Counted from the first letter of the stretch, positions 1-60,105 are shown. The stretch is 60,105 nucleotides of DNA from a virus (IMGVR_UViG_3300034027_000006:1-60105); one strand, 5' to 3'. Notes: generated by a model not told the origin, from the sequence alone. Numbers and translations are program-made.

Positions 1-127
1 CATAGCAACCGCACCCTAAGCACTGGCTAAACGCATCCCAAACGCATCCTAAACGCATACTAAACGCCAGCCAATCTCACCACATCCTCACCCCGCCCCA
101 CACTTCCCTCTACATAATAAAAAACCC
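1..127. repeat. Left inverted terminal repeat (127 bp)
   Basis: The first 127 bases are a perfect reverse complement of the last 127 bases (59979-60105); base 128 and its partner 59978 no longer match. The repeat contains 11-bp tandem units and ends inward in an A6/CCC tract. Just inside it lies a 7-bp stem (CTAGATC, 127-133; GATCTAG, 141-147). With the protelomerase-like gene at 48957 it is a natural candidate telomere. Because 127 is also a common maximum assembly k-mer, the outer limit of the repeat is uncertain. Confidence 0.95.
28..71. repeat. 11-bp tandem repeats inside the terminal repeat
   Basis: Four consecutive 11-mers start at 28, 39, 50 and 61: TAAACGCATCC, CAAACGCATCC, TAAACGCATAC, TAAACGCCAGC. 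The same array is present inverted at 60035-60078. A period of 11 places the units on one face of the helix, as expected for cooperative binding by a replication protein or telomere resolvase. The binding role is inference. Confidence 0.85.
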
Positions 128-193
128 TAGATCGTGCAGAGATCTAGAGGCCGTAAAAATTGGGGTTTTTGAATTGTACCTTTTAAGTGACAG

Positions 194-220
194 AAAAACC
201 CGCTAGGTTGGCTCAGCGGG
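194..220 (-). terminator. Rho-independent terminator of the left-arm minus-strand genes
   Basis: Read on the minus strand: stem CCCGCT, 10-nt loop, AGCGGG, then TTTTT. It lies about 55 bases beyond the stop of the leftmost minus-strand gene (276-866), so it should end leftward transcription before the terminal repeat. Between it and the repeat I see only short palindromes. Confidence 0.8.
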
Positions 221-275
221 CAAAGCGAATCAGATCTAATCTCTCACTCTAGATCTTCCTAGTTATTCTATAGGT

Positions 276-866
276 TTAATAGCCAGTCGGTCGGCTCCTG
301 GTTTTACATCTGTCATTAACTCGGCGTATCACTACGCCTTCGGCATTAGTTGCTAGCCCGTGACCCGGACAAGCAAACGCACAGCGATCACGATTTTCTA
401 TGTCATCTTGCGGTACTGGCTGCAATCTGTAACCCTGATGAGGACACTTAAAGTTCTCGACTTTTTGACCTAAGTAGTGATCTTCTATTGCTACAACAAA
501 ATCTAGGTATTTGCCCGCGATAGGCATAGATCGATGACACTGCAAGATTTTATAGAATGGCTCGCCGATAACTTCCTCTGCTAATAAAATCCTAGCAGGC
601 CACTCGCTCGGATCAAACTGCTCCCAGTAAGGTATTAATTGCTCGATTACTTCCCATTCTAAAAACCTGTAATCGTAATGAAAGTGAATCGGGTCAAATT
701 TTATTATTTTGCTGTCTGAGTGTGGCGGTGCGTCTATAATTGGCAACGCTTCATAAGTTATATAATCCCTTGCTCTCTCGCAATAGGTTGCCGCCTTAAC
801 ACATTTTACGCGAGCGTAGTCACCAGTTTTTACATTGTCTGATTGAGTCAGTTTAGTCTCGATCAT
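276..866 (-). CDS. Rieske-like [2Fe-2S] motif protein
   Basis: A 196-residue protein whose C-terminal third carries C-P-H (C141, H143) and C-P-G-H-G (C166, H169) followed by a glycine-containing turn. This is the CxH...CxxH cluster-ligand arrangement of Rieske [2Fe-2S] proteins, although the 22-residue spacing between ligand pairs is longer than the usual 15-17. No membrane segment or oxygenase catalytic domain is visible; the N-terminal 130 residues match nothing I know. It has its own good promoter (898-925) and a terminator at 194. A redox or host-metabolism role is possible but inferred; a zinc site using the same Cys/His set is the main alternative. Confidence 0.55.
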   Translation of the reverse strand: MIETKLTQSDNVKTGDYARVKCVKAATYCERARDYITYEALPIIDAPPHSDSKIIKFDPIHFHYDYRFLEWEVIEQLIPYWEQFDPSEWPARILLAEEVIGEPFYKILQCHRSMPIAGKYLDFVVAIEDHYLGQKVENFKCPHQGYRLQPVPQDDIENRDRCAFACPGHGLATNAEGVVIRRVNDRCKTRSRPTGY

Positions 867-897
867 GTCGCTTTGTTTGTTTGTTTGCTTATCCTAT

Positions 898-925
898 CCT
901 ATACAATGTTATCCTGATTTGTCAA
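898..925 (-). promoter_or_regulatory. Sigma70-type promoter for the Rieske-like gene
   Basis: On the minus strand TTGACA (920-925) is followed after 16 bases by TATAGG (898-903). The spacer contains GGATAACAT and the sequence downstream of the -10 reads GGATAGGATAAG, so it also carries the GGATAAG-box vocabulary of the right-arm promoters. The -35 overlaps the 3' end of the next gene (922-1263). Confidence 0.7.
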
Positions 926-1263
926 GACCTGCCAGAGTTTTTTAAGTAACTCTTAATTTTCTTTAGCGCGGGGCTGTTGTTTATAACATTAGCGACCGTT
1001 GGATGGTAACTTGCTAGATCGTCCGCTTGTCTGTCTAGCTCTTGCATCCGCTGATAGAGACTACCTTTTTTGTCGTTTATCTCGCGGTATAATTCTATTA
1101 TCTTGAACAAATAGCCAGCCGAATAGATGATCAAAACTGTTGCGGTGCAAACTGTGATCAAGTCAATAGCTGAGTAATTATCCGGTTTGGATACCACGAT
1201 CGCAGATACTACACCGATGGCTAAGCCTCTGGCTAAGATTGAAATATTTTTTTCGTTCATCAA
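922..1263 (-). CDS. Small membrane protein, possible holin
   Basis: 113 residues with two hydrophobic stretches (about residues 10-25 and 33-52) and a charged, coiled-coil-prone C-terminal half. It lies next to a 52-residue two-span membrane protein (1265-1423) and the C39-like peptidase (1476-2276), all on the minus strand with almost no spacing. Size, topology and position next to a peptidase fit a holin or holin partner, but no holin family signature is recognised, so the role is inferred from context. Confidence 0.5.
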   Translation of the reverse strand: MMNEKNISILARGLAIGVVSAIVVSKPDNYSAIDLITVCTATVLIIYSAGYLFKIIELYREINDKKGSLYQRMQELDRQADDLASYHPTVANVINNSPALKKIKSYLKNSGRS

Positions 1264-1264
1264 C

Positions 1265-1423
1265 TTAAGTCTTTATTAGGATCAAAAATGCGACTACCCA
1301 AAAAAGTAGCAATAAAGAAGCGGGTAAAACCTCTAATTTTCCATTTGTCAACACTACTAAACCGACGCAAACGCCGACAAGAATTGTATAAGTAAAAGCG
1401 ATCCTGGTTTTTTTTGTTGCCAT
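1265..1423 (-). CDS. Very small two-span membrane protein, possible holin
   Basis: A 52-residue protein starting with ATG at 1423 and stopping at 1265, two bases before the next gene. It is mostly hydrophobic: a segment at about 10-26, a short polar turn with T-N-G-K, and a second segment at about 33-50, with a Lys/Arg-rich N-terminus. This is typical small-holin composition. It sits between the peptidase gene and the 113-residue membrane protein. Only a weak GGTAAA ribosome-binding sequence precedes the start. Confidence 0.55.
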   Translation of the reverse strand: MATKKTRIAFTYTILVGVCVGLVVLTNGKLEVLPASLLLLFWVVAFLILIKT

Positions 1424-1475
1424 TTTTACCGATTTAGTAGTGATTTATTGTGCCGATGCTTTGCCGATGATTTAG

Positions 1476-2276
1476 TTAGTTGTCAGCAAAAACAGTCGGG
1501 ACACCGTTAACATGAGTAGGAATTCGCCCCCAACCTAAGCTACCACGAGGGAACCACAGGCGCTCGAAAGTGGCTATACTACACCTATCGTTTTTACCCG
1601 CTTCGGGTAAGTTTGAGATCCATTCGTCACTAGCTCCAAGTCTTGCGCCATTTGGATCGTGTATTTCTATGACACCAGCAAGCAGATTAAAGCCTTTACC
1701 TAACACGATGTGACCTTGATCCGGCCCTTTGTAGTCAAACCCCATAACGAGAGGAATATCATTCCTGATAGCTATATAAAAATCCTCTAACGTCAAAGAA
1801 GTAGACCAAAAAGATTCTATCCCGAACTGCCGCAGTGTTGCGGTGTTTGCGTCGTGATTTGTGGTGTCGCCGTGGCGATCTAATTCTGCTAAGTATATAC
1901 TTTCTGGCTGTTTAAACCCTCGCTTAATTGCCTCGGCGTCTAACCAGCCATTCCGCAATTTGTTCAACAGCATCGCGTTACAAGTTGCGTTACATTCCCT
2001 TGAACCATAACCACCGGGATTATCCCGTTGATAGTAATAGCTAACATCTAGGCTTATTATTTCTTGCTCAAAATTCCAGTGATGGACGTAAATATAAGCT
2101 CGATCAAACTCGTGATTGATTAGCTCAATCAATAGGTGATCGTTTAGCGCTGGTGTCACTTTAGACACTTGTAATGCCTGACCCTTTTGGATCGTTATTT
2201 TCTCGTGACTTGCTAGACTTTTGGAGTCTTTTAGCTTGGTTTTTAACACTGTTGAGACTCTTGCTTGTATGGTCAT
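1476..2276 (-). CDS. C39-like cysteine peptidase, probable endolysin
   Basis: 266 residues. The segment Y-Q-R-D-N-x-x-G-G-Y-G-S-R-E-C-N-A-T-C-N-A-M (about 81-102) matches the active-site start of C39-like papain-fold peptidases; C95 or C99 would be the nucleophile. The His is in Q-G-H-I-V-L (H189) and the third residue in H-D-P-N-G (D207/N209). The N-terminal 75 residues look like a separate small beta domain. No signal peptide is visible, so it would need a holin, and two small membrane proteins follow directly. The expected job is cutting peptidoglycan cross-links at lysis; a role in tail-tip entry is less likely from its position. Confidence 0.6.
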   Translation of the reverse strand: MTIQARVSTVLKTKLKDSKSLASHEKITIQKGQALQVSKVTPALNDHLLIELINHEFDRAYIYVHHWNFEQEIISLDVSYYYQRDNPGGYGSRECNATCNAMLLNKLRNGWLDAEAIKRGFKQPESIYLAELDRHGDTTNHDANTATLRQFGIESFWSTSLTLEDFYIAIRNDIPLVMGFDYKGPDQGHIVLGKGFNLLAGVIEIHDPNGARLGASDEWISNLPEAGKNDRCSIATFERLWFPRGSLGWGRIPTHVNGVPTVFADN

Positions 2277-2308
2277 ATTTTTAGATCCTTTTTGCTCAAT
2301 ATTTGCCC

Positions 2309-2341
2309 GGATAACATCGGTGTGTTATAGTAGGATAAGAT
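2309..2341. promoter_or_regulatory. GGATAAG-box region between divergent genes
   Basis: Contains GGATAACATC (2309-2318), TTATAGT (2325-2331) and GGATAAGAT (2333-2341) between the minus-strand peptidase (start 2276) and the plus-strand gene at 2409. The elements match the repeated promoter-operator seen upstream of most right-arm genes, so this intergenic region probably belongs to the same regulon. Confidence 0.5.
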
Positions 2342-2408
2342 TAGCCGATGGGGTGCGGTGAACACCCCATAAACTCGGCGGCCAGTCCCAAAACAAACTA
2401 ACCTAACC

Positions 2409-2777
2409 ATGAGCTTAACACAAACGATTCGCACAGCAATAGAGCAAGATAAACACGGAAACACGCACCCGATTGACTTTGATCACGTCTGGCGCGAGTT
2501 GGGTTACGTGCAGCGTAACCGAGCAGGGCGTCAAATTATCTTTAATCTGAGCGCGGGTGATGATTACATCCTGCTAGTTGATACCGATGCCACCAAAGGC
2601 CGCAAAGGTCGCAAAGCGCCACTAAATCGCATAACTTTGACTCTTAAAGGTTTTGAAAAATTAGCTCGCCTCACCAAAACCGATCGAGGTCGTCAAGCGC
2701 TTGCAAATTTTACCGAGCTACAAGCAGAATTGAGACGAGCGTATATTGACGCATTAGAGCGCGCTTATGGTCTATAA
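2409..2777 (+). CDS. AntA/MSV199-like antirepressor-type protein
   Basis: 122 residues. The order F-D-x-V-W-R-E-L-G-Y ... (loop with K-G-R-K-G-R-K) ... I-T-L-T-L-K-G-F-E-K-L-A-R-L-T-K-T-D-R-G resembles phage antirepressor N-terminal domains of the AntA/MSV199 type, where a nucleotide-binding-like fold is followed by the T-x-x-G-K/R helix. It is the only plus-strand gene in this part of the left arm, with its own terminator at 2806. Such proteins usually modulate the lytic-lysogenic switch; here that role is inferred. Confidence 0.45.
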   Translation: MSLTQTIRTAIEQDKHGNTHPIDFDHVWRELGYVQRNRAGRQIIFNLSAGDDYILLVDTDATKGRKGRKAPLNRITLTLKGFEKLARLTKTDRGRQALANFTELQAELRRAYIDALERAYGL

Positions 2778-3082
2778 CGTGTAAACACTCTTAAGCCCCG
2801 TTTAACCCGCCTTAGTAGCGGGTTTTTTAATGGCTGCTTGGCTGATAAGTCAAACTCTAGCTCGTGCCTGTCGAGGTGTTGCAATATTTGGCGAGCATCT
2901 AAGTTGTAGATGTGGCGACCGTCTTTGCAACCCAAATATTTAAACTTTACTGGGAAGCTAAAAACTTGCTGACGCGAATATACCTGTACTACTGGCGTTA
3001 AGTTCAATTGTCGCGTAAACGGGTTAGATTGTATCGCCGCAATCGATTTAACTGCTTGTTTTCTCAGTTCCACTGTATCCAT
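2765..3082 (-). CDS. Hypothetical protein, 105 aa
   Basis: Not recognised. Basic 105-residue protein with a beta-rich middle (V-V-Q-V-Y-S-R-Q-Q-V-F-S-F-P-V-K) and a Lys/Arg-rich C-terminus encoded across the opposing gene's terminator. It is followed upstream by the 72-aa gene (3087-3305) with a 4-base gap, and both precede the terminase pair in the same minus-strand run. No membrane segment or metal motif is visible. Confidence 0.6.
   Translation of the reverse strand: MDTVELRKQAVKSIAAIQSNPFTRQLNLTPVVQVYSRQQVFSFPVKFKYLGCKDGRHIYNLDARQILQHLDRHELEFDLSAKQPLKNPLLRRVKRGLRVFTRYRP
2806..2828 (+). terminator. Terminator of the 2409 gene, inside an opposing gene
   Basis: CCCGC, 7-nt loop, GCGGG, T6 on the plus strand. 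It lies inside the 3' coding end of the minus-strand gene 2765-3082, so the two genes overlap by 13 bp and the terminator encodes part of the opposing protein's C-terminus. Confidence 0.8.
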
Positions 3083-3086
3083 AGTT

Positions 3087-3305
3087 TTAACCTCTGTCTA
3101 GTGGGTAATACTTGATAATAAGCGGAAATAGTGGCAGAAAGCAAATATAAATTGCTAATGTTTTGCCGCCGTCCAAGTCCGTCTCTAAATCCCAGAACAT
3201 CCCTACCCATAAATCGCGAATCTCAAACTTTAGATATACGGATATCAAGCCTCTGAGAAAATACGCGCTGCGACAAAACCAGAAAGTATTTTTAGATTTG
3301 TCCAT
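3087..3305 (-). CDS. Small conserved-looking phage protein, 72 aa
   Basis: 72 residues containing E-I-R-D-L-W-V-G-M-F-W-D and I-C-F-L-P-L-F-P. This pattern (D-L-W-x-G-x-F/Y-W-D ... PLP) resembles a widespread, uncharacterised small phage protein family. A hydrophobic stretch near residues 50-65 could be a membrane segment. It lies 5 bases from the large terminase stop. Function unknown. Confidence 0.55.
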   Translation of the reverse strand: MDKSKNTFWFCRSAYFLRGLISVYLKFEIRDLWVGMFWDLETDLDGGKTLAIYICFLPLFPLIIKYYPLDRG

Positions 3306-3310
3306 TTTCT

Positions 3311-4774
3311 TTATGTACTCCCCATTGGTAAACGTTTAGGTATATATTCGCTCGCCATCACAGCTAGAGCTAAAGCAAACGCGCAATCGTCGCGCTTACC
3401 TTTTTCGAGCGCTCCTAGCTTTTTATCTTGCCGCCTAAAATCTCGGAGTTGTTTAGCTAATGGTGGATCTCGCAATTGGTCAATGTATGGCGGTATTTTT
3501 ATTTTTCTCTCTTCCAGCAGCAATCCTAAGCTCATTATTGCATTAGGGATATCTGATTCGGTTATGTCTATTACCCGGCTGGATTTGTTCGCTTCCCTTA
3601 ATCTACTGGCTATTTCCTCGCCGCCGTCAGCACGTTTTAAAACTATTGCTGCGGGGTAATAACCTCGCGTAGCCGCGTTAACTAGAGCGATCGCTGTATT
3701 CGCGGATCTACTACGCTCGCTGACACACTTAACCACAATACCATCAACTAAGCATACTGCGGCTGTATGTGTCCCGTTGAAATATAAACCGATAGAGCAA
3801 CTTTTGACCGAGGGATCAGGCCTTCTATCTCTGATTTCAGCATCGGCAATCGATTCGGCGCTGAAGACTTCGATCGCTGCGTCCGAGAATTCGAGATTAA
3901 ATTCTCGTTTTGCGTCCACTAGATCCATGTTTAATTTTTTTGCCATATCCTCCACAAAATTGTCGTTTTGAGAGTATTTAGGGTGACACTTCCAATGTAT
4001 AAAAACTTTGGCATTGCCGTTCCCGTCTTTAAACCAGTAAAATCCGGGCAAATTGTCAGAGTATAACTCACCTTTTGCAACTTGCGAGCAGATATCCTCA
4101 ATATCCCGATCGCCGTTGTTTTCGGTTAGTTTATCCCAGTACCAGCCCGACTTAGCTGACGGGGTAGATACTATAATCACCTTTGCATCGTCACCCGTTA
4201 GAATTGTCGATCCTACCGATGCCGAGTAAATGCTTGCAATATTAGCTTGAAACGCCGCCTCGTCAAAAAACAAGTACATTAGAGAATCTGCGGATCTGTT
4301 TCCTTCTTTGCTGCTGTTGTGAGTCCTGATCTCGGCTCCATTTATTAGCCTGATTAACTTGCTTTCTTCCTTCTCTCTATCTAGTCTCGCTTGCTCTGCT
4401 AGCCATCGAATACGGCTATTTATGGCTGTTGCGTCATCCTCGTTACGCATAAAACAGCTAGCTGCGAAAGCGGGGTTTTTAGCTGCCTCGTGCAACAGTA
4501 ACGCGATGACCGATTGAGTAGTGCCTAATTGCCTTGTTTTTACTACTATGGTCGCAGGGTGTGCGGCAATTATTCGGGCAAGTAAGACTTGATATATATA
4601 AAGGTTGAAAGGCAGCATTTTGCCGCCCGACCGCATTACAATACTAGAGCAAAAATCATCGAGTTTGTCCGGGACTATTAGTAGTTTAGTCTCGTTTTTT
4701 CGAGTAGAAAGTTGCTCTAGTTTTAATTGTACTTTTGCTAGTCGGTCGCTAAATGCTCTTAAGCTTGTCGGCAT
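3311..4774 (-). CDS. terL: Terminase large subunit
   Basis: 487 residues, normal length for the DNA-packaging motor. The ATPase half has a Walker A-like K-T-R-Q-L-G-T-T-Q-S (79-88), Walker B L-M-Y-L-F-F-D-E-A (165-173) and S-T-P-S coupling motif near 203. In the C-terminal nuclease half a D-D-C-A-F-A-L-A motif near 461 matches the last carboxylates of the RNase H-fold nuclease, but where the first catalytic Asp is expected the sequence reads C-S-I-G-L-Y-F-N-G, without an Asp. The start overlaps the end of the preceding gene (4759-5064) by 16 bases, a usual small-large terminase arrangement. It would cut and translocate DNA into the prohead through the portal. Confidence 0.85.
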   Translation of the reverse strand: MPTSLRAFSDRLAKVQLKLEQLSTRKNETKLLIVPDKLDDFCSSIVMRSGGKMLPFNLYIYQVLLARIIAAHPATIVVKTRQLGTTQSVIALLLHEAAKNPAFAASCFMRNEDDATAINSRIRWLAEQARLDREKEESKLIRLINGAEIRTHNSSKEGNRSADSLMYLFFDEAAFQANIASIYSASVGSTILTGDDAKVIIVSTPSAKSGWYWDKLTENNGDRDIEDICSQVAKGELYSDNLPGFYWFKDGNGNAKVFIHWKCHPKYSQNDNFVEDMAKKLNMDLVDAKREFNLEFSDAAIEVFSAESIADAEIRDRRPDPSVKSCSIGLYFNGTHTAAVCLVDGIVVKCVSERSRSANTAIALVNAATRGYYPAAIVLKRADGGEEIASRLREANKSSRVIDITESDIPNAIMSLGLLLEERKIKIPPYIDQLRDPPLAKQLRDFRRQDKKLGALEKGKRDDCAFALALAVMASEYIPKRLPMGST

Positions 4775-5064
4775 TTTTCCTCTAAATGCTTTAGCAGTGG
4801 CAGATCTTCTACGACCTTAACCTCGGCTATTTTCATCAGGATTTCTAACAGCATTTTCGATGCTGCGATTTTATCTTTGTTGTCGCTCCCCTCGTCGCTG
4901 ATTATGTCGGTCATTTTTTCGACGCCAAGCGCTACGCCTTCCAGCGCATCACTTAGGATCGTGTCATAACTAACACTGTTCTTTTTGCCTTGCCCTTTTT
5001 CTGGTTGTGTCTCTAGCTGATGCACTTGCGGTTGCACCAGTTGAATCGGCCCTTTTTTTCGCAT
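4759..5064 (-). CDS. Probable terminase small subunit
   Basis: 101 residues, mainly helical, with a basic Q-rich N-terminus and an acidic helical C-terminus. No helix-turn-helix can be named with confidence. The call rests on size and on its position immediately before terL with a 16-base overlap in the same direction. If correct it recognises the packaging site; the alternative is an unrelated regulatory protein. Confidence 0.45.
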   Translation of the reverse strand: MRKKGPIQLVQPQVHQLETQPEKGQGKKNSVSYDTILSDALEGVALGVEKMTDIISDEGSDNKDKIAASKMLLEILMKIAEVKVVEDLPLLKHLEEKCRQA

Positions 5065-5076
5065 TGTATTAGCCTG

Positions 5077-8000
5077 TTAAATCGTCTCGACAATTATTTC
5101 TACTTGCGATAATTTTAACAGTATTTGCCCGACTGTGTGCTTAACCCAGACTAGCCAATCCTCAGTATTTACAAGTCTTCTAGGTTTGCTCAGGAGTTTG
5201 ACGCGATCGCCAATCTTGATCTCTGGATTGCCTACCTCTGATTTTATGGCAAACTCAAACTCGCGCCAGTTAATGCCGTCTAGTTCTGGCGGTACGGTTG
5301 CCAAGTCTGAGACTTGGGCGAGACTTGGCTCGGACTTGGCGACCTCGATCGGCGCTTCCTGTGCCTTCGCTTCTACTTGCTGTTTCAACACTTCGGGTAA
5401 TACCCAGTCGGTGTTAAATTGCACGTAGCGACGCTCTACCGCTTCATTTATAGCCATCCTGACGGGGCTATCGAGCCAAGTGTCATCTAAGGCATAAGTG
5501 TTAAGTCGCTCGCCGTCTTTCTGCACTTTTTGGCATGGCCCCAATTTTAGGCCCACAACCTCTAAAACTTTCCGCAGGTATTTAATCGAGTCCGTTTTGC
5601 CCTTGTTTGCTCCTTTGGCTATTACTGGCACTTTAAAGCCAAGTGCTGCAATAATTCGCTCGCGCCTGCCGAGCTTGCATAACTCAACTAATTCGGGGCT
5701 ATCTTTATGCCAGACTTTCTCACGGTCTAAAAAGCGCTCTATTTTTAGGTATTGTAGGGCTTTGATTTTTAGATTAGGTGAGTAAAGGTCAGGCAAGTAT
5801 ATAGCCCGTTGAGTCGCGATTTTTGCCCAGTTGTTTTGTTGTCTTTTGTTGGCAGTATCGGGATTGTGGAACATATAGAAAAACTCAGCGGCTCTTATTG
5901 CCTTCGGATCGTCATATTTCAAAAACTCGATAAAATCAGCACTCCAAAGATCGGTTAACTCTATACCTGGTAGCAAGTTTTTGTAACTGTGTTTGATCAG
6001 CTTAACTCGCTCTGGCCAGGTAACATTCCAGCCGCCTGTTAGTTTCTCTGCTTGTTCGTCGGTGATATCTGCGGCCTCGAATATCTCTTTTGCGGTCGTT
6101 TTTTTGACTTCCTCAGATGCCATTTTTAACGCGGCTTCTACTTTCCCATCTGCATAGATAAACTTTTTCTCTAGCTCGTGGCCAGCGTCTTCTAATGCAA
6201 AAATCAAACACTCTTGTAGATTCTTGCGCTCGAATGCTTCTTTTTGAGCGACAGTGATAGCAAAAAGGTTATCAGGATCGGTTTGAGCTTCTGCTATTAG
6301 GTCTAAAAATTGTTGACCTAGCCAGCCTTTATTTAGTCTGAGGTGCGAGATATCCATCTCGGCTAACTCTACTAACTTAGAGGCTGCTGCGTTAATTGTG
6401 TCGAGGTTTGCGTCGGTATTTCCTCTTAAAAATGACTGCTTAGGTATTGATATATGCCAGATACTTTCAGGGCATCGGTTTCGAGCCATTATCTGCATAG
6501 AGTTATCTGTACCGATTACACCTCTAAATAATCCGTAGCTGTGGGCAAAATAGCCGGGGCGATTGAAGTCTATCCCGCTCTCTGCTGTAGGGCTACACAA
6601 TATATAAAAAGGTTGGTGAGCGTCGATCCATTTATTAGCATCATCAAGGCATTTTCTTGCTTCTGTACCAGGGCTAACCGTTTTAGAGTCAATACGCAAA
6701 CCCTCTAGCCCCGCTTCTATTAGTAGTAACTCGATTTGCTCTAACAGTTTTTGTGAGTCACTAAAGACGATAAATGGTTTTGTCGCGGATAACATCGGGG
6801 CAACAAAAGGTGAGAGGTTTTTGTCGTCAAATTTACCCGATTTTGTGGGAGTGCCAAGCAGTATCTCGACTTTAGCTTTAGGTCGCTGCTTTTTGTTTTC
6901 TAGCTTGACTAGCTTTTTGTTTGGCGCTTTGTCTGCCAACCATTTAGCTACCCAGTCAGCAAAATTACCGTCTAGGAATATACAGCAATAAGACAGATCG
7001 ATCGCCTGCCTAAAAAGTTCTAAAGATTCGATCCTATCCTTGCGGTGTGTAGCACTTGCTGCAATGTGTAAAGCTACTGACATCGCCTCATCAATTATTA
7101 CTACTTTATTCCTAAACCATTCGGGATTAGAAAACTTTTTGATCGAGTTCGTACAAAGCGCGAGGCGACTTTGTGGATCTTTCATCATGATCAAAAGTTC
7201 TTCGCGTAAGTGAGAAAAAGACGGGATTCTAGTAGTGAAGTTGTAGATCAGCGAATTGCGAGCAAACAGTGCGATCGCGCCTTTATCCTCAAACGGCCCA
7301 CCCTTTGCGAACAGTCCCTCTAGTTGGCGAGTTTTCCCAGAACCTAGCCCCGATTTTACGGCTAGCATAATGCCTTCGGATGGAGCATCAAAGCTTACAA
7401 ATTCTGACTCTTGGACTAGATCAGGAGTAAATTCTCGCTTATGTATCCACCAACCCCAATCATTAGGACGCTCTGGCGCTTCTGTTTTTGACTGTTCAAC
7501 TGCCTCTAATGCTTTGCGCTCCTGTCGTGGCAGTGTTGACGATTTACGCTTTGGTGGCTCTATTTCTTTCGGCTTTTTATACTGTTCTACAATTTGCCAG
7601 AATTGGTGTAAATGCAGTATTTTAACACCGTCAAAATTTTCTAGTTCGTCTATATCATCAGCAGTTTTATCGACTTGTCCCCACCAAGCAATTAAAGGTC
7701 GGTATCCCTCACGCTCTAACCAATTTATTTGACGTTCTAGCCTGTCAGTAACATGATGGTTAATCACGTCGCCCGCGTCAATTGTCATTATCAATTCACG
7801 GGTTTGATACTTGTCTGTCAAATGTTCAAGCGTGGCTCGTGTGTTTTTTGGCGAGCTTGCATATAAGCCGCCAGCCGCTCCAATTACCGGGGCCTTCAAT
7901 CTTAGATTAGCGATCGCTGGTTTCATGCCCGCGCTGTCTGTTAGCCAGATCTTATCCTGTGGCCCTTCTATCGCCTCGTCGCAACAGGTGATCGGGTTTT

Positions 8001-8685
8001 CCCCGTTGAGATAGGCTGAATTGTCGCGAGATAACCATCTATGGCGGCCCTGACCTTCTGTCACTTCACTAAATCGGACTTGAGCGCCCACTATGCGACC
8101 AAGATGATCGCGCACAGGGCAAAATATGCCCGCGCTCTTGACTTCTAGTTGCCCGCTCCCAAATTTGAAACAGTAGCCGGGTAAATTGTCCGGGTAGCGG
8201 TTGCGTAACTTGTGCCACTTGTCAACTGACCGAAAACCGATTTTTTCGATCTCAGCGTCGCTGAGGCCTCGCGCCCGTAAGCTAGCCCGATCGCTCGCCG
8301 ACAGGCTTAACTCTGATAAAAGTTTTTTATAGTGCAGATCTCGCTCGGCCGCTGGCATCTCATTCTTTAATGCCTCAGCTCGCCGTTTTTCGTCTTCGGC
8401 TTTTATCGCCTCGATTTTTTCCCGATGTGCCGCTCGTGCTTCCTCCGACAATTCTTGCTCGCGGTGAGGGTGAAACGTCGCCCAAATTCCGCTACCCATA
8501 GGAGCCGAGCAAAACCAGACTTGACCGTCAAAACCGTGTATTTTGTCAAATTTTGCCGAATCCGCGTAAGTCTTGCATAAATACGTTATCTGATCGAAAG
8601 CGTTTAGTTTCTCTCGACAGCCCCCGCGAGCGTTACCGCAAACGGGGCAAGGATTGGAGACGCCTGTTGGTCTAAAATCTGGCAT
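5077..8685 (-). CDS. CyRepA1-like primase/helicase plasmid replication protein
   Basis: 1202 residues. An N-terminal zinc-finger-like C-P-V-C-G-x(5)-C (13-23) is followed by a Toprim/DUF3854-like region: W-L-T-D-S-A-G-M-K-P-A (about 250) and L-I-M-T-I-D-A-G-D (about 300). Then comes a superfamily-2-like ATPase with G-L-G-S-G-K-T (about 445) and V-V-I-I-D-E-A (about 530). This order is that of the CyRepA1 family of cyanobacterial plasmid replication proteins. It would prime and unwind DNA at the element's origin. The start has an AGGAG sequence 9-10 bases upstream. It faces the portal gene across a 259-bp region with a long inverted repeat. It is the main evidence that the phage can replicate as a plasmid. 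Confidence 0.75.
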   Translation of the reverse strand: MPDFRPTGVSNPCPVCGNARGGCREKLNAFDQITYLCKTYADSAKFDKIHGFDGQVWFCSAPMGSGIWATFHPHREQELSEEARAAHREKIEAIKAEDEKRRAEALKNEMPAAERDLHYKKLLSELSLSASDRASLRARGLSDAEIEKIGFRSVDKWHKLRNRYPDNLPGYCFKFGSGQLEVKSAGIFCPVRDHLGRIVGAQVRFSEVTEGQGRHRWLSRDNSAYLNGENPITCCDEAIEGPQDKIWLTDSAGMKPAIANLRLKAPVIGAAGGLYASSPKNTRATLEHLTDKYQTRELIMTIDAGDVINHHVTDRLERQINWLEREGYRPLIAWWGQVDKTADDIDELENFDGVKILHLHQFWQIVEQYKKPKEIEPPKRKSSTLPRQERKALEAVEQSKTEAPERPNDWGWWIHKREFTPDLVQESEFVSFDAPSEGIMLAVKSGLGSGKTRQLEGLFAKGGPFEDKGAIALFARNSLIYNFTTRIPSFSHLREELLIMMKDPQSRLALCTNSIKKFSNPEWFRNKVVIIDEAMSVALHIAASATHRKDRIESLELFRQAIDLSYCCIFLDGNFADWVAKWLADKAPNKKLVKLENKKQRPKAKVEILLGTPTKSGKFDDKNLSPFVAPMLSATKPFIVFSDSQKLLEQIELLLIEAGLEGLRIDSKTVSPGTEARKCLDDANKWIDAHQPFYILCSPTAESGIDFNRPGYFAHSYGLFRGVIGTDNSMQIMARNRCPESIWHISIPKQSFLRGNTDANLDTINAAASKLVELAEMDISHLRLNKGWLGQQFLDLIAEAQTDPDNLFAITVAQKEAFERKNLQECLIFALEDAGHELEKKFIYADGKVEAALKMASEEVKKTTAKEIFEAADITDEQAEKLTGGWNVTWPERVKLIKHSYKNLLPGIELTDLWSADFIEFLKYDDPKAIRAAEFFYMFHNPDTANKRQQNNWAKIATQRAIYLPDLYSPNLKIKALQYLKIERFLDREKVWHKDSPELVELCKLGRRERIIAALGFKVPVIAKGANKGKTDSIKYLRKVLEVVGLKLGPCQKVQKDGERLNTYALDDTWLDSPVRMAINEAVERRYVQFNTDWVLPEVLKQQVEAKAQEAPIEVAKSEPSLAQVSDLATVPPELDGINWREFEFAIKSEVGNPEIKIGDRVKLLSKPRRLVNTEDWLVWVKHTVGQILLKLSQVEIIVETI

Positions 8686-8720
8686 AAATCAAATGGCTCC
8701 TTTTTGGTATTGCCAAATGA

Positions 8721-8826
8721 TTTCCCAGCCCGTATAATGTAGACATATTGATAAACATAATTTTCGCTTTGTTTGTTCGCTTGGGTTTTCTGGTGTGACC
8801 GCTGATAACGGTTACGGGCTAGGAAA
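8721..8826. promoter_or_regulatory. Inverted repeat in the rep-portal intergenic region, possible origin or operator
   Basis: TTTCCCAGCCCGTA (8721-8734) is repeated inverted as TACGGGCTAGGAAA (8813-8826) with one mismatch and a 78-base spacer. The spacer contains a TATAAT-like sequence (8733) and an imperfect palindrome around GACCGCTGATAACGGTTAC. It is the whole non-coding space between the replication gene and the portal. An origin or rep autoregulatory site is plausible; not proven. Confidence 0.45.
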
Positions 8827-8944
8827 CCATTTTTTTGTCTATTTGAGCATCACCCAAACGCTTCTAAATTCATTGTGACTTAAGATCGAATCGAGCGCAA
8901 GTCCTGCCAGTCCTTGATCTTTTCGTCAACCATTAACAAAATTT

Positions 8945-10336
8945 ATGCAAAACGACCCGTCAAAATATCCTGATTTTTCCTCTACCGAAAGCGGGTGGCA
9001 ATGGTACACAGGCGAGGTTTTTCTCCCTCACTGGCTAGAATCGATACTAGACCTGAGTATCCCAGACAATCAGCGAACCTCACGGGCTATAGCTGCAAAT
9101 TTTCAATCTTGCAACCGTATCGCTGAAGTTATAGATCGTCATATAGCTGCGTTGTCACCCTCTAGCCTCAGCTTTGATAACCCTTTGTTACAAAGCTTAA
9201 TAGAAAAGTGGGAAAGAGAAAACTCCGGCATTTTTGGGCATCCACTTGAGGAAGCTGCGTTAAGAGCCAAAATTGACGGGCGAGCATATCTGCGACTATT
9301 TTTTAAGCAGTCTTATGCAGGGCAAGAGCCGCTTGATTTCCTAGAGGTTCATTGTCCGCCCGCTGAGAGCGTGAAACCCTATCGCAATAATGATCGCTTT
9401 CTAACTGGTTTTGAATATAACTATGTTGAGGATGGCGAACAGTACACCGAAAAACAGTTTTTAAAGGGATCTTTAACTGTTTTTCAAACTATCTATAAAG
9501 GTGAGATAATAGCAGAGAAAACTTTCGAGCGTGATCTTGGTGGGGGTTTTAGCATTGTTGAGATAAATTTAAAACCAATGCTAACCGAATCAATAAAAGA
9601 AAACCAGAACGGCATAAACTTCGCATTAACCTTATTACCGACAAACCTTGCTCGCAATGGCTGGCTGCAAAAAACAGTCTTAAACGGTCAACCGCCCGGA
9701 AAATGGGATTTTGACGACAAAGGCCGAGAGGTCTTTACCCCAAGCAAAGACGGATTACCAGCAGGCCCCGGTATAACTCAATTTATACAAGGCTTGCCAA
9801 TAACTGATGAGCGCGGCGTTATGACAGGTTACACCGTACCCGATATGAGGTCAGAGCAACCCATTAGCCCCGAAACTTTCACTGCAACAGTTAGAGCATT
9901 TTCTCAGTTGATCTATGAGCAAGTCGATCAGAGTTACATTCTAGCCAGCGATCTAGTTTTAAGCGGGGTTAGTCGCGAACAATCAAGACGAGATTTTGCA
10001 GATATAGTTAATGCTGACGCTGTTAAGCTGGGTTATGTCTACAGTGATTTATTAACTGTTTGTAATTACTTTCTGGGAGTTAAGCAACCAATAAAAGCAC
10101 AGTTAAAACCTAGGATAGATAGAGGCATAGAGCATAAGAAATTAGTGCTAGAAGCTCGATCGCAAGGGCTAATAACTAAACGCACAGCAATCGAGGCGTT
10201 AGGGTTTGAGATTGACATAGATGCAGAGCTTGCAGAGCTAGAAAAAGAGGCACAGAAAGCAGCAGAATTAGAAAAACCGCCAGAGACAGTCAAGCCGTCC
10301 GGCGGTGCTATTAAAGACGAAAAAACAGCCGATTAA
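8945..10336 (+). CDS. Portal protein
   Basis: 463 residues. The N-terminal half has the typical portal pattern: a helical start with repeated residues around N-F-Q-S-C-N-R-I-A-E-V-I-D-R, a clip/stem region with D-G-R-A-Y-L-R-L-F-F, and E-V-H-C-P-P-A-E-S-V-K-P. The C-terminus ends in a long helical, Glu/Ala-rich tail with R-x-A-I-E-A-L-G-F. This fits SPP1 gp6-like portals, the dodecameric ring through which DNA enters. It is alone on the plus strand, between the replication gene and minus-strand genes, an unusual placement because terL lies 4 kb away in the opposite direction. Confidence 0.75.
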   Translation: MQNDPSKYPDFSSTESGWQWYTGEVFLPHWLESILDLSIPDNQRTSRAIAANFQSCNRIAEVIDRHIAALSPSSLSFDNPLLQSLIEKWERENSGIFGHPLEEAALRAKIDGRAYLRLFFKQSYAGQEPLDFLEVHCPPAESVKPYRNNDRFLTGFEYNYVEDGEQYTEKQFLKGSLTVFQTIYKGEIIAEKTFERDLGGGFSIVEINLKPMLTESIKENQNGINFALTLLPTNLARNGWLQKTVLNGQPPGKWDFDDKGREVFTPSKDGLPAGPGITQFIQGLPITDERGVMTGYTVPDMRSEQPISPETFTATVRAFSQLIYEQVDQSYILASDLVLSGVSREQSRRDFADIVNADAVKLGYVYSDLLTVCNYFLGVKQPIKAQLKPRIDRGIEHKKLVLEARSQGLITKRTAIEALGFEIDIDAELAELEKEAQKAAELEKPPETVKPSGGAIKDEKTAD

Positions 10337-10881
10337 TTGTCTTTTACAAGGTCGTTAGCATTGTGATAGATCGTCGGATCGCTGATTCTGGCGGTTAATC
10401 GCCTCATTCGATCGTAACTTGTCTCTAATTTTTCGCCTGTCGCTTCTGCCTCATTATTAAGATAGTCGAGCAAAAAGTCCTCGTCAAAACTAAGAGTAAA
10501 TAGCTCCTCAATCGCGCCTTTTTTGCGCTTCTTTGGCTGCACTGGGTTTGCTTTGCCATTAGCTTTAGCTTGCTCGGCTCTCTCTAGCTTTAGCTTTAAA
10601 ATTTCGGCTCTTTCTTCAGCTAGTTTGTCCCTTTCTTCCTGTTTGCGTTGTAGTAACTTTTTAAGCTCGCCTCGGCTGCATTTTCTAGACCTCTCGATCA
10701 GTGGACTGGTTATCAAGCAATGATCACACCAGCGATCGAAAACACTTTTATCAAAGTTAGAGGGTTTTTCTGCGGGCGGGCGAGGGTTTACATGGCATCG
10801 ACTACACCATATAAAACAGCGTTTAGCGGTCGGCTTAGGTTTATTGCCTCTTGCTTTCTTTGCCTCTTTAAAGTATCCCAT
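10333..10881 (-). CDS. Hypothetical protein with Cys-His cluster, 182 aa
   Basis: 182 residues. A Cys/His-rich N-terminal block (C-F-I-W-C-S-R-C-H ... C-D-H-C) suggests a zinc-binding module; a long charged coiled coil (about 70-120) and a basic segment ending K-K-R-K-K-G follow. Its stop overlaps the portal stop by 4 bases (convergent) and its start overlaps the previous minus-strand gene by 14 bases. A nucleic-acid-binding role is possible but unproven. Confidence 0.5.
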   Translation of the reverse strand: MGYFKEAKKARGNKPKPTAKRCFIWCSRCHVNPRPPAEKPSNFDKSVFDRWCDHCLITSPLIERSRKCSRGELKKLLQRKQEERDKLAEERAEILKLKLERAEQAKANGKANPVQPKKRKKGAIEELFTLSFDEDFLLDYLNNEAEATGEKLETSYDRMRRLTARISDPTIYHNANDLVKDN

Positions 10882-11704
10882 TCGTCAACCCTCCACTGAT
10901 ATTGTCCTCGCTAACAGGGATATAGTTAGCATAGATAATACCATCCTCTAACTCGATGGTTTTACCTTCTAATTTGTATCTGATGCCTTGATCTGTGAAA
11001 AATGGCGGGGCTTTTACTAGCTGCAATCTTAATTCATTGACTGGTAGCCATCGCTGTAATCCGCCATTGTTTCGCCTGTAAGTTCTTAGTACAAATTCGC
11101 GCTCTGTTTCCGATCCCTCGCTTAAGATATAGATACAATGTATTGCCCCATTCTCTAACTCTTCCGTCCTTGCTAAGCTATATGTTGCTTTGTCGCGAGT
11201 ATAACTTTGTGGTGCTTCTGTCAGCTTAAGCTCTACTGTGTCAACCGAAAAATAGCGTCTGGTAAAAACATTCATCCAGCACAATTCAAGAATGAAATCG
11301 CGCTCAATTCGACCATCTAGAAAGCAATTGTAAACACCCTCTATTAGTGCGTTGTGTGAAAAGTTCGCTAGCTGCACTTTTGCCTGGTTGAAGCCTTCAT
11401 CGCCTATAAATTCAGCCTTTGAAGCGTGAAAACTCGGATCGGAAATTTTAACAAAAGTCGGTTTTGTGGCTTGTTTCTCGCTGCGAGCTAACATTCCGAT
11501 AAGTTTATTGTCGGCTGTCCCAATAGGTGTATTGTACTTTGTCTCATACACCTCGATATAAGCCTTTAAAACTAGCTCATATCGGCTGTCGGTTGGACTT
11601 GTAACCGAATCTTTCTTTTTAGGATATTGGTAGCCTTGAACTTTGAAAAAATACACACTATTAGCCAATTCTAGCGACCGCGTGGTATTATCGAATATGC
11701 TCAT
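10868..11704 (-). CDS. Hypothetical protein, 278 aa, with an internal repeat
   Basis: Not recognised. Residues about 150-200 and 225-270 look like two copies of one motif: L-x-L-T-E-A-P-Q-S-Y-T-R-D-K-A-T-Y-S-L ... L-E-N-G-A-I-H-C-I-Y and L-Q-L-V-K-A-P-P-F-F-T-D-Q-G-I-R-Y-K-L ... L-E-D-G-I-I-Y-A-N-Y. Such beta-rich duplicated units occur in virion decoration or tail accessory proteins, but no function is assigned. It overlaps the 182-aa gene by 14 bases. Confidence 0.55.
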   Translation of the reverse strand: MSIFDNTTRSLELANSVYFFKVQGYQYPKKKDSVTSPTDSRYELVLKAYIEVYETKYNTPIGTADNKLIGMLARSEKQATKPTFVKISDPSFHASKAEFIGDEGFNQAKVQLANFSHNALIEGVYNCFLDGRIERDFILELCWMNVFTRRYFSVDTVELKLTEAPQSYTRDKATYSLARTEELENGAIHCIYILSEGSETEREFVLRTYRRNNGGLQRWLPVNELRLQLVKAPPFFTDQGIRYKLEGKTIELEDGIIYANYIPVSEDNISGGLTNGIL

Positions 11705-11806
11705 GAGTTTTTTCTATCCTGTCTAACTTGTGGGCTGTGTTGGCTGTTGAGGGTTTGGCTCATTTGTTGTCGCAAGTGAGCAAACCGGCCGACGCTTAAC
11801 TAGCTT

Positions 11807-11815
11807 ATCTTATCC
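11807..11815 (-). promoter_or_regulatory. GGATAAGAT box upstream of the 278-aa gene
   Basis: GGATAAGAT read on the minus strand, about 100 bases upstream of the start at 11704. It is the half-site of the repeated palindromic box of the right arm. Between it and the gene a stem (around 11753-11789: GGTTTG...CAAACC) may form in the leader. Confidence 0.4.
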
Positions 11816-11852
11816 TACAGCATCGCGCAAGGTGATCCGGTTTGGCTCCTGC

Positions 11853-12143
11853 CTAAATTACAATAGCCCCGACATCTTGCACGGTTATAGTAATAGACTT
11901 TTCCCTGATGTCTATCTCGCTTACCCTGATATCAGGGCAATATAACCCAATCGCTCGCATAATCTCGCTTATGATTTTCGGGCGCTGCTCGTCGGTGTAC
12001 GGGACACAATCAGCGATCGCTGTTCCGTATAGCGGATCGCCTGGTACGCTCCCCCGATCGGTTAGTAATAGCAGCTTGACCCGCTGGTATAGTTCCGGCA
12101 GGCCTTCTACTTCCTCGTTTAATCCCCCAAGCTTAAAAGCCAT
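11853..12143 (-). CDS. Baseplate wedge protein, gp25/gpW-like
   Basis: 96 residues. L-L-L-T-D-R-G-S-V-P-G-D-P-L-Y-G-T is the characteristic 'P-G-E/D-R-x-x-x-P-x-y-G' region of the gp25-like (P2 gpW) family, which forms the wedge where the sheath starts to contract. Length fits the family. It is the last gene of a minus-strand tail operon and follows the next gene with a 3-base gap. The coding sequence contains a copy of the 16-bp palindrome also found at 35956 and 46654 (here 11923-11938). Confidence 0.75.
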   Translation of the reverse strand: MAFKLGGLNEEVEGLPELYQRVKLLLLTDRGSVPGDPLYGTAIADCVPYTDEQRPKIISEIMRAIGLYCPDIRVSEIDIREKSITITVQDVGAIVI

Positions 12144-12146
12144 ATT

Positions 12147-12569
12147 TTAGGCAATTGGTAATAGGTAACAACCAGACTCGATCCAAGATTGCAACCGCTC
12201 TAGAACTCCGGCTGCTGTGTGACCGTCCCACTCTGGGGCATATTCCAAGTGTTTAAGATTTAGTGAAACTAAATCTAGAAACTTGTTAGGCAAGTGGTAG
12301 GTTATTTGCTCACCCTCCATCAATTCAACCCCAGCAATAAACCAACCATCGAAGCGAGAACCGTCATGATGTTGCTCGCTATACCAACCATTATTTACAA
12401 GATTTAAAAAGGCAATAAACAATAGGTTTCGATGTTCGTACAGTTCATCAAAACTATGATCGCCGTCGTTAACGGCTCCTACTGGACAAGGTAAAATCAG
12501 ACTTTTTTTGTCTTCGCCGATTCTTGTCGCTGTCACCGCACAAGGTAGATTTAAGATGTTGTTGCTCAT
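12147..12569 (-). CDS. Conserved tail-region protein of unknown function, 140 aa
   Basis: I choose the ATG at 12569 (M-S-N-N-I), 4 bases past the stop of the gpD-like gene, rather than an upstream ATG at 12608 that lies inside that gene. The C-terminal W-D-G-H-T-A-A-G-V-L-E-R-L is a motif I associate with small proteins of phage and host origin of unknown role. Placed between gpD and gp25 homologues, it may be a baseplate or tail accessory protein. Confidence 0.55.
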   Translation of the reverse strand: MSNNILNLPCAVTATRIGEDKKSLILPCPVGAVNDGDHSFDELYEHRNLLFIAFLNLVNNGWYSEQHHDGSRFDGWFIAGVELMEGEQITYHLPNKFLDLVSLNLKHLEYAPEWDGHTAAGVLERLQSWIESGCYLLPIA

Positions 12570-12573
12570 TCGT

Positions 12574-13677
12574 TTAGATCCCTGGTATACCTGGTATATC
12601 AATGCCAAACCCGCCGATCGAGCCGCGAGCTATCTCTAACATATCATACCAGGTGAATTGTATTTCCCCTGCTCTAACTGGTAGCCACTTAACTTTACAT
12701 TCACAACGCCAGCCCACATCCTTGTTAAAACGATGTCTAGCTGTCTGTATTTGATAGCTGCCATTGAATCGATTGCCGAGTAACTTAATGTTATTTAAAG
12801 CTACCAATTCGGGTCTACCTATCGAGGTTAGACTGCCTGTTATTTGACCATTATTAGCCCTAATTAATTTCTCTAAACCTGCATAGGCTGCATGGTATGG
12901 GGACACTACAGGAAATTTCATCTCGTGATTGAGTCGCCGCCCCGATCTTAGACTAACCAGATTGTCAGTAAAAACGGCCCAGTCTTTGACAGTTAACTGC
13001 TTAGACTCACCCAACCAAGTATAACTAACCTCGCACTCAGAAAAAGTATTATAGCCGCTATGCTCTAAATCTAGGGTGTGGTATTCGCTTCTACCCATAG
13101 TTAAAATCGGGGGGATAGTCCTAAAATATGCGTCGCCCGCCATGACAAGCGACCCGTTATCAATCGTAAAAGATAGCCCCCACTGTCCGGCTATCATTCT
13201 TAAAAACTCTAAATCCGATTGCTCTTGCTGCTGTACATTTACGAACAATTCAGGCACTTGAATCTTTGGCGATAATCTTAACCCGAGAGCTTTGTCTCGC
13301 AATATAGACTCTAGACTTACCCCCTGAAAGTTTAGATTTTTCTTCTCGAAAATTCTGCCTATTATGGGAACAGAGATCGCATTGATCTCTATCACGTCGT
13401 AACTATTTCCAATTTGCTCTCGGACGGATTCAATCTGAAAATTGCCCGCGTTGAGTTTAGCAGAATCGCCAATATAGAAAAATTCACATTTTATATATTC
13501 TAATGGTTTTGGTATCCATTCCGCATTGAAAATATCTGGGGCTGAGCGAACTTTTAGCCTTAGACTCGATGCGCTATCGCCCTCGTTATTATACTCGATA
13601 TCTAACAGATGTGGTAGAATATTTGCGCTGATATCAGCGTTCTGCAATAAAAGTCTAATACTTGGCTCTAGCAACAT
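12574..13677 (-). CDS. Late control protein D-like baseplate hub
   Basis: 367 residues. The pattern of an N-terminal domain followed by E-Q-S-D-L-E-F-L-R-M-I-A-G-Q-W-G-L-S-F and N-x-G-S-L-V-M-A matches the P2 gpD / T4 gp27 hub family (phage late control D). gpD forms the trimeric hub joining tube to the spike. It follows the gpX-like gene with an 8-base gap and belongs to the tail operon. No lysozyme domain is fused. Confidence 0.75.
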   Translation of the reverse strand: MLLEPSIRLLLQNADISANILPHLLDIEYNNEGDSASSLRLKVRSAPDIFNAEWIPKPLEYIKCEFFYIGDSAKLNAGNFQIESVREQIGNSYDVIEINAISVPIIGRIFEKKNLNFQGVSLESILRDKALGLRLSPKIQVPELFVNVQQQEQSDLEFLRMIAGQWGLSFTIDNGSLVMAGDAYFRTIPPILTMGRSEYHTLDLEHSGYNTFSECEVSYTWLGESKQLTVKDWAVFTDNLVSLRSGRRLNHEMKFPVVSPYHAAYAGLEKLIRANNGQITGSLTSIGRPELVALNNIKLLGNRFNGSYQIQTARHRFNKDVGWRCECKVKWLPVRAGEIQFTWYDMLEIARGSIGGFGIDIPGIPGI

Positions 13678-13685
13678 ATTAATTA

Positions 13686-14804
13686 TTACTCTATATATTC
13701 AATTATCAAATAAAAAGGTCTGCTCAATAGATTGCCTGAGTTTCCAGTCTCATTTATTACGCTTATATTCGCCGAACTTATATTAAACAAAGTTGAGAAC
13801 CCGGCTTGTCTGCCACCAAGCGGAACAGATGGCAAGTCAAGGGCTAACGGAAAGGTTGTAGCCGTGTAAAAAATAACCCCTGTGACGCTGGTTATTTTAG
13901 TCGAATTGACCCCGTGAGCGATCGCCACTTGTGCGCCTTGTGTTGCTGCGGTTGTAGCCGTGATCATCTTCTTTTTGCTGGCGTAAGTAGTGCCAAGACC
14001 AATAAAACCAGTAAAGCTTTTATTGCCGTCTATGCTCTCGGTCGCTGTCTTACTTACACCGCCTAAACTTGTTAAAGTTGGGTAAGCTGGCAGGAAAGTA
14101 GAGGGAACTACACTATCCGCCCCTAGCGGTGCTACACCGTTCGCCGCACTTCTTGCACTTGTATTAAGTTTGCCTCCAAGCGCCGTGTTAATACCTGCAA
14201 TCGTTGTATTAAATGTCGAATTAGAAACAGCATCAAGACTCGCTAGGGTTGGATAAGTTGGCAAATAACTAGATGGAACTAGACTATCCGCTCCTAATGG
14301 TGCGACCCCGTTTGCTGCACCTCTAGAGCTAATAGACAGGCTGTTGTTAATGGCAGCTATCATTGACGCGATCGCACTGTCAAAGGTCGCTGTTGACACT
14401 CCCCCTAAACTTGTTAATGTTGGTGGCGGCGGCACTACCGGATAAGGTGGCAACTTAGAAAATGGCACGACTCCATCCTCTAATGGTGCAACAGTGACGC
14501 CGATCGCGCTTAACGGGACAAAATCACCAACAACCCCGCCGCCTGTAGGTAATGGCTGTCGCGTGTTTGGAGGCAATGGCAAAAAGTCGCCGTCATCCTC
14601 GCGGGCTGGATTTGCCGCTGTTAGAGGTCGCCGCAGTGAGTTTAAGTCAGGTATATTTAATGCTATCCCAGTAGGCAGGATAAGATCGCCAGCAAGTAAT
14701 GGGTTAGCCTCAGCGATCGCCCAAGCTAGATCCGGAACACCATAGACGCGCTCGGCTATTAAGTCCCAGCGATCCAGTGGTTTAGTTAATATCTCTACTG
14801 CCAT
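13686..14804 (-). CDS. Tail protein X (LysM-like) fused to a fibre-like repeat region
   Basis: 372 residues. Residues 1-60 (R-W-D-L-I-A-E-R-V-Y-G ... L-I-L-P-T-G-I-A-L-N-I-P) are a P2 gpX-like LysM module, normally the entire 65-70-residue protein. After a Pro-rich linker come repeats with the core G-V-A-P-L-G-A-D-S-x-V-P-S-x-Y/F-L-P-x-Y-P-T-L, seen twice plus a degenerate third, and a C-terminal beta-rich domain similar in style to phage fibre tips. Such a fusion would place a fibre-like trimer at the hub. The start overlaps the previous gene by 10 bases. Confidence 0.65.
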   Translation of the reverse strand: MAVEILTKPLDRWDLIAERVYGVPDLAWAIAEANPLLAGDLILPTGIALNIPDLNSLRRPLTAANPAREDDGDFLPLPPNTRQPLPTGGGVVGDFVPLSAIGVTVAPLEDGVVPFSKLPPYPVVPPPPTLTSLGGVSTATFDSAIASMIAAINNSLSISSRGAANGVAPLGADSLVPSSYLPTYPTLASLDAVSNSTFNTTIAGINTALGGKLNTSARSAANGVAPLGADSVVPSTFLPAYPTLTSLGGVSKTATESIDGNKSFTGFIGLGTTYASKKKMITATTAATQGAQVAIAHGVNSTKITSVTGVIFYTATTFPLALDLPSVPLGGRQAGFSTLFNISSANISVINETGNSGNLLSRPFYLIIEYIE

Positions 14805-15028
14805 TTTTTAGCGCTCAATGTAATGTGCAACGGATCGCCGTGTTCAACATACCTATTAACCCCAAAAACTGCCTCGTCTTTGCCATCAAAAATATTGTTA
14901 ATGACCTGCGTTAAAACGAGTTTTCGCAGCCTTATAGAATACGCCGAGACTATCGCGTTATATTGCGACCAAGTGCCGCTCGGCAAGTGTTTACCGTTAG
15001 GATAACAAACCTCGATAGAGTAGCCCAT
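14795..15028 (-). CDS. Hypothetical tail-region protein, 77 aa
   Basis: Not recognised. 77 residues with mixed alpha/beta composition and no membrane segment. It lies between the gpU-like and gpX-like genes, overlapping the latter by 10 bases and separated from gpU by one base, so it is almost certainly co-translated with the tail genes. Confidence 0.6.
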   Translation of the reverse strand: MGYSIEVCYPNGKHLPSGTWSQYNAIVSAYSIRLRKLVLTQVINNIFDGKDEAVFGVNRYVEHGDPLHITLSAKKWQ

Positions 15029-15029
15029 A

Positions 15030-15506
15030 TTATTTAACTCCTAGCCAACCTAGAGCGGCTTTACTTAGTCCAGATATGCCCGCCTCTGCTGTTTTTCTAA
15101 CAGTAGGTGGCGGCTCATACGGGTTATAATTGCCAGCCCATAAAAACGCGCCAACCTCTTTAAAAGTAACGCGCAAAACAACAAAAAGAATACGATCGTC
15201 GATCGCTCGCCTTATTTCCTCAACAACTGCGACTATAAGCCATTCGCCTTCTGGTCTTTTTCCTATTGTTAGGATTTCCGGTTTGCGACTTTTTCCGGCA
15301 TTTATCCAGCGCATAGCCTCGGCTGGTGCTGTTTCACCGTAAAAACTTAAAGCTATCTCTAGATCCTCTAATTTGCTACTGACTAGCTGCGAGGATGCTT
15401 TGCCGAGTGCGACTTCTGCCTCGGCTACTGGGAAAAAATAACCTTTCTGGGTTTGTGTTGCATTCTTTATGGGAAGCAAGCCAAAGCTGCCGAATATCTT
15501 AGCCAT
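15030..15506 (-). CDS. Tail protein U-like (gpU)
   Basis: 158 residues. The F-G-S-F-G-L-L-P start, the central W-I-N-A-G-K ... G-x-R-P-E-G-E-W-L-I-V region and a C-terminal hydrophobic helix fit the P2 gpU tail protein family, located at the tube end. It starts the short run gpU-77aa-gpX-gpD, divergent from the plus-strand gene at 15604. Confidence 0.6.
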   Translation of the reverse strand: MAKIFGSFGLLPIKNATQTQKGYFFPVAEAEVALGKASSQLVSSKLEDLEIALSFYGETAPAEAMRWINAGKSRKPEILTIGKRPEGEWLIVAVVEEIRRAIDDRILFVVLRVTFKEVGAFLWAGNYNPYEPPPTVRKTAEAGISGLSKAALGWLGVK

Positions 15507-15532
15507 AAAGCCGATCTACTTTAAATCTGGCG

Positions 15533-15575
15533 TATAATGCGAGGAAGCATCGGCGGTATCAGTCGCCGATGCTTC
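15533..15575 (+). promoter_or_regulatory. Promoter with 5' stem-loop for the 15604 gene
   Basis: TATAAT (15533-15538) is followed by a perfect 12-bp stem-loop: GAAGCATCGGCG (15544-15555), 8-nt loop, CGCCGATGCTTC (15564-15575). The stem would be at the very 5' end of the transcript and may act as an operator or stabilise the mRNA. AGAGGT precedes the ATG at 15604. Confidence 0.6.
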
Positions 15576-15603
15576 TAGTCTAACCCTTGAGAGGTAATGT
15601 TTT

Positions 15604-16053
15604 ATGATACTAGCACACAGCAGCCAGCACTTACCCCAAAGCTTCAAAAGTCGCAAGCAGCTAGCGCCAGCCCATGACGATCCGCAGTTCCCCTATGATG
15701 TCAATCAATTTAAGCAGATTGTCTGCTTGAGTTCGCGGCGCTCGCGAGTCTTTATTCGCTCTAACTTTGAGCTTGGCACTGACTACAAAGTCATCGGAAC
15801 TAAGCACACAATGATGCTGTCTCGCCAGTGTCTAGCCGTTGCCGTGGCTATGCAGTTTAAATTCTCTAATTTTCCGGGTTTGATAGATCAGGATTATCTA
15901 CCACATTATAAAGAATACCAAACCGAGATTCTAGCGGCTGTGGCTCGCAAGCAGTCTCGGCGAGGTGCTGGGCGTCGCAAGGTTTCGCCCGGTCAGCTTA
16001 GTTTTAAGTTTGTTGGTTCTGCTGCTATTATAGTGTTATCCGATCTTGCCTGA
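15604..16053 (+). CDS. Hypothetical protein, weakly antirepressor-like, 149 aa
   Basis: 149 residues. R-S-N-F-E-L-G-T-D-Y-K-V-I-G-T-K-H-T-M-M-L-S-R-Q-C-L-A-V-A-V-A-M weakly resembles AntA-type antirepressor domains, and a very basic stretch (R-K-Q-S-R-R-G-A-G-R-R-K) suggests nucleic-acid binding. It is a monocistronic plus-strand gene with its own promoter and stem-loop leader (15533-15575) and terminator (16102), inserted in a minus-strand late region, so it behaves like a separately regulated gene. Confidence 0.4.
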   Translation: MILAHSSQHLPQSFKSRKQLAPAHDDPQFPYDVNQFKQIVCLSSRRSRVFIRSNFELGTDYKVIGTKHTMMLSRQCLAVAVAMQFKFSNFPGLIDQDYLPHYKEYQTEILAAVARKQSRRGAGRRKVSPGQLSFKFVGSAAIIVLSDLA

Positions 16054-16101
16054 CTGACAACAGGCGATCGAGTAATTGGCAAAGGAAACTAGAACACCAA
16101 G

Positions 16102-16122
16102 CGCCCTTAATTGGGCGTTTTT
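16102..16122 (+). terminator. Terminator after the 15604 gene
   Basis: CGCCC, 6-nt loop, GGGCG, T5 on the plus strand, 50 bases after the stop. Confidence 0.8.
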
Positions 16123-16153
16123 ATTGATAATTTGTGCGGCGTTTATCGAGGTA

Positions 16154-16180
16154 TTGACATATTTTTTGTACCTGTATAAG
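16154..16180 (+). promoter_or_regulatory. Promoter for the 16212 gene
   Basis: TTGACA (16154-16159), 15-base spacer, TATAAG (16175-16180) preceded by TG (extended -10). CGAGGA stands about 9 bases before the GTG start at 16212. Confidence 0.6.
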
Positions 16181-16211
16181 CTCATAAAAACACCTACCGA
16201 GGATTTTAATT

Positions 16212-16556
16212 GTGGAAATTTTCAATCGATTTCAGCCTAATGATTCAGATCGCCTGTGGGCTTATCTAGACGAGGCACAAAAACAACTTGCAATTTATGA
16301 CCCTTTTGTGTCGAAACTCCCAGATAGTAAAGAGGTCAAAGCTATTGGCGTTATGCTCATAGAAGCCCTTAGAACCCGTAACAAGGCTGCTGAGATTTCT
16401 TGTTTGTATTTTGATGTCCCAGATCCCAAAAATCCTACTAATGGAGTTTTCAGATCTGTTATGCCAGTCTGGTTAACTGAAGACCTGAAAGAATACGGAC
16501 TATATCAGACATTATCTCAAGACCTCGCGGATCTAGTCCTAGAAATGGTAGGATAA
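16212..16556 (+). CDS. Hypothetical protein, 114 aa
   Basis: Not recognised. Starts with GTG preceded by CGAGGA. Acidic, helical, no membrane segment. Like the gene at 15604 it is monocistronic on the plus strand with its own promoter (16154) and terminator (16579), a separate transcription unit in the gap between gpU and the tape measure gene. Confidence 0.6.
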   Translation: MEIFNRFQPNDSDRLWAYLDEAQKQLAIYDPFVSKLPDSKEVKAIGVMLIEALRTRNKAAEISCLYFDVPDPKNPTNGVFRSVMPVWLTEDLKEYGLYQTLSQDLADLVLEMVG

Positions 16557-16578
16557 ATTTAACGGTAACGACGAGTAG

Positions 16579-16600
16579 AACCCGCGAGAGCGGGTTTTTT
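16579..16600. terminator. Terminator between convergent genes
   Basis: AACCCGC, GAGA loop, GCGGGTT followed by T4 on the plus strand. It ends the 16212 gene and stands 6 bases beyond the tape measure stop of the opposite strand. Confidence 0.85.
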
Positions 16601-16605
16601 ATTGC

Positions 16606-19600
16606 TTAATATCTACCTCGACTAAAACGATCTTGAGTGCGCTCTAGCCAGTCCATGAACGAGCGATCGTGTTTCTCTAGTTCGGCTATTAAATTTTCTG
16701 GTTGCCCGCTTACATTGTAAGTCGGGGAATAAACGGCGCTGTTACTGCCTCCTTGACTTCCTTCGCTTGCCTTCATGCTTAGATCTGCGAGTTTACTTGG
16801 TGGGTTTAGCACTTCCTCAAACTTGCTTTGTATGGCGCTGCCATCTATGCCCTTTATAAACTCTTGCGTCAAACCGAACCCAGTTTTATCTAAATCTGAA
16901 AGCGGGCCACGTTCGGCCGGCGATCTAGGTAGATAACTGCTGACAGATTGAGCTAACCCCGCCGCTGCAAGTTCTGCTTGTGGTTTGCTTGCGTCTATAC
17001 CTTTGGCTAAACCTTCCCCAATAGCTCGCCCGCTTGCGTTACTAGACCTAACTAGAGGCACGATGTTATTTTTTGCACTGGTTGCAATATCTGCCGCAGG
17101 TGATGGAGTTTCGGCGGGTAGTGCAACAGATGGCGGCTCGACTGTCAGCGCTCGCCGTTTAAACGGGGTGATTTGGTTTTGGGGAAGCGCGGCAGGTGCT
17201 GGTGTTGGTGTTGCTGTAGGCGCTTGATTTTGACCCGCTAACGCGGCCGCGCCAACTGTGCCGGCCAGACTTGTAGCCACAGGCACGGCAAGTTTGCCCG
17301 CAGGTGAGGCGGCTAATTTGGAAGCTTCGCCGATCGCTCCTGATAACGCATTTTTAGCCGTGCCAGCAATCCCCGATATTGACTTTGTAAAGGTCGATCC
17401 TATCCCGACAGTCCCGGTGTTTCCGGGTGCTAGGACGTTACTGATCGCGCCTGTGGCTCCTCTCATTGCCGTGCCTGTAACGTTGGCTGCTTTTTGTACC
17501 TTTGACCAAGCTGTCGCAGTATTTGCGGCGGCTCCATTGGCAACACTACCGACGCGAGCAACACTACCAGAAATAGTGTTAGCAGCCTTACCAAACGAAC
17601 CCATAATGCCGGAACCCGCAGAATTAGCCGCCGCCCCGAGTGATTGAGTACCCTTGATCGCGCTTCCCATCGCTTGACCAATTGCCGCGCCGGAATCCTT
17701 TGCAGTTTGCCCGATCGCGCCAATAGATTTGATAGTGCCGCCGATAGAAGTACCCGCAACCTCGCCGACTCCTTTTGCTACTGAATTGGCGGCTTGAAAA
17801 CCTCGAATACCTGTCCCAATAGCCCCACCAGCCACGCCACCAACACCACGGGCTACCTGGTTGCCTTTGTCTATGACAGTGCCAACCCCGCCCGCAACTT
17901 TCCCAACCCCGCCCGCAACTTGTCCAACAGCACCCGCGACGCTTTTAGTAGCATTTAGTAGCCCACCAACAGCCCCGCCTAACCCCCCGGCTACTTTCGA
18001 CACTGCAAATGCTACACCGCCTAAACCAATCGCGCCAGCCCCCAACATCGCCGCATTTTTCAAAAGGCCACCTAACCCGCCGCCCGACTTTTGCGCGGCT
18101 GGTTGTGCTGGTGCTGAATCTTCTACCGGGGTAAAGTTTCGATCCGCCTCTGCCTTTGCTGCCGCTGCTGCTTGTAAGTCTTTCTCACGTTGTGCCGCTT
18201 CTGCTGCTGCTGCTTGTTCAGCAGCGGCGGCGGCTGCTGCTCGGCGATCGTTATCAGATTTTAATTGAGTCGCGGCAATAGCCTGAGACTCTGCGACGCC
18301 TGTTACTGCTGTTTGTGTCTTTGTTGCTGCGGCGATCGCTGCGGTAGTTGCGGCCGCAGCGACCTGTTGCGCTGTCACCTGTCGAGTTTTTTCTACTTCT
18401 ATCGCCGCGCTCGCCTGCTGTGCTGCAATCTGAGCTTGTGCCGCTTGTGCCGCTAGTTGATTGCTCGCTTGCTGTGCCGCTAGTTTCCCCGCCGCGATCT
18501 TGTCTGCTGTTGCGATTTCTGCTGCTTGGTTTGCCTGTGTAACAGCGGCAAGGGCTTCGGCTCCGGCTAGCCTTGTCTGATTGAGTTTATCGGCGTTAGC
18601 TTGCTGCGTAGCGGCAATTTGTTGCTCGTTTTGTTGTTGAATGGCTCCGAGTTCTGTAGCTTCCTCCTGTGGGGTTTTTTGAGAGGTTAGAATATCTTTT
18701 GCTGCTAAGCCAGCGCCGATCGCCGTAGCCGCGCTGATTACTTTTTCGCCCAGTCCTGCGTTACTATCAGTTAGTTTTTGAATAGCAAAAACTGTCGCAC
18801 CTAAAGCAGCTATTAGCATCGCAATCTGTGGAATACTTAACCCTTTTTGCTCTGGTTTTTTCTCATCTTCGCCTGTGGTGACTGGTGCAACGGCTGGCAC
18901 TTCTAAGGGTGCAATAGTTGTCGCGGTTTCCTTTGGTTTTGCTATTTCTTTAGGTAACGCTCGATCCGCTTGTGTCGCGGGATTTTTGTCGTTTTCTTTT
19001 TCTTTAGTTGGTAGCTTGCCGCCTTCGCAGATTTCAGGGCAAATGCAGACGGGGATACAATAATCGATTTTTGCTGCGAGTGCTTTTAACTTGTCCTCGA
19101 AACCGTCGCAGATTATCGGCTCTATACAGATCGGTAAAGTCTCTTTGACTTTTGGCAATTTTCCGACTTCTGGTGCTTTTACGTCTTCGGCTGCTTTACC
19201 CATCCCTAGCAGTCGTTGATTGCCTAAAGCGAGCCAATTTAAAAATCTAGAGATAGGATTGCCCACACCTAAAAATTGATTGCTCAATCGCGAGATTATA
19301 GGTATCCCAGCGCTAAAGATTCCCCACGCTTTCGCTAGTGTTGCCAAACCGAAGAGTAAAGGCCCGATAGAAATAGCCAGCCCTGCAAGTGCCGATCCAA
19401 GTCTTACTATGTTCGGATGTTTTGCGGCGAATTCTGTCATTTTGTTAATAATAGGAGTCAAGAAAGCAGCAAAGGCTTTAACCGCTGGCAGTAACGCCAT
19501 CCCAATCTCGATCGCTAACTCCTGAAAGGAGTTATTTAACATTTGCATTTTTGACGCTGTAGTGTCTAATTGCGTCGCAAAAACCTCGTTATATCTGTTT

Positions 19601-20574
19601 ACATTTGACTGATCATCTGCTATCCCTCCAAGAGCGGTTTTAAAAACATCCATTCTGTCAATGAACACGCCGACATTATCGCTATGTTCAGCCCCGAACA
19701 TTAAGCCGATCGCCTTAGCTCTTTCTTGCGGATCTAGCTTGTCTAACGCATCGCCGAGGGTGAATATGGCTTGTGTACCATTCTCGGCTGTCAGGTTTTG
19801 TAGCTCTTTGCCTGACATTCCGATCATGCCTAGACCTTTTTGAAATCTAGCGCTTTGTATTTCTGCGGTAGTCATTCTAGACAAGAGTGCATTTATTGCG
19901 GTTGCGGCAACTTGTGGAGCCATGCCCAAACTGACAAAGGAAGCACCGAGCGCCGCGCTATCCTTAGCTGTTAGATTAGCCTGTTTTGATAGTGCCGCCG
20001 TCCTCATAATTACGTTTAAAATTTCTTTCTCAGACGCTACCGAAGTGTCGCCGAGTACGTTAATAGCTGCGGCTAATTTTGGGATCTCAGCATTGCTCAT
20101 GCCGTAAATATTTGTAAGCCTGCCGAAAGCTAAACCTGCCGCGTCTGTATCAACAGCGAGAGCGACACTTGCTTTAGATATATCCTTAATGTATTGCGGG
20201 ATCTCTGCCATAGCTACACCGCTCTGACCTGCCGCAACACCGATCTCGGTAAGCTGTTCTGTAGTTAAGGGGATTGTGCGAGATAACTTTTTAATCTCGC
20301 CGCCTAATTCTGCGGTTTTTTCGGCACTTAATCCCGTCGTTTTTCTAACTTCGGCCATTCCCGACTCGAACGAGATCGCAGCGCCCTTGCTGGTTTCTAA
20401 ACCCTTAGCTAATGGTTTTGTAAACTCGCTCGCAGCTTCACCAAGATCGCTTAATGTGTTCGCTGTGTTATTAAGTTTTGCCGCCATTGACTCGCTATTG
20501 TCTAACACGCCTCTAAACGTGTCTGACGCTTCATCTATGGCAGTTATAAGAATAGTTACGTTAGAGTCCGCCAT
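16606..20574 (-). CDS. Tail tape measure protein
   Basis: 1322 residues. The N-terminal third is the standard tape measure domain (A-I-D-E-A-S-D-T-F-R-G-V ... A-I-S-F-E-S-G-M-A-E-V-R-K-T-T-G ... G-V-A-A-G-Q-S-G-V), followed by a hydrophobic region (about 355-420), a cysteine-rich patch (about 480-518), a second hydrophobic span, an Ala/Gln coiled coil, and a Gly/Ala-rich low-complexity segment of about 300 residues. It sets tail length; at about 1.5 angstrom per residue a tail near 200 nm is expected. It follows the frameshifting chaperone genes, as in most tailed phages. Confidence 0.9.
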   Translation of the reverse strand: MADSNVTILITAIDEASDTFRGVLDNSESMAAKLNNTANTLSDLGEAASEFTKPLAKGLETSKGAAISFESGMAEVRKTTGLSAEKTAELGGEIKKLSRTIPLTTEQLTEIGVAAGQSGVAMAEIPQYIKDISKASVALAVDTDAAGLAFGRLTNIYGMSNAEIPKLAAAINVLGDTSVASEKEILNVIMRTAALSKQANLTAKDSAALGASFVSLGMAPQVAATAINALLSRMTTAEIQSARFQKGLGMIGMSGKELQNLTAENGTQAIFTLGDALDKLDPQERAKAIGLMFGAEHSDNVGVFIDRMDVFKTALGGIADDQSNVNRYNEVFATQLDTTASKMQMLNNSFQELAIEIGMALLPAVKAFAAFLTPIINKMTEFAAKHPNIVRLGSALAGLAISIGPLLFGLATLAKAWGIFSAGIPIISRLSNQFLGVGNPISRFLNWLALGNQRLLGMGKAAEDVKAPEVGKLPKVKETLPICIEPIICDGFEDKLKALAAKIDYCIPVCICPEICEGGKLPTKEKENDKNPATQADRALPKEIAKPKETATTIAPLEVPAVAPVTTGEDEKKPEQKGLSIPQIAMLIAALGATVFAIQKLTDSNAGLGEKVISAATAIGAGLAAKDILTSQKTPQEEATELGAIQQQNEQQIAATQQANADKLNQTRLAGAEALAAVTQANQAAEIATADKIAAGKLAAQQASNQLAAQAAQAQIAAQQASAAIEVEKTRQVTAQQVAAAATTAAIAAATKTQTAVTGVAESQAIAATQLKSDNDRRAAAAAAAEQAAAAEAAQREKDLQAAAAAKAEADRNFTPVEDSAPAQPAAQKSGGGLGGLLKNAAMLGAGAIGLGGVAFAVSKVAGGLGGAVGGLLNATKSVAGAVGQVAGGVGKVAGGVGTVIDKGNQVARGVGGVAGGAIGTGIRGFQAANSVAKGVGEVAGTSIGGTIKSIGAIGQTAKDSGAAIGQAMGSAIKGTQSLGAAANSAGSGIMGSFGKAANTISGSVARVGSVANGAAANTATAWSKVQKAANVTGTAMRGATGAISNVLAPGNTGTVGIGSTFTKSISGIAGTAKNALSGAIGEASKLAASPAGKLAVPVATSLAGTVGAAALAGQNQAPTATPTPAPAALPQNQITPFKRRALTVEPPSVALPAETPSPAADIATSAKNNIVPLVRSSNASGRAIGEGLAKGIDASKPQAELAAAGLAQSVSSYLPRSPAERGPLSDLDKTGFGLTQEFIKGIDGSAIQSKFEEVLNPPSKLADLSMKASEGSQGGSNSAVYSPTYNVSGQPENLIAELEKHDRSFMDWLERTQDRFSRGRY

Positions 20575-20642
20575 AGTGGTTAAAATGCGATATTATGACA
20601 ATATCTAAGGGTTTTTAGCCAGACTCAAGGATCTCTGAGAAA

Positions 20643-20680
20643 GTAGCCCGCTAACCACTTGCGCGGGCTACTTTTATTTT
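20643..20680 (+). terminator. Strong stem-loop between chaperone and tape measure genes
   Basis: AGTAGCCCGC pairs with GCGGGCTACT across an 11-nt loop. A T-rich tract follows on the plus strand, so the best terminator orientation is plus; on the minus strand it lies between the end of the frameshifted chaperone and the tape measure start and may modulate their ratio. Positions are good to about one base. Confidence 0.6.
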
Positions 20681-20814
20681 TGACGTTTTTTCGTCTCGGC
20701 TTCTTGCTCCATCAATTCGACAACTTCGGCGATCCATAGTTGGAACTCTTCGCACGACATATACTTTATGTCGCTGTAAGTCCAGCCCGTGTATTTCGTA
20801 TAGCAAACGATGTC
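20674..20814 (-). CDS. -1 frame extension of the tail assembly chaperone (T-like)
   Basis: Reading on in the -1 frame from the slippery site gives 46 residues (D-I-V-C-Y-T-K-Y-T-G-W-T-Y-S-D-I-K-Y-M-S ... stop). G-W-T-Y-S-D-I-K ... E-E-F is the style of the T domain of lambda-like G-GT chaperones. The heptamer on the minus strand is A-AAA-AAG (20814-20820), in register with codons AAA AAG of the 235-residue protein. The long product would have 220 + 46 residues and act with the short form in wrapping the tape measure. Translation by frameshift is inferred from the signal and position. Confidence 0.75.
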   Translation of the reverse strand, partial: DIVCYTKYTGWTYSDIKYMSCEEFQLWIAEVVELMEQEAETKKRQK

Positions 20815-21473
20815 TTTTTTCGTTGGAATGAGGCGAGCAAAAAATTAACCTTTGCCGCCAGTAACACAGTTATAGCAAAGTCTAGTTTTGTCTTGAAATC
20901 TTCCTCGCTGATTCGCTCGTCGTTAATAGTCATTCTTTCAGTTATTAGCCAGCGAGTTAATTTTACGCCTGTCGGATCATCTCGGCTAATTGTTTGCAGT
21001 TTGACGCCTTTCTCTACCGATAGCTTTTGCACTCTAAAACGCAAAGCCCGCTCGGTTATTTCAAAGTAATTGCTTGTTTTCAAGTCTTCATTGCCATCCA
21101 AAAAGTTAACTTTATAGCTAACTGACATAACATCGGCTATTCTAAAAGCTAATTCCTCACCCTCTAAGCAAGCAATATCTTCTAGCCCCAAAGGTCGCCT
21201 TGATGCGTCTGGTAATTCTACTTCATAGATTTGACATAATAACCAGACTTGAGCATTGTAAATAGCTCGGATCTCCCCTTCTTTATCTAGTGCATCGGCA
21301 ACACCTTTGTTAAGGATATCTTGATAGTCAAAATACGTTTTTCCTGGTACAAACTCCTTTAAGACGGCCTCGCCTATAAGCTCATCTTCTAGGTTGTCTA
21401 TCTCTGGAACCACGGGCAAGGCTTCATCGGCTGGATTGAGTGAGAGTATAGCTGATTCTGTTTTTCTTGTCAT
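20766..21473 (-). CDS. Tail assembly chaperone (G-like)
   Basis: 235 residues, acidic and helical, directly between the tail tube gene and the tape measure gene: the canonical position of the tail assembly chaperone. Its stop is at 20766, but 16 codons earlier there is an in-frame A-AAA-AAG slippery heptamer that allows a -1 shift into a 46-residue extension. The tail tube gene ends two bases upstream of its start. Confidence 0.7.
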   Translation of the reverse strand: MTRKTESAILSLNPADEALPVVPEIDNLEDELIGEAVLKEFVPGKTYFDYQDILNKGVADALDKEGEIRAIYNAQVWLLCQIYEVELPDASRRPLGLEDIACLEGEELAFRIADVMSVSYKVNFLDGNEDLKTSNYFEITERALRFRVQKLSVEKGVKLQTISRDDPTGVKLTRWLITERMTINDERISEEDFKTKLDFAITVLLAAKVNFLLASFQRKKTSFAIRNTRAGLTAT

Positions 21474-21474
21474 G

Positions 21475-21981
21475 TTATCCGACTAGGTTGTAATTGTTGG
21501 ATCTGCCTTTTGCCTTAATTGACATATTCTCAACTGAAAAAGTGTAATCAGTTGATTGAGCGTTACCCGCTTCTAGATTGAATACGTCCCCACTAATGAA
21601 TCGCCCAAAGGTTATAACTTGAACGTCTTCTCGCTTTGCCGATCCCTGTTCTTCGAGTATTCCTCTTATCAGGAAAGTTACAGGTTTCGAGTAGATGCGA
21701 TCATTCTCGTCGCGCCCAATAATTGCGTCTAAGAAGTCCAGCGACCAATTATTAATGGTCATTTCCATATCGATCGGCTCTGTACCCATAACCTGAGTGT
21801 AAGAGCCATTTGTACCGAGGAATTCTACCTCATCCGTTTTCATTTCTAACGGTATTTTAACGCTCGCAGCATAGAGCGGTGTCCCCATCTGCGAAGCATT
21901 TTCTAAATTCCCCTCGGCAGGGTTAACGCTTGCAGGATTTACCAAAAAGATCTCGGCTCGTGCTATGTAAGTGCGTGGCAT
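21475..21981 (-). CDS. Major tail tube protein
   Basis: 168 residues. K-T-D-E-V-E-F-L-G-T-N-G-S-Y-T-Q-V-M-G-T-E-P-I-D-M-E-M-T and the F-S-V-E-N-M-S-I-K-A-K-G end fit the P2 FII-like tail tube family. Position directly after the sheath gene (10-base gap) agrees. It polymerises as hexamer rings inside the sheath. Confidence 0.8.
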   Translation of the reverse strand: MPRTYIARAEIFLVNPASVNPAEGNLENASQMGTPLYAASVKIPLEMKTDEVEFLGTNGSYTQVMGTEPIDMEMTINNWSLDFLDAIIGRDENDRIYSKPVTFLIRGILEEQGSAKREDVQVITFGRFISGDVFNLEAGNAQSTDYTFSVENMSIKAKGRSNNYNLVG

Positions 21982-21990
21982 CTTGTCTCC

Positions 21991-23370
21991 TTAAAGTGCA
22001 AATACTAAATCGACCGAGATAACGTCTAAAACGTCGGGGATTTTGACCTCTAACCGAAAAGCGAGTTTTCTGTTAGGCAAGTCAGAAGCGAGCGGCATAT
22101 ATTCAATTTTGCCGCTGTCTACGCCTTCATTCTCTCCAATTATTCGAGAGATAGAAGCCTCGATCACTGCCACAGCAGAACCCCAAGCCATGCCTAAACG
22201 CATCCCGACATAGCTTGCTAACTCTAGATCGACTTGATCTTTGATTGCGTCTACGATCCGCAAAAAATGAATCCTATCGAGTCCTTTTTCGGCTGGATTC
22301 TCGATAGGATAGGCGGCATTAAAATGCCCCCAAAATACAGGAGTTCGGCCGTTTCTGTTTCTGTAACTAACAATGCCATTATCGGCAAGTTTCTGATTGT
22401 CGGCTAGAGGGTCACTAGCCGAAGTTAATAGCGAGGTTTTCCAGCCTGTAACGCCTTTTATTTCTAGGTTTGTTAAAGATCTCCAGTTTGGGTTAGTAGC
22501 CATCGCCTCGGCTACGTGAATAGAAAACCATTCCTCTTTGGCTTCCGATCCTATCCCGGTAATCGGGTTAGGATAACATAATATTGCTCGCTTGTCTCGT
22601 GTGGCAAAATGTGCCACGGGCGCAGCTCCTGCCGTGCGTCCTGCTTGAACTTCGGCGATCGTAGCCGTCGCTGGTGCATCTAGAACATATTCTGCCCGCA
22701 AGCGATCGCTAAGTGTGGAAAGTTTCGCGATCACTGTTGGCAGCGTACTAAAACCAGGGGCGATAATTATGCCAATGTTGCTCGGCGATAAATCAACAAA
22801 TTCAGCATCGATTAGGGCTTCTAGCCCTTCGCGTTTGCCTGTCCCCGCGTTTACCCCGCCGACGATTTGTGTCGCTGTTACCGCAGCAAAATCAGGGCGA
22901 CTATAACCAGCGAGGACAGTTGCCCCAGCCGGAATCGCTGACCCTTTACGCTGTATAATTCCGCGAACTAAATCGACAGTGTAGTCAGTGTCTAACACAT
23001 AAACAGGCGTACCGCCGACCGCTGTTACCACTGGTGTAGCGATGTGCCTGTGTGGTAGTTGGATCTTGTCTTGATTGTTAAAGGTGTAAGAGGTCGGAGC
23101 GACCGCCACCACTGCCGGGGCCGCGACGTTTACAACTACAAATCTGATTTGCCCATAACTAGAATAGGCACGAGCTAAAGCGTTCGGGATAGTTGCCCCA
23201 GCAGTATTGTAGCCAAAACGAGCGATCGCCTCGGCCATTGACGTTATCAAAAAAGGCACGTTAGGCGTACCGATCGCAGCAGTGCCGACTATCCCTATCA
23301 CGGTGCTGCTTTCGCCCGTGGCTAGTACCTGAGAACCTTCTGTGAACTGTAAGCCGATAGTTACTGGCAT
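21991..23370 (-). CDS. Contractile tail sheath protein
   Basis: 459 residues. The N-terminal V-I-G-I-V-G-T-A-A-I-G-T-P-N-V-P-F-L-I-T-S and C-terminal domain with P-x-x-E-N-P-A-E-K-G-L-D-R-I-H-F-L-R-I-V-D-A-I-K-D-Q are hallmarks of tail sheath (P2 FI-like). Its presence makes this a myovirus-morphotype phage. It is followed by the tube gene, as expected. Confidence 0.85.
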   Translation of the reverse strand: MPVTIGLQFTEGSQVLATGESSTVIGIVGTAAIGTPNVPFLITSMAEAIARFGYNTAGATIPNALARAYSSYGQIRFVVVNVAAPAVVAVAPTSYTFNNQDKIQLPHRHIATPVVTAVGGTPVYVLDTDYTVDLVRGIIQRKGSAIPAGATVLAGYSRPDFAAVTATQIVGGVNAGTGKREGLEALIDAEFVDLSPSNIGIIIAPGFSTLPTVIAKLSTLSDRLRAEYVLDAPATATIAEVQAGRTAGAAPVAHFATRDKRAILCYPNPITGIGSEAKEEWFSIHVAEAMATNPNWRSLTNLEIKGVTGWKTSLLTSASDPLADNQKLADNGIVSYRNRNGRTPVFWGHFNAAYPIENPAEKGLDRIHFLRIVDAIKDQVDLELASYVGMRLGMAWGSAVAVIEASISRIIGENEGVDSGKIEYMPLASDLPNRKLAFRLEVKIPDVLDVISVDLVFAL

Positions 23371-23373
23371 TTA

Positions 23374-23610
23374 TTAAACCTCTGGTGTTGGTGCGGGTGC
23401 AGGTGCAGGTGCGGGCGCTGGTGCAGGTGCGGGCGCTGGTGCAGGTGGTTTTGACACCGCTTTTAATAACCCGTTTTGTATCATGCGAGCAACATAGGGA
23501 AACTCGACAAGGTTGTCGGGTAATTCTACTTCAGTCTGTGGATTAAAGTAATAATTTTTGTTGTCAAAAGCAATGCAATCGGTCATCTCTCCGACGTATC
23601 TGTACAGCAT
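23374..23610 (-). CDS. Small protein with Pro-Ala repeat tail, 78 aa
   Basis: 78 residues: a compact N-terminal 50 residues (Y-R-Y-V-G-E-M-T-D ... V-E-L-P-D-N) and an extended tail of about ten Pro-Ala pairs. It is 3 bases from the sheath start and 4 from the previous gene, so it belongs to the tail operon. The gene at 25440-25619 has the same design with a poly-Pro tail. Function unknown; a small structural or joining protein is likely. Confidence 0.6.
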   Translation of the reverse strand: MLYRYVGEMTDCIAFDNKNYYFNPQTEVELPDNLVEFPYVARMIQNGLLKAVSKPPAPAPAPAPAPAPAPAPAPTPEV

Positions 23611-23614
23611 TTTG

Positions 23615-24151
23615 TTACCTCAAAAACGGCTCGAAAGTTGATAAATCAGTCTGAGTTTGTTTTACCTCTGCAACGGCTAAGATCGGCGTTGGTTCTCTGT
23701 GGTAATCAAGATAATCAGAAAATGAAAAAGTGATTACCTTTTCCCATTCCCCCTCCTCTGGCGCTGAAAGTCTGCCATTTTTCAAGAATATTTCAGTCGC
23801 TGCCGTAGGAAGTAAAACGCCAAGTAATAGCCTGATCACCTCTTCCTCAACCCAGTCTACAGCCGCCGCTCGTGAGGCTGGATCGAGCGGCGGTTGTGGT
23901 TCATCCTCATAACGCTTAGCTAGTCGAATGTAAACAGATAGGTCAATTTCTCGCTCTTGACCGCTGGTTGTAACCTTTTTACCTCGGTAGCTGTGGCCGA
24001 CCAATACTCGCAAACTACCGGGGTATTTTTGGGTAAATTTACCAGCCTCTTTTGGTAAGGTTGCGATCGGAATATTGCCAGCCGCTAGCCGATCGCGTAG
24101 CGGTTGCAAGTGGGTAGATATTTCTACCTCATACTGCGAGAATTTGCCCAT
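23615..24151 (-). CDS. Tail completion/terminator-like protein (Mu gp37-like)
   Basis: 178 residues. L-R-V-L-V-G-H-S-Y-R-G-K-K ... E-R-E-I-D-L-S-V-Y-I-R and a helix-strand order typical of tail-terminator folds, followed by F-S-F-S-D-Y near the C-terminus, suggest a gp37-like minor tail protein. Position between the virion morphogenesis gene and the sheath supports this. Confidence 0.55.
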   Translation of the reverse strand: MGKFSQYEVEISTHLQPLRDRLAAGNIPIATLPKEAGKFTQKYPGSLRVLVGHSYRGKKVTTSGQEREIDLSVYIRLAKRYEDEPQPPLDPASRAAAVDWVEEEVIRLLLGVLLPTAATEIFLKNGRLSAPEEGEWEKVITFSFSDYLDYHREPTPILAVAEVKQTQTDLSTFEPFLR

Positions 24152-24152
24152 C

Positions 24153-24581
24153 TTATCGACTCCCCTTTACATAGCCACGAACTAGACCCGCTATCTCGTT
24201 TTTATCCTCTGGGTTAAGCCCTAAGATTCGGCGTTCTGGCATTGGTAAAACACCCTCGTTATGCACCTCGAAAACTGGGGAAGTAGATCCAACCTCTAAA
24301 GTTTTCCCGTTCACGACAAAAGTAAAACTATCACGCAAAGCGCCAGTTTTTACAAGTATGCTGCCACCTTCTTTCTGTTTTAAGGTTGTTGGGTGTAACT
24401 CTTGCCACGGATCGCCGTCTGGGTCTGTTTCTGTCGCAAACTGTCGCTCGACTTTTGCCTCTATTAAATTGCCAGCCGCCGTCAAAGGTGCGCGTAGATC
24501 TCGCAGGCGATCGGTAACTTTTCCGGTGTAGCGTTTAAGGTCGCTATTGTCTACTTTGAAGGCAAGTTTAGACTTAGACAT
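24153..24581 (-). CDS. Phage virion morphogenesis protein (P2 gpS / Mu gpG-like)
   Basis: 142 residues with the family's signature: F-A-T-E-T-D-P-D-G-D-P-W-Q-E-L-x-x-x-T-L-x-x-K, L-V-K-T-G-A-L-R-D-S-F and H-N-E-G-x-x-P-M-P-E-R-R-I-L-G-L. The family is needed for tail completion and head-tail joining. It overlaps the next gene's end by 8 bases. Confidence 0.8.
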   Translation of the reverse strand: MSKSKLAFKVDNSDLKRYTGKVTDRLRDLRAPLTAAGNLIEAKVERQFATETDPDGDPWQELHPTTLKQKEGGSILVKTGALRDSFTFVVNGKTLEVGSTSPVFEVHNEGVLPMPERRILGLNPEDKNEIAGLVRGYVKGSR

Positions 24582-25029
24582 TGTATGTATTGCCTATTGT
24601 TTCTAATTGAATCACTCTACCTAGCTGGCGATTGTAAGGTTCTAAAAAGCTTCTAGCAATCGATACCAATCTGACTCTACTTGTCACGCCGTTTATGGTA
24701 GCTTCGCCCATAATTTCGCCTTCAGATACAGAGATTTGAGTCTGTATGTCACTAGGGAATTCTAGCGGCTCAATTATGTTGCCTTCGTATACGTCATAAC
24801 TAGAGACTCGATCGAGTCGCTGCATAACTTTATTGATTCGGGGCTTTTTGTAAAGCACCGCTTTTATAGTCACCAGTGTTACGGGATAGATTGGATTGCC
24901 TCGGCTATCTGTGCCAGTCTTCGGCCCGTTAATCTGAAGTACGATCAAGCTATGATTAAAAATCTTCGGGTCATAGTAGCCCGGAATAGAATTTTTAGTC
25001 TTTTTAATCAAGCGATCGAGGTAAGTCAT
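24574..25029 (-). CDS. Head-tail joining region protein, 151 aa
   Basis: Not clearly recognised. 151 residues with basic N-terminus and beta-rich C-terminal half. Its start overlaps by two bases, head to head, the start of the plus-strand gene at 25028, and its stop overlaps the morphogenesis gene by 8 bases. Position suggests a connector or neck protein. Confidence 0.55.
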   Translation of the reverse strand: MTYLDRLIKKTKNSIPGYYDPKIFNHSLIVLQINGPKTGTDSRGNPIYPVTLVTIKAVLYKKPRINKVMQRLDRVSSYDVYEGNIIEPLEFPSDIQTQISVSEGEIMGEATINGVTSRVRLVSIARSFLEPYNRQLGRVIQLETIGNTYNV

Positions 25030-25438
25030 GCCAGTTACGTTTACATTGTTTAAAACTAAATACGTTGATTTTGTCGATTTGCCAGAGTCACAGTTTAATG
25101 CGTTTTTACCTGATGCTATTGCAGAGGTTAATCGCTACAAATGGGAATTGTTAGGCGCAGGTTTTCAGGTTTTCAAAGACAAAGCTATCGAAAGTTTAAT
25201 CGCTTGCCAATTGTCTAGACTTAACCCCGAATACCTAGGATCTGCTGGTTTAGCCGAGTTTGAAGTTAGAGAGGCTGGGTTTAAAATTAAATACCTGTCT
25301 AACTCTGGAGGCTCTAAAAATAATCCGTTCTGTGATGAATATCAGCGGCTACTTTCAGAAGTTCAAACGCTCGATCCATCTATGTTAACTTTGCCCGCTT
25401 GCACTACTGGGATAAGAAATAAAACCGTCTGGGATTGA
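25028..25438 (+). CDS. Head-tail adaptor-like protein, 136 aa
   Basis: 136 residues, helical: F-K-T-K-Y-V-D-F-V-D-L-P-E-S-Q-F-N-A-F-L-P-D-A-I-A-E-V ... E-S-L-I-A-C-Q-L-S. The pattern matches phage adaptor proteins (gp6/DUF4054-like) in which an N-terminal 'f-x-x-x-y-P-x-F' region is followed by helices. It is the only plus-strand gene inside the minus-strand virion operon and its start codon overlaps the start of the opposing gene. Confidence 0.45.
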   Translation: MPVTFTLFKTKYVDFVDLPESQFNAFLPDAIAEVNRYKWELLGAGFQVFKDKAIESLIACQLSRLNPEYLGSAGLAEFEVREAGFKIKYLSNSGGSKNNPFCDEYQRLLSEVQTLDPSMLTLPACTTGIRNKTVWD

Positions 25439-25439
25439 G

Positions 25440-25619
25440 CTATTTTGAACCTTTCGGCGGTGGTGGCGGTGGTGGCGGCGGCGGTGGCTCGGCTTCAACC
25501 TCTGGCACTGCCACGCCTTCGGGTAACGCCGCCGCAGTATCAGGATCTATCTCTACAACACTACCCTCGGGATAATAGACACCACTAAGGCTAAACCCCA
25601 TTAGAAAGCGATATTTCAC
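25440..25619 (-). CDS. Small protein with poly-proline tail, 59 aa
   Basis: A 59-residue protein with GTG start at 25619, preceded by a strong GGGAGG ribosome-binding sequence, and stop at 25440, one base beyond the convergent stop at 25438. N-terminal K-Y-R-F-L-M-G-F-S-L-S-G-V-Y-Y-P-E-G-S, then an acidic linker and 11 consecutive prolines. Same architecture as 23374-23610. It sits between the capsid and connector genes; likely a small head or neck protein, function unknown. Confidence 0.65.
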   Translation of the reverse strand: MKYRFLMGFSLSGVYYPEGSVVEIDPDTAAALPEGVAVPEVEAEPPPPPPPPPPPKGSK

Positions 25620-25679
25620 AATCGGAACCCTCCCTGCTAAATTTGATAAACGCTTTACACAAATGGCGTTAATTGTTCG

Positions 25680-26861
25680 TTACGCTGTCGGCTTAGGCAC
25701 TCTTAAAATGCTGATCGGATTGCCAAACGCAAGCAATCTAGCATCAACAACAGGCAACCCCTTAGCAACAACTTCGGCATATATTGACGGGGGGTATTTT
25801 TCATCATGTAAAATGACTTTTGCTACCTTGCCAAATTCTGTTTGCCCTTCGGGTCTACCTAGTGCATAACGTCCGATGGTGTTAGGTAACGTTAAAATGC
25901 CATTGTCTCGACCAAGATCGATTTGAGCTTCTATCGTTGTCGAAGCTAGTAAAATAACTGGATCGAATGTAGCACGATCGAGATAACCGACAGAGGTTAA
26001 AACTTTAGCGTTAGACGGGTTTCTGTATTTAAAAACGCCGTCGTAAGTTTCCCAAGTTGGTAATTCGTGCGCTCGCAATAATGCGTCAATATCTGCCTGT
26101 GTAGTCGATCTAGTTGCTCCATCGGGCAAAGCGTTTCTACGGACTTTACCATTCCGCATAAATACGCTGCGGATCGTACTGCGGCTAATAATTCGATTGA
26201 GTGTAAACCCATTATCAGCAAGCCGTTGCTTAGCTGCTAACAAGTCCTCTAGGGCATCGGCGGCGGTTACAGGGTCGCGGCTATACCAGCCGGCCGGCGC
26301 TGCGAGTGTACCGCTTGCTGCTACTACTGTGGTATGTCCAGCCGGGAAGGGATAGGCAACATCTTCGGTGTATCCATTAGCCCCGCGACGTTTTACAACA
26401 CCGTCTATAATAGCCTGCCATCTTTGATGTTCGATAACTTTAGCCAAACTCGCAGAGACACCCCGATCAAACCAGGTATTTATGATGCCAGCACTCGATC
26501 CGACTGGATCGGTAGACGGCCGAGCTTTGCTCAAATATTGGATTATCGCCTCGATATCCCGTCCGACTAATTGCGTCGCCGCGTCAATTTTTCCCAACCT
26601 GTAATCAAAGCTAAAGTCGCCGAAAGCTTTGCTAAGTTGAGCAGGCGAATAATCAGCACCAGAATTGCCGATTTCGCCTTCTATAGCCATGCCATCATCA
26701 GACGAACTGTTTTCGGTTTCTTGCACTTCTGGCATGATAGTAGCACCGAGCAATCGGTCATTAACTGTGCCAAATTGTGTCAAGTTGCTATTAGCTAAAC
26801 TCGAAAATTGCCCGGTGTCCCTCATCCATGAGACTAGATCGCCTAGGTTTCTAACGTTCAT
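25680..26861 (-). CDS. Major capsid protein (gpE-type, HK97 fold)
   Basis: 393 residues. The distribution (R-L-G-A-T-I-M-P ... E-G-E-I-G-N-S-G, a central helix with D-A-L-E-D-L-L-A-A-K-Q-R-L-A-D-N-G-F-T-L-N-R-I-I-S-R-S-T, and C-terminal V-V-A-K-G-L-P-V-V-D) is that of major capsid E-like proteins. Its ATG overlaps the stop of the preceding gene (ATGA), implying coupled translation. It would form the icosahedral shell on the scaffold encoded at 28672. Confidence 0.8.
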   Translation of the reverse strand: MNVRNLGDLVSWMRDTGQFSSLANSNLTQFGTVNDRLLGATIMPEVQETENSSSDDGMAIEGEIGNSGADYSPAQLSKAFGDFSFDYRLGKIDAATQLVGRDIEAIIQYLSKARPSTDPVGSSAGIINTWFDRGVSASLAKVIEHQRWQAIIDGVVKRRGANGYTEDVAYPFPAGHTTVVAASGTLAAPAGWYSRDPVTAADALEDLLAAKQRLADNGFTLNRIISRSTIRSVFMRNGKVRRNALPDGATRSTTQADIDALLRAHELPTWETYDGVFKYRNPSNAKVLTSVGYLDRATFDPVILLASTTIEAQIDLGRDNGILTLPNTIGRYALGRPEGQTEFGKVAKVILHDEKYPPSIYAEVVAKGLPVVDARLLAFGNPISILRVPKPTA

Positions 26862-27301
26862 AATGCAACCTTCCTAGATACGATCATCTGATATTTGGCT
26901 CTGACTAGCACTTTTTGAGCGACTGTCAGGGCTTGATAGGAAGCGGGGAGCCGATCCTCATAAAGCATGGTTTGCCACCTCAGAGCGTTGCAAGCTCGCT
27001 CGCCAGTGGCTTTTTTGTCTATACCTGCCAAGTCATCAACAGCAAAAGGCACGATATAGAATTCCTCTAAAGCTTCAGCCGAGGCAGTAGTCCAGAGTTT
27101 AAAGCCCTGTGTGGTTTGGTTTGCCCATAACCTATTGATAATTGCGCCTGCCTCGATCGAGTGCTTACCATCTACCGGGGTAATAGAGGTTAAATCAAGC
27201 GGCACACCGGCCGGCACAAGGTGATCGAATCCTGATCCGATAGACTCGGCTAAAAATTCGATTGAAAAACTGGGAAGCGTTACTGCTGAAATCTTTGCCA
27301 T
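26858..27301 (-). CDS. Probable capsid decoration or accessory head protein
   Basis: 147 residues from the ATG at 27301 (M-A-K-I-S-A-V). The frame is open to 27457, but that upstream start lies inside the terminator at 27438-27473, so I prefer 27301. E-E-F-Y-I-V-P-F-A-V-D-D-L-A-G-I-D and its location immediately before the capsid gene (ATGA overlap) suggest a head decoration/stabilising protein. No firm family match. Confidence 0.5.
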   Translation of the reverse strand: MAKISAVTLPSFSIEFLAESIGSGFDHLVPAGVPLDLTSITPVDGKHSIEAGAIINRLWANQTTQGFKLWTTASAEALEEFYIVPFAVDDLAGIDKKATGERACNALRWQTMLYEDRLPASYQALTVAQKVLVRAKYQMIVSRKVAL

Positions 27302-27437
27302 ATAGGGGCCATAAGGATCGATTGTGGTGTTTGAGCGCTTGCTCTGTCCTTTTGGCCTCTCGCCTATCCAGTCACTAGCTGGCACGTTCTGCGATCTCAA
27401 GTCTCGGACTTTGTGCAGACTTTTAAAGCCTAACACC

Positions 27438-27473
27438 AAAAAACCCGTGAGTGTCAAGTCTCACGGGTTTTTT
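27438..27473. terminator. Symmetric terminator
   Basis: AAAAAACCCGTGA, 10-nt loop, TCACGGGTTTTTT: a 13-bp stem with T6 in both orientations. It separates the 170-aa gene (27486) from the capsid pair, so capsid genes probably have a separate promoter or are read through by antitermination. Confidence 0.8.
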
Positions 27474-27485
27474 GTTGATCTGCTT

Positions 27486-27998
27486 TTAGGGTATGTTATC
27501 CTGCTCATCTTGTCCTGTAATGTCGTCAATGTTTACCGCTACTGTTGGAATTGTGCCGCGAGTCCTACTTCTATGCTCTAACTGTTCCCGAAAATTCTCA
27601 AAGGTGATAAAAGAATATTTAAAAACAAAGTCTCGCATATCATCCCAAAAATAATAACTCTTGTTAACATCTCCATACAATTCTATAATCAATCTTGCCA
27701 GTGATTCGCCCCGCAAATTATTAAGAATACACCAGTTAATCAAATCTTGACGCCCTGGTGTTTTATCTGCGAAAACGTACAACCCATCGACTATTGAAGC
27801 CCCGATCGGGCTATTAGGCGAAAATCCTAACTGCTCGCGTTTGTTAAAGGGTAATTTTATAGAGGTAAAACATTCTACTATATCCAAAGGTATTTTAGAA
27901 AAAGTTTCGTCAGAGACTAAATAGTCGCGGTTATTCTCGTAATAAATCCCGGCAGTAGTAAAGCATTGAGACAGCTTGATCCTGTAAACTTCTTGCAT
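27486..27998 (-). CDS. Hypothetical protein, 170 aa
   Basis: Not recognised. 170 residues, mixed alpha/beta, no membrane segment. It stands between two terminators (27438 and 28022), so it is probably its own transcription unit. It may be a moron inserted between scaffold and capsid genes. F-D/K-x-R-E-Q-L and Y-Y-F-W-D-D-M-R-D-F are noticeable but not diagnostic. Confidence 0.55.
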   Translation of the reverse strand: MQEVYRIKLSQCFTTAGIYYENNRDYLVSDETFSKIPLDIVECFTSIKLPFNKREQLGFSPNSPIGASIVDGLYVFADKTPGRQDLINWCILNNLRGESLARLIIELYGDVNKSYYFWDDMRDFVFKYSFITFENFREQLEHRSRTRGTIPTVAVNIDDITGQDEQDNIP

Positions 27999-28021
27999 TG
28001 GTTCCCTTTTTTTTAGTAAAG

Positions 28022-28045
28022 CCCGCGAGGTTAAATTCTCGCGGG
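28022..28045 (-). terminator. Stem-loop after the 184-aa gene
   Basis: CCCGCGAG, 8-nt loop, CTCGCGGG. On the minus strand a weak T-rich run (CTTTAC) follows. It lies between the stop at 28072 and the next gene's start at 27998. Confidence 0.6.
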
Positions 28046-28071
28046 TGTTTCAATCAGTGAGGACTTTTATT

Positions 28072-28626
28072 CTAGTCGATAGGTTTCATGCCTTTGACGG
28101 CAACCGGAACATTAGATCGAGAAATAGGGCCTAAACATCTATAGCTGCCATCCCAAAGCGGATGTGTAAGGATGCTAACGGCAAACCTGCCGGGATATGC
28201 GGTTCTAACTATCTTCTTGCTAGTCTGTTGCCCTTTTGCGTCTTTTAATGGCCCTATAACTAACCAGGCCTCGCTAGTCGGTCGCGGCTGTACTTTTACC
28301 GACTGTAACTCCAGCCCGTGCGCTCCTTGAACAATCATGATCGAGTCAAAATCTTTAAACTCGCTTAATAGTTTTATATTCTCTAGCGCTCCCTCGTGTA
28401 GCCCGGTGTTGACATGATAGTAGTCACATTCTGGAGCGTGTACATTTGGTATTTTTTCGGCTTCTGGTAGCTTGCGCCAATCGAGCGCGGCTAGTTCTTG
28501 CCAAGGCATAAATCGCCCCCACTGCGAGCCGCTTGGTCGATTTTCAATATCCCGAAGCCATTGCCGATCCGTAACTTCTAGCAGACTAAAAGCGCTGTGA
28601 ATAGATTGCACCTGATCAATACTCAT
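28072..28626 (-). CDS. Hypothetical protein, 184 aa
   Basis: Not recognised. 184 residues, soluble, with H-P-L-W-D-G-S-Y-R-C-L-G-P near the C-terminus. A GAGGT ribosome-binding sequence is 8 bases upstream of the ATG at 28626, and GGATAAG boxes precede it (28641-28660). Being flanked by its own promoter and stem-loop, it looks like a separately regulated moron in the head module. Confidence 0.55.
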   Translation of the reverse strand: MSIDQVQSIHSAFSLLEVTDRQWLRDIENRPSGSQWGRFMPWQELAALDWRKLPEAEKIPNVHAPECDYYHVNTGLHEGALENIKLLSEFKDFDSIMIVQGAHGLELQSVKVQPRPTSEAWLVIGPLKDAKGQQTSKKIVRTAYPGRFAVSILTHPLWDGSYRCLGPISRSNVPVAVKGMKPID

Positions 28627-28640
28627 TAGACACCTCGAAT

Positions 28641-28660
28641 GTTATCCCGTTATCTTATCC
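28641..28660 (-). promoter_or_regulatory. GGATAAG-box promoter for the 184-aa gene
   Basis: On the minus strand GGATAAGATAACGGGATAAC, two related half-boxes in direct orientation 15 bases from the ATG. TAAGAT could serve as -10. It shares the vocabulary of the right-arm boxes, showing that the regulon reaches into the late region. Confidence 0.5.
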
Positions 28661-28671
28661 TAACACGCTCT

Positions 28672-29295
28672 TTAAGTTGACTTGGTGATAGTTGCACCTA
28701 ACATTTGAGCAACATCAGCGGCGCGTCTCTTTAAGTGAGCATCGGCAGGGGTTTCTTTCGTGTTGTCTGGCGAAGCGCCCCCAGTGGGTACGCCTTCGGG
28801 TGTGCTGGGGCTTCCTGTAAAGAGCGCTCGTTCCCAAAACTGACCTTGCTCGATCGCATAGTCTTTTAATGGTTTACCCTCTACCGTTACATCCTTCTCG
28901 CCTACGGCTATTTTTGCGGTGTCTACAGACTTTAAAAGCTCGGCGAGCGCCTTTGGGTCGGCTCCCGATTTTTGTGAGGCACTAACAAGCAATAACTCCC
29001 GCTCTGAGGCAGCGGCCAAAGCTAGCGCCGCGTCTAATTTTGCCTGCATATCGGCGATCGTTGCGTCGCTCGCCTCAGCTTTTTTCTTGGCTTCCCCAGC
29101 GAAAATAACTAGATCCGTATCATCTCCGGCTATAGCTTTTAGGGCTTTTATGGTCTCCTCAGCCTTGACAAGATTAACGCGACGCTCTGCACTCTCAGAG
29201 TTTAATTTTGATATTAAGGTTGTAAGTTCGGCGACTTGATCTGCTGAATCTGGCGACTTTTCTAGAATTAGAGCTAGCAATTTTTTGTAATCCAT
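28672..29295 (-). CDS. Scaffolding-like protein
   Basis: 207 residues. Long charged coiled coil (about 10-110; K-A-E-E-T-I-K-A-L-K, A-D-M-Q-A-K-L-D-A-A-L-A-L) and an acidic linker before a C-terminal K-R-R-A-A-D-V-A-Q-M helix: usual scaffold design, with the C-terminal helix contacting the shell. It lies upstream of the capsid gene in the same orientation. No protease domain is present, and I saw no separate prohead protease in the window. Confidence 0.6.
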   Translation of the reverse strand: MDYKKLLALILEKSPDSADQVAELTTLISKLNSESAERRVNLVKAEETIKALKAIAGDDTDLVIFAGEAKKKAEASDATIADMQAKLDAALALAAASERELLLVSASQKSGADPKALAELLKSVDTAKIAVGEKDVTVEGKPLKDYAIEQGQFWERALFTGSPSTPEGVPTGGASPDNTKETPADAHLKRRAADVAQMLGATITKST

Positions 29296-29363
29296 AATCG
29301 ATCGATCCTGAGTAGAAATAATCGCATTCTAACACTAAGATCGATCAATTATAAGTAAAAAAA

Positions 29364-29802
29364 TCAAACCAGCCAAACAAGTAGCAACAGTATTAAAACA
29401 ACTACTGCAATCGGCATCGAAGCGAGACAGCGTAACCAAATATTAAATTTGAAACATTCCCAGTGAAGCACTGCTATCATTACCCACCCTGTTAAAATGT
29501 CGGCTCTGTGCCATTCTGTCCAGCCTGTCTTGGTTTTGTCTCTCAAAACATTTAAAGGTTTGTATCGCCGGAGCATCCGACGTTCTAACCAGCCACAATT
29601 TAAGCAGTGGACGCGAGCCATTTTTGTTAAAGGCCCGTAGGCTGCTTGTAAACGTCTAAACCGATAATCGGTGGGATTTTCAGTCAAACCGACTTTTACC
29701 ATGCCACCGTCGCGAACTAGGTAAACCCAGCCCGGACGGTTGTGATCGTCTTGATAAAAATGCCTTTCTCTGCTTGTTTTGCCTTACTATTGGTTTAATC
29801 AT
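29364..29802 (-). pseudogene. GIY-YIG-like nuclease-domain gene with apparent frameshift
   Basis: From the ATG at 29702 the frame gives 112 residues starting M-V-K-V-G-L-T-E-N-P, but the same frame continues upstream as R-P-G-W-V-Y-L-V-R-D-G-G directly before it, with no start codon before a stop. G-W-V-Y-L-V ... V-K-V-G-L-T is the opening of GIY-YIG/T5orf172 domains. An ATG with ribosome-binding sequence at 29802 opens a neighbouring frame (M-I-K-P-I-V-R-Q-N-K) that meets the domain frame at an A5 run (29756-29760); a one-base slip there would join them. The C-terminus has a hydrophobic span (V-V-V-L-I-L-L-L-L-V). Either a pseudogene, a homopolymer error, or a +1 frameshift. Confidence 0.55.
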
Positions 29803-29834
29803 GTTCGCCTGCCGAATAGGTGGACTTGACAGCA

Positions 29835-30137
29835 TCAGCCGCGAGTTACAGCTTGCGGCTGTTGTGTTCTGCGTTTCAGGTACTTTAACACAGATCGATC
29901 ATATCCGATCGATCTTGCGTCTTTGACCTCTACTGCTTGTAGCAAAATACGAACTCGCAACACTCGCGCTAGTATTACCATCCGCAAAACTTCCGAATCA
30001 ACATCAAATCGCCGACCGTAGGTGATACAGGCTAATAGATAACCGCGATCCGTGCTTAAGTTAATCAAGCAGTCGAGGAGTGTATCGATCGATGTATTCT
30101 CATTCTCTAACGCTCTAACTGCTGGAATAATTGACAT
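29835..30137 (-). CDS. Hypothetical protein, 100 aa
   Basis: I choose the ATG at 30137 (M-S-I-I-P-A-V), because the preceding gene's TAA overlaps it (TAATG), implying coupled translation. 100 residues with helical centre and basic C-terminus (Y-L-K-R-R-T). No recognised family. It is the third of three small minus-strand genes, the other two encoding membrane proteins. Confidence 0.55.
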   Translation of the reverse strand: MSIIPAVRALENENTSIDTLLDCLINLSTDRGYLLACITYGRRFDVDSEVLRMVILARVLRVRILLQAVEVKDARSIGYDRSVLKYLKRRTQQPQAVTRG

Positions 30138-30367
30138 TAGCTTTGTTGTGTTGTTTCGTTCTCGCTTGTACTTATCGTGTTTAGTTTGGTCGGAACCAAC
30201 AGCCCCGCCGTGATGCCACCTAAACCCGGAATCATGCCGCCTAGATTGCCCGTTGGTTTCTCGTTCCATAATGCCAGACAGTAATAAGCTGACATCATTA
30301 TGACGGCGACAGTAAAGCCGTAAACCGTAAACTTTACTGGATCTGTGTATGCTATTTTTTGGCTCAT
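30137..30367 (-). CDS. Small membrane protein, holin-like, 76 aa
   Basis: 76 residues with two hydrophobic segments (about 16-34 and 43-57, with G-G-M-I-P-G-L-G-G-I-T-A-G-L-L) and a polar C-terminus. Together with the single-span coiled-coil protein just upstream (30372-30698), it resembles the small membrane proteins of lysis modules. A second lysis-like cluster besides 922-2276 is thus present; which is the functional holin cannot be decided. Confidence 0.5.
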   Translation of the reverse strand: MSQKIAYTDPVKFTVYGFTVAVIMMSAYYCLALWNEKPTGNLGGMIPGLGGITAGLLVPTKLNTISTSENETTQQS

Positions 30368-30371
30368 TGTT

Positions 30372-30698
30372 TTAGGTAAAATCTGTTGTGTTTGAGTTAT
30401 AATGTTCGAGAGTTTTTTGACTTAAATTAGACAAAGCGCTAGTCGGATAAAAGCGTCTGTTATCTCTCTCTTTAGGGTCTAGAGAAAGAAAGTTTTGCAT
30501 TTGTTTTATCTCCTCGGTCTGCACTTTTACTAACTCTAGTAAGTCACTGATTCGGGCATCTTGTGCGCGTTCTTTAGCATGGCTCGCCCTGATATTGAAA
30601 ACCAACAATTTAAAAAACTTGTAGATAATAGCTAATATGCCGAGCAACAGCGAGATAGCCGTCAGGATGCCGATTATCGTAGCCAGATCGATTTTCAC
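30372..30698 (-). CDS. Single-span membrane protein with coiled coil, 108 aa
   Basis: 108 residues: an N-terminal membrane segment (I-I-G-I-L-T-A-I-S-L-L-L-G-I-L-A-I-I-Y, about 7-27) and a charged helical region (about 38-75). This layout is common for phage accessory membrane proteins such as inner spanins or holin modulators. It starts the three-gene run to 29835 and is divergent from the baseplate J gene at 30795. Confidence 0.5.
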   Translation of the reverse strand: MKIDLATIIGILTAISLLLGILAIIYKFFKLLVFNIRASHAKERAQDARISDLLELVKVQTEEIKQMQNFLSLDPKERDNRRFYPTSALSNLSQKTLEHYNSNTTDFT

Positions 30699-30794
30699 TA
30701 AAAATACTAGAACGGGTTAACAGGCGGCTCGGTGGGTGCTTGTTATTCTATCTACATGGTAACGTAGTTCTATATCTCGAATCGGGTAAAACTT

Positions 30795-31475
30795 ATGGCT
30801 TTACAGGAAACTTTACAGAAACTAGAAATAGAGGCGATCGCAATTTGGGAGTTTTTGACAAATAAGCCGAGCTTGCCTTCGCAGCTAGAGCGCCTATATC
30901 TAAAGCCCTTGATCTACCTTGTCGGCTCTTTCCTAAATGCTCGTGCGGCAATAGTTGCAACGGCTAAACCCGGCATAATCAACGGTAGCAGTCAAGCTTA
31001 CCGCGATCGCGTCCTCGCCATCAGTTCCGATCTTGTCGATGCCTCAATAACAAACCCAAGCGGCAACAATATCACTATTCACTTACTGGCTAAAGCGGGG
31101 CAACCGTCTACAACGCTTTTAAACTTAGTCTTAACAACGATGCAAGCCGATCCGAATCGGCTGATCTGTGACACAATCGCGGTGCAACCCGCAAGCGCCG
31201 TCAATTACACGATAAACGCTGCTTTAACGCTTGATTTCACCGCAAACGAGCAAATCATACTCGCGGCGGCGACAGTAGCCTTAAATGAGTACACAGCCAA
31301 CAAGCAATCAACTCTAGGCGGTGATATTATCCGCACTGACTTGATCGACATTTTGCGAGATTTTGTCGAGATCAAGGATGTGATCTTAACAGCTCCAGCA
31401 ACAAATACAGTTATACCGCCGCAAAGCTACGGGGTTGCCACTTCAACAGTCTTAACTGTGTCTGGCAGATCTTAG
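30795..31475 (+). CDS. Baseplate J-like protein (short form)
   Basis: 226 residues. The C-terminal part (A-S-I-T-N-P-S-G-N-N-I-T-I-H-L-L-A-K ... R-L-I-C-D-T-I-A-V-Q-P-A-S-A-V-N-Y-T-I-N-A-A-L) matches the beta region of P2 gpJ, where 'P-G-x-V-x-v-x-v' is followed by 'R-P-l-t-d-x-V-x-V'. It is shorter than P2 gpJ (about 300). It starts the plus-strand host-recognition run and precedes the tail protein I gene, as in P2. gpJ forms the outer wedge of the baseplate. Confidence 0.7.
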   Translation: MALQETLQKLEIEAIAIWEFLTNKPSLPSQLERLYLKPLIYLVGSFLNARAAIVATAKPGIINGSSQAYRDRVLAISSDLVDASITNPSGNNITIHLLAKAGQPSTTLLNLVLTTMQADPNRLICDTIAVQPASAVNYTINAALTLDFTANEQIILAAATVALNEYTANKQSTLGGDIIRTDLIDILRDFVEIKDVILTAPATNTVIPPQSYGVATSTVLTVSGRS

Positions 31476-31526
31476 ATATCCCATTAACCGCAACCTAAGC
31501 CCCTCTAATAAACCGACTCTAAATCT

Positions 31527-33092
31527 ATGCCTATTAGCCTCGCTGATGCTTTAAAATTGCTGCCTAGCACCCTCCGAGATACACGCAGCGACAATTTTAT
31601 TAAAATTGTTTTTTGGATGTGTGCAGAAGCGGATCAAATCAATCCTTTAGAGATTCCGCCGTCACTTATCCCATATAAACTCGATCAATATGGGTTAGGT
31701 CAAATTGCCGGACTAGCCAGCCGCTTACCTCTGGCTAGTCAGCGTGTTTTATTGGGTGAGGCGAGCGAGCTTGTCAGGCTGGCGGGTACACCAAGATCTA
31801 TAAAAAGGGTTTTAGAATTGTTCGGCTATCCTAATGCGGTAATAGAGGAGAATCCGACAATAGACGGCGTTAAGCGCTGGGGAGAGTTTAGCGTTGTAAT
31901 GTCGCAAGCTTTCAGATATCAAGAGACTGAGGCGATAGTAAATGCACTTAAACCAGTCAGTCGGAAATTAATATCGATTCGCTTTGCAAATGCGATTTTA
32001 CTGAACGGCTCGCAACTTTTGAACGGCTCAACAATTCTAGAGGGTTTAGAAGGAATAGAGGACTCGCCCGCGCCGTGGTTTGACGTTGCAACCTCTTTTA
32101 TCCCAGTATCAGCACAATCGACAGTACCCGATCTATTGACAACTAATAACAACAATGCAAACCTAACTTTTAATCCTCAACTACAAGCGATCTTAAACAA
32201 TATTTACTTTAACGATCAATCGTTGATTGCTTTAACAAACAGAGTAAACGCACTTAATAGCCAAATAATCCAGATCGGCGGTGGCAGTATAGCCCCACAG
32301 TTGGCGGCAATAAATGCAGGGTTAGTTACTCTTTCAAATAGTAACGCGGCATTGGCTAATAGAATAGGAGCGCTAACAGGTTCAGTTAACAATCTAGCGA
32401 CCAAAGCTAACACGTTAGAGGCAGACACGGCGACCATTGTAACAGCGTCTAACGCTCGCGTTTTAGATGTGACTGTACAGCGCAAAAATGCAGATCTAAC
32501 AGCTATAGCAGATCTCGCAGGTAATGCACCCTTTCCTGCAAATAAAGTTATAGCCACCTCGACAGATAATGAGATTATCTTAGCCGACGCGCCAGCCTTC
32601 GGCGCGTTTGTGCCACAAGTTGCAAACCTAGAATTTAAGCAGCCAGCCGGATCGAATGCTGGGAACTACCCGACCGCCGACGTATGGGCGGCGATGCCGT
32701 TCTCTGTAATCTCCAATGATGACAACTTTCTCGCAACTGTCTCAGCATCCCGTTACACTTTGCCCGCAGGTACTTATTTTATTACTTACAATTGGCAGGG
32801 GTGCGGTTGCTTAGGGTTTGGCGGTCGGATTTTTAACCAGACGGCAGGCACTGTTATAGAGCAAGGATCGCCCGGTGTAACTGTGACGGGTGGCGGCAAT
32901 GTTGGCGACACTTGGGCGGCAGAAGGCTGTCTCTTGGCGGCGTTTACTCTGACGGCTAGCGCAAATATAGAATTTCAATTTAGGGCTAAGATACTGCATC
33001 CTGTCGGCGCTGCGTTGACCGCAGGACAAAGCACAACTAATGCAAATGAGCAGGTATATCAAGAGGTGGTAATAATTCGCATAGCCAACTAA
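31527..33092 (+). CDS. Tail protein I fused to a fibre
   Basis: 521 residues. Residues 1-150 (L-L-P-S-T-L-R-D ... L-A-S-R-L-P ... A-G-T-P-R-S-I-K-R-V-L-E-L-F-G-Y) match P2 gpI, which links the baseplate to the fibres. The rest has a helical coiled-coil shaft (about 210-310) and a jelly-roll-like tip with R-Y-T-L-P-A-G-T-Y-F-I-T-Y-N-W. In P2, I and H are separate proteins; here they seem to be one. The terminator at 33091 overlaps its stop. Confidence 0.7.
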   Translation: MPISLADALKLLPSTLRDTRSDNFIKIVFWMCAEADQINPLEIPPSLIPYKLDQYGLGQIAGLASRLPLASQRVLLGEASELVRLAGTPRSIKRVLELFGYPNAVIEENPTIDGVKRWGEFSVVMSQAFRYQETEAIVNALKPVSRKLISIRFANAILLNGSQLLNGSTILEGLEGIEDSPAPWFDVATSFIPVSAQSTVPDLLTTNNNNANLTFNPQLQAILNNIYFNDQSLIALTNRVNALNSQIIQIGGGSIAPQLAAINAGLVTLSNSNAALANRIGALTGSVNNLATKANTLEADTATIVTASNARVLDVTVQRKNADLTAIADLAGNAPFPANKVIATSTDNEIILADAPAFGAFVPQVANLEFKQPAGSNAGNYPTADVWAAMPFSVISNDDNFLATVSASRYTLPAGTYFITYNWQGCGCLGFGGRIFNQTAGTVIEQGSPGVTVTGGGNVGDTWAAEGCLLAAFTLTASANIEFQFRAKILHPVGAALTAGQSTTNANEQVYQEVVIIRIAN

Positions 33093-33118
33093 AAACCCGC
33101 CTGTTATAGCGGGTTTTT
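33091..33118. terminator. Symmetric terminator after the gpI-fibre gene
   Basis: AAAAACCCGC, 8-nt loop, GCGGGTTTTT. It serves the plus-strand fibre gene and the minus-strand gene 33137-33589 arriving from the other side. Confidence 0.85.
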
Positions 33119-33136
33119 AGCTGAGAATCAAAAGGT

Positions 33137-33589
33137 TTAAACTTTTAGAGACTGCCTAAAATTTTCTATCAGTGAGCTATCAGCATAACGATCGGGAATC
33201 TCGCGGATCATATTCCAGCCGCTAAACGATTCGCCGTCATAGTAGAAAATCGGTTTTTGCCTGTACTTGGCGAAGGCTATTTCTTCCGTTGTAGATTCGC
33301 CATAATACAAGGTTTTATCAGTGACAACCACAATCGCATCGGCTTCTAAAATCTTGTGAAAATGCAGCCGTTTAACTAGACTGTAATCTTGGCTTATTGG
33401 TTCGACATCTTTATGGTAAGAATTAGCCCAACTACCACACATTAAAACGATCCAATTCTCAAAAGTCAAAGCCCTGTTAGCTTCCATACACTCGGGGAAA
33501 AAACGGGTAGGCCCGCAGAGCGTAACAATGCCAGATCCCTTCTGGAAATATGTCTGAGCCGATACATTTTGCATTTGTTCTATTCTCAA
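33137..33589 (-). CDS. DUF4406 / deoxyribosyltransferase-like Rossmann protein
   Basis: 150 residues. G-I-V-T-L-C-G-P-T-R-F ... A-N-R-A-L-T-F-E-N-W-I-V-L ... A-D-A-I-V-V-V-T-D ... G-E-S-T-T-E-E-I-A-F-A-K: the order of a nucleoside 2-deoxyribosyltransferase-like fold, with S/T-x-E-I in the substrate region. Phage relatives of this fold are thought to act on nucleotides or NAD-like compounds; the specific substrate is unknown. It is an accessory gene between fibre genes. Confidence 0.65.
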   Translation of the reverse strand: MRIEQMQNVSAQTYFQKGSGIVTLCGPTRFFPECMEANRALTFENWIVLMCGSWANSYHKDVEPISQDYSLVKRLHFHKILEADAIVVVTDKTLYYGESTTEEIAFAKYRQKPIFYYDGESFSGWNMIREIPDRYADSSLIENFRQSLKV

Positions 33590-33677
33590 GAAGTAAAAAG
33601 CGATCGCTCTGTTTGCGATGGCTCCCTACAATATACCCCATATCTGGGGTATATCTGGATTAGTTTGTAGATTTTCT

Positions 33678-35906
33678 CTACAGTATTGCCATAAGCTGAC
33701 GAGCTAGATCCGCTGCTGACTTGATATTTTTTAGGGTTTTTTTCTTACCCCTCATCACTATGTCGATGTTATCCTGCTTTAAGTGAATAACCCCGTCGAT
33801 CGCAGCATCGATCGCCCCGTATTGCAGCCAAGTAGCGAAAACAGGGTTTTTCTGGCCTAGTCGGTGCGCCCTGTCTTCGGCCTGCTCGGTATCGCCCGGA
33901 GTCCAGGGCCGATCGACGAGGATAACATCGCTAGCCGCTGTTAAAGTCAACCCTACCCCGCCAGCCTTGATCGTGCCGACGATCGCTTTGTGCTGACCGC
34001 TCTGGAAGCGATCGCACATCGCTTGTCTGTTTTCTGGCGGTGTCTCACCTGTCAGTAACTCAGCCCCCAACGCCTCGGCTATAAGCTTCGCGGACTCCAA
34101 AAACTCAGTGAAGACAATCACCTGCGAGCCGGCCTCTATTGTCTCACTGGCTAATTCTACCGCCGCCTCTGCCTTTGCCAACGATCCGACACGTCGCAAA
34201 ATATTAAGCGTCGCCAATGCTTCAGAGTTTGGATCTACTAATCCATCCTTAGCCCGCTGTCTGTAGTCTGCTACCAGGCGATCGATCTCTTGCTTGTAAT
34301 TCCTCGCGGTCGCATCGCTTATTTCTGCTTCTTTAAACAGGCGAGTTTTTTCGGGCAATTCTGGCAAGCAATCCGCTTTAGTTCGCTGCAAAATAGCGTC
34401 TTTAGTTGCCTCTGCTAACTCATTCAAGTGTGCAGATCCGCTAACATCCCAAACACTCCTACCCGCTTTGTTTATAGTTCGATATCCAGCATTACAAAAA
34501 TAACGCTCATAGTGCTTTTTATCGCGGGCTAGCGGGTGATCTACCGCTTCTAACAGTGGGAACAGATTAATCGGGCGACCATTCTTTATTGGCGTACCAG
34601 TCAAGGGCCAGACGGCGATACAGTTAGGATGCTTTGCTAGCTCTAAAAATGCGATTGTACACTGTGCCTTTGGGTTTTGGAACCTGTGGGCCTCATCTGC
34701 GATTAACAGATATTCGCGATGCTGTAGCGGTTTAAAAATCTTTTGGTGCGAGTTTGTTGTTATTTCAACCTCTACCTCTACAATTTCCGCAGTACGGGCC
34801 CACGTTTCTTGTAGACTGACCGGGGCAACAATCAAAACGGCACATCCTGTTTGTTGCTGTAACTTCTTAGCGGCTACTGCTGCGGTTAAGGTTTTGCCTA
34901 AACCCATCTGATCGGCGAGGATACCGCCTCGCATGATCCGACCTTTACCGTGAGAGATAAGCCACTCTACCCCGCGTTTTTGATACTCTCGCAAACTCCA
35001 GCCATTTTTGAACTGTCCATCTAGATCGCCAACTAGATCACCTATGGATTTAGCCACATCTAGCGCGGCCGCTTCTTGTTTGGCTATCTCTGCTAGGCGA
35101 TCGCTTTCAAGTGCTGCTATTACGCCAAAAATAGCCGGATCGTGATGATATGTCGGCTCTGGCCATTGCCTCAAAACCTTGCTGATTGTTTCGAGGTCAA
35201 GAGAAAACCGCCAGCTATCATCACCGCCGAGCTTTTTATAGTTAAAAGTCCCTTTGAATGTGCGAGCGATTAATTGAAATTGTCCGCTCACATCGTAAGG
35301 GGTAAACACTGCTAAGTTTTCGCCGCGTACTTCGATCCGACGCTGCGGAATACATAACTCGCCGTTTATGACTTTTTTAAATGTCACTTGATCGGGGTAG
35401 TGTTCGGCGATCTCTTCCCATTCTGGCAGGATTATGCCCGCTGGTTTTAGTTGCGTTCTTTTGTACTTCTGAAGCATTTTGTAAGCTCGCACCGCGTGAT
35501 TTTGCAACAGCGGATCGCCCGCTCGCAAGCGTTTAGCTAGCCATTTGCCAAAACCTGTATCGGAACCGTTAAAGCCTCGGCCGTCCTCTGTCTCGCAACC
35601 GTCGCACTGCGAGTCTAGATAAGCGATCGCTCGCTCAATAGTGCTAACAGCCTTGTTATTTGGTGCGACTTGCTCGACTTCGGTTATGGGTTTAAATTCT
35701 GCGATCGCCGCCGAGCCGATGACGCGCCGCAACCATGCCGACTTTTGCCCGCCGTCTGGTAAGTTTTCACCGATCAGCCGATGGATAGACTCTGGGAGTC
35801 TAACAGCAGTCATCGCCGAGGCTAAAGGTTCGTTAGGGCTGTCCACTGTCTTAAACTTGGTGTGCTGAATTTTTGCAGTCTGTGGGCGAGGCGTCTTGAG
35901 TGTCAT
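33678..35906 (-). CDS. Snf2-family DNA helicase/translocase
   Basis: 742 residues. After an N-terminal 300 residues with a HARP-like beta segment (F-N-Y-K-K-L-G-G-D-D-S-W-R-F), the helicase motifs are in order: I G-G-I-L-A-D-Q-M-G-L-G-K-T (about 330), II I-A-D-E-A-H-R-F-Q (about 405), III L-T-G-T-P-I-K-N, V G-V-G-L-T-L-T-A-A-S and VI Q-A-E-D-R-A-H-R-L-G-Q (about 680). The family remodels DNA structures or protein-DNA complexes; phage members are thought to help replication and recombination, or counter host factors. Divergent promoter region 35936-35984 is shared with a fibre gene. Confidence 0.85.
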   Translation of the reverse strand: MTLKTPRPQTAKIQHTKFKTVDSPNEPLASAMTAVRLPESIHRLIGENLPDGGQKSAWLRRVIGSAAIAEFKPITEVEQVAPNNKAVSTIERAIAYLDSQCDGCETEDGRGFNGSDTGFGKWLAKRLRAGDPLLQNHAVRAYKMLQKYKRTQLKPAGIILPEWEEIAEHYPDQVTFKKVINGELCIPQRRIEVRGENLAVFTPYDVSGQFQLIARTFKGTFNYKKLGGDDSWRFSLDLETISKVLRQWPEPTYHHDPAIFGVIAALESDRLAEIAKQEAAALDVAKSIGDLVGDLDGQFKNGWSLREYQKRGVEWLISHGKGRIMRGGILADQMGLGKTLTAAVAAKKLQQQTGCAVLIVAPVSLQETWARTAEIVEVEVEITTNSHQKIFKPLQHREYLLIADEAHRFQNPKAQCTIAFLELAKHPNCIAVWPLTGTPIKNGRPINLFPLLEAVDHPLARDKKHYERYFCNAGYRTINKAGRSVWDVSGSAHLNELAEATKDAILQRTKADCLPELPEKTRLFKEAEISDATARNYKQEIDRLVADYRQRAKDGLVDPNSEALATLNILRRVGSLAKAEAAVELASETIEAGSQVIVFTEFLESAKLIAEALGAELLTGETPPENRQAMCDRFQSGQHKAIVGTIKAGGVGLTLTAASDVILVDRPWTPGDTEQAEDRAHRLGQKNPVFATWLQYGAIDAAIDGVIHLKQDNIDIVMRGKKKTLKNIKSAADLARQLMAIL

Positions 35907-35935
35907 AATAAGATCGAAGAAACTGTCATTTTCTA

Positions 35936-35984
35936 TTTACACTATACACTACCTGACCCTGATATCAGCGTGATATGGTGTAAA
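35936..35984. promoter_or_regulatory. Nested inverted repeats in divergent promoter region
   Basis: TTTACAC (35936-35942) and GTGTAAA (35978-35984) flank the palindrome ACCCTGATATCAGCGT (35956-35971). The same 16-mer with perfect symmetry is found at 46654-46669 and, one base off, inside the gp25 gene. Both intergenic copies lie between divergent genes, consistent with a repressor operator. Confidence 0.6.
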
Positions 35985-35994
35985 TTTTTTAATT

Positions 35995-36999
35995 ATGCCA
36001 ATAACTCCGATCGCTAGCCCGACTTTTTTGATACCTCCAATGCTTGAGCGCGGGCAACTTGCAAGCGCTCCCACTTTTAACAATCTTGCTCAAATCGTAG
36101 TAAATAGCAACAGAAACACGGCTAACGCGATCGCCGCGCTCGAAACACAAATAGCCGCGCTCGAAAGTCGCATCGCCGCCGCCGCTCCAAACTCTCAGAC
36201 ACTGGTAAATAATGCAAATACTTTACGGTCTCAGGTTAACGCAGCGATCGGCAATAATGAAGGGAGCGACACAGCGCTCGATAGCATTCAAAATAACCTA
36301 ACAACCAACAATCAAAACGCAGATATTCAAGCGGCAAGAATATCACCTTTAAACAGCCTTATAGATGCTCTAACTATTGGCGGCGAGATCCAGGGTTTTT
36401 CTGATTTGTTAACACGTATTGCAGCCGCCACGCGAGTTAGCAGTCGCATCCTAGGAACCGATGCAAACAGTAATATAGTCTGGAGAACTCAAGGATCGGT
36501 GGGTTCAGGTGTCTTGTTAAAAATGGCTCTACTGAGTCGCAGATTGACAGATACAGGCAATGGCGGCGCGGCTACTTCCTTGCAAGCTTGGAATCCTATT
36601 TTATTAGACAATCCGACGTTTAATAATATTGGAATTATCTTTAATAACACCACTAAAGAATTCAACATCCCCGCTGGGGAATACATGGTTTTTGGGTTTA
36701 CTACAGGAGCGTCTAACGGTCTAAAATGTAGATTGCGAAACATAGGAAGCGGGGCGATCCTGCTAACCGGATCGCCAGCAAAAGGCACAACGGCGACGGC
36801 TGTTGTAGGCAGTGAACCTGTTAATTTTATAAGCAGAATGCTCGGCACTTTTTACACCAACACACTGATCACGGCTATTTTTGAGAGCTATTTCGACACT
36901 GCGGCCACCATCGCAGGAAACACTCGCAGCGCATCACCTAACCTATCAGGATACACCCCGCAACAATCAGCCCTCGCCTTTATCCGAGTTATTTACTAA
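35995..36999 (+). CDS. Tail fibre-like protein, 334 aa
   Basis: 334 residues: short N-terminal anchor, heptad-rich shaft (A-L-E-T-Q-I-A-A-L-E-S-R-I-A-A-A, about 45-65) and a beta-rich tip (about 190-334) containing F-N-I-P-A-G-E-Y-M-V-F-G. The tip motif 'I-P-A-G-x-Y' is shared with the gpI-fibre (L-P-A-G-T-Y), so the tips are probably related jelly-rolls. It likely binds the host surface. Its 3' end overlaps the convergent minus-strand gene by 33 bases. Confidence 0.6.
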   Translation: MPITPIASPTFLIPPMLERGQLASAPTFNNLAQIVVNSNRNTANAIAALETQIAALESRIAAAAPNSQTLVNNANTLRSQVNAAIGNNEGSDTALDSIQNNLTTNNQNADIQAARISPLNSLIDALTIGGEIQGFSDLLTRIAAATRVSSRILGTDANSNIVWRTQGSVGSGVLLKMALLSRRLTDTGNGGAATSLQAWNPILLDNPTFNNIGIIFNNTTKEFNIPAGEYMVFGFTTGASNGLKCRLRNIGSGAILLTGSPAKGTTATAVVGSEPVNFISRMLGTFYTNTLITAIFESYFDTAATIAGNTRSASPNLSGYTPQQSALAFIRVIY

Positions 37000-37356
37000 C
37001 TTCTCAGTCAAAGTTACTTTAACTTGTAGACCTGCCAATTCATAAAGATAGATAGACGCACCAGCCGTACCGATAACGATTGCTTTCTCGATGTTATCCC
37101 TAAACATCCATTCAAGTACAATATGTGCCGGGATAAGACTAATATAACGACAAAAAACAGCCTCGCCTGTTACAGCGTCTGTTATGGCTCCTGGTTTGCA
37201 GTGCCTCAAATCGTATTTACTACAACGGCGAGCAATCGTTTGAGGCGATCGCCCGCTTAGCTTAATGTAGCCGCTTTGCGTTGTGTAAGCTTGCCAATTC
37301 TTGCGATTTAACACCACCTCGGAACCGCCGGGGTTATATAACACAAAATCATTCAT
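36967..37356 (-). CDS. Putative DNA-binding protein, 129 aa (paralogue pair)
   Basis: I choose the ATG at 37356, which overlaps the TGA of the upstream gene by 8 bases. Y-I-K-L-S-G-R-S-P-Q-T-I-A-R-R-C-S-K followed by G-E-A-V-F-C-R-Y-I-S-L-I-P and D-N-I-E-K-A resembles the layout of the upstream protein (37349-37726): G-Y-x-x-L-T/S-G-x-x-x-x-T-I-x-x-R-C then a 'L-I-S/P' strand and D-N-P. A helix-turn-helix like reader is suggested. The C-terminus has a hydrophobic stretch (A-I-V-I-G-T-A-G-A-S-I-Y-L-Y). Confidence 0.5.
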   Translation of the reverse strand: MNDFVLYNPGGSEVVLNRKNWQAYTTQSGYIKLSGRSPQTIARRCSKYDLRHCKPGAITDAVTGEAVFCRYISLIPAHIVLEWMFRDNIEKAIVIGTAGASIYLYELAGLQVKVTLTEKLVNNSDKGEG

Positions 37357-37726
37357 ATATAGCCTTAAACGCTGCAATTAATTGAGCTATCTCGTCGGCT
37401 AATTCTGGGTTATCCTTTTTTATCCAGATTGCGACATCATCCATAGATATTAACAACGTCCGAAAAACACCGCGCCCGGTGTCTAATTGTATAGATCGCA
37501 TCGCATCCGACCAGCAAAAGGGCTTAGCGGTAATTTTGGATGACTTGGGGTTTTGACGTTTTTTTGCTATCATTCTCCGGCATCTTTGACGGATTGTGGC
37601 GTTAGCCTTACCAGTTAGCCGACAATAGCCCGCTATTGTGATATATTGCTCGCCTGTTTCTTCATCAAAAGCGATCTCGATTTCATTCTGTTTAACGTAA
37701 ATTAGTTTACCCATTGATTGATCCAA
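37349..37726 (-). CDS. Putative DNA-binding protein, 125 aa (paralogue pair)
   Basis: 125 residues. I-T-I-A-G-Y-C-R-L-T-G-K-A-N-A-T-I-R-Q-R-C-R-R-M looks like a helix-turn-helix with a basic recognition helix; L-L-I-S-M-D-D-V-A-I-W-I follows. Paralogous to the downstream gene with which it overlaps. Such proteins resemble phage regulators between fibre genes. Function inferred. Confidence 0.5.
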   Translation of the reverse strand: MDQSMGKLIYVKQNEIEIAFDEETGEQYITIAGYCRLTGKANATIRQRCRRMIAKKRQNPKSSKITAKPFCWSDAMRSIQLDTGRGVFRTLLISMDDVAIWIKKDNPELADEIAQLIAAFKAIYE

Positions 37727-37768
37727 TTAATTGTTAGTTTATAATATAACAACTATTAGAGGTTTCCT

Positions 37769-38785
37769 ATGGCTCCTTTTATCCCTTCGGCTCGCCCTGC
37801 AAATGTCCGAAAACTCACAACGACAGACGAGCAGTTAGCCTCGGTCTTTAATCAAAGCTGGCAAGGTCTAATAGACTATTTGCAGTATAACGCCAACAAC
37901 GTAGCACAGCTAACACAACAGATAGCAAGCATTTCTGATAACGTCACTACAATAGAAAATAACTATAATTCACAGTTAACAGCGCTGGAAGATGCACAAT
38001 CAGCAGCCTCGCCTATACTTGCTACCTCAACGCTGCGTAACAGTAACGTTAACACCTTAAATAGTAGCAATAGTAGTGCCACATCGAAAATAGCAGCAGC
38101 CAATACAGCTTTAACTACTGCTAACACAAACCTAACTAGCGTACAGAATAACTCACAGCCTTTTGATTCTTTCTTAAACGCTATAGCTGCTTTGAATCGC
38201 CCTATTAATTCAATGTTTGGCACTAACCTTGCGGGGTCGGCTGTCCTGTTTTCATCTAGCGGTCAAAGCTTCACTATCGAGATGGCTAGCGCAAGATTAG
38301 ATAGAGCTTCGGCTGTTGATGGTGGTGGATTGGCTACGGGTGCATTTTCAACAGTGCCACTCAATACCGAAGGGTTTATAAATACTAGAAATCAATTCGG
38401 CTTAGAGGAAGTAAACCTAGACACGACCACAGGTGCGATCGTTGTGCCTTGTACGGGCGGCAATTGCCTCTACTATGTTTTTTCACTGTCGAGTTTTTGT
38501 GGTATTGGCGGCGGTAATTCCAAAATAACTTTAAACGGGGCAACAGTAGCCCTTGGCACTACAGTACAGTCAATTTCTGGCCGTTCAAATGCCGCCGAGG
38601 ATTTTAACCAGACTTCGGCGGCTTTTGGAGCGTTTGCGGTAACAACTAACTCGCCAGAATTGAGAATAGAGGCGATCGCACAGGCAGTACACCCTAATCA
38701 AGCAAGCGCGGCGCTCGGTCGATCTGTGGGCGGCGGTGTCGAGCGTTATTCTAGTCTTTTGCTGTTTCGGCGACGTATTCTATAG
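37769..38785 (+). CDS. Tail fibre-like protein, 338 aa
   Basis: 338 residues with a short N-terminus, helical shaft (about 30-135, T-T-I-E-N-N-Y-N-S-Q-L-T-A-L-E) and a beta-rich C-terminal tip (about 160-338). Its layout repeats that of 35995-36999, giving three fibre-like tips in all. TATAAT upstream (about 37740) and AGAGGT before the ATG indicate separate expression. It ends overlapping a convergent ribbon-helix-helix gene by 35 bases. Confidence 0.6.
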   Translation: MAPFIPSARPANVRKLTTTDEQLASVFNQSWQGLIDYLQYNANNVAQLTQQIASISDNVTTIENNYNSQLTALEDAQSAASPILATSTLRNSNVNTLNSSNSSATSKIAAANTALTTANTNLTSVQNNSQPFDSFLNAIAALNRPINSMFGTNLAGSAVLFSSSGQSFTIEMASARLDRASAVDGGGLATGAFSTVPLNTEGFINTRNQFGLEEVNLDTTTGAIVVPCTGGNCLYYVFSLSSFCGIGGGNSKITLNGATVALGTTVQSISGRSNAAEDFNQTSAAFGAFAVTTNSPELRIEAIAQAVHPNQASAALGRSVGGGVERYSSLLLFRRRIL

Positions 38786-39023
38786 AGACATTAGATTTGC
38801 GACCTCTGGATGGGCCCGCGAGTGCTTTGTCGCGGGTTTTTGCTGCTTGGGCGAGTATAGCCTCGCACTCTCTGCGGTCAATGATCAAACTCTTGACATA
38901 TACCGCTATCCCAAGCTCGATCGCTGTTGCACCTAGCCCCGATTTTGAGATCTTTAGCTCAGCGCTAAGGGTTTCGAGGTATTGATCGACATGATCCGGT
39001 AGTGTGACTGATAACTGAGCCAT
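38751..39023 (-). CDS. Ribbon-helix-helix-type regulator, 90 aa
   Basis: 90 residues. A-Q-L-S-V-T-L-P-D-H-V-D-Q-Y-L-E-T-L-S-A-E-L-K-I-S-K-S-G-L-G-A-T-A-I-E-L-G-I: a beta strand plus two helices typical of CopG/Arc-like DNA-binding proteins. The basic C-terminus may aid binding. It lies at the border of the fibre genes and the early region and is a reasonable candidate for a regulator of the early promoters. Confidence 0.6.
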   Translation of the reverse strand: MAQLSVTLPDHVDQYLETLSAELKISKSGLGATAIELGIAVYVKSLIIDRRECEAILAQAAKTRDKALAGPSRGRKSNVSIEYVAETAKD

Positions 39024-39127
39024 AACGCGCCAACCTGAAAAAACTTTTAAACGTCTAGATTAACCATATCACGCATATCTCACGCATTTTACTAGACGGC
39101 ATTTTTGACAAAGTAAGTGAGATATAC

Positions 39128-39156
39128 TTGACAAGCTTTTTAGGTTGCGGTAGATT
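39128..39156 (+). promoter_or_regulatory. Promoter of the early region
   Basis: TTGACA (39128-39133), 17-base spacer, TAGATT (39151-39156). The leader holds a CAAGTCCGAGACTTGG palindrome and GGATAACATC, then AGGA five bases before the ATG at 39234. Confidence 0.6.
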
Positions 39157-39233
39157 CTTGATATACACCAAGTCCGAGACTTGGCCCGGACTTTAGTAAA
39201 ATCTGAGGATAACATCATAAAAAGCAGGACAAG

Positions 39234-39449
39234 ATGAGCGGAAACATCAAAACACCGGATCAGTTGAGAGTAGGGGACAGGATCGAGGTTATGCCCGGTT
39301 TGGCGATCGCCGAAGTGACAGGAATCAAACAAGGTCGGAACCCAAACGAGACTTACCTCGCGCTCAACGGTGAAACATTGAAAGAGGCGTTAAGCTGGCC
39401 CAATACAACCGAGTTCACAGTAGTAGAGGGTGAGGTTAACTACTTATGA
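39234..39449 (+). CDS. Hypothetical protein, 71 aa
   Basis: 71 residues, beta-rich, with V-G-D-R-I-E-V-M-P-G-L-A-I-A-E-V-T-G-I: an SH3/KOW-like strand pattern. First gene of a plus-strand early run; its stop overlaps the next start by 4 bases (ATGA). Function unknown. Confidence 0.6.
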   Translation: MSGNIKTPDQLRVGDRIEVMPGLAIAEVTGIKQGRNPNETYLALNGETLKEALSWPNTTEFTVVEGEVNYL

Positions 39450-39700
39450 ATGTACACGAGCTAAGATGCACGATCACCGTTTTAACAGGGTTCAAGTTAG
39501 GGATTCATCATCTGATTGCCGCAGGGTTTGCAAAAGTCGAACAATCCGAGGAATTCAAGGCATCAGGAACAGAGAGCAGGCTCAGCAAAATCCACTTAGA
39601 GTTAGACCACTATATAAACGCACTGGAAAGCGCTTTATATAGACATGAACACGGCGACGAAGAAACACTAGAAACCATCCGAAACAAAAAGGACTTTTAA
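39446..39700 (+). CDS. Hypothetical helical protein, 84 aa (paralogue of next)
   Basis: 84 residues. L-S-K-I-H-L-E-L-D-H-Y-I-N-A-L-E aligns with L-A-Q-L-H-S-D-V-S-S-Y-V-N-A-L-K of the next gene (39704-40111), and both have a preceding helix ending in E-Q-S-E-E-F / E-Q-T-E-L-F. The pair probably arose by duplication. Start overlaps the previous stop. Function unknown. Confidence 0.6.
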   Translation: MNVHELRCTITVLTGFKLGIHHLIAAGFAKVEQSEEFKASGTESRLSKIHLELDHYINALESALYRHEHGDEETLETIRNKKDF

Positions 39701-39703
39701 CTA

Positions 39704-40111
39704 ATGAAACGAGAAAATTTAGAGCTAGCCACGTCAGTCATTAAAGGAGCCGCAGCAGCTCTCGACATGATTAGTAGTGAGGAGTTGGTTAACCTAGAAC
39801 AAACAGAACTTTTTCAAGCCTTGACTTCCCACAATTTAGCTCAACTACACTCTGATGTAAGCAGCTATGTAAACGCATTGAAACAAGTCAAGGAGATTAT
39901 GGACAGAAACGGTGGCGAGCTTCCTAGCGACGATCCAAGTATCAAGCAGCAGCTTATCGATCTAGGTATGATCGGTCAAGGTTCAGGCGGTGATGATGAC
40001 ATCGAAGCAACCCCACAGAGTCTCGGCGAATCGAAATCTAAAGCTTATGACAATACAGAGTTTGATCAAGCCCTAATCGGCGCTGTTGGTTTTAATCCTT
40101 TTGCATTATAA
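39704..40111 (+). CDS. Hypothetical helical protein, 135 aa (paralogue of previous)
   Basis: 135 residues: residues 1-65 are the domain shared with 39446-39700, then an acidic, flexible C-terminal half with G-S-G-G-D-D-D and a conserved-looking end. It follows the previous gene by 3 bases and is followed by three hairpins (40121-40179). Function unknown. Confidence 0.6.
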   Translation: MKRENLELATSVIKGAAAALDMISSEELVNLEQTELFQALTSHNLAQLHSDVSSYVNALKQVKEIMDRNGGELPSDDPSIKQQLIDLGMIGQGSGGDDDIEATPQSLGESKSKAYDNTEFDQALIGAVGFNPFAL

Positions 40112-40120
40112 AGAGCAATA

Positions 40121-40179
40121 GCCAGCCCCTCGGCTGGCAAGATTTAATCCCTATTAGGGATTGCCTGCAAGTCAGGCAA
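40121..40179. ncRNA. Three adjacent hairpins, one CRISPR-repeat-like
   Basis: Three consecutive stem-loops: GCCAGCC/GGCTGGC (40121-40138), AATCCCTATTAGGGATT (40146-40162) and TTGCCTG/CAGGCAA (40161-40179). None is followed by a good T-tract. The middle one, in the context TTTAATCCCTATTAGGGATTG, resembles the stem of cyanobacterial CRISPR repeats that end in GGGATTGAAAC. It could be a processing/attenuation region or a solitary CRISPR-repeat mimic; the latter is speculation. Confidence 0.4.
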
Positions 40180-40213
40180 TGTAAAAAGCATCTAATCATA
40201 GGAGTCTAAAAAT

Positions 40214-40579
40214 ATGCCAACTCTAGCCCCATATTCGGGGTCGGTTTGTGTTGCTTACGACACGCAAAGAACCACAGATCGAGAGCAATCCGCCTCGGTT
40301 TCGATCGATGGATGGATGACTCGCCAGCAAGCCGCAGATCGAGTCGGGACTACTCCTCGCAATCTTTCTCGCTGGCTAGAACTCTTAATGGTTCACTCTG
40401 AAAACTTTTTCGAGTTCGAGCATCCGGTCACTGGGGGAGTTAACGGCAGAGTAAAAATCGCCGAGCATCACATCCCAGAATTACTTGACATTAAAGAGCG
40501 GTTTGCTCGCACTCATAGCACCGAATTAGTCCGCCTCGAATTACGCGCCAAACATTCGACACAAACTCAGGAGTATTAA
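40214..40579 (+). CDS. Helix-turn-helix protein, 121 aa
   Basis: 121 residues. M-T-R-Q-Q-A-A-D-R-V-G-T-T-P-R-N-L-S-R-W-L-E (about 35-56) is a MerR/excisionase-like helix-turn-helix; a polar, basic C-terminus follows. It is two bases upstream of the next gene, which starts with a similar V-A-E-A-A-K-Q-L-N-V module. Probably a regulator or replication accessory protein. Confidence 0.55.
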   Translation: MPTLAPYSGSVCVAYDTQRTTDREQSASVSIDGWMTRQQAADRVGTTPRNLSRWLELLMVHSENFFEFEHPVTGGVNGRVKIAEHHIPELLDIKERFARTHSTELVRLELRAKHSTQTQEY

Positions 40580-40581
40580 AC

Positions 40582-41121
40582 ATGAACGCCGTTAAAATGA
40601 CTGTTGCAGAAGCCGCTAAACAGCTTAATGTAGCCCCTAAGAAGCTCTTAAATGAGTTAGAACGCCGCACCGCTGACAAAGGTATTAAATGGAGCAATGA
40701 GAGCGTTTTGCCCGATGGTCTATTTGAGCAGTTGAGCAAACTTTCGAGCGAGTACGTCCAACAAACAACACCGCCCGAAGTAGCCGGATCTATGACTGTC
40801 GCAGAGGCTCGGGAGATTGTCGCAGAGTCAATCGAATATGCGTTTTTAGAAATTGGCGAAAGCAACCTCGGCGCATTTGAATATCTCGGACAATTGACAG
40901 CCGCTCGACAAATTCAGTCGCTACAAACTGGCAAGCGCTCGGCTTGGTCGGCGTACTATCAATCAGAAGACGCGCTCTTAAATGGCTGCTTAGATCAAGC
41001 CGAAAAACTGGCTAAGGATTTTTTGCCAGCCGCTCAAAAAGTGCAAGCCCTGAAGGTAGGAATGAGCCAAACATCGGCAGCGACGAAAAACCGTCTAGCG
41101 AATATGCCCAAGCTGTCTTAA
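40582..41121 (+). CDS. Putative DNA-binding protein, 179 aa, with frameshift option
   Basis: 179 residues. M-T-V-A-E-A-A-K-Q-L-N-V-A-P-K-K-L-L-N-E-L-E at the N-terminus is an IF2N/excisionase-like module, and M-T-V-A-E-A-R-E-I-V-A-E repeats its start at about 72. The zero frame stops at 41121, but in-frame slippery heptamers T-TTT-TTG (41019-41025) and G-AAA-AAC (41085-41091) allow -1 shifting into a 77-codon open frame without a start codon. Confidence 0.6.
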   Translation: MNAVKMTVAEAAKQLNVAPKKLLNELERRTADKGIKWSNESVLPDGLFEQLSKLSSEYVQQTTPPEVAGSMTVAEAREIVAESIEYAFLEIGESNLGAFEYLGQLTAARQIQSLQTGKRSAWSAYYQSEDALLNGCLDQAEKLAKDFLPAAQKVQALKVGMSQTSAATKNRLANMPKLS

Positions 41122-41324
41122 ATCGCCCGCTAGCGCCAATTGCTTTTAAGCACAGCGGCGCTAGTAACTTTAAGGCATATCAGGACGGTTTAAAACAGAT
41201 AGCTAAAACACTCTGGAGCAAGTACGAACAAACCGACGATCCAGAGTTCGAGAAACTTTCAAAATCCTACTCTAACGCCTATCTACAAGGAGAGATCGAT
41301 CATGTTGACACCTTCACACGCTAG
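41091..41324 (+). CDS. -1 frame extension of the 40582 gene (candidate frameshift)
   Basis: After G-AAA-AAC, the -1 frame reads P-S-S-E-Y-A-Q-A-V-L-N-R-P-L-A-P-I-A-F ... K-T-L-W-S-K-Y-E-Q-T-D-D-P and stops at 41324. It contains no ATG, GTG or TTG before the next gene and looks like normal protein, and it fills what would otherwise be a 180-base gap. The next gene's start (41302) lies inside it, the close spacing seen elsewhere in this operon. The full product would have 247 residues. A sequencing indel at the A5 run is the main alternative. Confidence 0.5.
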   Translation, partial: PSSEYAQAVLNRPLAPIAFKHSGASNFKAYQDGLKQIAKTLWSKYEQTDDPEFEKLSKSYSNAYLQGEIDHVDTFTR

Positions 41325-41451
41325 TTATTTGTTAAGTCAAAGCAGCAGCAACAAACCCCCCTTAATCTACCGGGACTGGCTAGCTTTGAAAGTATCAGTT
41401 ACATCTACCGTCAAGACTGTCTGGCAAGCGTTACACACAAAAATCATTTAA
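41302..41451 (+). CDS. Small hypothetical protein, 49 aa
   Basis: ATG at 41302, preceded by AGGAG 8 bases upstream; stop at 41451. 49 residues: M-L-T-P-S-H-A-S-Y-L-L-S ... I-Y-R-D-W-L-A-L-K-V. It is followed by a TAGGAG and the next gene at 41470. Strong ribosome-binding sequence and tight spacing make it real; function unknown. Confidence 0.6.
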   Translation: MLTPSHASYLLSQSSSNKPPLIYRDWLALKVSVTSTVKTVWQALHTKII

Positions 41452-41469
41452 CTTTAGGAGTCTAAGATC

Positions 41470-42315
41470 ATGGGTAGAAAAAGTAAAGCTCAACTAGCAC
41501 TAGAAGCGATCCAGAAGCAAGTCAAAGCCGAGCCGGAATTTGGAGGCGATAACGCGCTCGAATATGTCGAGACAGAAACCTACCAACCAGTGAAAGACTC
41601 GCCCGAGACAAATCAATCTCAAAGCAGTATTGACGGATTAGACGACTGGCAACCAGGCGAAACATATCCGGCAGGGGCTGAATGGCCATTACAGCAAACC
41701 GGGTCGATCGGGATTTCCCAGAATGCAGGCGGCGGGCAAACAAATTTTGGCAGAAACTTAAGCGGGCCGGCAAGTACAACGACAGCCCTAGATATGTCAG
41801 CTTTGCCCCTGAATTACAAAGTAACAATACCTACGGGGATTTTTGACGGGCTTTTTAACATCTCAGATCCGGGTGATCCGGGTGCATTTAGTGCGGCTGG
41901 ACTTAAGCGGGTCACAGAGCAACAGCGCGAGGCAGATAAAACAACTTACCAGGAATTCAAAAATTACCTGTTAAATGTTACCGACGGCCTCGGCGTAATG
42001 GAAACCGGAATGAGTGCAGCAATTGCTGCGGCTAAACTAGGTCAATCGGCTGTTAAGTATGCAACCGAGCGCGAAAAAATTAACGGTCTTCAGTGGGGCT
42101 ATAAAGCAGAGCAAACTAAGACGTTACAAGCAGAGCAAGCTTATAACGGCGAAGTTATAAAGCTTAACCACAGCACACAGAAAAACATGGTACAGGCGGC
42201 AATCTACAACACTCAAATCGGCAGTTTACGCGCCGACCTTCAGAAAGAACAGGAAGCATTAAAGCTCAAACGTGCTGAGATTGCCAAATTGATAGACGCC
42301 CCGGTTACTTACTAA
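41470..42315 (+). CDS. Hypothetical protein, 281 aa, partner of the ATPase gene
   Basis: 281 residues: basic N-terminus, acidic and Gly-rich middle (no fold apparent, about 30-105), a hydrophobic Ala-rich helix near 175-190 and a long C-terminal coiled coil (about 195-275). TAGGAG stands about 9 bases before the ATG. It lies 100 bp before the 800-aa ATPase gene, which also has a membrane-like N-terminus and coiled coil, so the two may form one complex. Confidence 0.55.
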   Translation: MGRKSKAQLALEAIQKQVKAEPEFGGDNALEYVETETYQPVKDSPETNQSQSSIDGLDDWQPGETYPAGAEWPLQQTGSIGISQNAGGGQTNFGRNLSGPASTTTALDMSALPLNYKVTIPTGIFDGLFNISDPGDPGAFSAAGLKRVTEQQREADKTTYQEFKNYLLNVTDGLGVMETGMSAAIAAAKLGQSAVKYATEREKINGLQWGYKAEQTKTLQAEQAYNGEVIKLNHSTQKNMVQAAIYNTQIGSLRADLQKEQEALKLKRAEIAKLIDAPVTY

Positions 42316-42414
42316 CCCACCATATATAAGCAAAATTGGGGTGCATCTACCCCTATTTTTTTTAACACTTTACCAAGTCCGAGCCATGTCTCAGACTTTC
42401 TCGGAGAAAAACTT

Positions 42415-44817
42415 ATGAGCGCCAAAAATGAAATTGCAAAATTCGCATCAGCAATCGGATCGTTAGGTTTCGGCGGTGTTGGTTTAGCGGCACTTTGTGG
42501 GGCTATCCCGGCCGCCCCGCTCGCGGTAGGTGGCATAACCTTAGCGGCTGGTTTTTTGTCGGGTGCTAGCTTTGTCAACTGGGGAGCGCAAGACGCGATC
42601 GGATTGCTAGAGGATGAAAAGTTAGAGCTAGGAGCCGAGTTAGAAATTGCCAAAAACAAACTAACAATTCTAGAGCGTGATTTGCTAGAACAATTAGCCG
42701 AAGTCAAGGCAGAAAGAGACAGGCACATAGCAGAACTAGACAAAACAAAGCTAGAGATAAAAGACGAGATATTGAGACTGAAAAAGAGTATAAAATACTG
42801 GGAAGATGGCAAAAACCCTGATATTTTAGAAGTGCCACCAGTCAAGCAGCTAGTCGAAACACTCCGAAACAAGCTGGCTGAGAATACTAAAAAGTTAGAC
42901 GATACACTCGCAGCACTAGCGCATCAAAAACAAGTTAACGAGGGGCTAGTTGTAACCATAGACGAGCTAGAACAAGCTAACGAGGATTTAGACGCTCAAT
43001 TAGCAAATACACTGCTAGAACTCGACAAACTAAAGCAAAATTTCAATTACAAATTAGAGGTCGAATTAAACCGAGCAATAGAACCTAGATTGAGCAAGGC
43101 AGTAGAGCGGGCTATCGGTAGGAAGCTTGCAGAAATAGCCAACCTAAAGAAGGCTATCGGAATGTTACAAAGCGAGTTAGATAATAAAGATGCGGTGATG
43201 CAACTATTAGAGCGAGAAAAGTTGCCAGAGATAGAAACCGCCTACAATAACGAGCTAAGCGCTCGCGATCAGGAATTGCTCAGACTATCAGGAGAAAACG
43301 ACGTTTTAAAACGCCAACTTGCAAAATATAACGAACCTCGGCATTTTGCCGGGTACACTTACCCCGATCAAGTGGGCAACCAAATTATCGATCACTTCTT
43401 TAACCACGGTGTGATATTTGATGCACACTGTACTGAGCTAGTGATCGACGGCTACACCCTTAAATTCAAAATCGATCGCAACCCAGATCAGACAAAACTG
43501 TCAACAGAGGAAATAAACAAACTCACAAATCAAGTCGGCTTAATGGGTTTATCTCGGAAGGAATTAAAATTTGAGTTGCACCCTAATGACTTTCTGGTTA
43601 GTGTCAATATTTACCCTGGTAGCTTTGAAAGTCCGAGACTTGGGGCGGACTTGGCCGCCAAGTCCGATCGAAATTTATCGACTGTAAACGGCAATTTTTC
43701 GGATGGATTGATCAATCTCAAGACGGCTAAAACTCCGACAGATAAAGGCAAGTCCGCCCCAAGTCCGATCGACAAACATAGACAAAGATTTGTAGATCTC
43801 GACTGCTACCCGAAGGATCAATTTGCAGAGCTAGTTAAGCGCCGAATAAAAGAACGCGCCCGGATAATTGCTGGTAGTGCTGGCGGCAAGTCGCCACTAA
43901 ACGAGATTTATTCGCTAACGACTGCGAAAATGTTCGCACAGACTCGAAAGAACGGGGCGATCGTATACTTTCCGAATCCTTTGCCGGGTGGCGATAAAGA
44001 CTGGTTTACAACACCCTCAATCGTCAAATCTGGCGAGGGTGGAGTCGCAAAAGTAGCCGAGTGTCTAGAGGAATTGCTAGAGGAAGTTTTGAGGCGATGC
44101 GCTAGCGGGGCCGAGTCCGACGAGTGGCCTTACATCCATCTGATGCTAGATGAAGGTAACATGATAGCCCGTTATTTCAGTCGGCAAGGGGAGCTAATCA
44201 AGCAAATATTGCAGGCTGGATCTCACGCCTATGTCGGGTTAGGAGCAAGCGGCCAAGGGCTAGAGATCACAGGCTGGAGCGGTGGCGGCGGATCACCTGC
44301 TAACACGCTGCGGGCTAACGATTTTATAGTCGGCGCGGCTCATATCCTGATAGACGAGGCGGCGCTGTTGTGGATCAACAAATATTTTGTCGGTCAGGAG
44401 CGCGAAGACCTTCGCGAGCAGTATTACAAGCTCGCCGAACTCTGCGAAGAGTTAAACGAGCAAGAAGGGCTAATAAACAAGCCAAATACGGGCGACGAGC
44501 GCATAGTCAGTCCTAACGCCTACCGATTCGCTTTCTGCACAGTCCCAGCGGGCAAACCCTTCTTTTTTCAGATCCCAAGTTACGGATCGGTGTCTATCGA
44601 GGGTTTAAGTTTTCCAGAAGGGGCCGAAGTAACATCGCGTTACCACAACGCCGAACAGGATAAGATCGACCAAAATAGCGATCGCACAACTGACGCGGTT
44701 TTTGCCGCGTGTCCGTACTGCTTATCGACTAACTTTAAACAAATGGAACCCTACAAGGACGGGCGATCTAGATACGTTTGCGGATCTCGCAAATGTCGCA
44801 AAAAGTTTAGCCTCTAG
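42415..44817 (+). CDS. Coiled-coil P-loop ATPase with zinc ribbon
   Basis: 800 residues. An N-terminal hydrophobic region (about 15-60, Gly/Ala-rich, possibly two membrane helices), a long coiled coil (about 65-310), then an ATPase-like region with G-S-A-G-G-K-S (about 487-493) and Walker B H-L-M-L-D-E-G-N (about 575-582), and a C-terminal zinc ribbon C-P-Y-C ... C-x4-C (about 765-795). The S-A-G-G-K-S / hhhhDE pattern recalls FtsK/HerA-like ATPases of plasmid partition, conjugation or packaging. Its place in the plasmid-like region argues for DNA maintenance or transfer, but this is inference. Coding sequence holds several AAGTCCGA repeats. Confidence 0.5.
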   Translation: MSAKNEIAKFASAIGSLGFGGVGLAALCGAIPAAPLAVGGITLAAGFLSGASFVNWGAQDAIGLLEDEKLELGAELEIAKNKLTILERDLLEQLAEVKAERDRHIAELDKTKLEIKDEILRLKKSIKYWEDGKNPDILEVPPVKQLVETLRNKLAENTKKLDDTLAALAHQKQVNEGLVVTIDELEQANEDLDAQLANTLLELDKLKQNFNYKLEVELNRAIEPRLSKAVERAIGRKLAEIANLKKAIGMLQSELDNKDAVMQLLEREKLPEIETAYNNELSARDQELLRLSGENDVLKRQLAKYNEPRHFAGYTYPDQVGNQIIDHFFNHGVIFDAHCTELVIDGYTLKFKIDRNPDQTKLSTEEINKLTNQVGLMGLSRKELKFELHPNDFLVSVNIYPGSFESPRLGADLAAKSDRNLSTVNGNFSDGLINLKTAKTPTDKGKSAPSPIDKHRQRFVDLDCYPKDQFAELVKRRIKERARIIAGSAGGKSPLNEIYSLTTAKMFAQTRKNGAIVYFPNPLPGGDKDWFTTPSIVKSGEGGVAKVAECLEELLEEVLRRCASGAESDEWPYIHLMLDEGNMIARYFSRQGELIKQILQAGSHAYVGLGASGQGLEITGWSGGGGSPANTLRANDFIVGAAHILIDEAALLWINKYFVGQEREDLREQYYKLAELCEELNEQEGLINKPNTGDERIVSPNAYRFAFCTVPAGKPFFFQIPSYGSVSIEGLSFPEGAEVTSRYHNAEQDKIDQNSDRTTDAVFAACPYCLSTNFKQMEPYKDGRSRYVCGSRKCRKKFSL

Positions 44818-44876
44818 CCAGAGCAATGTAAACCGCGATCGGCACTGGCGCGGTCAAGCCTAGATCGTGCCAAGCG

Positions 44877-45045
44877 TACACACTTTTAACAAACCAACAC
44901 CCCGCAAGGCTTACAGCAATTTTCGATCTTATCCTGCCACACTTTTTCTGGCTTCTTTTTTTTACCGCGCCATTGTAAAGAAATTGTTACAAATCAAGAA
45001 AAACGTTGTAAGCCTTGCGGGGTGTTGGTTTAGCCAGTGTGTACA
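44877..45045. repeat. Bipartite long inverted repeat, possible origin or MITE-like element
   Basis: A perfect 25-bp arm (44892-44916) is repeated inverted at 45008-45032, with a 91-base loop. Outside both, GTACACACT (44877-44885) and AGTGTGTAC (45037-45045) form a second inverted pair. The intergenic space 44818-45141 holds this and nothing else convincing. GTGTACAC palindromes recur at 45039-45046, 45102 and 45535. It may be an origin, a regulatory element or a small non-autonomous insertion. Confidence 0.8.
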
Positions 45046-45141
45046 CTGTGTATCTAAGGGTTTGAAAATGGCCAAAAACCACGCCAAAAAACCGCGCCAA
45101 GTGTACACAAAACCCCAAAAAACCACTAAAAACGTTGAATT

Positions 45142-46083
45142 ATGAAAATAAAACCCCGATCGATACTCTCACGCTTGACACAGTTTTTGCCATTGCCGCC
45201 ACAGCCTCGGCTTATGATTTTTAACTGTGAAATAAAGCGCGCCCCAGAATACCCCGAGGACTGGCAAGACTACGAACTGCTAGGCTTAAGCGTGTTTGGC
45301 TGCTACTGCGACTGGCTACCAGAGAACCAACGCTGGCAAGTCTTTACAGAGGACAATAATTTTGCGGGTGTTCAGGACTTGATAGATCAAGCTGAGATAA
45401 TCGTCGGATTTAACTCTCTATCCTTTGACGATCGCCTCTGCAAGGCTCACGGCATTAATATCGCGACAACATTCGACTTAATGGTAGAGGTACGCCGAGC
45501 GGTCGGTCAGCCTTTATCTGGCCCGTGTACACGAGGGTATAAACTGCTACATATAGCCGAAAGCAACCTCGGAGCCAACTCGCCCGAAGTCCTACTAAAA
45601 GAAGCCATCCGTCCCGGTCAAGTCCCGGACTTGTGGCGATTAGGTGAACGAGAAAAAGTTATCACCTATTGCCTAAACGAGGTTTTCTTGACGTTTGAAT
45701 TGTATAAGCGCCGCCGAAAATTAGTCGATCCAGTAAGGCATAATCGATTACTGCACTGCGATCCAGATAGTCGAGACTGGCGAGAAATAAGGGCGACTAT
45801 CAAGTGGTTTTTAGCCGAGCAAGTCTTTAGCTTTAGTGTAGATAGGGTAAGCCATTGGCGGGGTGTGGACATCTTAAAAGCGCGTTTAGCCATAGCAGAA
45901 AGCGCCGTTTTAACCTTCCCTGTCTGGATTTTCCCTCAGCACGACTGGCGAGTATATACGGGATTACCCTTTAGACTCACTTCGCAGAATTCTGTCAAAA
46001 CTGATCGCCAGCGCGAGCTTGACGTGATTTATAAACGCCCAACAGACAGCGAGGGAGAGGACGCCGATCCTATTCCGTTTTAA
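45142..46083 (+). CDS. RNase H-fold 3'-5' exonuclease-like protein, altered active site
   Basis: 313 residues. L-M-I-F-N-C-E-I (24-31), I-I-V-G-F-N-S-L-S-F-D-D (86-97) and V-I-T-Y-C-L-N-E-V (173-181) fall where DnaQ-like motifs ExoI (D-x-E), ExoII (N-x-x-x-F-D) and ExoIII (Y-x-x-x-D) are expected. ExoI has N28 for Asp and ExoIII has E180 for Asp. The fold seems intact but catalysis may be changed or lost. It follows the inverted-repeat element and ends at a bidirectional terminator. Confidence 0.6.
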   Translation: MKIKPRSILSRLTQFLPLPPQPRLMIFNCEIKRAPEYPEDWQDYELLGLSVFGCYCDWLPENQRWQVFTEDNNFAGVQDLIDQAEIIVGFNSLSFDDRLCKAHGINIATTFDLMVEVRRAVGQPLSGPCTRGYKLLHIAESNLGANSPEVLLKEAIRPGQVPDLWRLGEREKVITYCLNEVFLTFELYKRRRKLVDPVRHNRLLHCDPDSRDWREIRATIKWFLAEQVFSFSVDRVSHWRGVDILKARLAIAESAVLTFPVWIFPQHDWRVYTGLPFRLTSQNSVKTDRQRELDVIYKRPTDSEGEDADPIPF

Positions 46084-46100
46084 GGCTGTTTAGGCACTAA

Positions 46101-46130
46101 AAAACCGCCGATCGTAGGATTGGCGGTTTT
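46101..46130. terminator. Symmetric terminator
   Basis: AAAACCGCC, 12-nt loop, GGCGGTTTT. It separates the convergent genes ending at 46083 (plus) and 46147 (minus). Confidence 0.85.
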
Positions 46131-46146
46131 CGACTTTTAGCGTGGC

Positions 46147-46590
46147 TTAATGGCGTCTATAAGGCTTGTATAGCATCATGTCAGCACTGACAAACTCAAA
46201 ACCCATCAATTTAAAAACTTCGACTCTTTTGTCAAAATGACCGTCGCTATGTTCTGGATACAAGCAACACTCTAGAAGCTCAAAACCGCCTAGCTCGTCT
46301 AACATATCAGCCCAAGCAGCCACAAACCAAATCCAGATCGCACGGCCGACGCTCTTGTCTACGGGTGGATTTTGCGGGGTATGTCTAGCCGTCGATCCGT
46401 TGACCCTTAAAAACAATTCGCCGTCATAAATATAAATCATTACGGATCGACCGCCGATAATATTATGCCGCCACGCTAGAAAAACATCATCTAGCGTTTG
46501 ATCCTCGTCTAAAAAAATCCCGCAATCCTCTGCAATGGTTAGCTGCTCAGCGAAAGTATACTCATCGGCGGGTTTTAATGTTTCAACCAT
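46147..46590 (-). CDS. Hypothetical protein, 147 aa
   Basis: Not recognised with confidence. 147 residues: Y-I-Y-D-G-E-L-F-L-R-V-N-G, a central helix A-I-W-I-W-F-V-A-A-W-A-D, and a C-terminal P-E-H-S-D-G-H-F-D-K-R-V-E-V-F-K-L-M-G-F-E. The order strand-helix-strand with '...K-L-M-G-F-E' recalls acetyltransferase (GNAT)-like folds, but no acetyl-CoA loop is seen. It is the only minus-strand gene between 39 and 53 kb and has a GGATAAG-box upstream. Confidence 0.5.
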   Translation of the reverse strand: MVETLKPADEYTFAEQLTIAEDCGIFLDEDQTLDDVFLAWRHNIIGGRSVMIYIYDGELFLRVNGSTARHTPQNPPVDKSVGRAIWIWFVAAWADMLDELGGFELLECCLYPEHSDGHFDKRVEVFKLMGFEFVSADMMLYKPYRRH

Positions 46591-46653
46591 GTCTCGGCTC
46601 GCTTTGTAAGGTATGATATCTTATCCTACAACATACGACAGCTTTAATCCGTC

Positions 46654-46669
46654 ACCCTGATATCAGGGT
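46654..46669. promoter_or_regulatory. Perfect 16-bp palindrome in divergent promoter region
   Basis: ACCCTGATATCAGGGT, a perfect palindrome between the minus-strand 46590 gene and plus-strand 46819 gene. Near-identical copies are at 35956-35971 (one substitution) and inside the gp25 gene at 11923-11938 (one substitution). A dimeric repressor operator is the simplest reading. Confidence 0.6.
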
Positions 46670-46710
46670 AAACTATGGCATTTTACTAACCTATAACAAA
46701 CACTGATCGA

Positions 46711-46745
46711 TCTTGTCCTGATAATCTAGGATAGGATGGTATAGT
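46711..46745 (+). promoter_or_regulatory. GGATAAG-box promoter for the 46819 gene
   Basis: TCTTGTCCTG, 7-nt spacer, AGGATAGGATGG followed by TATAGT (46740-46745) as -10. The arms are complementary, so the site is an operator-like palindrome abutting the -10. One of seven similar plus-strand sites in the right arm. Confidence 0.75.
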
Positions 46746-46818
46746 TAAATAGTTGGGGCGAGTCACAGCAACTGACCCGCCCCACAGATAAGTCGAACCC
46801 ACCGAGATTAAACTCATC

Positions 46819-47646
46819 ATGTCTACATCTTACACAACCAGCGAACTTTACACCCTCTCGATCCGCGAACTGAAAGCAATCGCAGCAGCCAAACAAGTTA
46901 CACCCGCCGAGGATAAAGACAAGCGTTTTAAAGAGAATTGGATCGAGGCTATCCAATTTGCAGAGATCGGGGCAGTCCTGACCTCTGAATGGCTGGCTGA
47001 GGAAAGTCTCGCCGAAGTCTCGGACGTGACAGCAGCAGATGAGGCGACCGAGATTGAGCAAGACTTGCTGGCTAGTCTTAATCAGCTAGCCGACGCGGAA
47101 CAGGCAGCGATCCTCGAAAATCGGCAAGAAGATGCCCGCAAATATAGCGAGGCTTACGACGAAACACTCGCGCAATATGAAGCGGTGATCAATGCGTCGA
47201 TCGAGTCGCTGGCCAGCGAATCTATGGCTATCTGTGAGGCGGTGCGCGTGGATTGGCACGGCGAGAATATCGGCACAGTGTCGATCGACTACGGGGCAAC
47301 CGCTCGCGTGTTTCACGTCCTCGACTTGGTAACGACTAACCCAGTAATCAAGGTCATTACTAGCAACGGAACCGAGATCGATAGCCGTTGGCAATCTACT
47401 GCAAATAACCGCTATATCAAAGCGGTGCGCGAGGCTATACCAGCAAAAATCGCCGACATGGTAAATGCCATTTGCGAGCATTCTATGTCGAGGCACGGTC
47501 AGCACGTAGCCCCGCCCGATTACATTTATGCAGGCGGTGACGGTGAAGGCGAGCGACGGGGTGGCAACGGTAACGGCGACGATCGCGGGCGACTGACTAG
47601 CATAGTCACCTCTAGCGATTGGCCCTATGAGATCTACTTGTTTTAA
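46819..47646 (+). CDS. Hypothetical protein with SAP/Rho-N-like start, 275 aa
   Basis: 275 residues. The N-terminal L-Y-T-L-S-I-R-E-L-K-A-I-A-A-A-K-Q-V-T ... R-F-K-E-N-W-I-E-A-I has the helix-extended loop-helix layout of SAP/Rho-N DNA/RNA-binding modules. A helical centre follows and then a Gly-rich acidic/basic tail (about 240-258). It is transcribed from the box promoter at 46711. A nucleic-acid-binding early protein is likely. Confidence 0.55.
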   Translation: MSTSYTTSELYTLSIRELKAIAAAKQVTPAEDKDKRFKENWIEAIQFAEIGAVLTSEWLAEESLAEVSDVTAADEATEIEQDLLASLNQLADAEQAAILENRQEDARKYSEAYDETLAQYEAVINASIESLASESMAICEAVRVDWHGENIGTVSIDYGATARVFHVLDLVTTNPVIKVITSNGTEIDSRWQSTANNRYIKAVREAIPAKIADMVNAICEHSMSRHGQHVAPPDYIYAGGDGEGERRGGNGNGDDRGRLTSIVTSSDWPYEIYLF

Positions 47647-47655
47647 GACTTAATA

Positions 47656-48000
47656 AGTCCGACCTGAGCAAGTCGCGATAAAGGCTCGCCCGCCATCTTA
47701 AAGGAGCAAAAAAATGGCCTTAGCAGTCTATAAGCACACTTACGACAAAGCGATTCGATTTGTGCGATTGACACCTCGCCAAAAATTCAAACAAGCGATT
47801 ATTGCTCTAGAGTATGAGTTGCCACATCACGGGGTAGACCTGGTTTGGTCTAACAGAAAAAGGATTTACAGGCTACTCGGTCAAGTGGGCTGGCACTGGG
47901 AGAAACACAACAAACGACTCGGATTTTGGTCAGGTGTACCATTCTAGCGAGTCAAACAGGCACAGATAAATCCGACCTGAACAAGTCGCAACAAAGGCTC
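47656..48000 (+). repeat. Duplicated leader of two paralogous genes
   Basis: Nearly the same leader precedes the genes at 47714 and 48029: TCCGACCTGAGCAAGTCG plus AAAGGCTC (47656-47686) and TCCGACCTGAACAAGTCG plus AAAGGCTC (47971-48000). Because the downstream genes share a C-terminal domain, the leaders were probably duplicated together with it. Confidence 0.7.
47714..47947 (+). CDS. Hypothetical protein, 77 aa, stand-alone shared domain
   Basis: 77 residues. T-P-R-Q-K-F-K-Q-A-I-I-A-L-E-Y-E-L-P ... D-L-V-W-S-N-R-K-R-I-Y ... W-S-G-V-P-F is almost the same as the C-terminal 60 residues of the next gene. Basic and compact; probably a small DNA-binding or protein-binding domain. AAAGGAGC precedes the start. 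Function unknown. Confidence 0.65.
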   Translation: MALAVYKHTYDKAIRFVRLTPRQKFKQAIIALEYELPHHGVDLVWSNRKRIYRLLGQVGWHWEKHNKRLGFWSGVPF

Positions 48001-48028
48001 AAAACAAACATTTTAGGAGTTAGAACAA

Positions 48029-48640
48029 ATGGCGATTAAATGCTTGGCTGGTGTAATGATTTTGAAGTCCTTAGCCGAATCAATCGCGCTCTGTGAAGCG
48101 ATGCACAATCAAGATATCGATACTTTGGCGGGGGATTTTATTCGAGAATTAGTCCAGTTTTCCTTACAAGTGTTAACAGATCCTGATGCGTTTTATCACG
48201 ACTCAGACAAAGCAGGGGTTATTGTTAACCTCATTTACGAAAATAGCTGTAGCAACGATTTACAAAGCGAATGGGATGAGCTAGAACACAGGCTGCACAC
48301 TATAGAAGGGCGAGACGAGTTAGACAATCTGCTTAATAGTGTTGTAGAGTCGGTTGTATTTACAACCGAAAACATTAACTTTAACAACATTCATTCGGCT
48401 TATAGCGCTTTCTACCAGTTTGCTGTAAATCGATTTGATCTAGCAGCAGCAGATTGTAGAAATACACCCCGCCAAAAATTCAAACAGGCGGTTATCGCAT
48501 TGAATTATGAGCTACCCGGTCACAGATTAGATCTAGTCTGGACAAACCGCAAAAATATCTATAAAGCCCTGAAAAAAGCGGGCTGGACATGGTTTGCGAA
48601 AGGATCGACCGGATCGTGGTATGGTGGCGTACCATTTTAA
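48029..48640 (+). CDS. Hypothetical protein, 203 aa, with the shared C-terminal domain
   Basis: 203 residues. An acidic helical N-terminal 140 residues, then T-P-R-Q-K-F-K-Q-A-V-I-A-L-N-Y-E-L-P-G-H ... L-V-W-T-N-R-K-N-I-Y ... W-Y-G-G-V-P-F, the domain shared with 47714-47947. TTTTAGGAGTTAG before the ATG is a good ribosome-binding sequence. Function unknown. Confidence 0.65.
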   Translation: MAIKCLAGVMILKSLAESIALCEAMHNQDIDTLAGDFIRELVQFSLQVLTDPDAFYHDSDKAGVIVNLIYENSCSNDLQSEWDELEHRLHTIEGRDELDNLLNSVVESVVFTTENINFNNIHSAYSAFYQFAVNRFDLAAADCRNTPRQKFKQAVIALNYELPGHRLDLVWTNRKNIYKALKKAGWTWFAKGSTGSWYGGVPF

Positions 48641-48649
48641 GGGGGAAAA

Positions 48650-48907
48650 ATGCAGAGTCAAAGCTATTTTTACCAACGATTGAGACTAAGCTCAAACGAC
48701 AATATCAAAGCAGCGCTTGCAACGATGCCCGCGATCTCAGAGAAGACTAAAGCGTTAATCATAGAGGCTTTAGACGCAGGTAACGACCATTACGGACGGC
48801 ACGAGCTAGCAAACTGGTTACACAGTAGCCTGACACTAAAGGAGCTAGGCATTGAGCTAGAGTCTGCCATCTGGAAACAGTGGGGAGATCTGATAAACAA
48901 AAAATAA
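48650..48907 (+). CDS. Hypothetical protein, 85 aa
   Basis: Not recognised. 85 residues, helical (A-L-A-T-M-P-A-I-S-E-K-T-K-A-L-I-I-E-A-L-D-A-G). GGGGGAA is 4-10 bases before the ATG, 10 bases after the previous stop. It ends before the box promoter of the large telomere-resolvase-like gene. Confidence 0.6.
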   Translation: MQSQSYFYQRLRLSSNDNIKAALATMPAISEKTKALIIEALDAGNDHYGRHELANWLHSSLTLKELGIELESAIWKQWGDLINKK

Positions 48908-48929
48908 TCTCTGAATAGTCCCGCTTTTT

Positions 48930-48960
48930 ACATCTTATCCTGTATACTAGGATAAGATGT
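48930..48960 (+). promoter_or_regulatory. GGATAAG-box promoter of the protelomerase-like gene
   Basis: ACATCTTATCC (48930-48940) and GGATAAGATGT (48950-48960) form a perfect 11-bp inverted repeat with a 9-nt centre that contains TATACT (48943-48948). Here the -10 lies in the palindrome centre rather than after it, and transcription would begin almost at the first ATG (48957), so binding would block this promoter directly. Confidence 0.75.
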
Positions 48961-51900
48961 TTTTTATGACAGTTCAGATCATGGCAGCTAAATCGACAGA
49001 ACCCAAAAGACCATTGTTTAAGTCAGGCGATATAGTCTACTACCGCAACGGCAACAAATTTGAGCAGGCAACAGTAGATCAAGATCAGCCTTCACGCATG
49101 GCTAAAATTATCTGGATTTACTACAATCGCCCCGGCAATAGAAACCCGCATAAATTCAAGGCTTTTTTACAAGAGGTTTACACGGTCGCCGAGTATGAAG
49201 CCCTAAAAGATCAGCCAGTCGCAGCACTCTACAAAAAAGGCGACGCTCTGATATTGACTGAGGACGGCGAATCGTACCCGGTACGCTGCGAGCGAGATCA
49301 AATTTCAGCCAGTAGCGATCGGCTTTATGTAAGCGGTTATCACCTCGAAAACACTTGGGTAGATATCGCCAAGCTGTCACCAGCAGAGGAAGTCACACCA
49401 GCAGAGGAAGTCACACCAGCAGAGGAAGTCACACCAGCAGAGGAAGTAGCACCAGTCGCACCAGTCGCACCAGTCGCACCAGTCGCACAGACTAAAACAG
49501 TCAAGAAACTTTTTGAAAAAGGAGATCTAGCCTATTTAAAAACGCCTACAGATTACACCCCGGTGACTGTAACTATTAGCCAGCGACATAGCAAATCTAA
49601 AAAAATCGAGGTCTTATCCTTTGGTCGCAAGATCGACGTTCTAGTCAAAGACTTGATAACAGTTGCAAAATATCAAGAAATCACAGGCGATAATAGCCCT
49701 GTGCAATTAGACAAACCGCGCCGCTTATTTCAGGCGGGTGACTGGTGTTACTGGCAAGCTCGCCCCGGCAATGAACCCCACAACAAAAGGATCGTCAAAT
49801 GCGACCACAACCAGCACAAAAACGATCATATTGTCTGGGTTGTGGAACTTAAAGGCAATTGGCGCGATCGTTTTGGAGTCGATAGCAACTTACTCGGATT
49901 GATCACAGATCCGGCAAAGCTAGCCGAGCTAGACGCTAACGAGAAAGCGATCGAGGCAAGGGTAGACGAGATCAAGCGCAAGGAAGCAACAGACACAGAG
50001 GTAGCGCTCGCCGATGTTATTCCGATAGCAGAAACGGTCGCCGATGCTATCCCAGCAACCGAAACAGCGATCGCAGAGGTCGCAGCAGTTGCCGGCCCGC
50101 CTGAGTGCTACCCCGATGGCATCCGACGCGATAGCGCGATCGGGCGGATACGGGCTGAGGATGAGCGAGCCATTGCTGCAATGTTGAAAGCAGGCGATCG
50201 CCGTTGGTGGCGAGCAAGTGTCGGTAATTATCGATATGCTTGCGTAGAAAAAGACCAAAAAAGTCCAACCTCTAAAAAAGTTCAGATCTTGCACTGGCGC
50301 GACGATCGCCCCGGCGTTAGTCCCGAAGGCGTGGGCCCGGTTTGGGTAAACATCTCTGATCTACTGACAGAGGAGCAATATAAAGAACAAAAGCAGAATG
50401 AGGCTAAAAAGCGCGTTGAAGCTTTGTTACCTGCACGGGATGAGGAAACACCAGCCGAAAGCGTGACGGTAGCCTTCACGTCGCCGGAATCGTTCGCTAA
50501 AGTAATGTTGAAGGCTGGCAACAACGCCGGAGAGATTAGCCGACTGTGCGATCGATTGCTAGCCCTGCCAATGTTCGATAGAACTCGGATTAACGAGCGC
50601 ACAAAATTAACTCGCCTCGGCCCTTATAGTCGAGCGCTAGAGGCAGAGATCAAGCAATCAGGGTTTGAGCTTATTCGCCATACAAACGCGGTAGTCTGGC
50701 GAAGAAAAGACGGCAGCGAGCAGTTACGTCACTATTACTACAAGCTCGTCGGGCTGATGGATTATGACTGGGACGCTGACAACCAAAAAGCAGCCGAGAA
50801 AGTAATCGCAAAGCTAGACAATCAAGTCGCAAATATTGACAGCGAGACTTACATTAAGACTGTTGAGACTCTGCTATGGTTTGACGATCCGATAAAAGTT
50901 TTAGGCGGTCTAGTTGGCGCTAGCGGTCGCCGGATTGTGGAACTAATAACGCTCGGAAATTTCACCGAGATCGAGAATCAAACCGATCGAGTAGTGTTTC
51001 ACGGGCAAGCTAAAAAGCGAGATAAACCGAGCGATCCTTACGAGATTTATTTGCTCGGATGCACCGCTAAAGACTTTTTAGCTAAGCTTGATTTTGTGCG
51101 CGACAGTGATGAGATGAAAGCAGCCTATGAGGGTCTAGACCCCGATAGCTCTGATTTCTTAAAGAGACTATCAGATCGGCTGAGGGTGCAAGTCAATCGC
51201 GAGGCGGTCGGCCCTGCGTTTGAATGGCTACAAAGTCGCGAGGGTGAGGAGCGAGCAACAACTAAAACACTAAGATCGACTTGGGCTGCTGTTGTCACTA
51301 GCAAGTATTGCCCGCCAGAAACTAACCCGCTGCTGTTTACTAGCCGACTGCTCGGACACTTTACGGGGTCAGTTGAAAGCATGGCAGACACGCTGAACTA
51401 TATCGACAGCGTGGCCGCCAAGTCCGACGAGCCAAACTTAGAAAAAGTCGAAGAGGTTCAAAGATGGCAGAGCATTGTAGACGGAATAATAGTCAAGCAA
51501 CCTAACGCGACATCAGGAGTCGAAACAGCGACAGCAGAGACAATCCAAGATCCAACAGAAACAGAAGAGGAAGCAACGCCAGCGCTCGATTATGTTCAAT
51601 TTGTAGAAGATGAAGCGGGCGATCGTCACAAGCGCGATTTTTACGAGTCGCCAGTCTGGGCATCTCTTGCGATGCTCGAATATGGCGGAATCACCGGGAC
51701 TGTCGGCGAGTGCTGCAACGGATACGGGGCAATAAGCCGAATATTTCAAAAGGCAAATTATGCAGTCTGGACTAATGATATTGACCCGGAGAAACCCGCA
51801 GATCACCATATAGACGCAACTGTCGAGGAATTGTGGGACAGCTTACCTGATGCTGACTGGATTATCTCAAATCCACCTTACGGGAAGCTATCAGCCCCCA

Positions 51901-52661
51901 TCGTTATCAACGCTTTCAAAAAAGCCAAAAAAGGCATCGCAATGGTTTTAAAGATGAATTGGTGGGAGTTATGCCAAGATCGCAAGCAGTTCTTAAAAGA
52001 ACATCCACCAACAGGCTTTATAAACCTGCCGAGATATTGTTACCGCAAGGCTACCGCGACCGGGAAGTGGGCAACAGATGAAGCGCCGACAGTGATCTAT
52101 ATCTGGGATAAATCAATAACCCACGGGCTAACTCAAACGATACCTTTACCAGCCGACGAGCTTAGACTGTTTTATCGCACACCTGACGAAACACCAGAAC
52201 TCGAAAAAATCGAGACAGAGATAGCCGACATCATGGCTAAAAAGCTAGAGGCGGTCAAATCTGTCGAAGTCAAGCCGACTGTAACGATCGATGTGGCAGA
52301 AAGTAAACCAATCGAAACAATAAAAGCAACTAAAACCGAACCTGTAGAAACTGATCCGGCTTCAGTGCCGAAAGTAAGTCGAAAGGCGAAGGAAGTTAAG
52401 CCTAAAAAACCACGCTTAACGATGGAAGAAAAGCTCGAAAAAGTTAGCGAAAAAATGCGAGCTTTCTTAGAGAAAAATGCAGCGTTAGAGAAACCCGATC
52501 GCTGGTTTGTTAGTCAGAATATTATAGCCCGTGTCGCCGGAGTAGGTCACGATCTGGCTAACGAATGGCTTAACTTGAATAAGCCCTTACTTGACGCACA
52601 CAACCTCGGCTTAAACCGCTCGGAGCAAAACCGGGGGCGAAAATTCGAGAATCTAAATTAG
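48957..52661 (+). CDS. Protelomerase-like recombinase fused to N6-adenine DNA methyltransferase
   Basis: 1234 residues. (1) Five SH3-like repeats with the core L-F/Y/M-K-x-G-D (residues about 20-470), split by a P-A-E-E-V repeat linker. (2) About 500-830: a tyrosine recombinase resembling telomere resolvases: G-A-S-G-R-R-I-V-E-L (R658/R659), V-F-H-G-Q-A-K-K-R (K686/K687), K-T-L-R (R773), L-L-G-H (H801), L-N-Y-I-D (Y815). The G-R-R-x-x-E and G-Q-x-K-K-R boxes are typical of TelN/TelK/ResT. (3) About 895-1060: methyltransferase with G-E-C-C-N-G-Y-G and S-N-P-P-Y-G (972-976). (4) A helical C-terminal domain (about 1150-1234). Known resolvases cut a palindromic junction and reseal hairpins. The start may be 48957, 48966 or 48981. 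The recombinase call is strong; the resolvase subtype is inferred. Confidence 0.7.
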   Translation: MFFMTVQIMAAKSTEPKRPLFKSGDIVYYRNGNKFEQATVDQDQPSRMAKIIWIYYNRPGNRNPHKFKAFLQEVYTVAEYEALKDQPVAALYKKGDALILTEDGESYPVRCERDQISASSDRLYVSGYHLENTWVDIAKLSPAEEVTPAEEVTPAEEVTPAEEVAPVAPVAPVAPVAQTKTVKKLFEKGDLAYLKTPTDYTPVTVTISQRHSKSKKIEVLSFGRKIDVLVKDLITVAKYQEITGDNSPVQLDKPRRLFQAGDWCYWQARPGNEPHNKRIVKCDHNQHKNDHIVWVVELKGNWRDRFGVDSNLLGLITDPAKLAELDANEKAIEARVDEIKRKEATDTEVALADVIPIAETVADAIPATETAIAEVAAVAGPPECYPDGIRRDSAIGRIRAEDERAIAAMLKAGDRRWWRASVGNYRYACVEKDQKSPTSKKVQILHWRDDRPGVSPEGVGPVWVNISDLLTEEQYKEQKQNEAKKRVEALLPARDEETPAESVTVAFTSPESFAKVMLKAGNNAGEISRLCDRLLALPMFDRTRINERTKLTRLGPYSRALEAEIKQSGFELIRHTNAVVWRRKDGSEQLRHYYYKLVGLMDYDWDADNQKAAEKVIAKLDNQVANIDSETYIKTVETLLWFDDPIKVLGGLVGASGRRIVELITLGNFTEIENQTDRVVFHGQAKKRDKPSDPYEIYLLGCTAKDFLAKLDFVRDSDEMKAAYEGLDPDSSDFLKRLSDRLRVQVNREAVGPAFEWLQSREGEERATTKTLRSTWAAVVTSKYCPPETNPLLFTSRLLGHFTGSVESMADTLNYIDSVAAKSDEPNLEKVEEVQRWQSIVDGIIVKQPNATSGVETATAETIQDPTETEEEATPALDYVQFVEDEAGDRHKRDFYESPVWASLAMLEYGGITGTVGECCNGYGAISRIFQKANYAVWTNDIDPEKPADHHIDATVEELWDSLPDADWIISNPPYGKLSAPIVINAFKKAKKGIAMVLKMNWWELCQDRKQFLKEHPPTGFINLPRYCYRKATATGKWATDEAPTVIYIWDKSITHGLTQTIPLPADELRLFYRTPDETPELEKIETEIADIMAKKLEAVKSVEVKPTVTIDVAESKPIETIKATKTEPVETDPASVPKVSRKAKEVKPKKPRLTMEEKLEKVSEKMRAFLEKNAALEKPDRWFVSQNIIARVAGVGHDLANEWLNLNKPLLDAHNLGLNRSEQNRGRKFENLN
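49378..49486 (+). repeat. Coding minisatellite in the protelomerase-like gene
   Basis: About four 18-bp units (ACCAGCAGAGGAAGTCAC) encode repeated T-P-A-E-E-V, followed by four 9-bp units (ACCAGTCGC) encoding repeated A-P-V. This makes a flexible linker between the second and third SH3-like repeats and is prone to length variation. Confidence 0.85.
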
Positions 52662-52674
52662 CCCAAAAAAAATA

Positions 52675-52709
52675 TTATCCCGACATACTAGATATGTTGG
52701 GATAAGATA
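52675..52709 (+). promoter_or_regulatory. GGATAAG-box palindrome for the 52724 gene
   Basis: TTATCCCGACATA and TATGTTGGGATAA form an inverted repeat with one mismatch around CTAGA, 20 bases before the ATG at 52724. TAAGAT may act as -10. The arms are longer than in other copies. Confidence 0.65.
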
Positions 52710-52723
52710 ACCACAGAGGTATC

Positions 52724-53698
52724 ATGAGCGAATCACAGCAAGTCCTCGAACACATAAAAATTTTAGATCCTCTAGGGATCTATAGGTCTATGGATGAAGT
52801 GACGGCTAGAAACTTAAAACCTGAACATTATAAACAATGGCAACAGGTTCAAGCCCTTTTTAGCTACCTGCTAGAACTACACAACAGATCAACAAAGGAG
52901 AATACAAAAATGCCAGAATTAACACCGGATCAAGTTGATATTTTGTCAGAGATTGAAGAGACGATCCAAAAACTGACTACAATAGCTAGCCGAGTAGAAA
53001 GGGGTAAACCTATAGGTAGCTTATTGTCGATAAAGTCTAATCGACTAAATTATTTATTTGGTCGGTATCAAATGCGTTTAGATCTAGAGTCAAGCCTGGA
53101 ACCCCGCAAAACAGCCGAGGAAATTACATCCGAAGCGTTGAGAGCAGCCGAAAAACGCGAACTAGCCGCAGAAATCAAAAAACTGGAGGCTGAGAAAAAA
53201 GAGCTAGAGGCAGAGAGATCGCAGATAGAAGTAGAAAGGAAACAGTTAGAGGCAGAGCTAAGGGAGTTAGAATCGGAAATAGAAGGAGCCACCCCAGAGA
53301 GCGAAGAAGACTGGTTAAAACGTATAGGAGGGGAAAACACAGAGCAACAAATATCGAGAATCGTTGAGGAGTGCATAGAAAGAACTAAGAGAGCATACCC
53401 GGAGATCTGCAAAGCGTTTCAAGACATCAAAATCAATTATGTCTTTAAACCGTCTGATGAAGTCCCAACCGTGACAACCGAACAATTAATAGAAAATCAC
53501 GAGATCTGGGAAAAAGAACAAAGGGCTAAACGGTCAAAAAAAGCAGAGGAAGACGAGGCGAAAGACGATCGAATCTCTGTTGAATCACTAGCTAATATGT
53601 CAGCGGCTGACGCACTAGCACTCGATCCTAAACAGCACAAAAAATGGCTCGAAATACAGCGAGAGCGCTATAACTCTCAGTATGATGATTTTCAATAA
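52724..53698 (+). CDS. Coiled-coil protein, 324 aa
   Basis: 324 residues with a long, highly charged coiled coil (about 130-190; repeated L-E-A-E-x-K-x-L-E/Q). Similar motifs L-K-P-E-H-Y-K-Q-W-Q-Q-V-Q (near 30) and L-D-P-K-Q-H-K-K-W-L-E-I-Q (near 305) occur at both ends. No catalytic motif. A structural early protein or partition-type filament partner is possible. Ends at a strong bidirectional terminator. Confidence 0.6.
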   Translation: MSESQQVLEHIKILDPLGIYRSMDEVTARNLKPEHYKQWQQVQALFSYLLELHNRSTKENTKMPELTPDQVDILSEIEETIQKLTTIASRVERGKPIGSLLSIKSNRLNYLFGRYQMRLDLESSLEPRKTAEEITSEALRAAEKRELAAEIKKLEAEKKELEAERSQIEVERKQLEAELRELESEIEGATPESEEDWLKRIGGENTEQQISRIVEECIERTKRAYPEICKAFQDIKINYVFKPSDEVPTVTTEQLIENHEIWEKEQRAKRSKKAEEDEAKDDRISVESLANMSAADALALDPKQHKKWLEIQRERYNSQYDDFQ

Positions 53699-53703
53699 TT
53701 GAC

Positions 53704-53748
53704 AAGTAAATAGCCGTAGCGTTTGCCAATCGCTACGGCTATTTACTT
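53704..53748. terminator. Long symmetric stem-loop between convergent genes
   Basis: A perfect 18-bp stem: AAGTAAATAGCCGTAGCG (53704-53721), 9-nt loop, and its complement (53731-53748). It separates the genes ending at 53698 (plus) and 53760 (minus). It has no long T-tract but is much more stable than the other terminators. Confidence 0.75.
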
Positions 53749-53759
53749 AGTAGGAAGCT

Positions 53760-54821
53760 TTAACGATCGGTTGCAAGTTCTGCCGACATACTCCAACAAA
53801 AAACAATCTCTCGAACAATCTGGAAAAACCGCCCGTCTAGATTAGATTCCTCGCGCTGCTCGTCGGTACTATAAAAAGCCTGGGTGAGGTGATCGACGGC
53901 TTCAGTAACTGCACTCGAATAGTCTAGGCGGGTAGCACTGTTAAGAAAGTCAGACAAGTCTAGAGGCGGTTGGCTTAAAGATACCTCAATCGGGCGAGCA
54001 AAATTTTGAGCTAGGTAGCCTTTAAAACGTCTTACTTTCCCCATCATTTTTAAGGCTTCTAGCTCCTCAAAAAATGCGTTAAACTCTGCTAGTCGTTCAG
54101 CCGCCTGCTCGCGATAGACTGGCAAAATTCTGTAGTATTCCTCGACAAGTGGATTAGATTTATCGGCACGATCTAACGCGGGCGAGGTTTGAAGTTCGCC
54201 GCCTGCTGCCTTCTTTTGTCGTGCCAACCTGCGAGCGTTTTTAGCTTGTCGCCTGCCGCTAGCGTTCGATACTGACTGGCTAGTCAATGGCTGGCCGATG
54301 TCTACCCCATCCGCCACCAAGCAAGCAAGATCATTTTTAGCGCCTGGTATATTCTGGGCCGCTTCCTCTTTAACCCAGTTGATATATTGCCGCTCGTCAA
54401 AGCTAGGATTCTTAGCCGCCGCCCAATCAAGCCAAGCGCGAGTAAAAGTCGGTGGCTCGACATCATTGACAGCGATAGCACTTGCAGCGGCTGTCGATGC
54501 CTCCATCTGGACTTGTTCGTTATCGGCTCCGAGTCTTTCTGCCTTCGATTCTGCGATCGCTGTCACTAACTCATCAGGAAGTGGATCGCCCGGTTGATGC
54601 GTGGCCGGTAGCCCTAAAACTTCATTAGCCCAAGATTGCTCGGACTGTTCAGCCGACGAGTTAACGCCGATAGTGATGCGTAGCTCCTGCACTCTCTGAT
54701 TAACCATACTGATCACCCAATCTTTTAATTGTTCTGGCACTCTGACCGGGGCCGTTTTATAGCCCTCCCACTTCGGGACGTTTGGGATCAAATTGTCTAA
54801 GGAAGCGGCGGCAATACTCAT
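53760..54821 (-). CDS. Hypothetical protein, 353 aa
   Basis: 353 residues. V-R-V-P-E-Q-L-K-D-W-V near the N-terminus recalls the strand-helix start of ribbon-helix-helix proteins, and a basic patch (G-R-R-Q-A-K-N-A-R-R-L-A-R-Q-K-K) lies at the centre. The C-terminal half is helical. It forms a minus-strand pair with the ribbon-helix-helix gene 54883-55068. A repressor or partition role is possible; nothing more specific can be said. Confidence 0.5.
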   Translation of the reverse strand: MSIAAASLDNLIPNVPKWEGYKTAPVRVPEQLKDWVISMVNQRVQELRITIGVNSSAEQSEQSWANEVLGLPATHQPGDPLPDELVTAIAESKAERLGADNEQVQMEASTAAASAIAVNDVEPPTFTRAWLDWAAAKNPSFDERQYINWVKEEAAQNIPGAKNDLACLVADGVDIGQPLTSQSVSNASGRRQAKNARRLARQKKAAGGELQTSPALDRADKSNPLVEEYYRILPVYREQAAERLAEFNAFFEELEALKMMGKVRRFKGYLAQNFARPIEVSLSQPPLDLSDFLNSATRLDYSSAVTEAVDHLTQAFYSTDEQREESNLDGRFFQIVREIVFCWSMSAELATDR

Positions 54822-54882
54822 AAAACCTTAAATCCCGATCAAAACACCAATTCGCAGATCATACACCCCCACAAAGTCCGAG

Positions 54883-55068
54883 TCAAGTCTCGGACTTGCT
54901 GGCATCCTCCTGAACACTGGAATAATGCAGCTTAGCATACTCGGCAATAAAAGCTTTTATCCGAGGGATTAATTCAACTGGTACGCGGATCGATTCCGTC
55001 TTGATACCGGGCCCGTATTTAGCTTTACCCGGTCTAAGATTCTTGATCGAGTTTTTGTGTACTGGCAT
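54883..55068 (-). CDS. Ribbon-helix-helix-like protein, 61 aa
   Basis: 61 residues. Basic N-terminus, then T-E-S-I-R-V-P-V-E-L-I-P-R-I-K-A-F-I-A-E-Y-A-K-L: strand plus helix of a short ribbon-helix-helix protein. The 3' end overlaps an AAGTCCGAG...CTCGGACTT palindrome (54875-54899) that may serve as terminator. It is a candidate regulator of the plasmid region, with the 353-aa protein next to it. Confidence 0.55.
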   Translation of the reverse strand: MPVHKNSIKNLRPGKAKYGPGIKTESIRVPVELIPRIKAFIAEYAKLHYSSVQEDASKSET

Positions 55069-55213
55069 AGGTTAACGTCTCCTGTTCGCCGGATTTGAGG
55101 TCATGGCGGCTATGGTATGAGCAAATATAGCCCAAGTCAAGGCACGATCGCCGAAAACCTTGAGAACGAGCGATCGCAGCGCTCTAAGGCTAAGCTCGCA
55201 AAAAAATATTTTC

Positions 55214-55250
55214 GATCTTGTCCTGTTTTTTGCAGGATAAGATGATATAT
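55214..55250 (+). promoter_or_regulatory. GGATAAG-box promoter for the 55287 gene
   Basis: ATCTTGTCCTG (55214-55224) and CAGGATAAGAT (55232-55242) are inverted with one mismatch, followed by TATATT (55245-55250). The rest of the gap 55069-55286 shows no gene. Confidence 0.75.
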
Positions 55251-55286
55251 TGAAATTGTCCACAGTTGACCCACCGAAAAACAATC

Positions 55287-55943
55287 ATGATTGACACCAT
55301 AAAGGCAAACCACGACGGGCAAGGCAATTTTGAGTCTCGCAGCTATAAAATAGAGCGCTTATTTGATGCTGAGGCTAAGCCATCTCACGAGTATCTGAAA
55401 TTAACCCAATCAGTGAAAGGCGATTATTCTGTCGGGGTTTTTAACTCGATAACAGGTACGTCTTATTACACAACCTTTCACGATAATTACGCGGCGGCTT
55501 ATTACACTTTCAAGACAAAGGCGATCGAAAGAAACGGCGGCAACGATCTCTATAAAAGTCAATACGGCGAGACTCGCGAAGAAAGGCAGCAAGCGCTCGG
55601 CCTCTACTTCGATCGGCTTTGTTACAACGGTCGATCTATAACTGAATTCGAGGATTTTTACGTCGGCAGTTACACCAGTCGGCTTCAATTTATCCACAAT
55701 GGTTTACTCAGTGCCTTTGCAGCCTCTGACTTTCCTAGCCTTAAAGTAAGGTATACCGATTTAGACTTCAAAAAGATAGAGGATCGATGGTTCGATGAAG
55801 TATCGGGCGATCTGACTGATATCGCAATAGAGAGAGCGTCCGGCATCGTTTACCATATCTACCAGATCCCCAAAAACCGAGCTATAGAGCTAGGGAATAA
55901 CGAGAAAGAATCAAGTAAGTTATTTGACATACTAGGAACCTAG
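55287..55943 (+). CDS. Hypothetical protein, 218 aa
   Basis: I choose the ATG at 55287 (M-I-D-T-I-K) rather than the TTG at 55266. 218 residues, mixed, with many aromatic residues (A-A-A-Y-Y-T-F-K-T-K, L-Y-F-D-R-L-C-Y-N). No family recognised. It is a single-gene transcription unit with box promoter (55214) and terminator (55968). Confidence 0.6.
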   Translation: MIDTIKANHDGQGNFESRSYKIERLFDAEAKPSHEYLKLTQSVKGDYSVGVFNSITGTSYYTTFHDNYAAAYYTFKTKAIERNGGNDLYKSQYGETREERQQALGLYFDRLCYNGRSITEFEDFYVGSYTSRLQFIHNGLLSAFAASDFPSLKVRYTDLDFKKIEDRWFDEVSGDLTDIAIERASGIVYHIYQIPKNRAIELGNNEKESSKLFDILGT

Positions 55944-55967
55944 AGCGCGAAATAAGAAGTAGCCAGA

Positions 55968-55992
55968 AGCCCCGCAGATAGGGGCTTTTTTA
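55968..55992 (+). terminator. Terminator of the 55287 gene
   Basis: AAGCCCC, 7-nt loop, GGGGCTT with T6. Confidence 0.85.
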
Positions 55993-56020
55993 ATTGGCAA
56001 GTAAAGTTTAAAAAAGTTTT

Positions 56021-56058
56021 CGATCCTATCCTGAGTTTCTGGGATAAGATGGTATAGT
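56021..56058 (+). promoter_or_regulatory. GGATAAG-box promoter for the 56096 gene
   Basis: GATCCTATCCTGAG, short centre, CTGGGATAAGATGG, then TATAGT (56053-56058). The -10 overlaps an in-frame GTG at 56057, which argues for the ATG at 56096 as the true start. Confidence 0.75.
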
Positions 56059-56095
56059 GGAAGAGACAGGACAAAAAAAACAAAGCGAATCAATT

Positions 56096-57562
56096 ATGCC
56101 TTATCGTGAAATCCTCGAAAGAATTGCTCGCGCCATCGCAAAAAATCACGGTTTCGACTACACCGGATCGGATATGTTGGCGATACAATCCCCGCGAGCA
56201 TACTTGTACACATCCGACGCTGAAGTCGCTTTAGAAGTAATCGATCAATACCTCGGAGAACACGAGATCGGGTTTGCAGATCTAAAGGTTCCCAGAGATA
56301 ACGTAACGCCTGTGACGCCTACTTCGGCTAGCCAATCAGATCAGGTTTTCCCAACTTGGGAGCAACTGACAGAATGGGTAGAAAAACTTTACAAATTCTG
56401 GAATTGTGACGCGAGCGATCGTTTCTTGTGTGAACAATACGAACTCGACAGAAAGGAGGCTTTAAGGGCTTACTTAAACCCAGAGGAATTAAGCGCTTTT
56501 TATGACCACTTAACTACTCGCGCCAAACACTTACACGAGACAACCTCAAGAGGTGATATCGACAAACTGACCTTATGTATTGTCAGAATGTTAAACCCTT
56601 ACCCCAACAAAATCGAGGTCAAGCTTTATTTTAACGATGAGATGATCTGCGTTGGTGGCAAATGCTGCGACCACTGGGCAACTAGCCACGGCGGACGCTA
56701 CACCCGCGAGATTAATTGCGTTATTCCGACAGGACTAAACCCGATTCTAATGTCATTAACCGAGATATTGCAGCATGGTAAAGACGCATCGATCGAAGTT
56801 TGGCAAGCGCCACAAGTCGAACCGGAAAAACCGAAAAACGCAACAAAAACAAAACCTACCGAGCAGTCAAGGATAGAGTTGTATAAAAACGGCAAATTGC
56901 TAGAGGTACAGCTTTACTTTGACTCTGGCGATATCTGCCTCGGAGTGCATGGCAAAAATTTTCTAATCAGTTATAAAGGTATGTTCGCTTACTCTTGGGC
57001 GGGTTACATCAAAACAGGCTTTAACCCGATTGGTAAGCATATCGAGGCAATTGGCGCGGACGGTACACACAAGACGCTTAGACCAGAAAAAAGACCGCAA
57101 CATACCCATTACAAATCGCTTACAAAATCCGAGCGAGAGCTACTTAATTGCTTTGTAGGACGCGAAATCGAGTTTGAGCGCTTCCGAGTCATTAAGCGAC
57201 ACTTGCTAGAGGTTGAAGGCTTTAAGGTTGGCGGGCTAATTTCTAGTCAGTCAGATTGCAAGGGCTGGTTTGTAACCGCTGGCAAGGATAAGGCCGCGCT
57301 GTTTTGGACTCCCTCGAATGGCTGGCAAATTGAGCCGAGACACAATCAAACTGAGTTAACCGGAGCGTTTGAAGGTTACGACTTAATCGAGGCTCTAGAG
57401 GCTAACAATATCGAGGTCAACGGAGTATCGGCTAATGACTGGAATAACGCCCGCGACGAGGAAGCCGAGGCCGAGGCGGTTGCCCTACAAATGAAAGAAG
57501 CCAAAAAAACCACGAAAAAACAGCCTGTGTTAGATATCCCGTGGGTTGATCTTCAGAAGTAG
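56096..57562 (+). CDS. Hypothetical early protein, 488 aa, with two copies of a repeated domain
   Basis: From the ATG at 56096 (M-P-Y-R-E-I-L). Two copies of a domain: K-I-E-V-K-L-Y-F-N-D-E-M-I-C-V-G-G ... T-G-L-N-P-I (about 170-220) and L-E-V-Q-L-Y-F-D-S-G-D-I-C-L-G ... T-G-F-N-P-I-G-K (about 270-330); a third is in the 58089 gene. The pattern 'V-x-L-Y-F-D-x-x-x-I-C-L-G ... G-F-N-P-I/V-G-K' is not one I know. The C-terminal region is helical with acidic and basic tails. Role unknown. Confidence 0.6.
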   Translation: MPYREILERIARAIAKNHGFDYTGSDMLAIQSPRAYLYTSDAEVALEVIDQYLGEHEIGFADLKVPRDNVTPVTPTSASQSDQVFPTWEQLTEWVEKLYKFWNCDASDRFLCEQYELDRKEALRAYLNPEELSAFYDHLTTRAKHLHETTSRGDIDKLTLCIVRMLNPYPNKIEVKLYFNDEMICVGGKCCDHWATSHGGRYTREINCVIPTGLNPILMSLTEILQHGKDASIEVWQAPQVEPEKPKNATKTKPTEQSRIELYKNGKLLEVQLYFDSGDICLGVHGKNFLISYKGMFAYSWAGYIKTGFNPIGKHIEAIGADGTHKTLRPEKRPQHTHYKSLTKSERELLNCFVGREIEFERFRVIKRHLLEVEGFKVGGLISSQSDCKGWFVTAGKDKAALFWTPSNGWQIEPRHNQTELTGAFEGYDLIEALEANNIEVNGVSANDWNNARDEEAEAEAVALQMKEAKKTTKKQPVLDIPWVDLQK

Positions 57563-57583
57563 ATAACACGCCTCAAATCGCAA

Positions 57584-57607
57584 AATAGCCTCGCTCGCGG
57601 GGCTATT
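57584..57607 (+). terminator. Terminator-like stem after the 56096 gene
   Basis: AATAGCC, GC-rich loop, GGCTATT; no clear T-tract, so weaker. Confidence 0.5.
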
Positions 57608-57635
57608 CACAAACCTAACAACCTTACCTAAAATA

Positions 57636-57923
57636 ATGTCAAAAATTCAAGACAGGCCCGATAATCATTTGATCGCTACTATGCTCTGTATCAGCTTAGA
57701 AGCACGGCGAATCACAAATCATCTACAAGCGGTAGCCCCTGAGAATAAATCTAAGCTCAAAAGACTGCAAGGCGAGGACGCCAAAATTGGGGCTAATCCT
57801 AGGCAGTGGATCGAAACTTGGATCAAGATGACTAGAGAGCGACTAGACAAAATTGAGCAGCTAGTTAGCGAAGTTTGGCCAGACAAGCCACAGGAAGAAA
57901 ACGACGAGATAGAAGACAGTTAA
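57636..57923 (+). CDS. Hypothetical protein, 95 aa
   Basis: Not recognised. 95 residues, helical (L-I-A-T-M-L-C-I-S-L-E-A-R-R-I-T-N-H-L; T-R-E-R-L-D-K-I-E-Q-L-V) with an acidic tail. No box promoter; probably read through from the 56096 gene. A strong terminator follows at 57951. Confidence 0.6.
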   Translation: MSKIQDRPDNHLIATMLCISLEARRITNHLQAVAPENKSKLKRLQGEDAKIGANPRQWIETWIKMTRERLDKIEQLVSEVWPDKPQEENDEIEDS

Positions 57924-57950
57924 AAAACTAACCCGTGTCAACGCTTCAGC

Positions 57951-57975
57951 CAGCCCCGATCGCGGGGCTGTTTCT
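57951..57975 (+). terminator. Terminator after the 57636 gene
   Basis: CAGCCCCG, ATCG loop, CGGGGCTG, TTTCT. Confidence 0.75.
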
Positions 57976-58018
57976 ATTGTGGCTACCATGCCAACCGCGA
58001 GAGGTAAAAAAAACTTTT

Positions 58019-58056
58019 TGATGTTATCCTGAGAATTCAGGATAGGATGGTATACT
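58019..58056 (+). promoter_or_regulatory. GGATAAG-box promoter for the 58089 gene
   Basis: GATGTTATCCTG, AGAATT centre, CAGGATAGGATGG and TATACT (58051-58056) as -10; the ATG is 33 bases further. Confidence 0.8.
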
Positions 58057-58088
58057 AGAATAGACGGACAAACAAAGCGAGCAAAAAA

Positions 58089-59096
58089 ATGACTAATCAA
58101 AAACCCGTAGGCTATACCCGGCAAATCTTAAAGCTTAACAGCTTGACCTCTAAAGAGCTTGATAAAGAATTGTCAGCAGCAAAAGTCAAAGGCCGTTCTA
58201 CAGCTAAAACAAAAGTCGAAAAAATCGAGCTTTTAATGGTCAATGTTTACGGCTACCCCGCTGGCTATAAAGGCATCGGATATACAGGCGACTTCGGCGA
58301 GCCAAGTTTTAACTCCCCCGAAGTTAAACCAACAATCACGCCAGAAACCGAAACAACAGCCCCGGCAAAAGTTGAGCGCGTCCGAGTCAAGCTATATTTT
58401 GACATTAACAATATTTGCCTCGGCGGTTGCTGCGATGATTGCTGGCTACCTCTTTACACGGGCGAGGAGTATGTCGCTAGTGAGTTTTTCAAGCTCACAC
58501 CCGGTTTTAATCCAGTGGGAAAAACTGTTAAAGAACTGCAACAAATTGAGCAAGACAGCAACCCATATAAAATCGCAGCAACAGCAACAGCGGTCGCGCT
58601 AGAGGCAAAATTAACAGCCGAGAAAGCAGCATATATCGCAGAAGTAGAATCGAACGGATTAGAAGCCAAAGCAGAAGCGACAAGAGCAGCCGAAATCGTA
58701 GCAACAGCCAAAGCGCAAAAGACAGCCCGAAGCGTTGCAGCTATAGAGGCTATGGGCTTAGACGTTCAAGAAGCAAACCATCTAGCCGAGGCAGCTAAAA
58801 AATACCCTGCACTGGCAAAAATCAAAATCGATTATCCTAACCTAGATATTTCTGAGCTAGAGGCAGCTTTTAACAATGATGAGATTTTAGAGATCAAACA
58901 AATTCAAAAAGGAGCTATCCCGATTTTTTTAGTGTTGCGAGTTTGGGGTAAAAATGAATGGGTAACACATCACTACAACGCAGCAAATAACGGGTTTTCG
59001 CTCGGCTGGTATTTTAAAGATCTCCAGAAGGCACAGGATAACTATAGGAAGCGCAAGCGGGGCGAATGCTCACCACTTGGCCCGGTAACAAGATAG
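58089..59096 (+). CDS. Hypothetical early protein, 335 aa, with the repeated domain
   Basis: 335 residues. N-terminal helix-extension-helix start (L-N-S-L-T-S-K-E-L-D-K-E-L-S-A-A-K-V-K-G-R) like a SAP/LEM-type module. One copy of the repeated domain (V-R-V-K-L-Y-F-D-I-N-N-I-C-L-G-G ... T-P-G-F-N-P-V-G-K, about 97-150), an Ala/Glu-rich long helix (about 165-240), and a C-terminal globular end. Transcribed from a box promoter. It shares the domain with the 56096 gene. Function unknown. Confidence 0.6.
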   Translation: MTNQKPVGYTRQILKLNSLTSKELDKELSAAKVKGRSTAKTKVEKIELLMVNVYGYPAGYKGIGYTGDFGEPSFNSPEVKPTITPETETTAPAKVERVRVKLYFDINNICLGGCCDDCWLPLYTGEEYVASEFFKLTPGFNPVGKTVKELQQIEQDSNPYKIAATATAVALEAKLTAEKAAYIAEVESNGLEAKAEATRAAEIVATAKAQKTARSVAAIEAMGLDVQEANHLAEAAKKYPALAKIKIDYPNLDISELEAAFNNDEILEIKQIQKGAIPIFLVLRVWGKNEWVTHHYNAANNGFSLGWYFKDLQKAQDNYRKRKRGECSPLGPVTR

Positions 59097-59123
59097 AAAA
59101 CCAAACAGTCAGACAAATAATAT

Positions 59124-59160
59124 CATCCTATCCTGATAACACAGGATAGGATGGTATACT
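59124..59160 (+). promoter_or_regulatory. GGATAAG-box promoter, perfect copy
   Basis: CATCCTATCCTG (59124-59135) and CAGGATAGGATG (59142-59153) form a perfect 12-bp inverted repeat with 6-nt centre, followed by TATACT (59155-59160). The best match of the family and the reference for the others. Confidence 0.85.
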
Positions 59161-59198
59161 ATATTAAGCAAACAAAATCACTCACCGAGAATTACATC

Positions 59199-59867
59199 AT
59201 GACCACTGAAACCGCCTCAGCCCCTACCGCTAAATTCATCAACTGGAATAAAGCTATTCAAGTTAAAAACGGATTTTTACCCGCTGACCTCTCTGTCGCT
59301 TTAGGTTCTGAAAAGTTACAGAATATCTGGTTAAACGTCCGCAAGCGAACAATCGCCGAAGTAGCTAACGAAGTAAGAACACTCTGGATCGAGGCTGTAG
59401 CAATCGAAAAAGGTTTGGACATCACGACAGCAACTAAGCGAGTAGAGGCTTACATCGAACGCTATGATAATCCGGTTAACTGGATCTATGTAGAAGCCGA
59501 TGGATCGTGGGTTATGCCTGGTGATCCAATGTTCGCTAGCACTCCAGACACTGAAGTAGCAGCCGAAGTCGCCGAAGTAGCACCCCTGACAGAGAAAGAG
59601 ATCAAAAGCGCCAAAAAGGTTAAAAAACTAATCAAGTCAGATCCAGTAAACGAGCAAATTTTCTGGTATATCATCCAAAATCGCCCTATTCACTCGGTCG
59701 GATTTTGCAACACTGCCGGAATCGACACTAGAACAATGCAAGCAAGGGCCCGCACCATACAATCAGCAATTAAAGACTCAATCAAAAACGAGACTGTTGC
59801 GACTCATCTAATCCGCATTATGGGTATCGAGTCAAAAACCGAAGGCGGATGGCTTAAAACGCGATAA
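59199..59867 (+). CDS. Hypothetical protein, 222 aa, rightmost gene
   Basis: From the ATG at 59199 (M-T-T-E-T-A-S), since an in-frame ATG at 59151 lies inside the promoter. 222 residues: helical N-terminal region (F-I-N-W-N-K-A-I-Q-V-K-N-G), a middle linker with A-E-V-A-E-V-A, and a C-terminal region with D-T-R-T-M-Q-A-R-A-R-T-I-Q-S-A that could be a helix-turn-helix. It is the gene nearest the right terminal repeat. Function unknown; a telomere- or origin-associated DNA-binding protein is possible. Confidence 0.55.
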   Translation: MTTETASAPTAKFINWNKAIQVKNGFLPADLSVALGSEKLQNIWLNVRKRTIAEVANEVRTLWIEAVAIEKGLDITTATKRVEAYIERYDNPVNWIYVEADGSWVMPGDPMFASTPDTEVAAEVAEVAPLTEKEIKSAKKVKKLIKSDPVNEQIFWYIIQNRPIHSVGFCNTAGIDTRTMQARARTIQSAIKDSIKNETVATHLIRIMGIESKTEGGWLKTR

Positions 59868-59891
59868 ACTGACCGTAGCAGAATCAAATAG

Positions 59892-59922
59892 AAGCCCCGC
59901 TCTGTCCAGTGCCGGGGTTTTA
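59892..59922 (+). terminator. Terminator of the last gene
   Basis: CCCCG, loop, CGGGG with T4A; lies 25 bases after the stop. Confidence 0.75.
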
Positions 59923-59959
59923 TTATGTAAAATTTAAAAGCATTTGTTCTAAAGTCAGG

Positions 59960-59987
59960 CCCACCGAGTCGTAACGGCGGGTTTTTT
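59960..59987 (+). terminator. Second terminator, straddling the inner edge of the right repeat
   Basis: CCC-A-CCG, loop, CGG-C-GGG, T6. The T-tract (59982-59987) is inside the terminal repeat. It should stop transcription before the genome end. Confidence 0.7.
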
Positions 59988-60105
59988 ATTATGTAGAGGG
60001 AAGTGTGGGGCGGGGTGAGGATGTGGTGAGATTGGCTGGCGTTTAGTATGCGTTTAGGATGCGTTTGGGATGCGTTTAGCCAGTGCTTAGGGTGCGGTTG
60101 CTATG
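59979..60105. repeat. Right inverted terminal repeat (127 bp)
   Basis: Exact reverse complement of 1-127, with the 11-bp array at 60035-60078. Joined tip to tip, the two repeats would give a 254-bp perfect palindrome centred on CTATGCATAG, the kind of head-to-head junction that telomere resolvases process. Confidence 0.95.

Follow-up and report, generated by a model that had tools for sequence, protein, structure and literature searches.

The window considered here, the whole 60,105-nucleotide stretch of viral DNA IMGVR_UViG_3300034027_000006, carries on its plus strand a single uninterrupted open reading frame (48957..52661) that translates to 1234 residues and joins a protelomerase (PF16684) to a DNA methyltransferase (phrog_799). 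N-terminal modules come first in the protein, followed by a protelomerase core, an NPPY methyltransferase and a C-terminal domain. The initial annotation had read this frame of about 3.7 kb as a telomere-resolvase-like recombinase fused to a methyltransferase on the strength of the motifs GRRIVEL, GQAKKR, LLGH, NYID and SNPPYG, all of which lie where it had placed them; R773 is held in an LRST motif. Telomere resolvases are few, and we know of no characterised member with a second enzymatic domain. The chemistry at this locus is known; the domain architecture is new. Among the titles and abstracts surveyed, an incomplete coverage of the literature, we recognised no publication on a protelomerase-methyltransferase fusion or on a protelomerase cyanophage, and PADLOC returned no match for a reading of the fused protein as a defence gene.

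The protelomerase core (50469..51506, plus strand; residues 505-850) contains the putative catalytic residues R659, K686, R773, H801 and Y815. PF16684, the ResT-TelK catalytic domain, is the sole Pfam family matched in the protein, across residues 625-808 (50829-51380, plus strand; E=3.1e-23; 82.7 bits against a cutoff of 27), and the corresponding protein of a related phage, IMGVR_UViG_2830716703_000001 (G003 hereafter), matches it with 67 bits. In a sequence-only search of the PDB the top match of the window protein was the TelA protelomerase, and a profile of 38 protelomerase cores, run against the whole PDB, found TelK (E=5.4e-72), TelA (1.3e-23) and ResT (1.5e-14) with no further matches; scores of this order leave no room for a chance resemblance. 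Invariant across these 38 cores are G657, R658, R659, E662, F681, G683, K686, I697, R773, G800, H801 and Y815. The positions of the catalytic pairs R658/659 and K686/687 had been given correctly at the outset, and the TelK register picks R659 and K686 from them: in the profile alignment, read by eye, R659-K686-R773-H801-Y815 line up with the catalytic residues of TelK, whose active site we take to be R275/K300/R383/H416/Y425. At this level of alignment the core neither resembles an ordinary integrase nor departs from the TelK residues.

The predicted fold points the same way. An AF2 model of residues 505-850 (pLDDT 81.4, pTM 0.71), searched against the PDB with Foldseek, retrieved exclusively TelA, TelK and ResT at ranks 1-8 (E=1.2e-10, 1.1e-8 and 2.8e-5, respectively; TM about 0.56), with XerA next (1.2e-3), and Cre further down, while the top fold match in a viral structure library was VHML ORF1. 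One might argue instead for an ordinary tyrosine integrase, the inverted ends of the DNA then stemming from another end mechanism, for instance protein-primed replication, given that the catalytic fold is common to tyrosine recombinases and that XerA and lambda Int occupy Foldseek ranks 9-10. We regard this as highly improbable: the sequence profile matches protelomerases only, protelomerases are clearly ahead in the fold search, no protein-primed polymerase was recognised, and relatives of the enzyme reside on hairpin-ended plasmids. Profile, invariant residues and modelled fold bear out the recombinase family named in the initial annotation, and they support the view that the window gene encodes a true telomere resolvase belonging to a cyanobacterial branch of the family.

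Plasmids of filamentous cyanobacteria often carry homologues of the core. In the tree, whose long branches make placement indicative, the window and G003 enzymes pair, the protelomerases of cyanobacterial plasmids join them next (98/96 support), and the TelK-type phage enzymes lie elsewhere. With TelK, TelN and VHML ORF1 the window protein shares the catalytic domain, the R-K-R-H-Y set and the fold, and their phages (phiKO2, N15 and VHML) are kept as linear plasmids, as we propose for the window phage. The TelK-type enzymes differ, however, in having TelK_N, muzzle and stirrup domains of their own; none of these has a Pfam match in the window protein, whereas phage proteins L015, L016 and L110 do match such accessory domains. 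Where a TelK-type phage has a methyltransferase, it is a separate gene, as in the telomere phages Valp1, VHML and VP58.5 (PMC11054321). TelA of Agrobacterium, the best PDB fold match, and ResT of Borrelia likewise have the same active site, but are chromosomal enzymes without fused enzymatic domains.

Upstream of the core lie five divergent modules (49005..50456, plus strand), which repeat alignments place at about residues 17-87, 84-150, 178-249, 251-337 and 405-500 as F/L-x-x-G-D units; G003 has one copy. The L-x-x-G-D repeats had been described as SH3-like, and while the five divergent units are indeed present, their resemblance to barrels of the SH3/Tudor/PWWP kind is predicted: one module was modelled as a small five-strand barrel (pLDDT 76) whose nearest PDB folds are PWWP/Tudor (SH3-like), with weak E-values, 5e-3 at best.

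Downstream of the core, the N6-adenine-type methyltransferase domain (51612..52241, plus strand; residues 886-1095) matches the DNA methyltransferase family phrog_799 (E=9.5e-21) and displays motifs X (DFYESP), I (GECCNGYGAI) and IV (SNPPY) in gamma order, with NPPY/F kept across the methyltransferase alignment. Its sequence places it in a recognised family of amino-group (N6A/N4C) DNA methyltransferases. It shares the NPPY motif with phrog_799-type enzymes and with stand-alone methyltransferases of Nostoc plasmids, to which it is ~40% identical; the loci of these relatives differ in that, within the stretches examined, no protelomerase stands in the same frame or nearby at the loci checked. 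Behind the methyltransferase is a C-terminal domain (52422..52652, plus strand; residues 1156-1232) common to the cyanobacterial plasmid protelomerases. When an HMM was built from the C-termini of 53 cyanobacterial protelomerases, the window protein ranked first among 1138 ORFs (19.4 bits) and G003 second, and the window score was reached by none of 2000 shuffles. Since this domain matches the C-termini of unfused enzymes, the methyltransferase appears to interrupt the linker of a protelomerase of cyanobacterial type, and the gene is best described, from its sequence, as a resolvase with a methyltransferase inserted between its catalytic and C-terminal domains.

A search with the tail sheath led to three related phage contigs, among them G003, a myophage contig of 52.5 kb that is collinear with the window from the terminase through the fused gene. 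Its fusion protein, of 949 aa, runs from a single module through the core to an ASCH domain (PF04266, E=3.6e-6) that is extra relative to the window protein, and on to the methyltransferase and the C-terminal domain. Identity between the two proteins is 54% in the methyltransferase, 35% in the core and 34% at the C-terminus, and a fusion conserved across such a distance cannot be put down to a chimera or a frameshift; the join to a DNA methyltransferase that had been claimed for the window is real. Two fused cases are known, the window and G003. The methyltransferase is fused to none of the 71 other protelomerase ORFs collected, and further fusions were absent from searches of viral_contigs with P0001 and with a two-sequence alignment, from 386 cyanobacterial genomes and from the methyltransferase loci. 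A 946-aa match in G031, considered as a further fusion, was rejected as an ASCH-bearing protein without a resolvase. Stand-alone relatives of the methyltransferase and of the ASCH domain do share a contig in cyanobacteria, 4-5 kb apart in two genomes and ~70 kb apart in a third.

The window ends in inverted repeats of exactly 127 bp, the left one (1..127, plus strand) being the exact reverse complement of the right one (59979..60105, minus strand). The left repeat is C-rich (54 C, 11 G) and contains AAACGCAT three times at 11-bp spacing. The ends of G003 form exact 99-bp inverted repeats, which continue imperfectly for ~80 bp more, to about 180 bp, and whose two copies have diverged (100% and 87.5% over a stretch of 64 aa). 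The two contigs break at a shared position in the gene order, with the resolvase on one side and the terminase on the other. As short-read assemblers commonly use k-mers of 127 and 99, the true repeats are probably longer, with their outer ends and the centre of the palindrome missing. The 254-bp palindrome that the initial annotation had put forward as the cleavage substrate is absent from the window; it is unsafe as a substrate given the probably truncated repeats, and probably arose because assembly cut the contig ends at the k-mer length. The same k-mer lengths might suggest that the terminal repeat, or even the fusion, is an assembly artefact, which we consider very improbable, for the fusion recurs in the independent genome G003 and the G003 repeat extends imperfectly past 99 bp with diverged copies. 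The latter marks a biological inverted repeat of which only the outer end has been cut. We conclude that the inverted repeats are real and that their outer ends probably lie beyond the contigs.

With the centre of the palindrome outside the contig, we could name no target site. Neither the window nor G003 contains TTAATTTAAATTAA, the telomere core of the Nostoc plasmids, and both points count against the telomere mechanism proposed below. In an exact search of IMG/VR the window repeat had no match and the G003 repeat matched only G003. Scanned throughout for palindromes that might serve as an internal telomere site, the window gave only a hairpin at 53704-53748 with 22-nt arms, which reads as a two-way terminator and was set aside. 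This hairpin sits between convergent genes.

The remainder of the window combines phage structural and packaging genes with a plasmid-type replication protein. On the minus strand are the terminase large subunit (3311..4774; phrog_2, E=4.3e-21), a 1202-aa plasmid replication protein of the CyRepA1 family (5077..8685; NCBIfam NF042913, E=5.7e-85, 286 bits against a cutoff of 200), the tape measure protein (16606..20574; phrog_28, E=8e-56), the contractile tail sheath of a myovirus (21991..23370; phrog_23, E=3.8e-35) and the major head protein (25680..26861; phrog_29, E=1.4e-13), and on the plus strand the portal protein (8945..10336; phrog_64, E=1.3e-4); baseplate and endolysin genes were also recognised. 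The scanned ORFs include no gene recognisable as partition or repressor; this absence is weak, as the scan covered part of the ORFs and many have no assigned function. The HIP1 sequence (GCGATCGC) occurs 27 times in the window against 0.6 expected, an enrichment of ~40-fold that indicates a cyanobacterial host. We conclude that the window is a cyanobacterial myovirus and most likely a telomere phage-plasmid, probably kept, by analogy with known relatives, as linear DNA with closed hairpin ends; it seems to be a complete phage, and its host phylum is new for telomere phages.

A family to which such a phage could belong is already documented. The Nostoc N6 plasmids pNPM8, 9 and 10 have inverted-repeat ends, reportedly covalently closed hairpins with a conserved AAATTAACRGAC, and have been suggested to be phage remnants, one of them with a terminase (PMC5987646). 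We found protelomerase genes on pNPM8-10; among related plasmid records, some show palindromic junctions and others inverted repeats 957 and 1491 bp long. The window terminase is ~30-35% identical to the terminases of seven cyanobacterial plasmids of 13-27 kb, and all seven carry a protelomerase-like ORF. The window protein resembles cyanobacterial plasmid enzymes listed at NCBI as 'protelomerase family protein', for example those of pNPM8, pNPM10 and the Fischerella NIES-4106 plasmids, in its core (~27-31% identity), catalytic residues and C-terminal domain, and the plasmids resemble the window in their long inverted-repeat ends, in the CyRepA1-type replicases that several possess and, for some, in the terminase family. 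The plasmid enzymes differ in their length of about 450-690 aa (861 in one case) and in having no methyltransferase, and the small plasmids examined differ in that no phage structural genes are named on them. To this family of linear cyanobacterial plasmids the window seems to add a complete phage.

We propose, with reasonable though not full confidence in the proposal as a whole, that a resolvase with an inserted methyltransferase serves a cyanobacterial telomere phage-plasmid that is temperate. Starting from an internal origin, CyRepA1 would copy the phage DNA, the inverted terminal repeats would form palindromic junctions in a head-to-head dimer, and the resolvase would cleave each junction via Y815 and refold the strands to give a pair of covalently closed hairpins, the hairpin ends and the linear prophage being deduced from known relatives. 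The resolvase and C-terminal domains might anchor the fused protein at the telomere, the Tudor/PWWP-like modules and the methyltransferase being carried along. The methyltransferase would most likely methylate adenines of the phage DNA as a shield against host restriction, possibly also leaving a mark near the telomeres. That methylation acts on phage DNA, and that the fusion holds the methyltransferase at the telomeres, we infer only.

The initial annotation had raised as possible roles of methylation the control of hairpin formation, a label on replicated telomeres and protection of the ends. Two readings of the fusion are leading, a co-expressed anti-restriction enzyme and a telomere-coupled mark. 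In the first, two independent enzymes share a chain, the methyltransferase acting genome-wide against restriction and the fusion serving co-expression alone. CTGCAG, GGATCC, GCATGC and like 6-bp palindromes are avoided in the window and G003 (0 observed, 10-12 expected), a sign of restriction pressure that makes anti-restriction the simplest role for the methyltransferase, and the separate methyltransferase genes of the telomere phages mentioned above fit as well. This reading, which we judge a serious contender at somewhat under even chances, leaves unexplained why the methyltransferase should have been inserted within the resolvase, ahead of its C-terminal domain, and why the arrangement was kept despite strong divergence. 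Alternatively, the methyltransferase might mark the telomere junctions, the mark or its hemimethylation timing the cut of the resolvase and the ASCH domain of G003 reading the modified base. The physical fusion in two diverged phages, the joining of both methyltransferase and ASCH domain to one resolvase in G003 and the shared contigs of their stand-alone relatives in three cyanobacterial genomes speak for such control, but dosage or targeting would explain the fusion equally and the domain is missing from all other protelomerases collected; we think it unlikely. Doubtful, too, and slightly more so, is the specific idea that one chain couples resolution and methylation (plus, in G003, a reader-type ASCH domain), with modification of the junction controlling or recording its resolution. 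The same join in a distant relative suggests that the sealing and marking of DNA ends may be linked.

TelN of N15 has been found to shield hairpin ends from Mre11-Rad50, separately from its catalytic role (PMC12624138), which makes accessory functions at telomeres plausible and the present finding timely, as TelN is now shown to do more than end resolution. The conserved methyltransferase fusion renders a role of DNA modification in hairpin-telomere biology directly testable, and the window supplies an apparent complete phage for small linear cyanobacterial plasmids that had been suspected to be phage remnants, and may also yield tools for linear vectors in cyanobacteria. If modification-controlled resolution were true, it would amount to a bacterial telomere-maintenance complex in a single chain.

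Six-base-pair palindromes are strongly avoided throughout the window and throughout the genome of its 52.5-kb collinear relative (IMGVR_UViG_2830716703_000001), with CTGCAG, GGATCC and GCATGC each absent from both where 10-12 copies would be expected, and in both this avoidance is accompanied by enrichment of the HIP1 octamer. GATC is in twofold excess in the window. Also in the window, a perfect 18-bp stem (53704-53748), lying within the 61-bp gap between convergent genes, is probably a two-way terminator. The short protein adjoining the left end (276-866) carries a CPH...CPGH pattern which resembles a Rieske iron-sulphur site; a family search with it found no clear match. This phage genome also encodes a SNF2-type helicase (33678-35906) resembling the helicases of defence systems.

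In three cyanobacterial genomes (G009, G178 and G054) the methyltransferase and the ASCH domain both have stand-alone relatives on a single contig, 4-5 kb from each other in two of the three. In Nostoc C057 (L003) the methyltransferase gene and the beginning of a gene for an AlkB-type dioxygenase overlap.

At about 2,110,110-2,116,270 of a 4.68-Mb contig (C1) of the cyanobacterial genome G039, locus L134 is a perfect palindrome of 2 x 3079 bp, both arms of which encode identical copies of an 876-aa protein containing two ResT-TelK catalytic stretches. The appearance is that of a linear chromosome whose telomeres, two of them fused, were read through in the assembly.

On plasmids, a telomere core, TTAATTTAAATTAA, is common to pC052_H of Nostoc C052 (L139, centre 38102), L138 (junction 22270/1) and L141 (21197), flanked by CCGT/ACGG or CTGT/ACAG; the assembly of pC052_H is a head-to-head palindrome, and the label "circular" stands on some database entries for plasmids of this kind. 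A protelomerase-like ORF is also present in all seven cyanobacterial plasmids of 13-27 kb that carry a window-like terminase (AP018305, AP018306, AP018215, AP018286, NC_019679, NC_014535 and NZ_CP026691, covered by loci L138, L140, L141 and L143-L146). The annotation of these seven names no phage structural genes, and it is possible that they represent phage satellites or decayed telomere phages.
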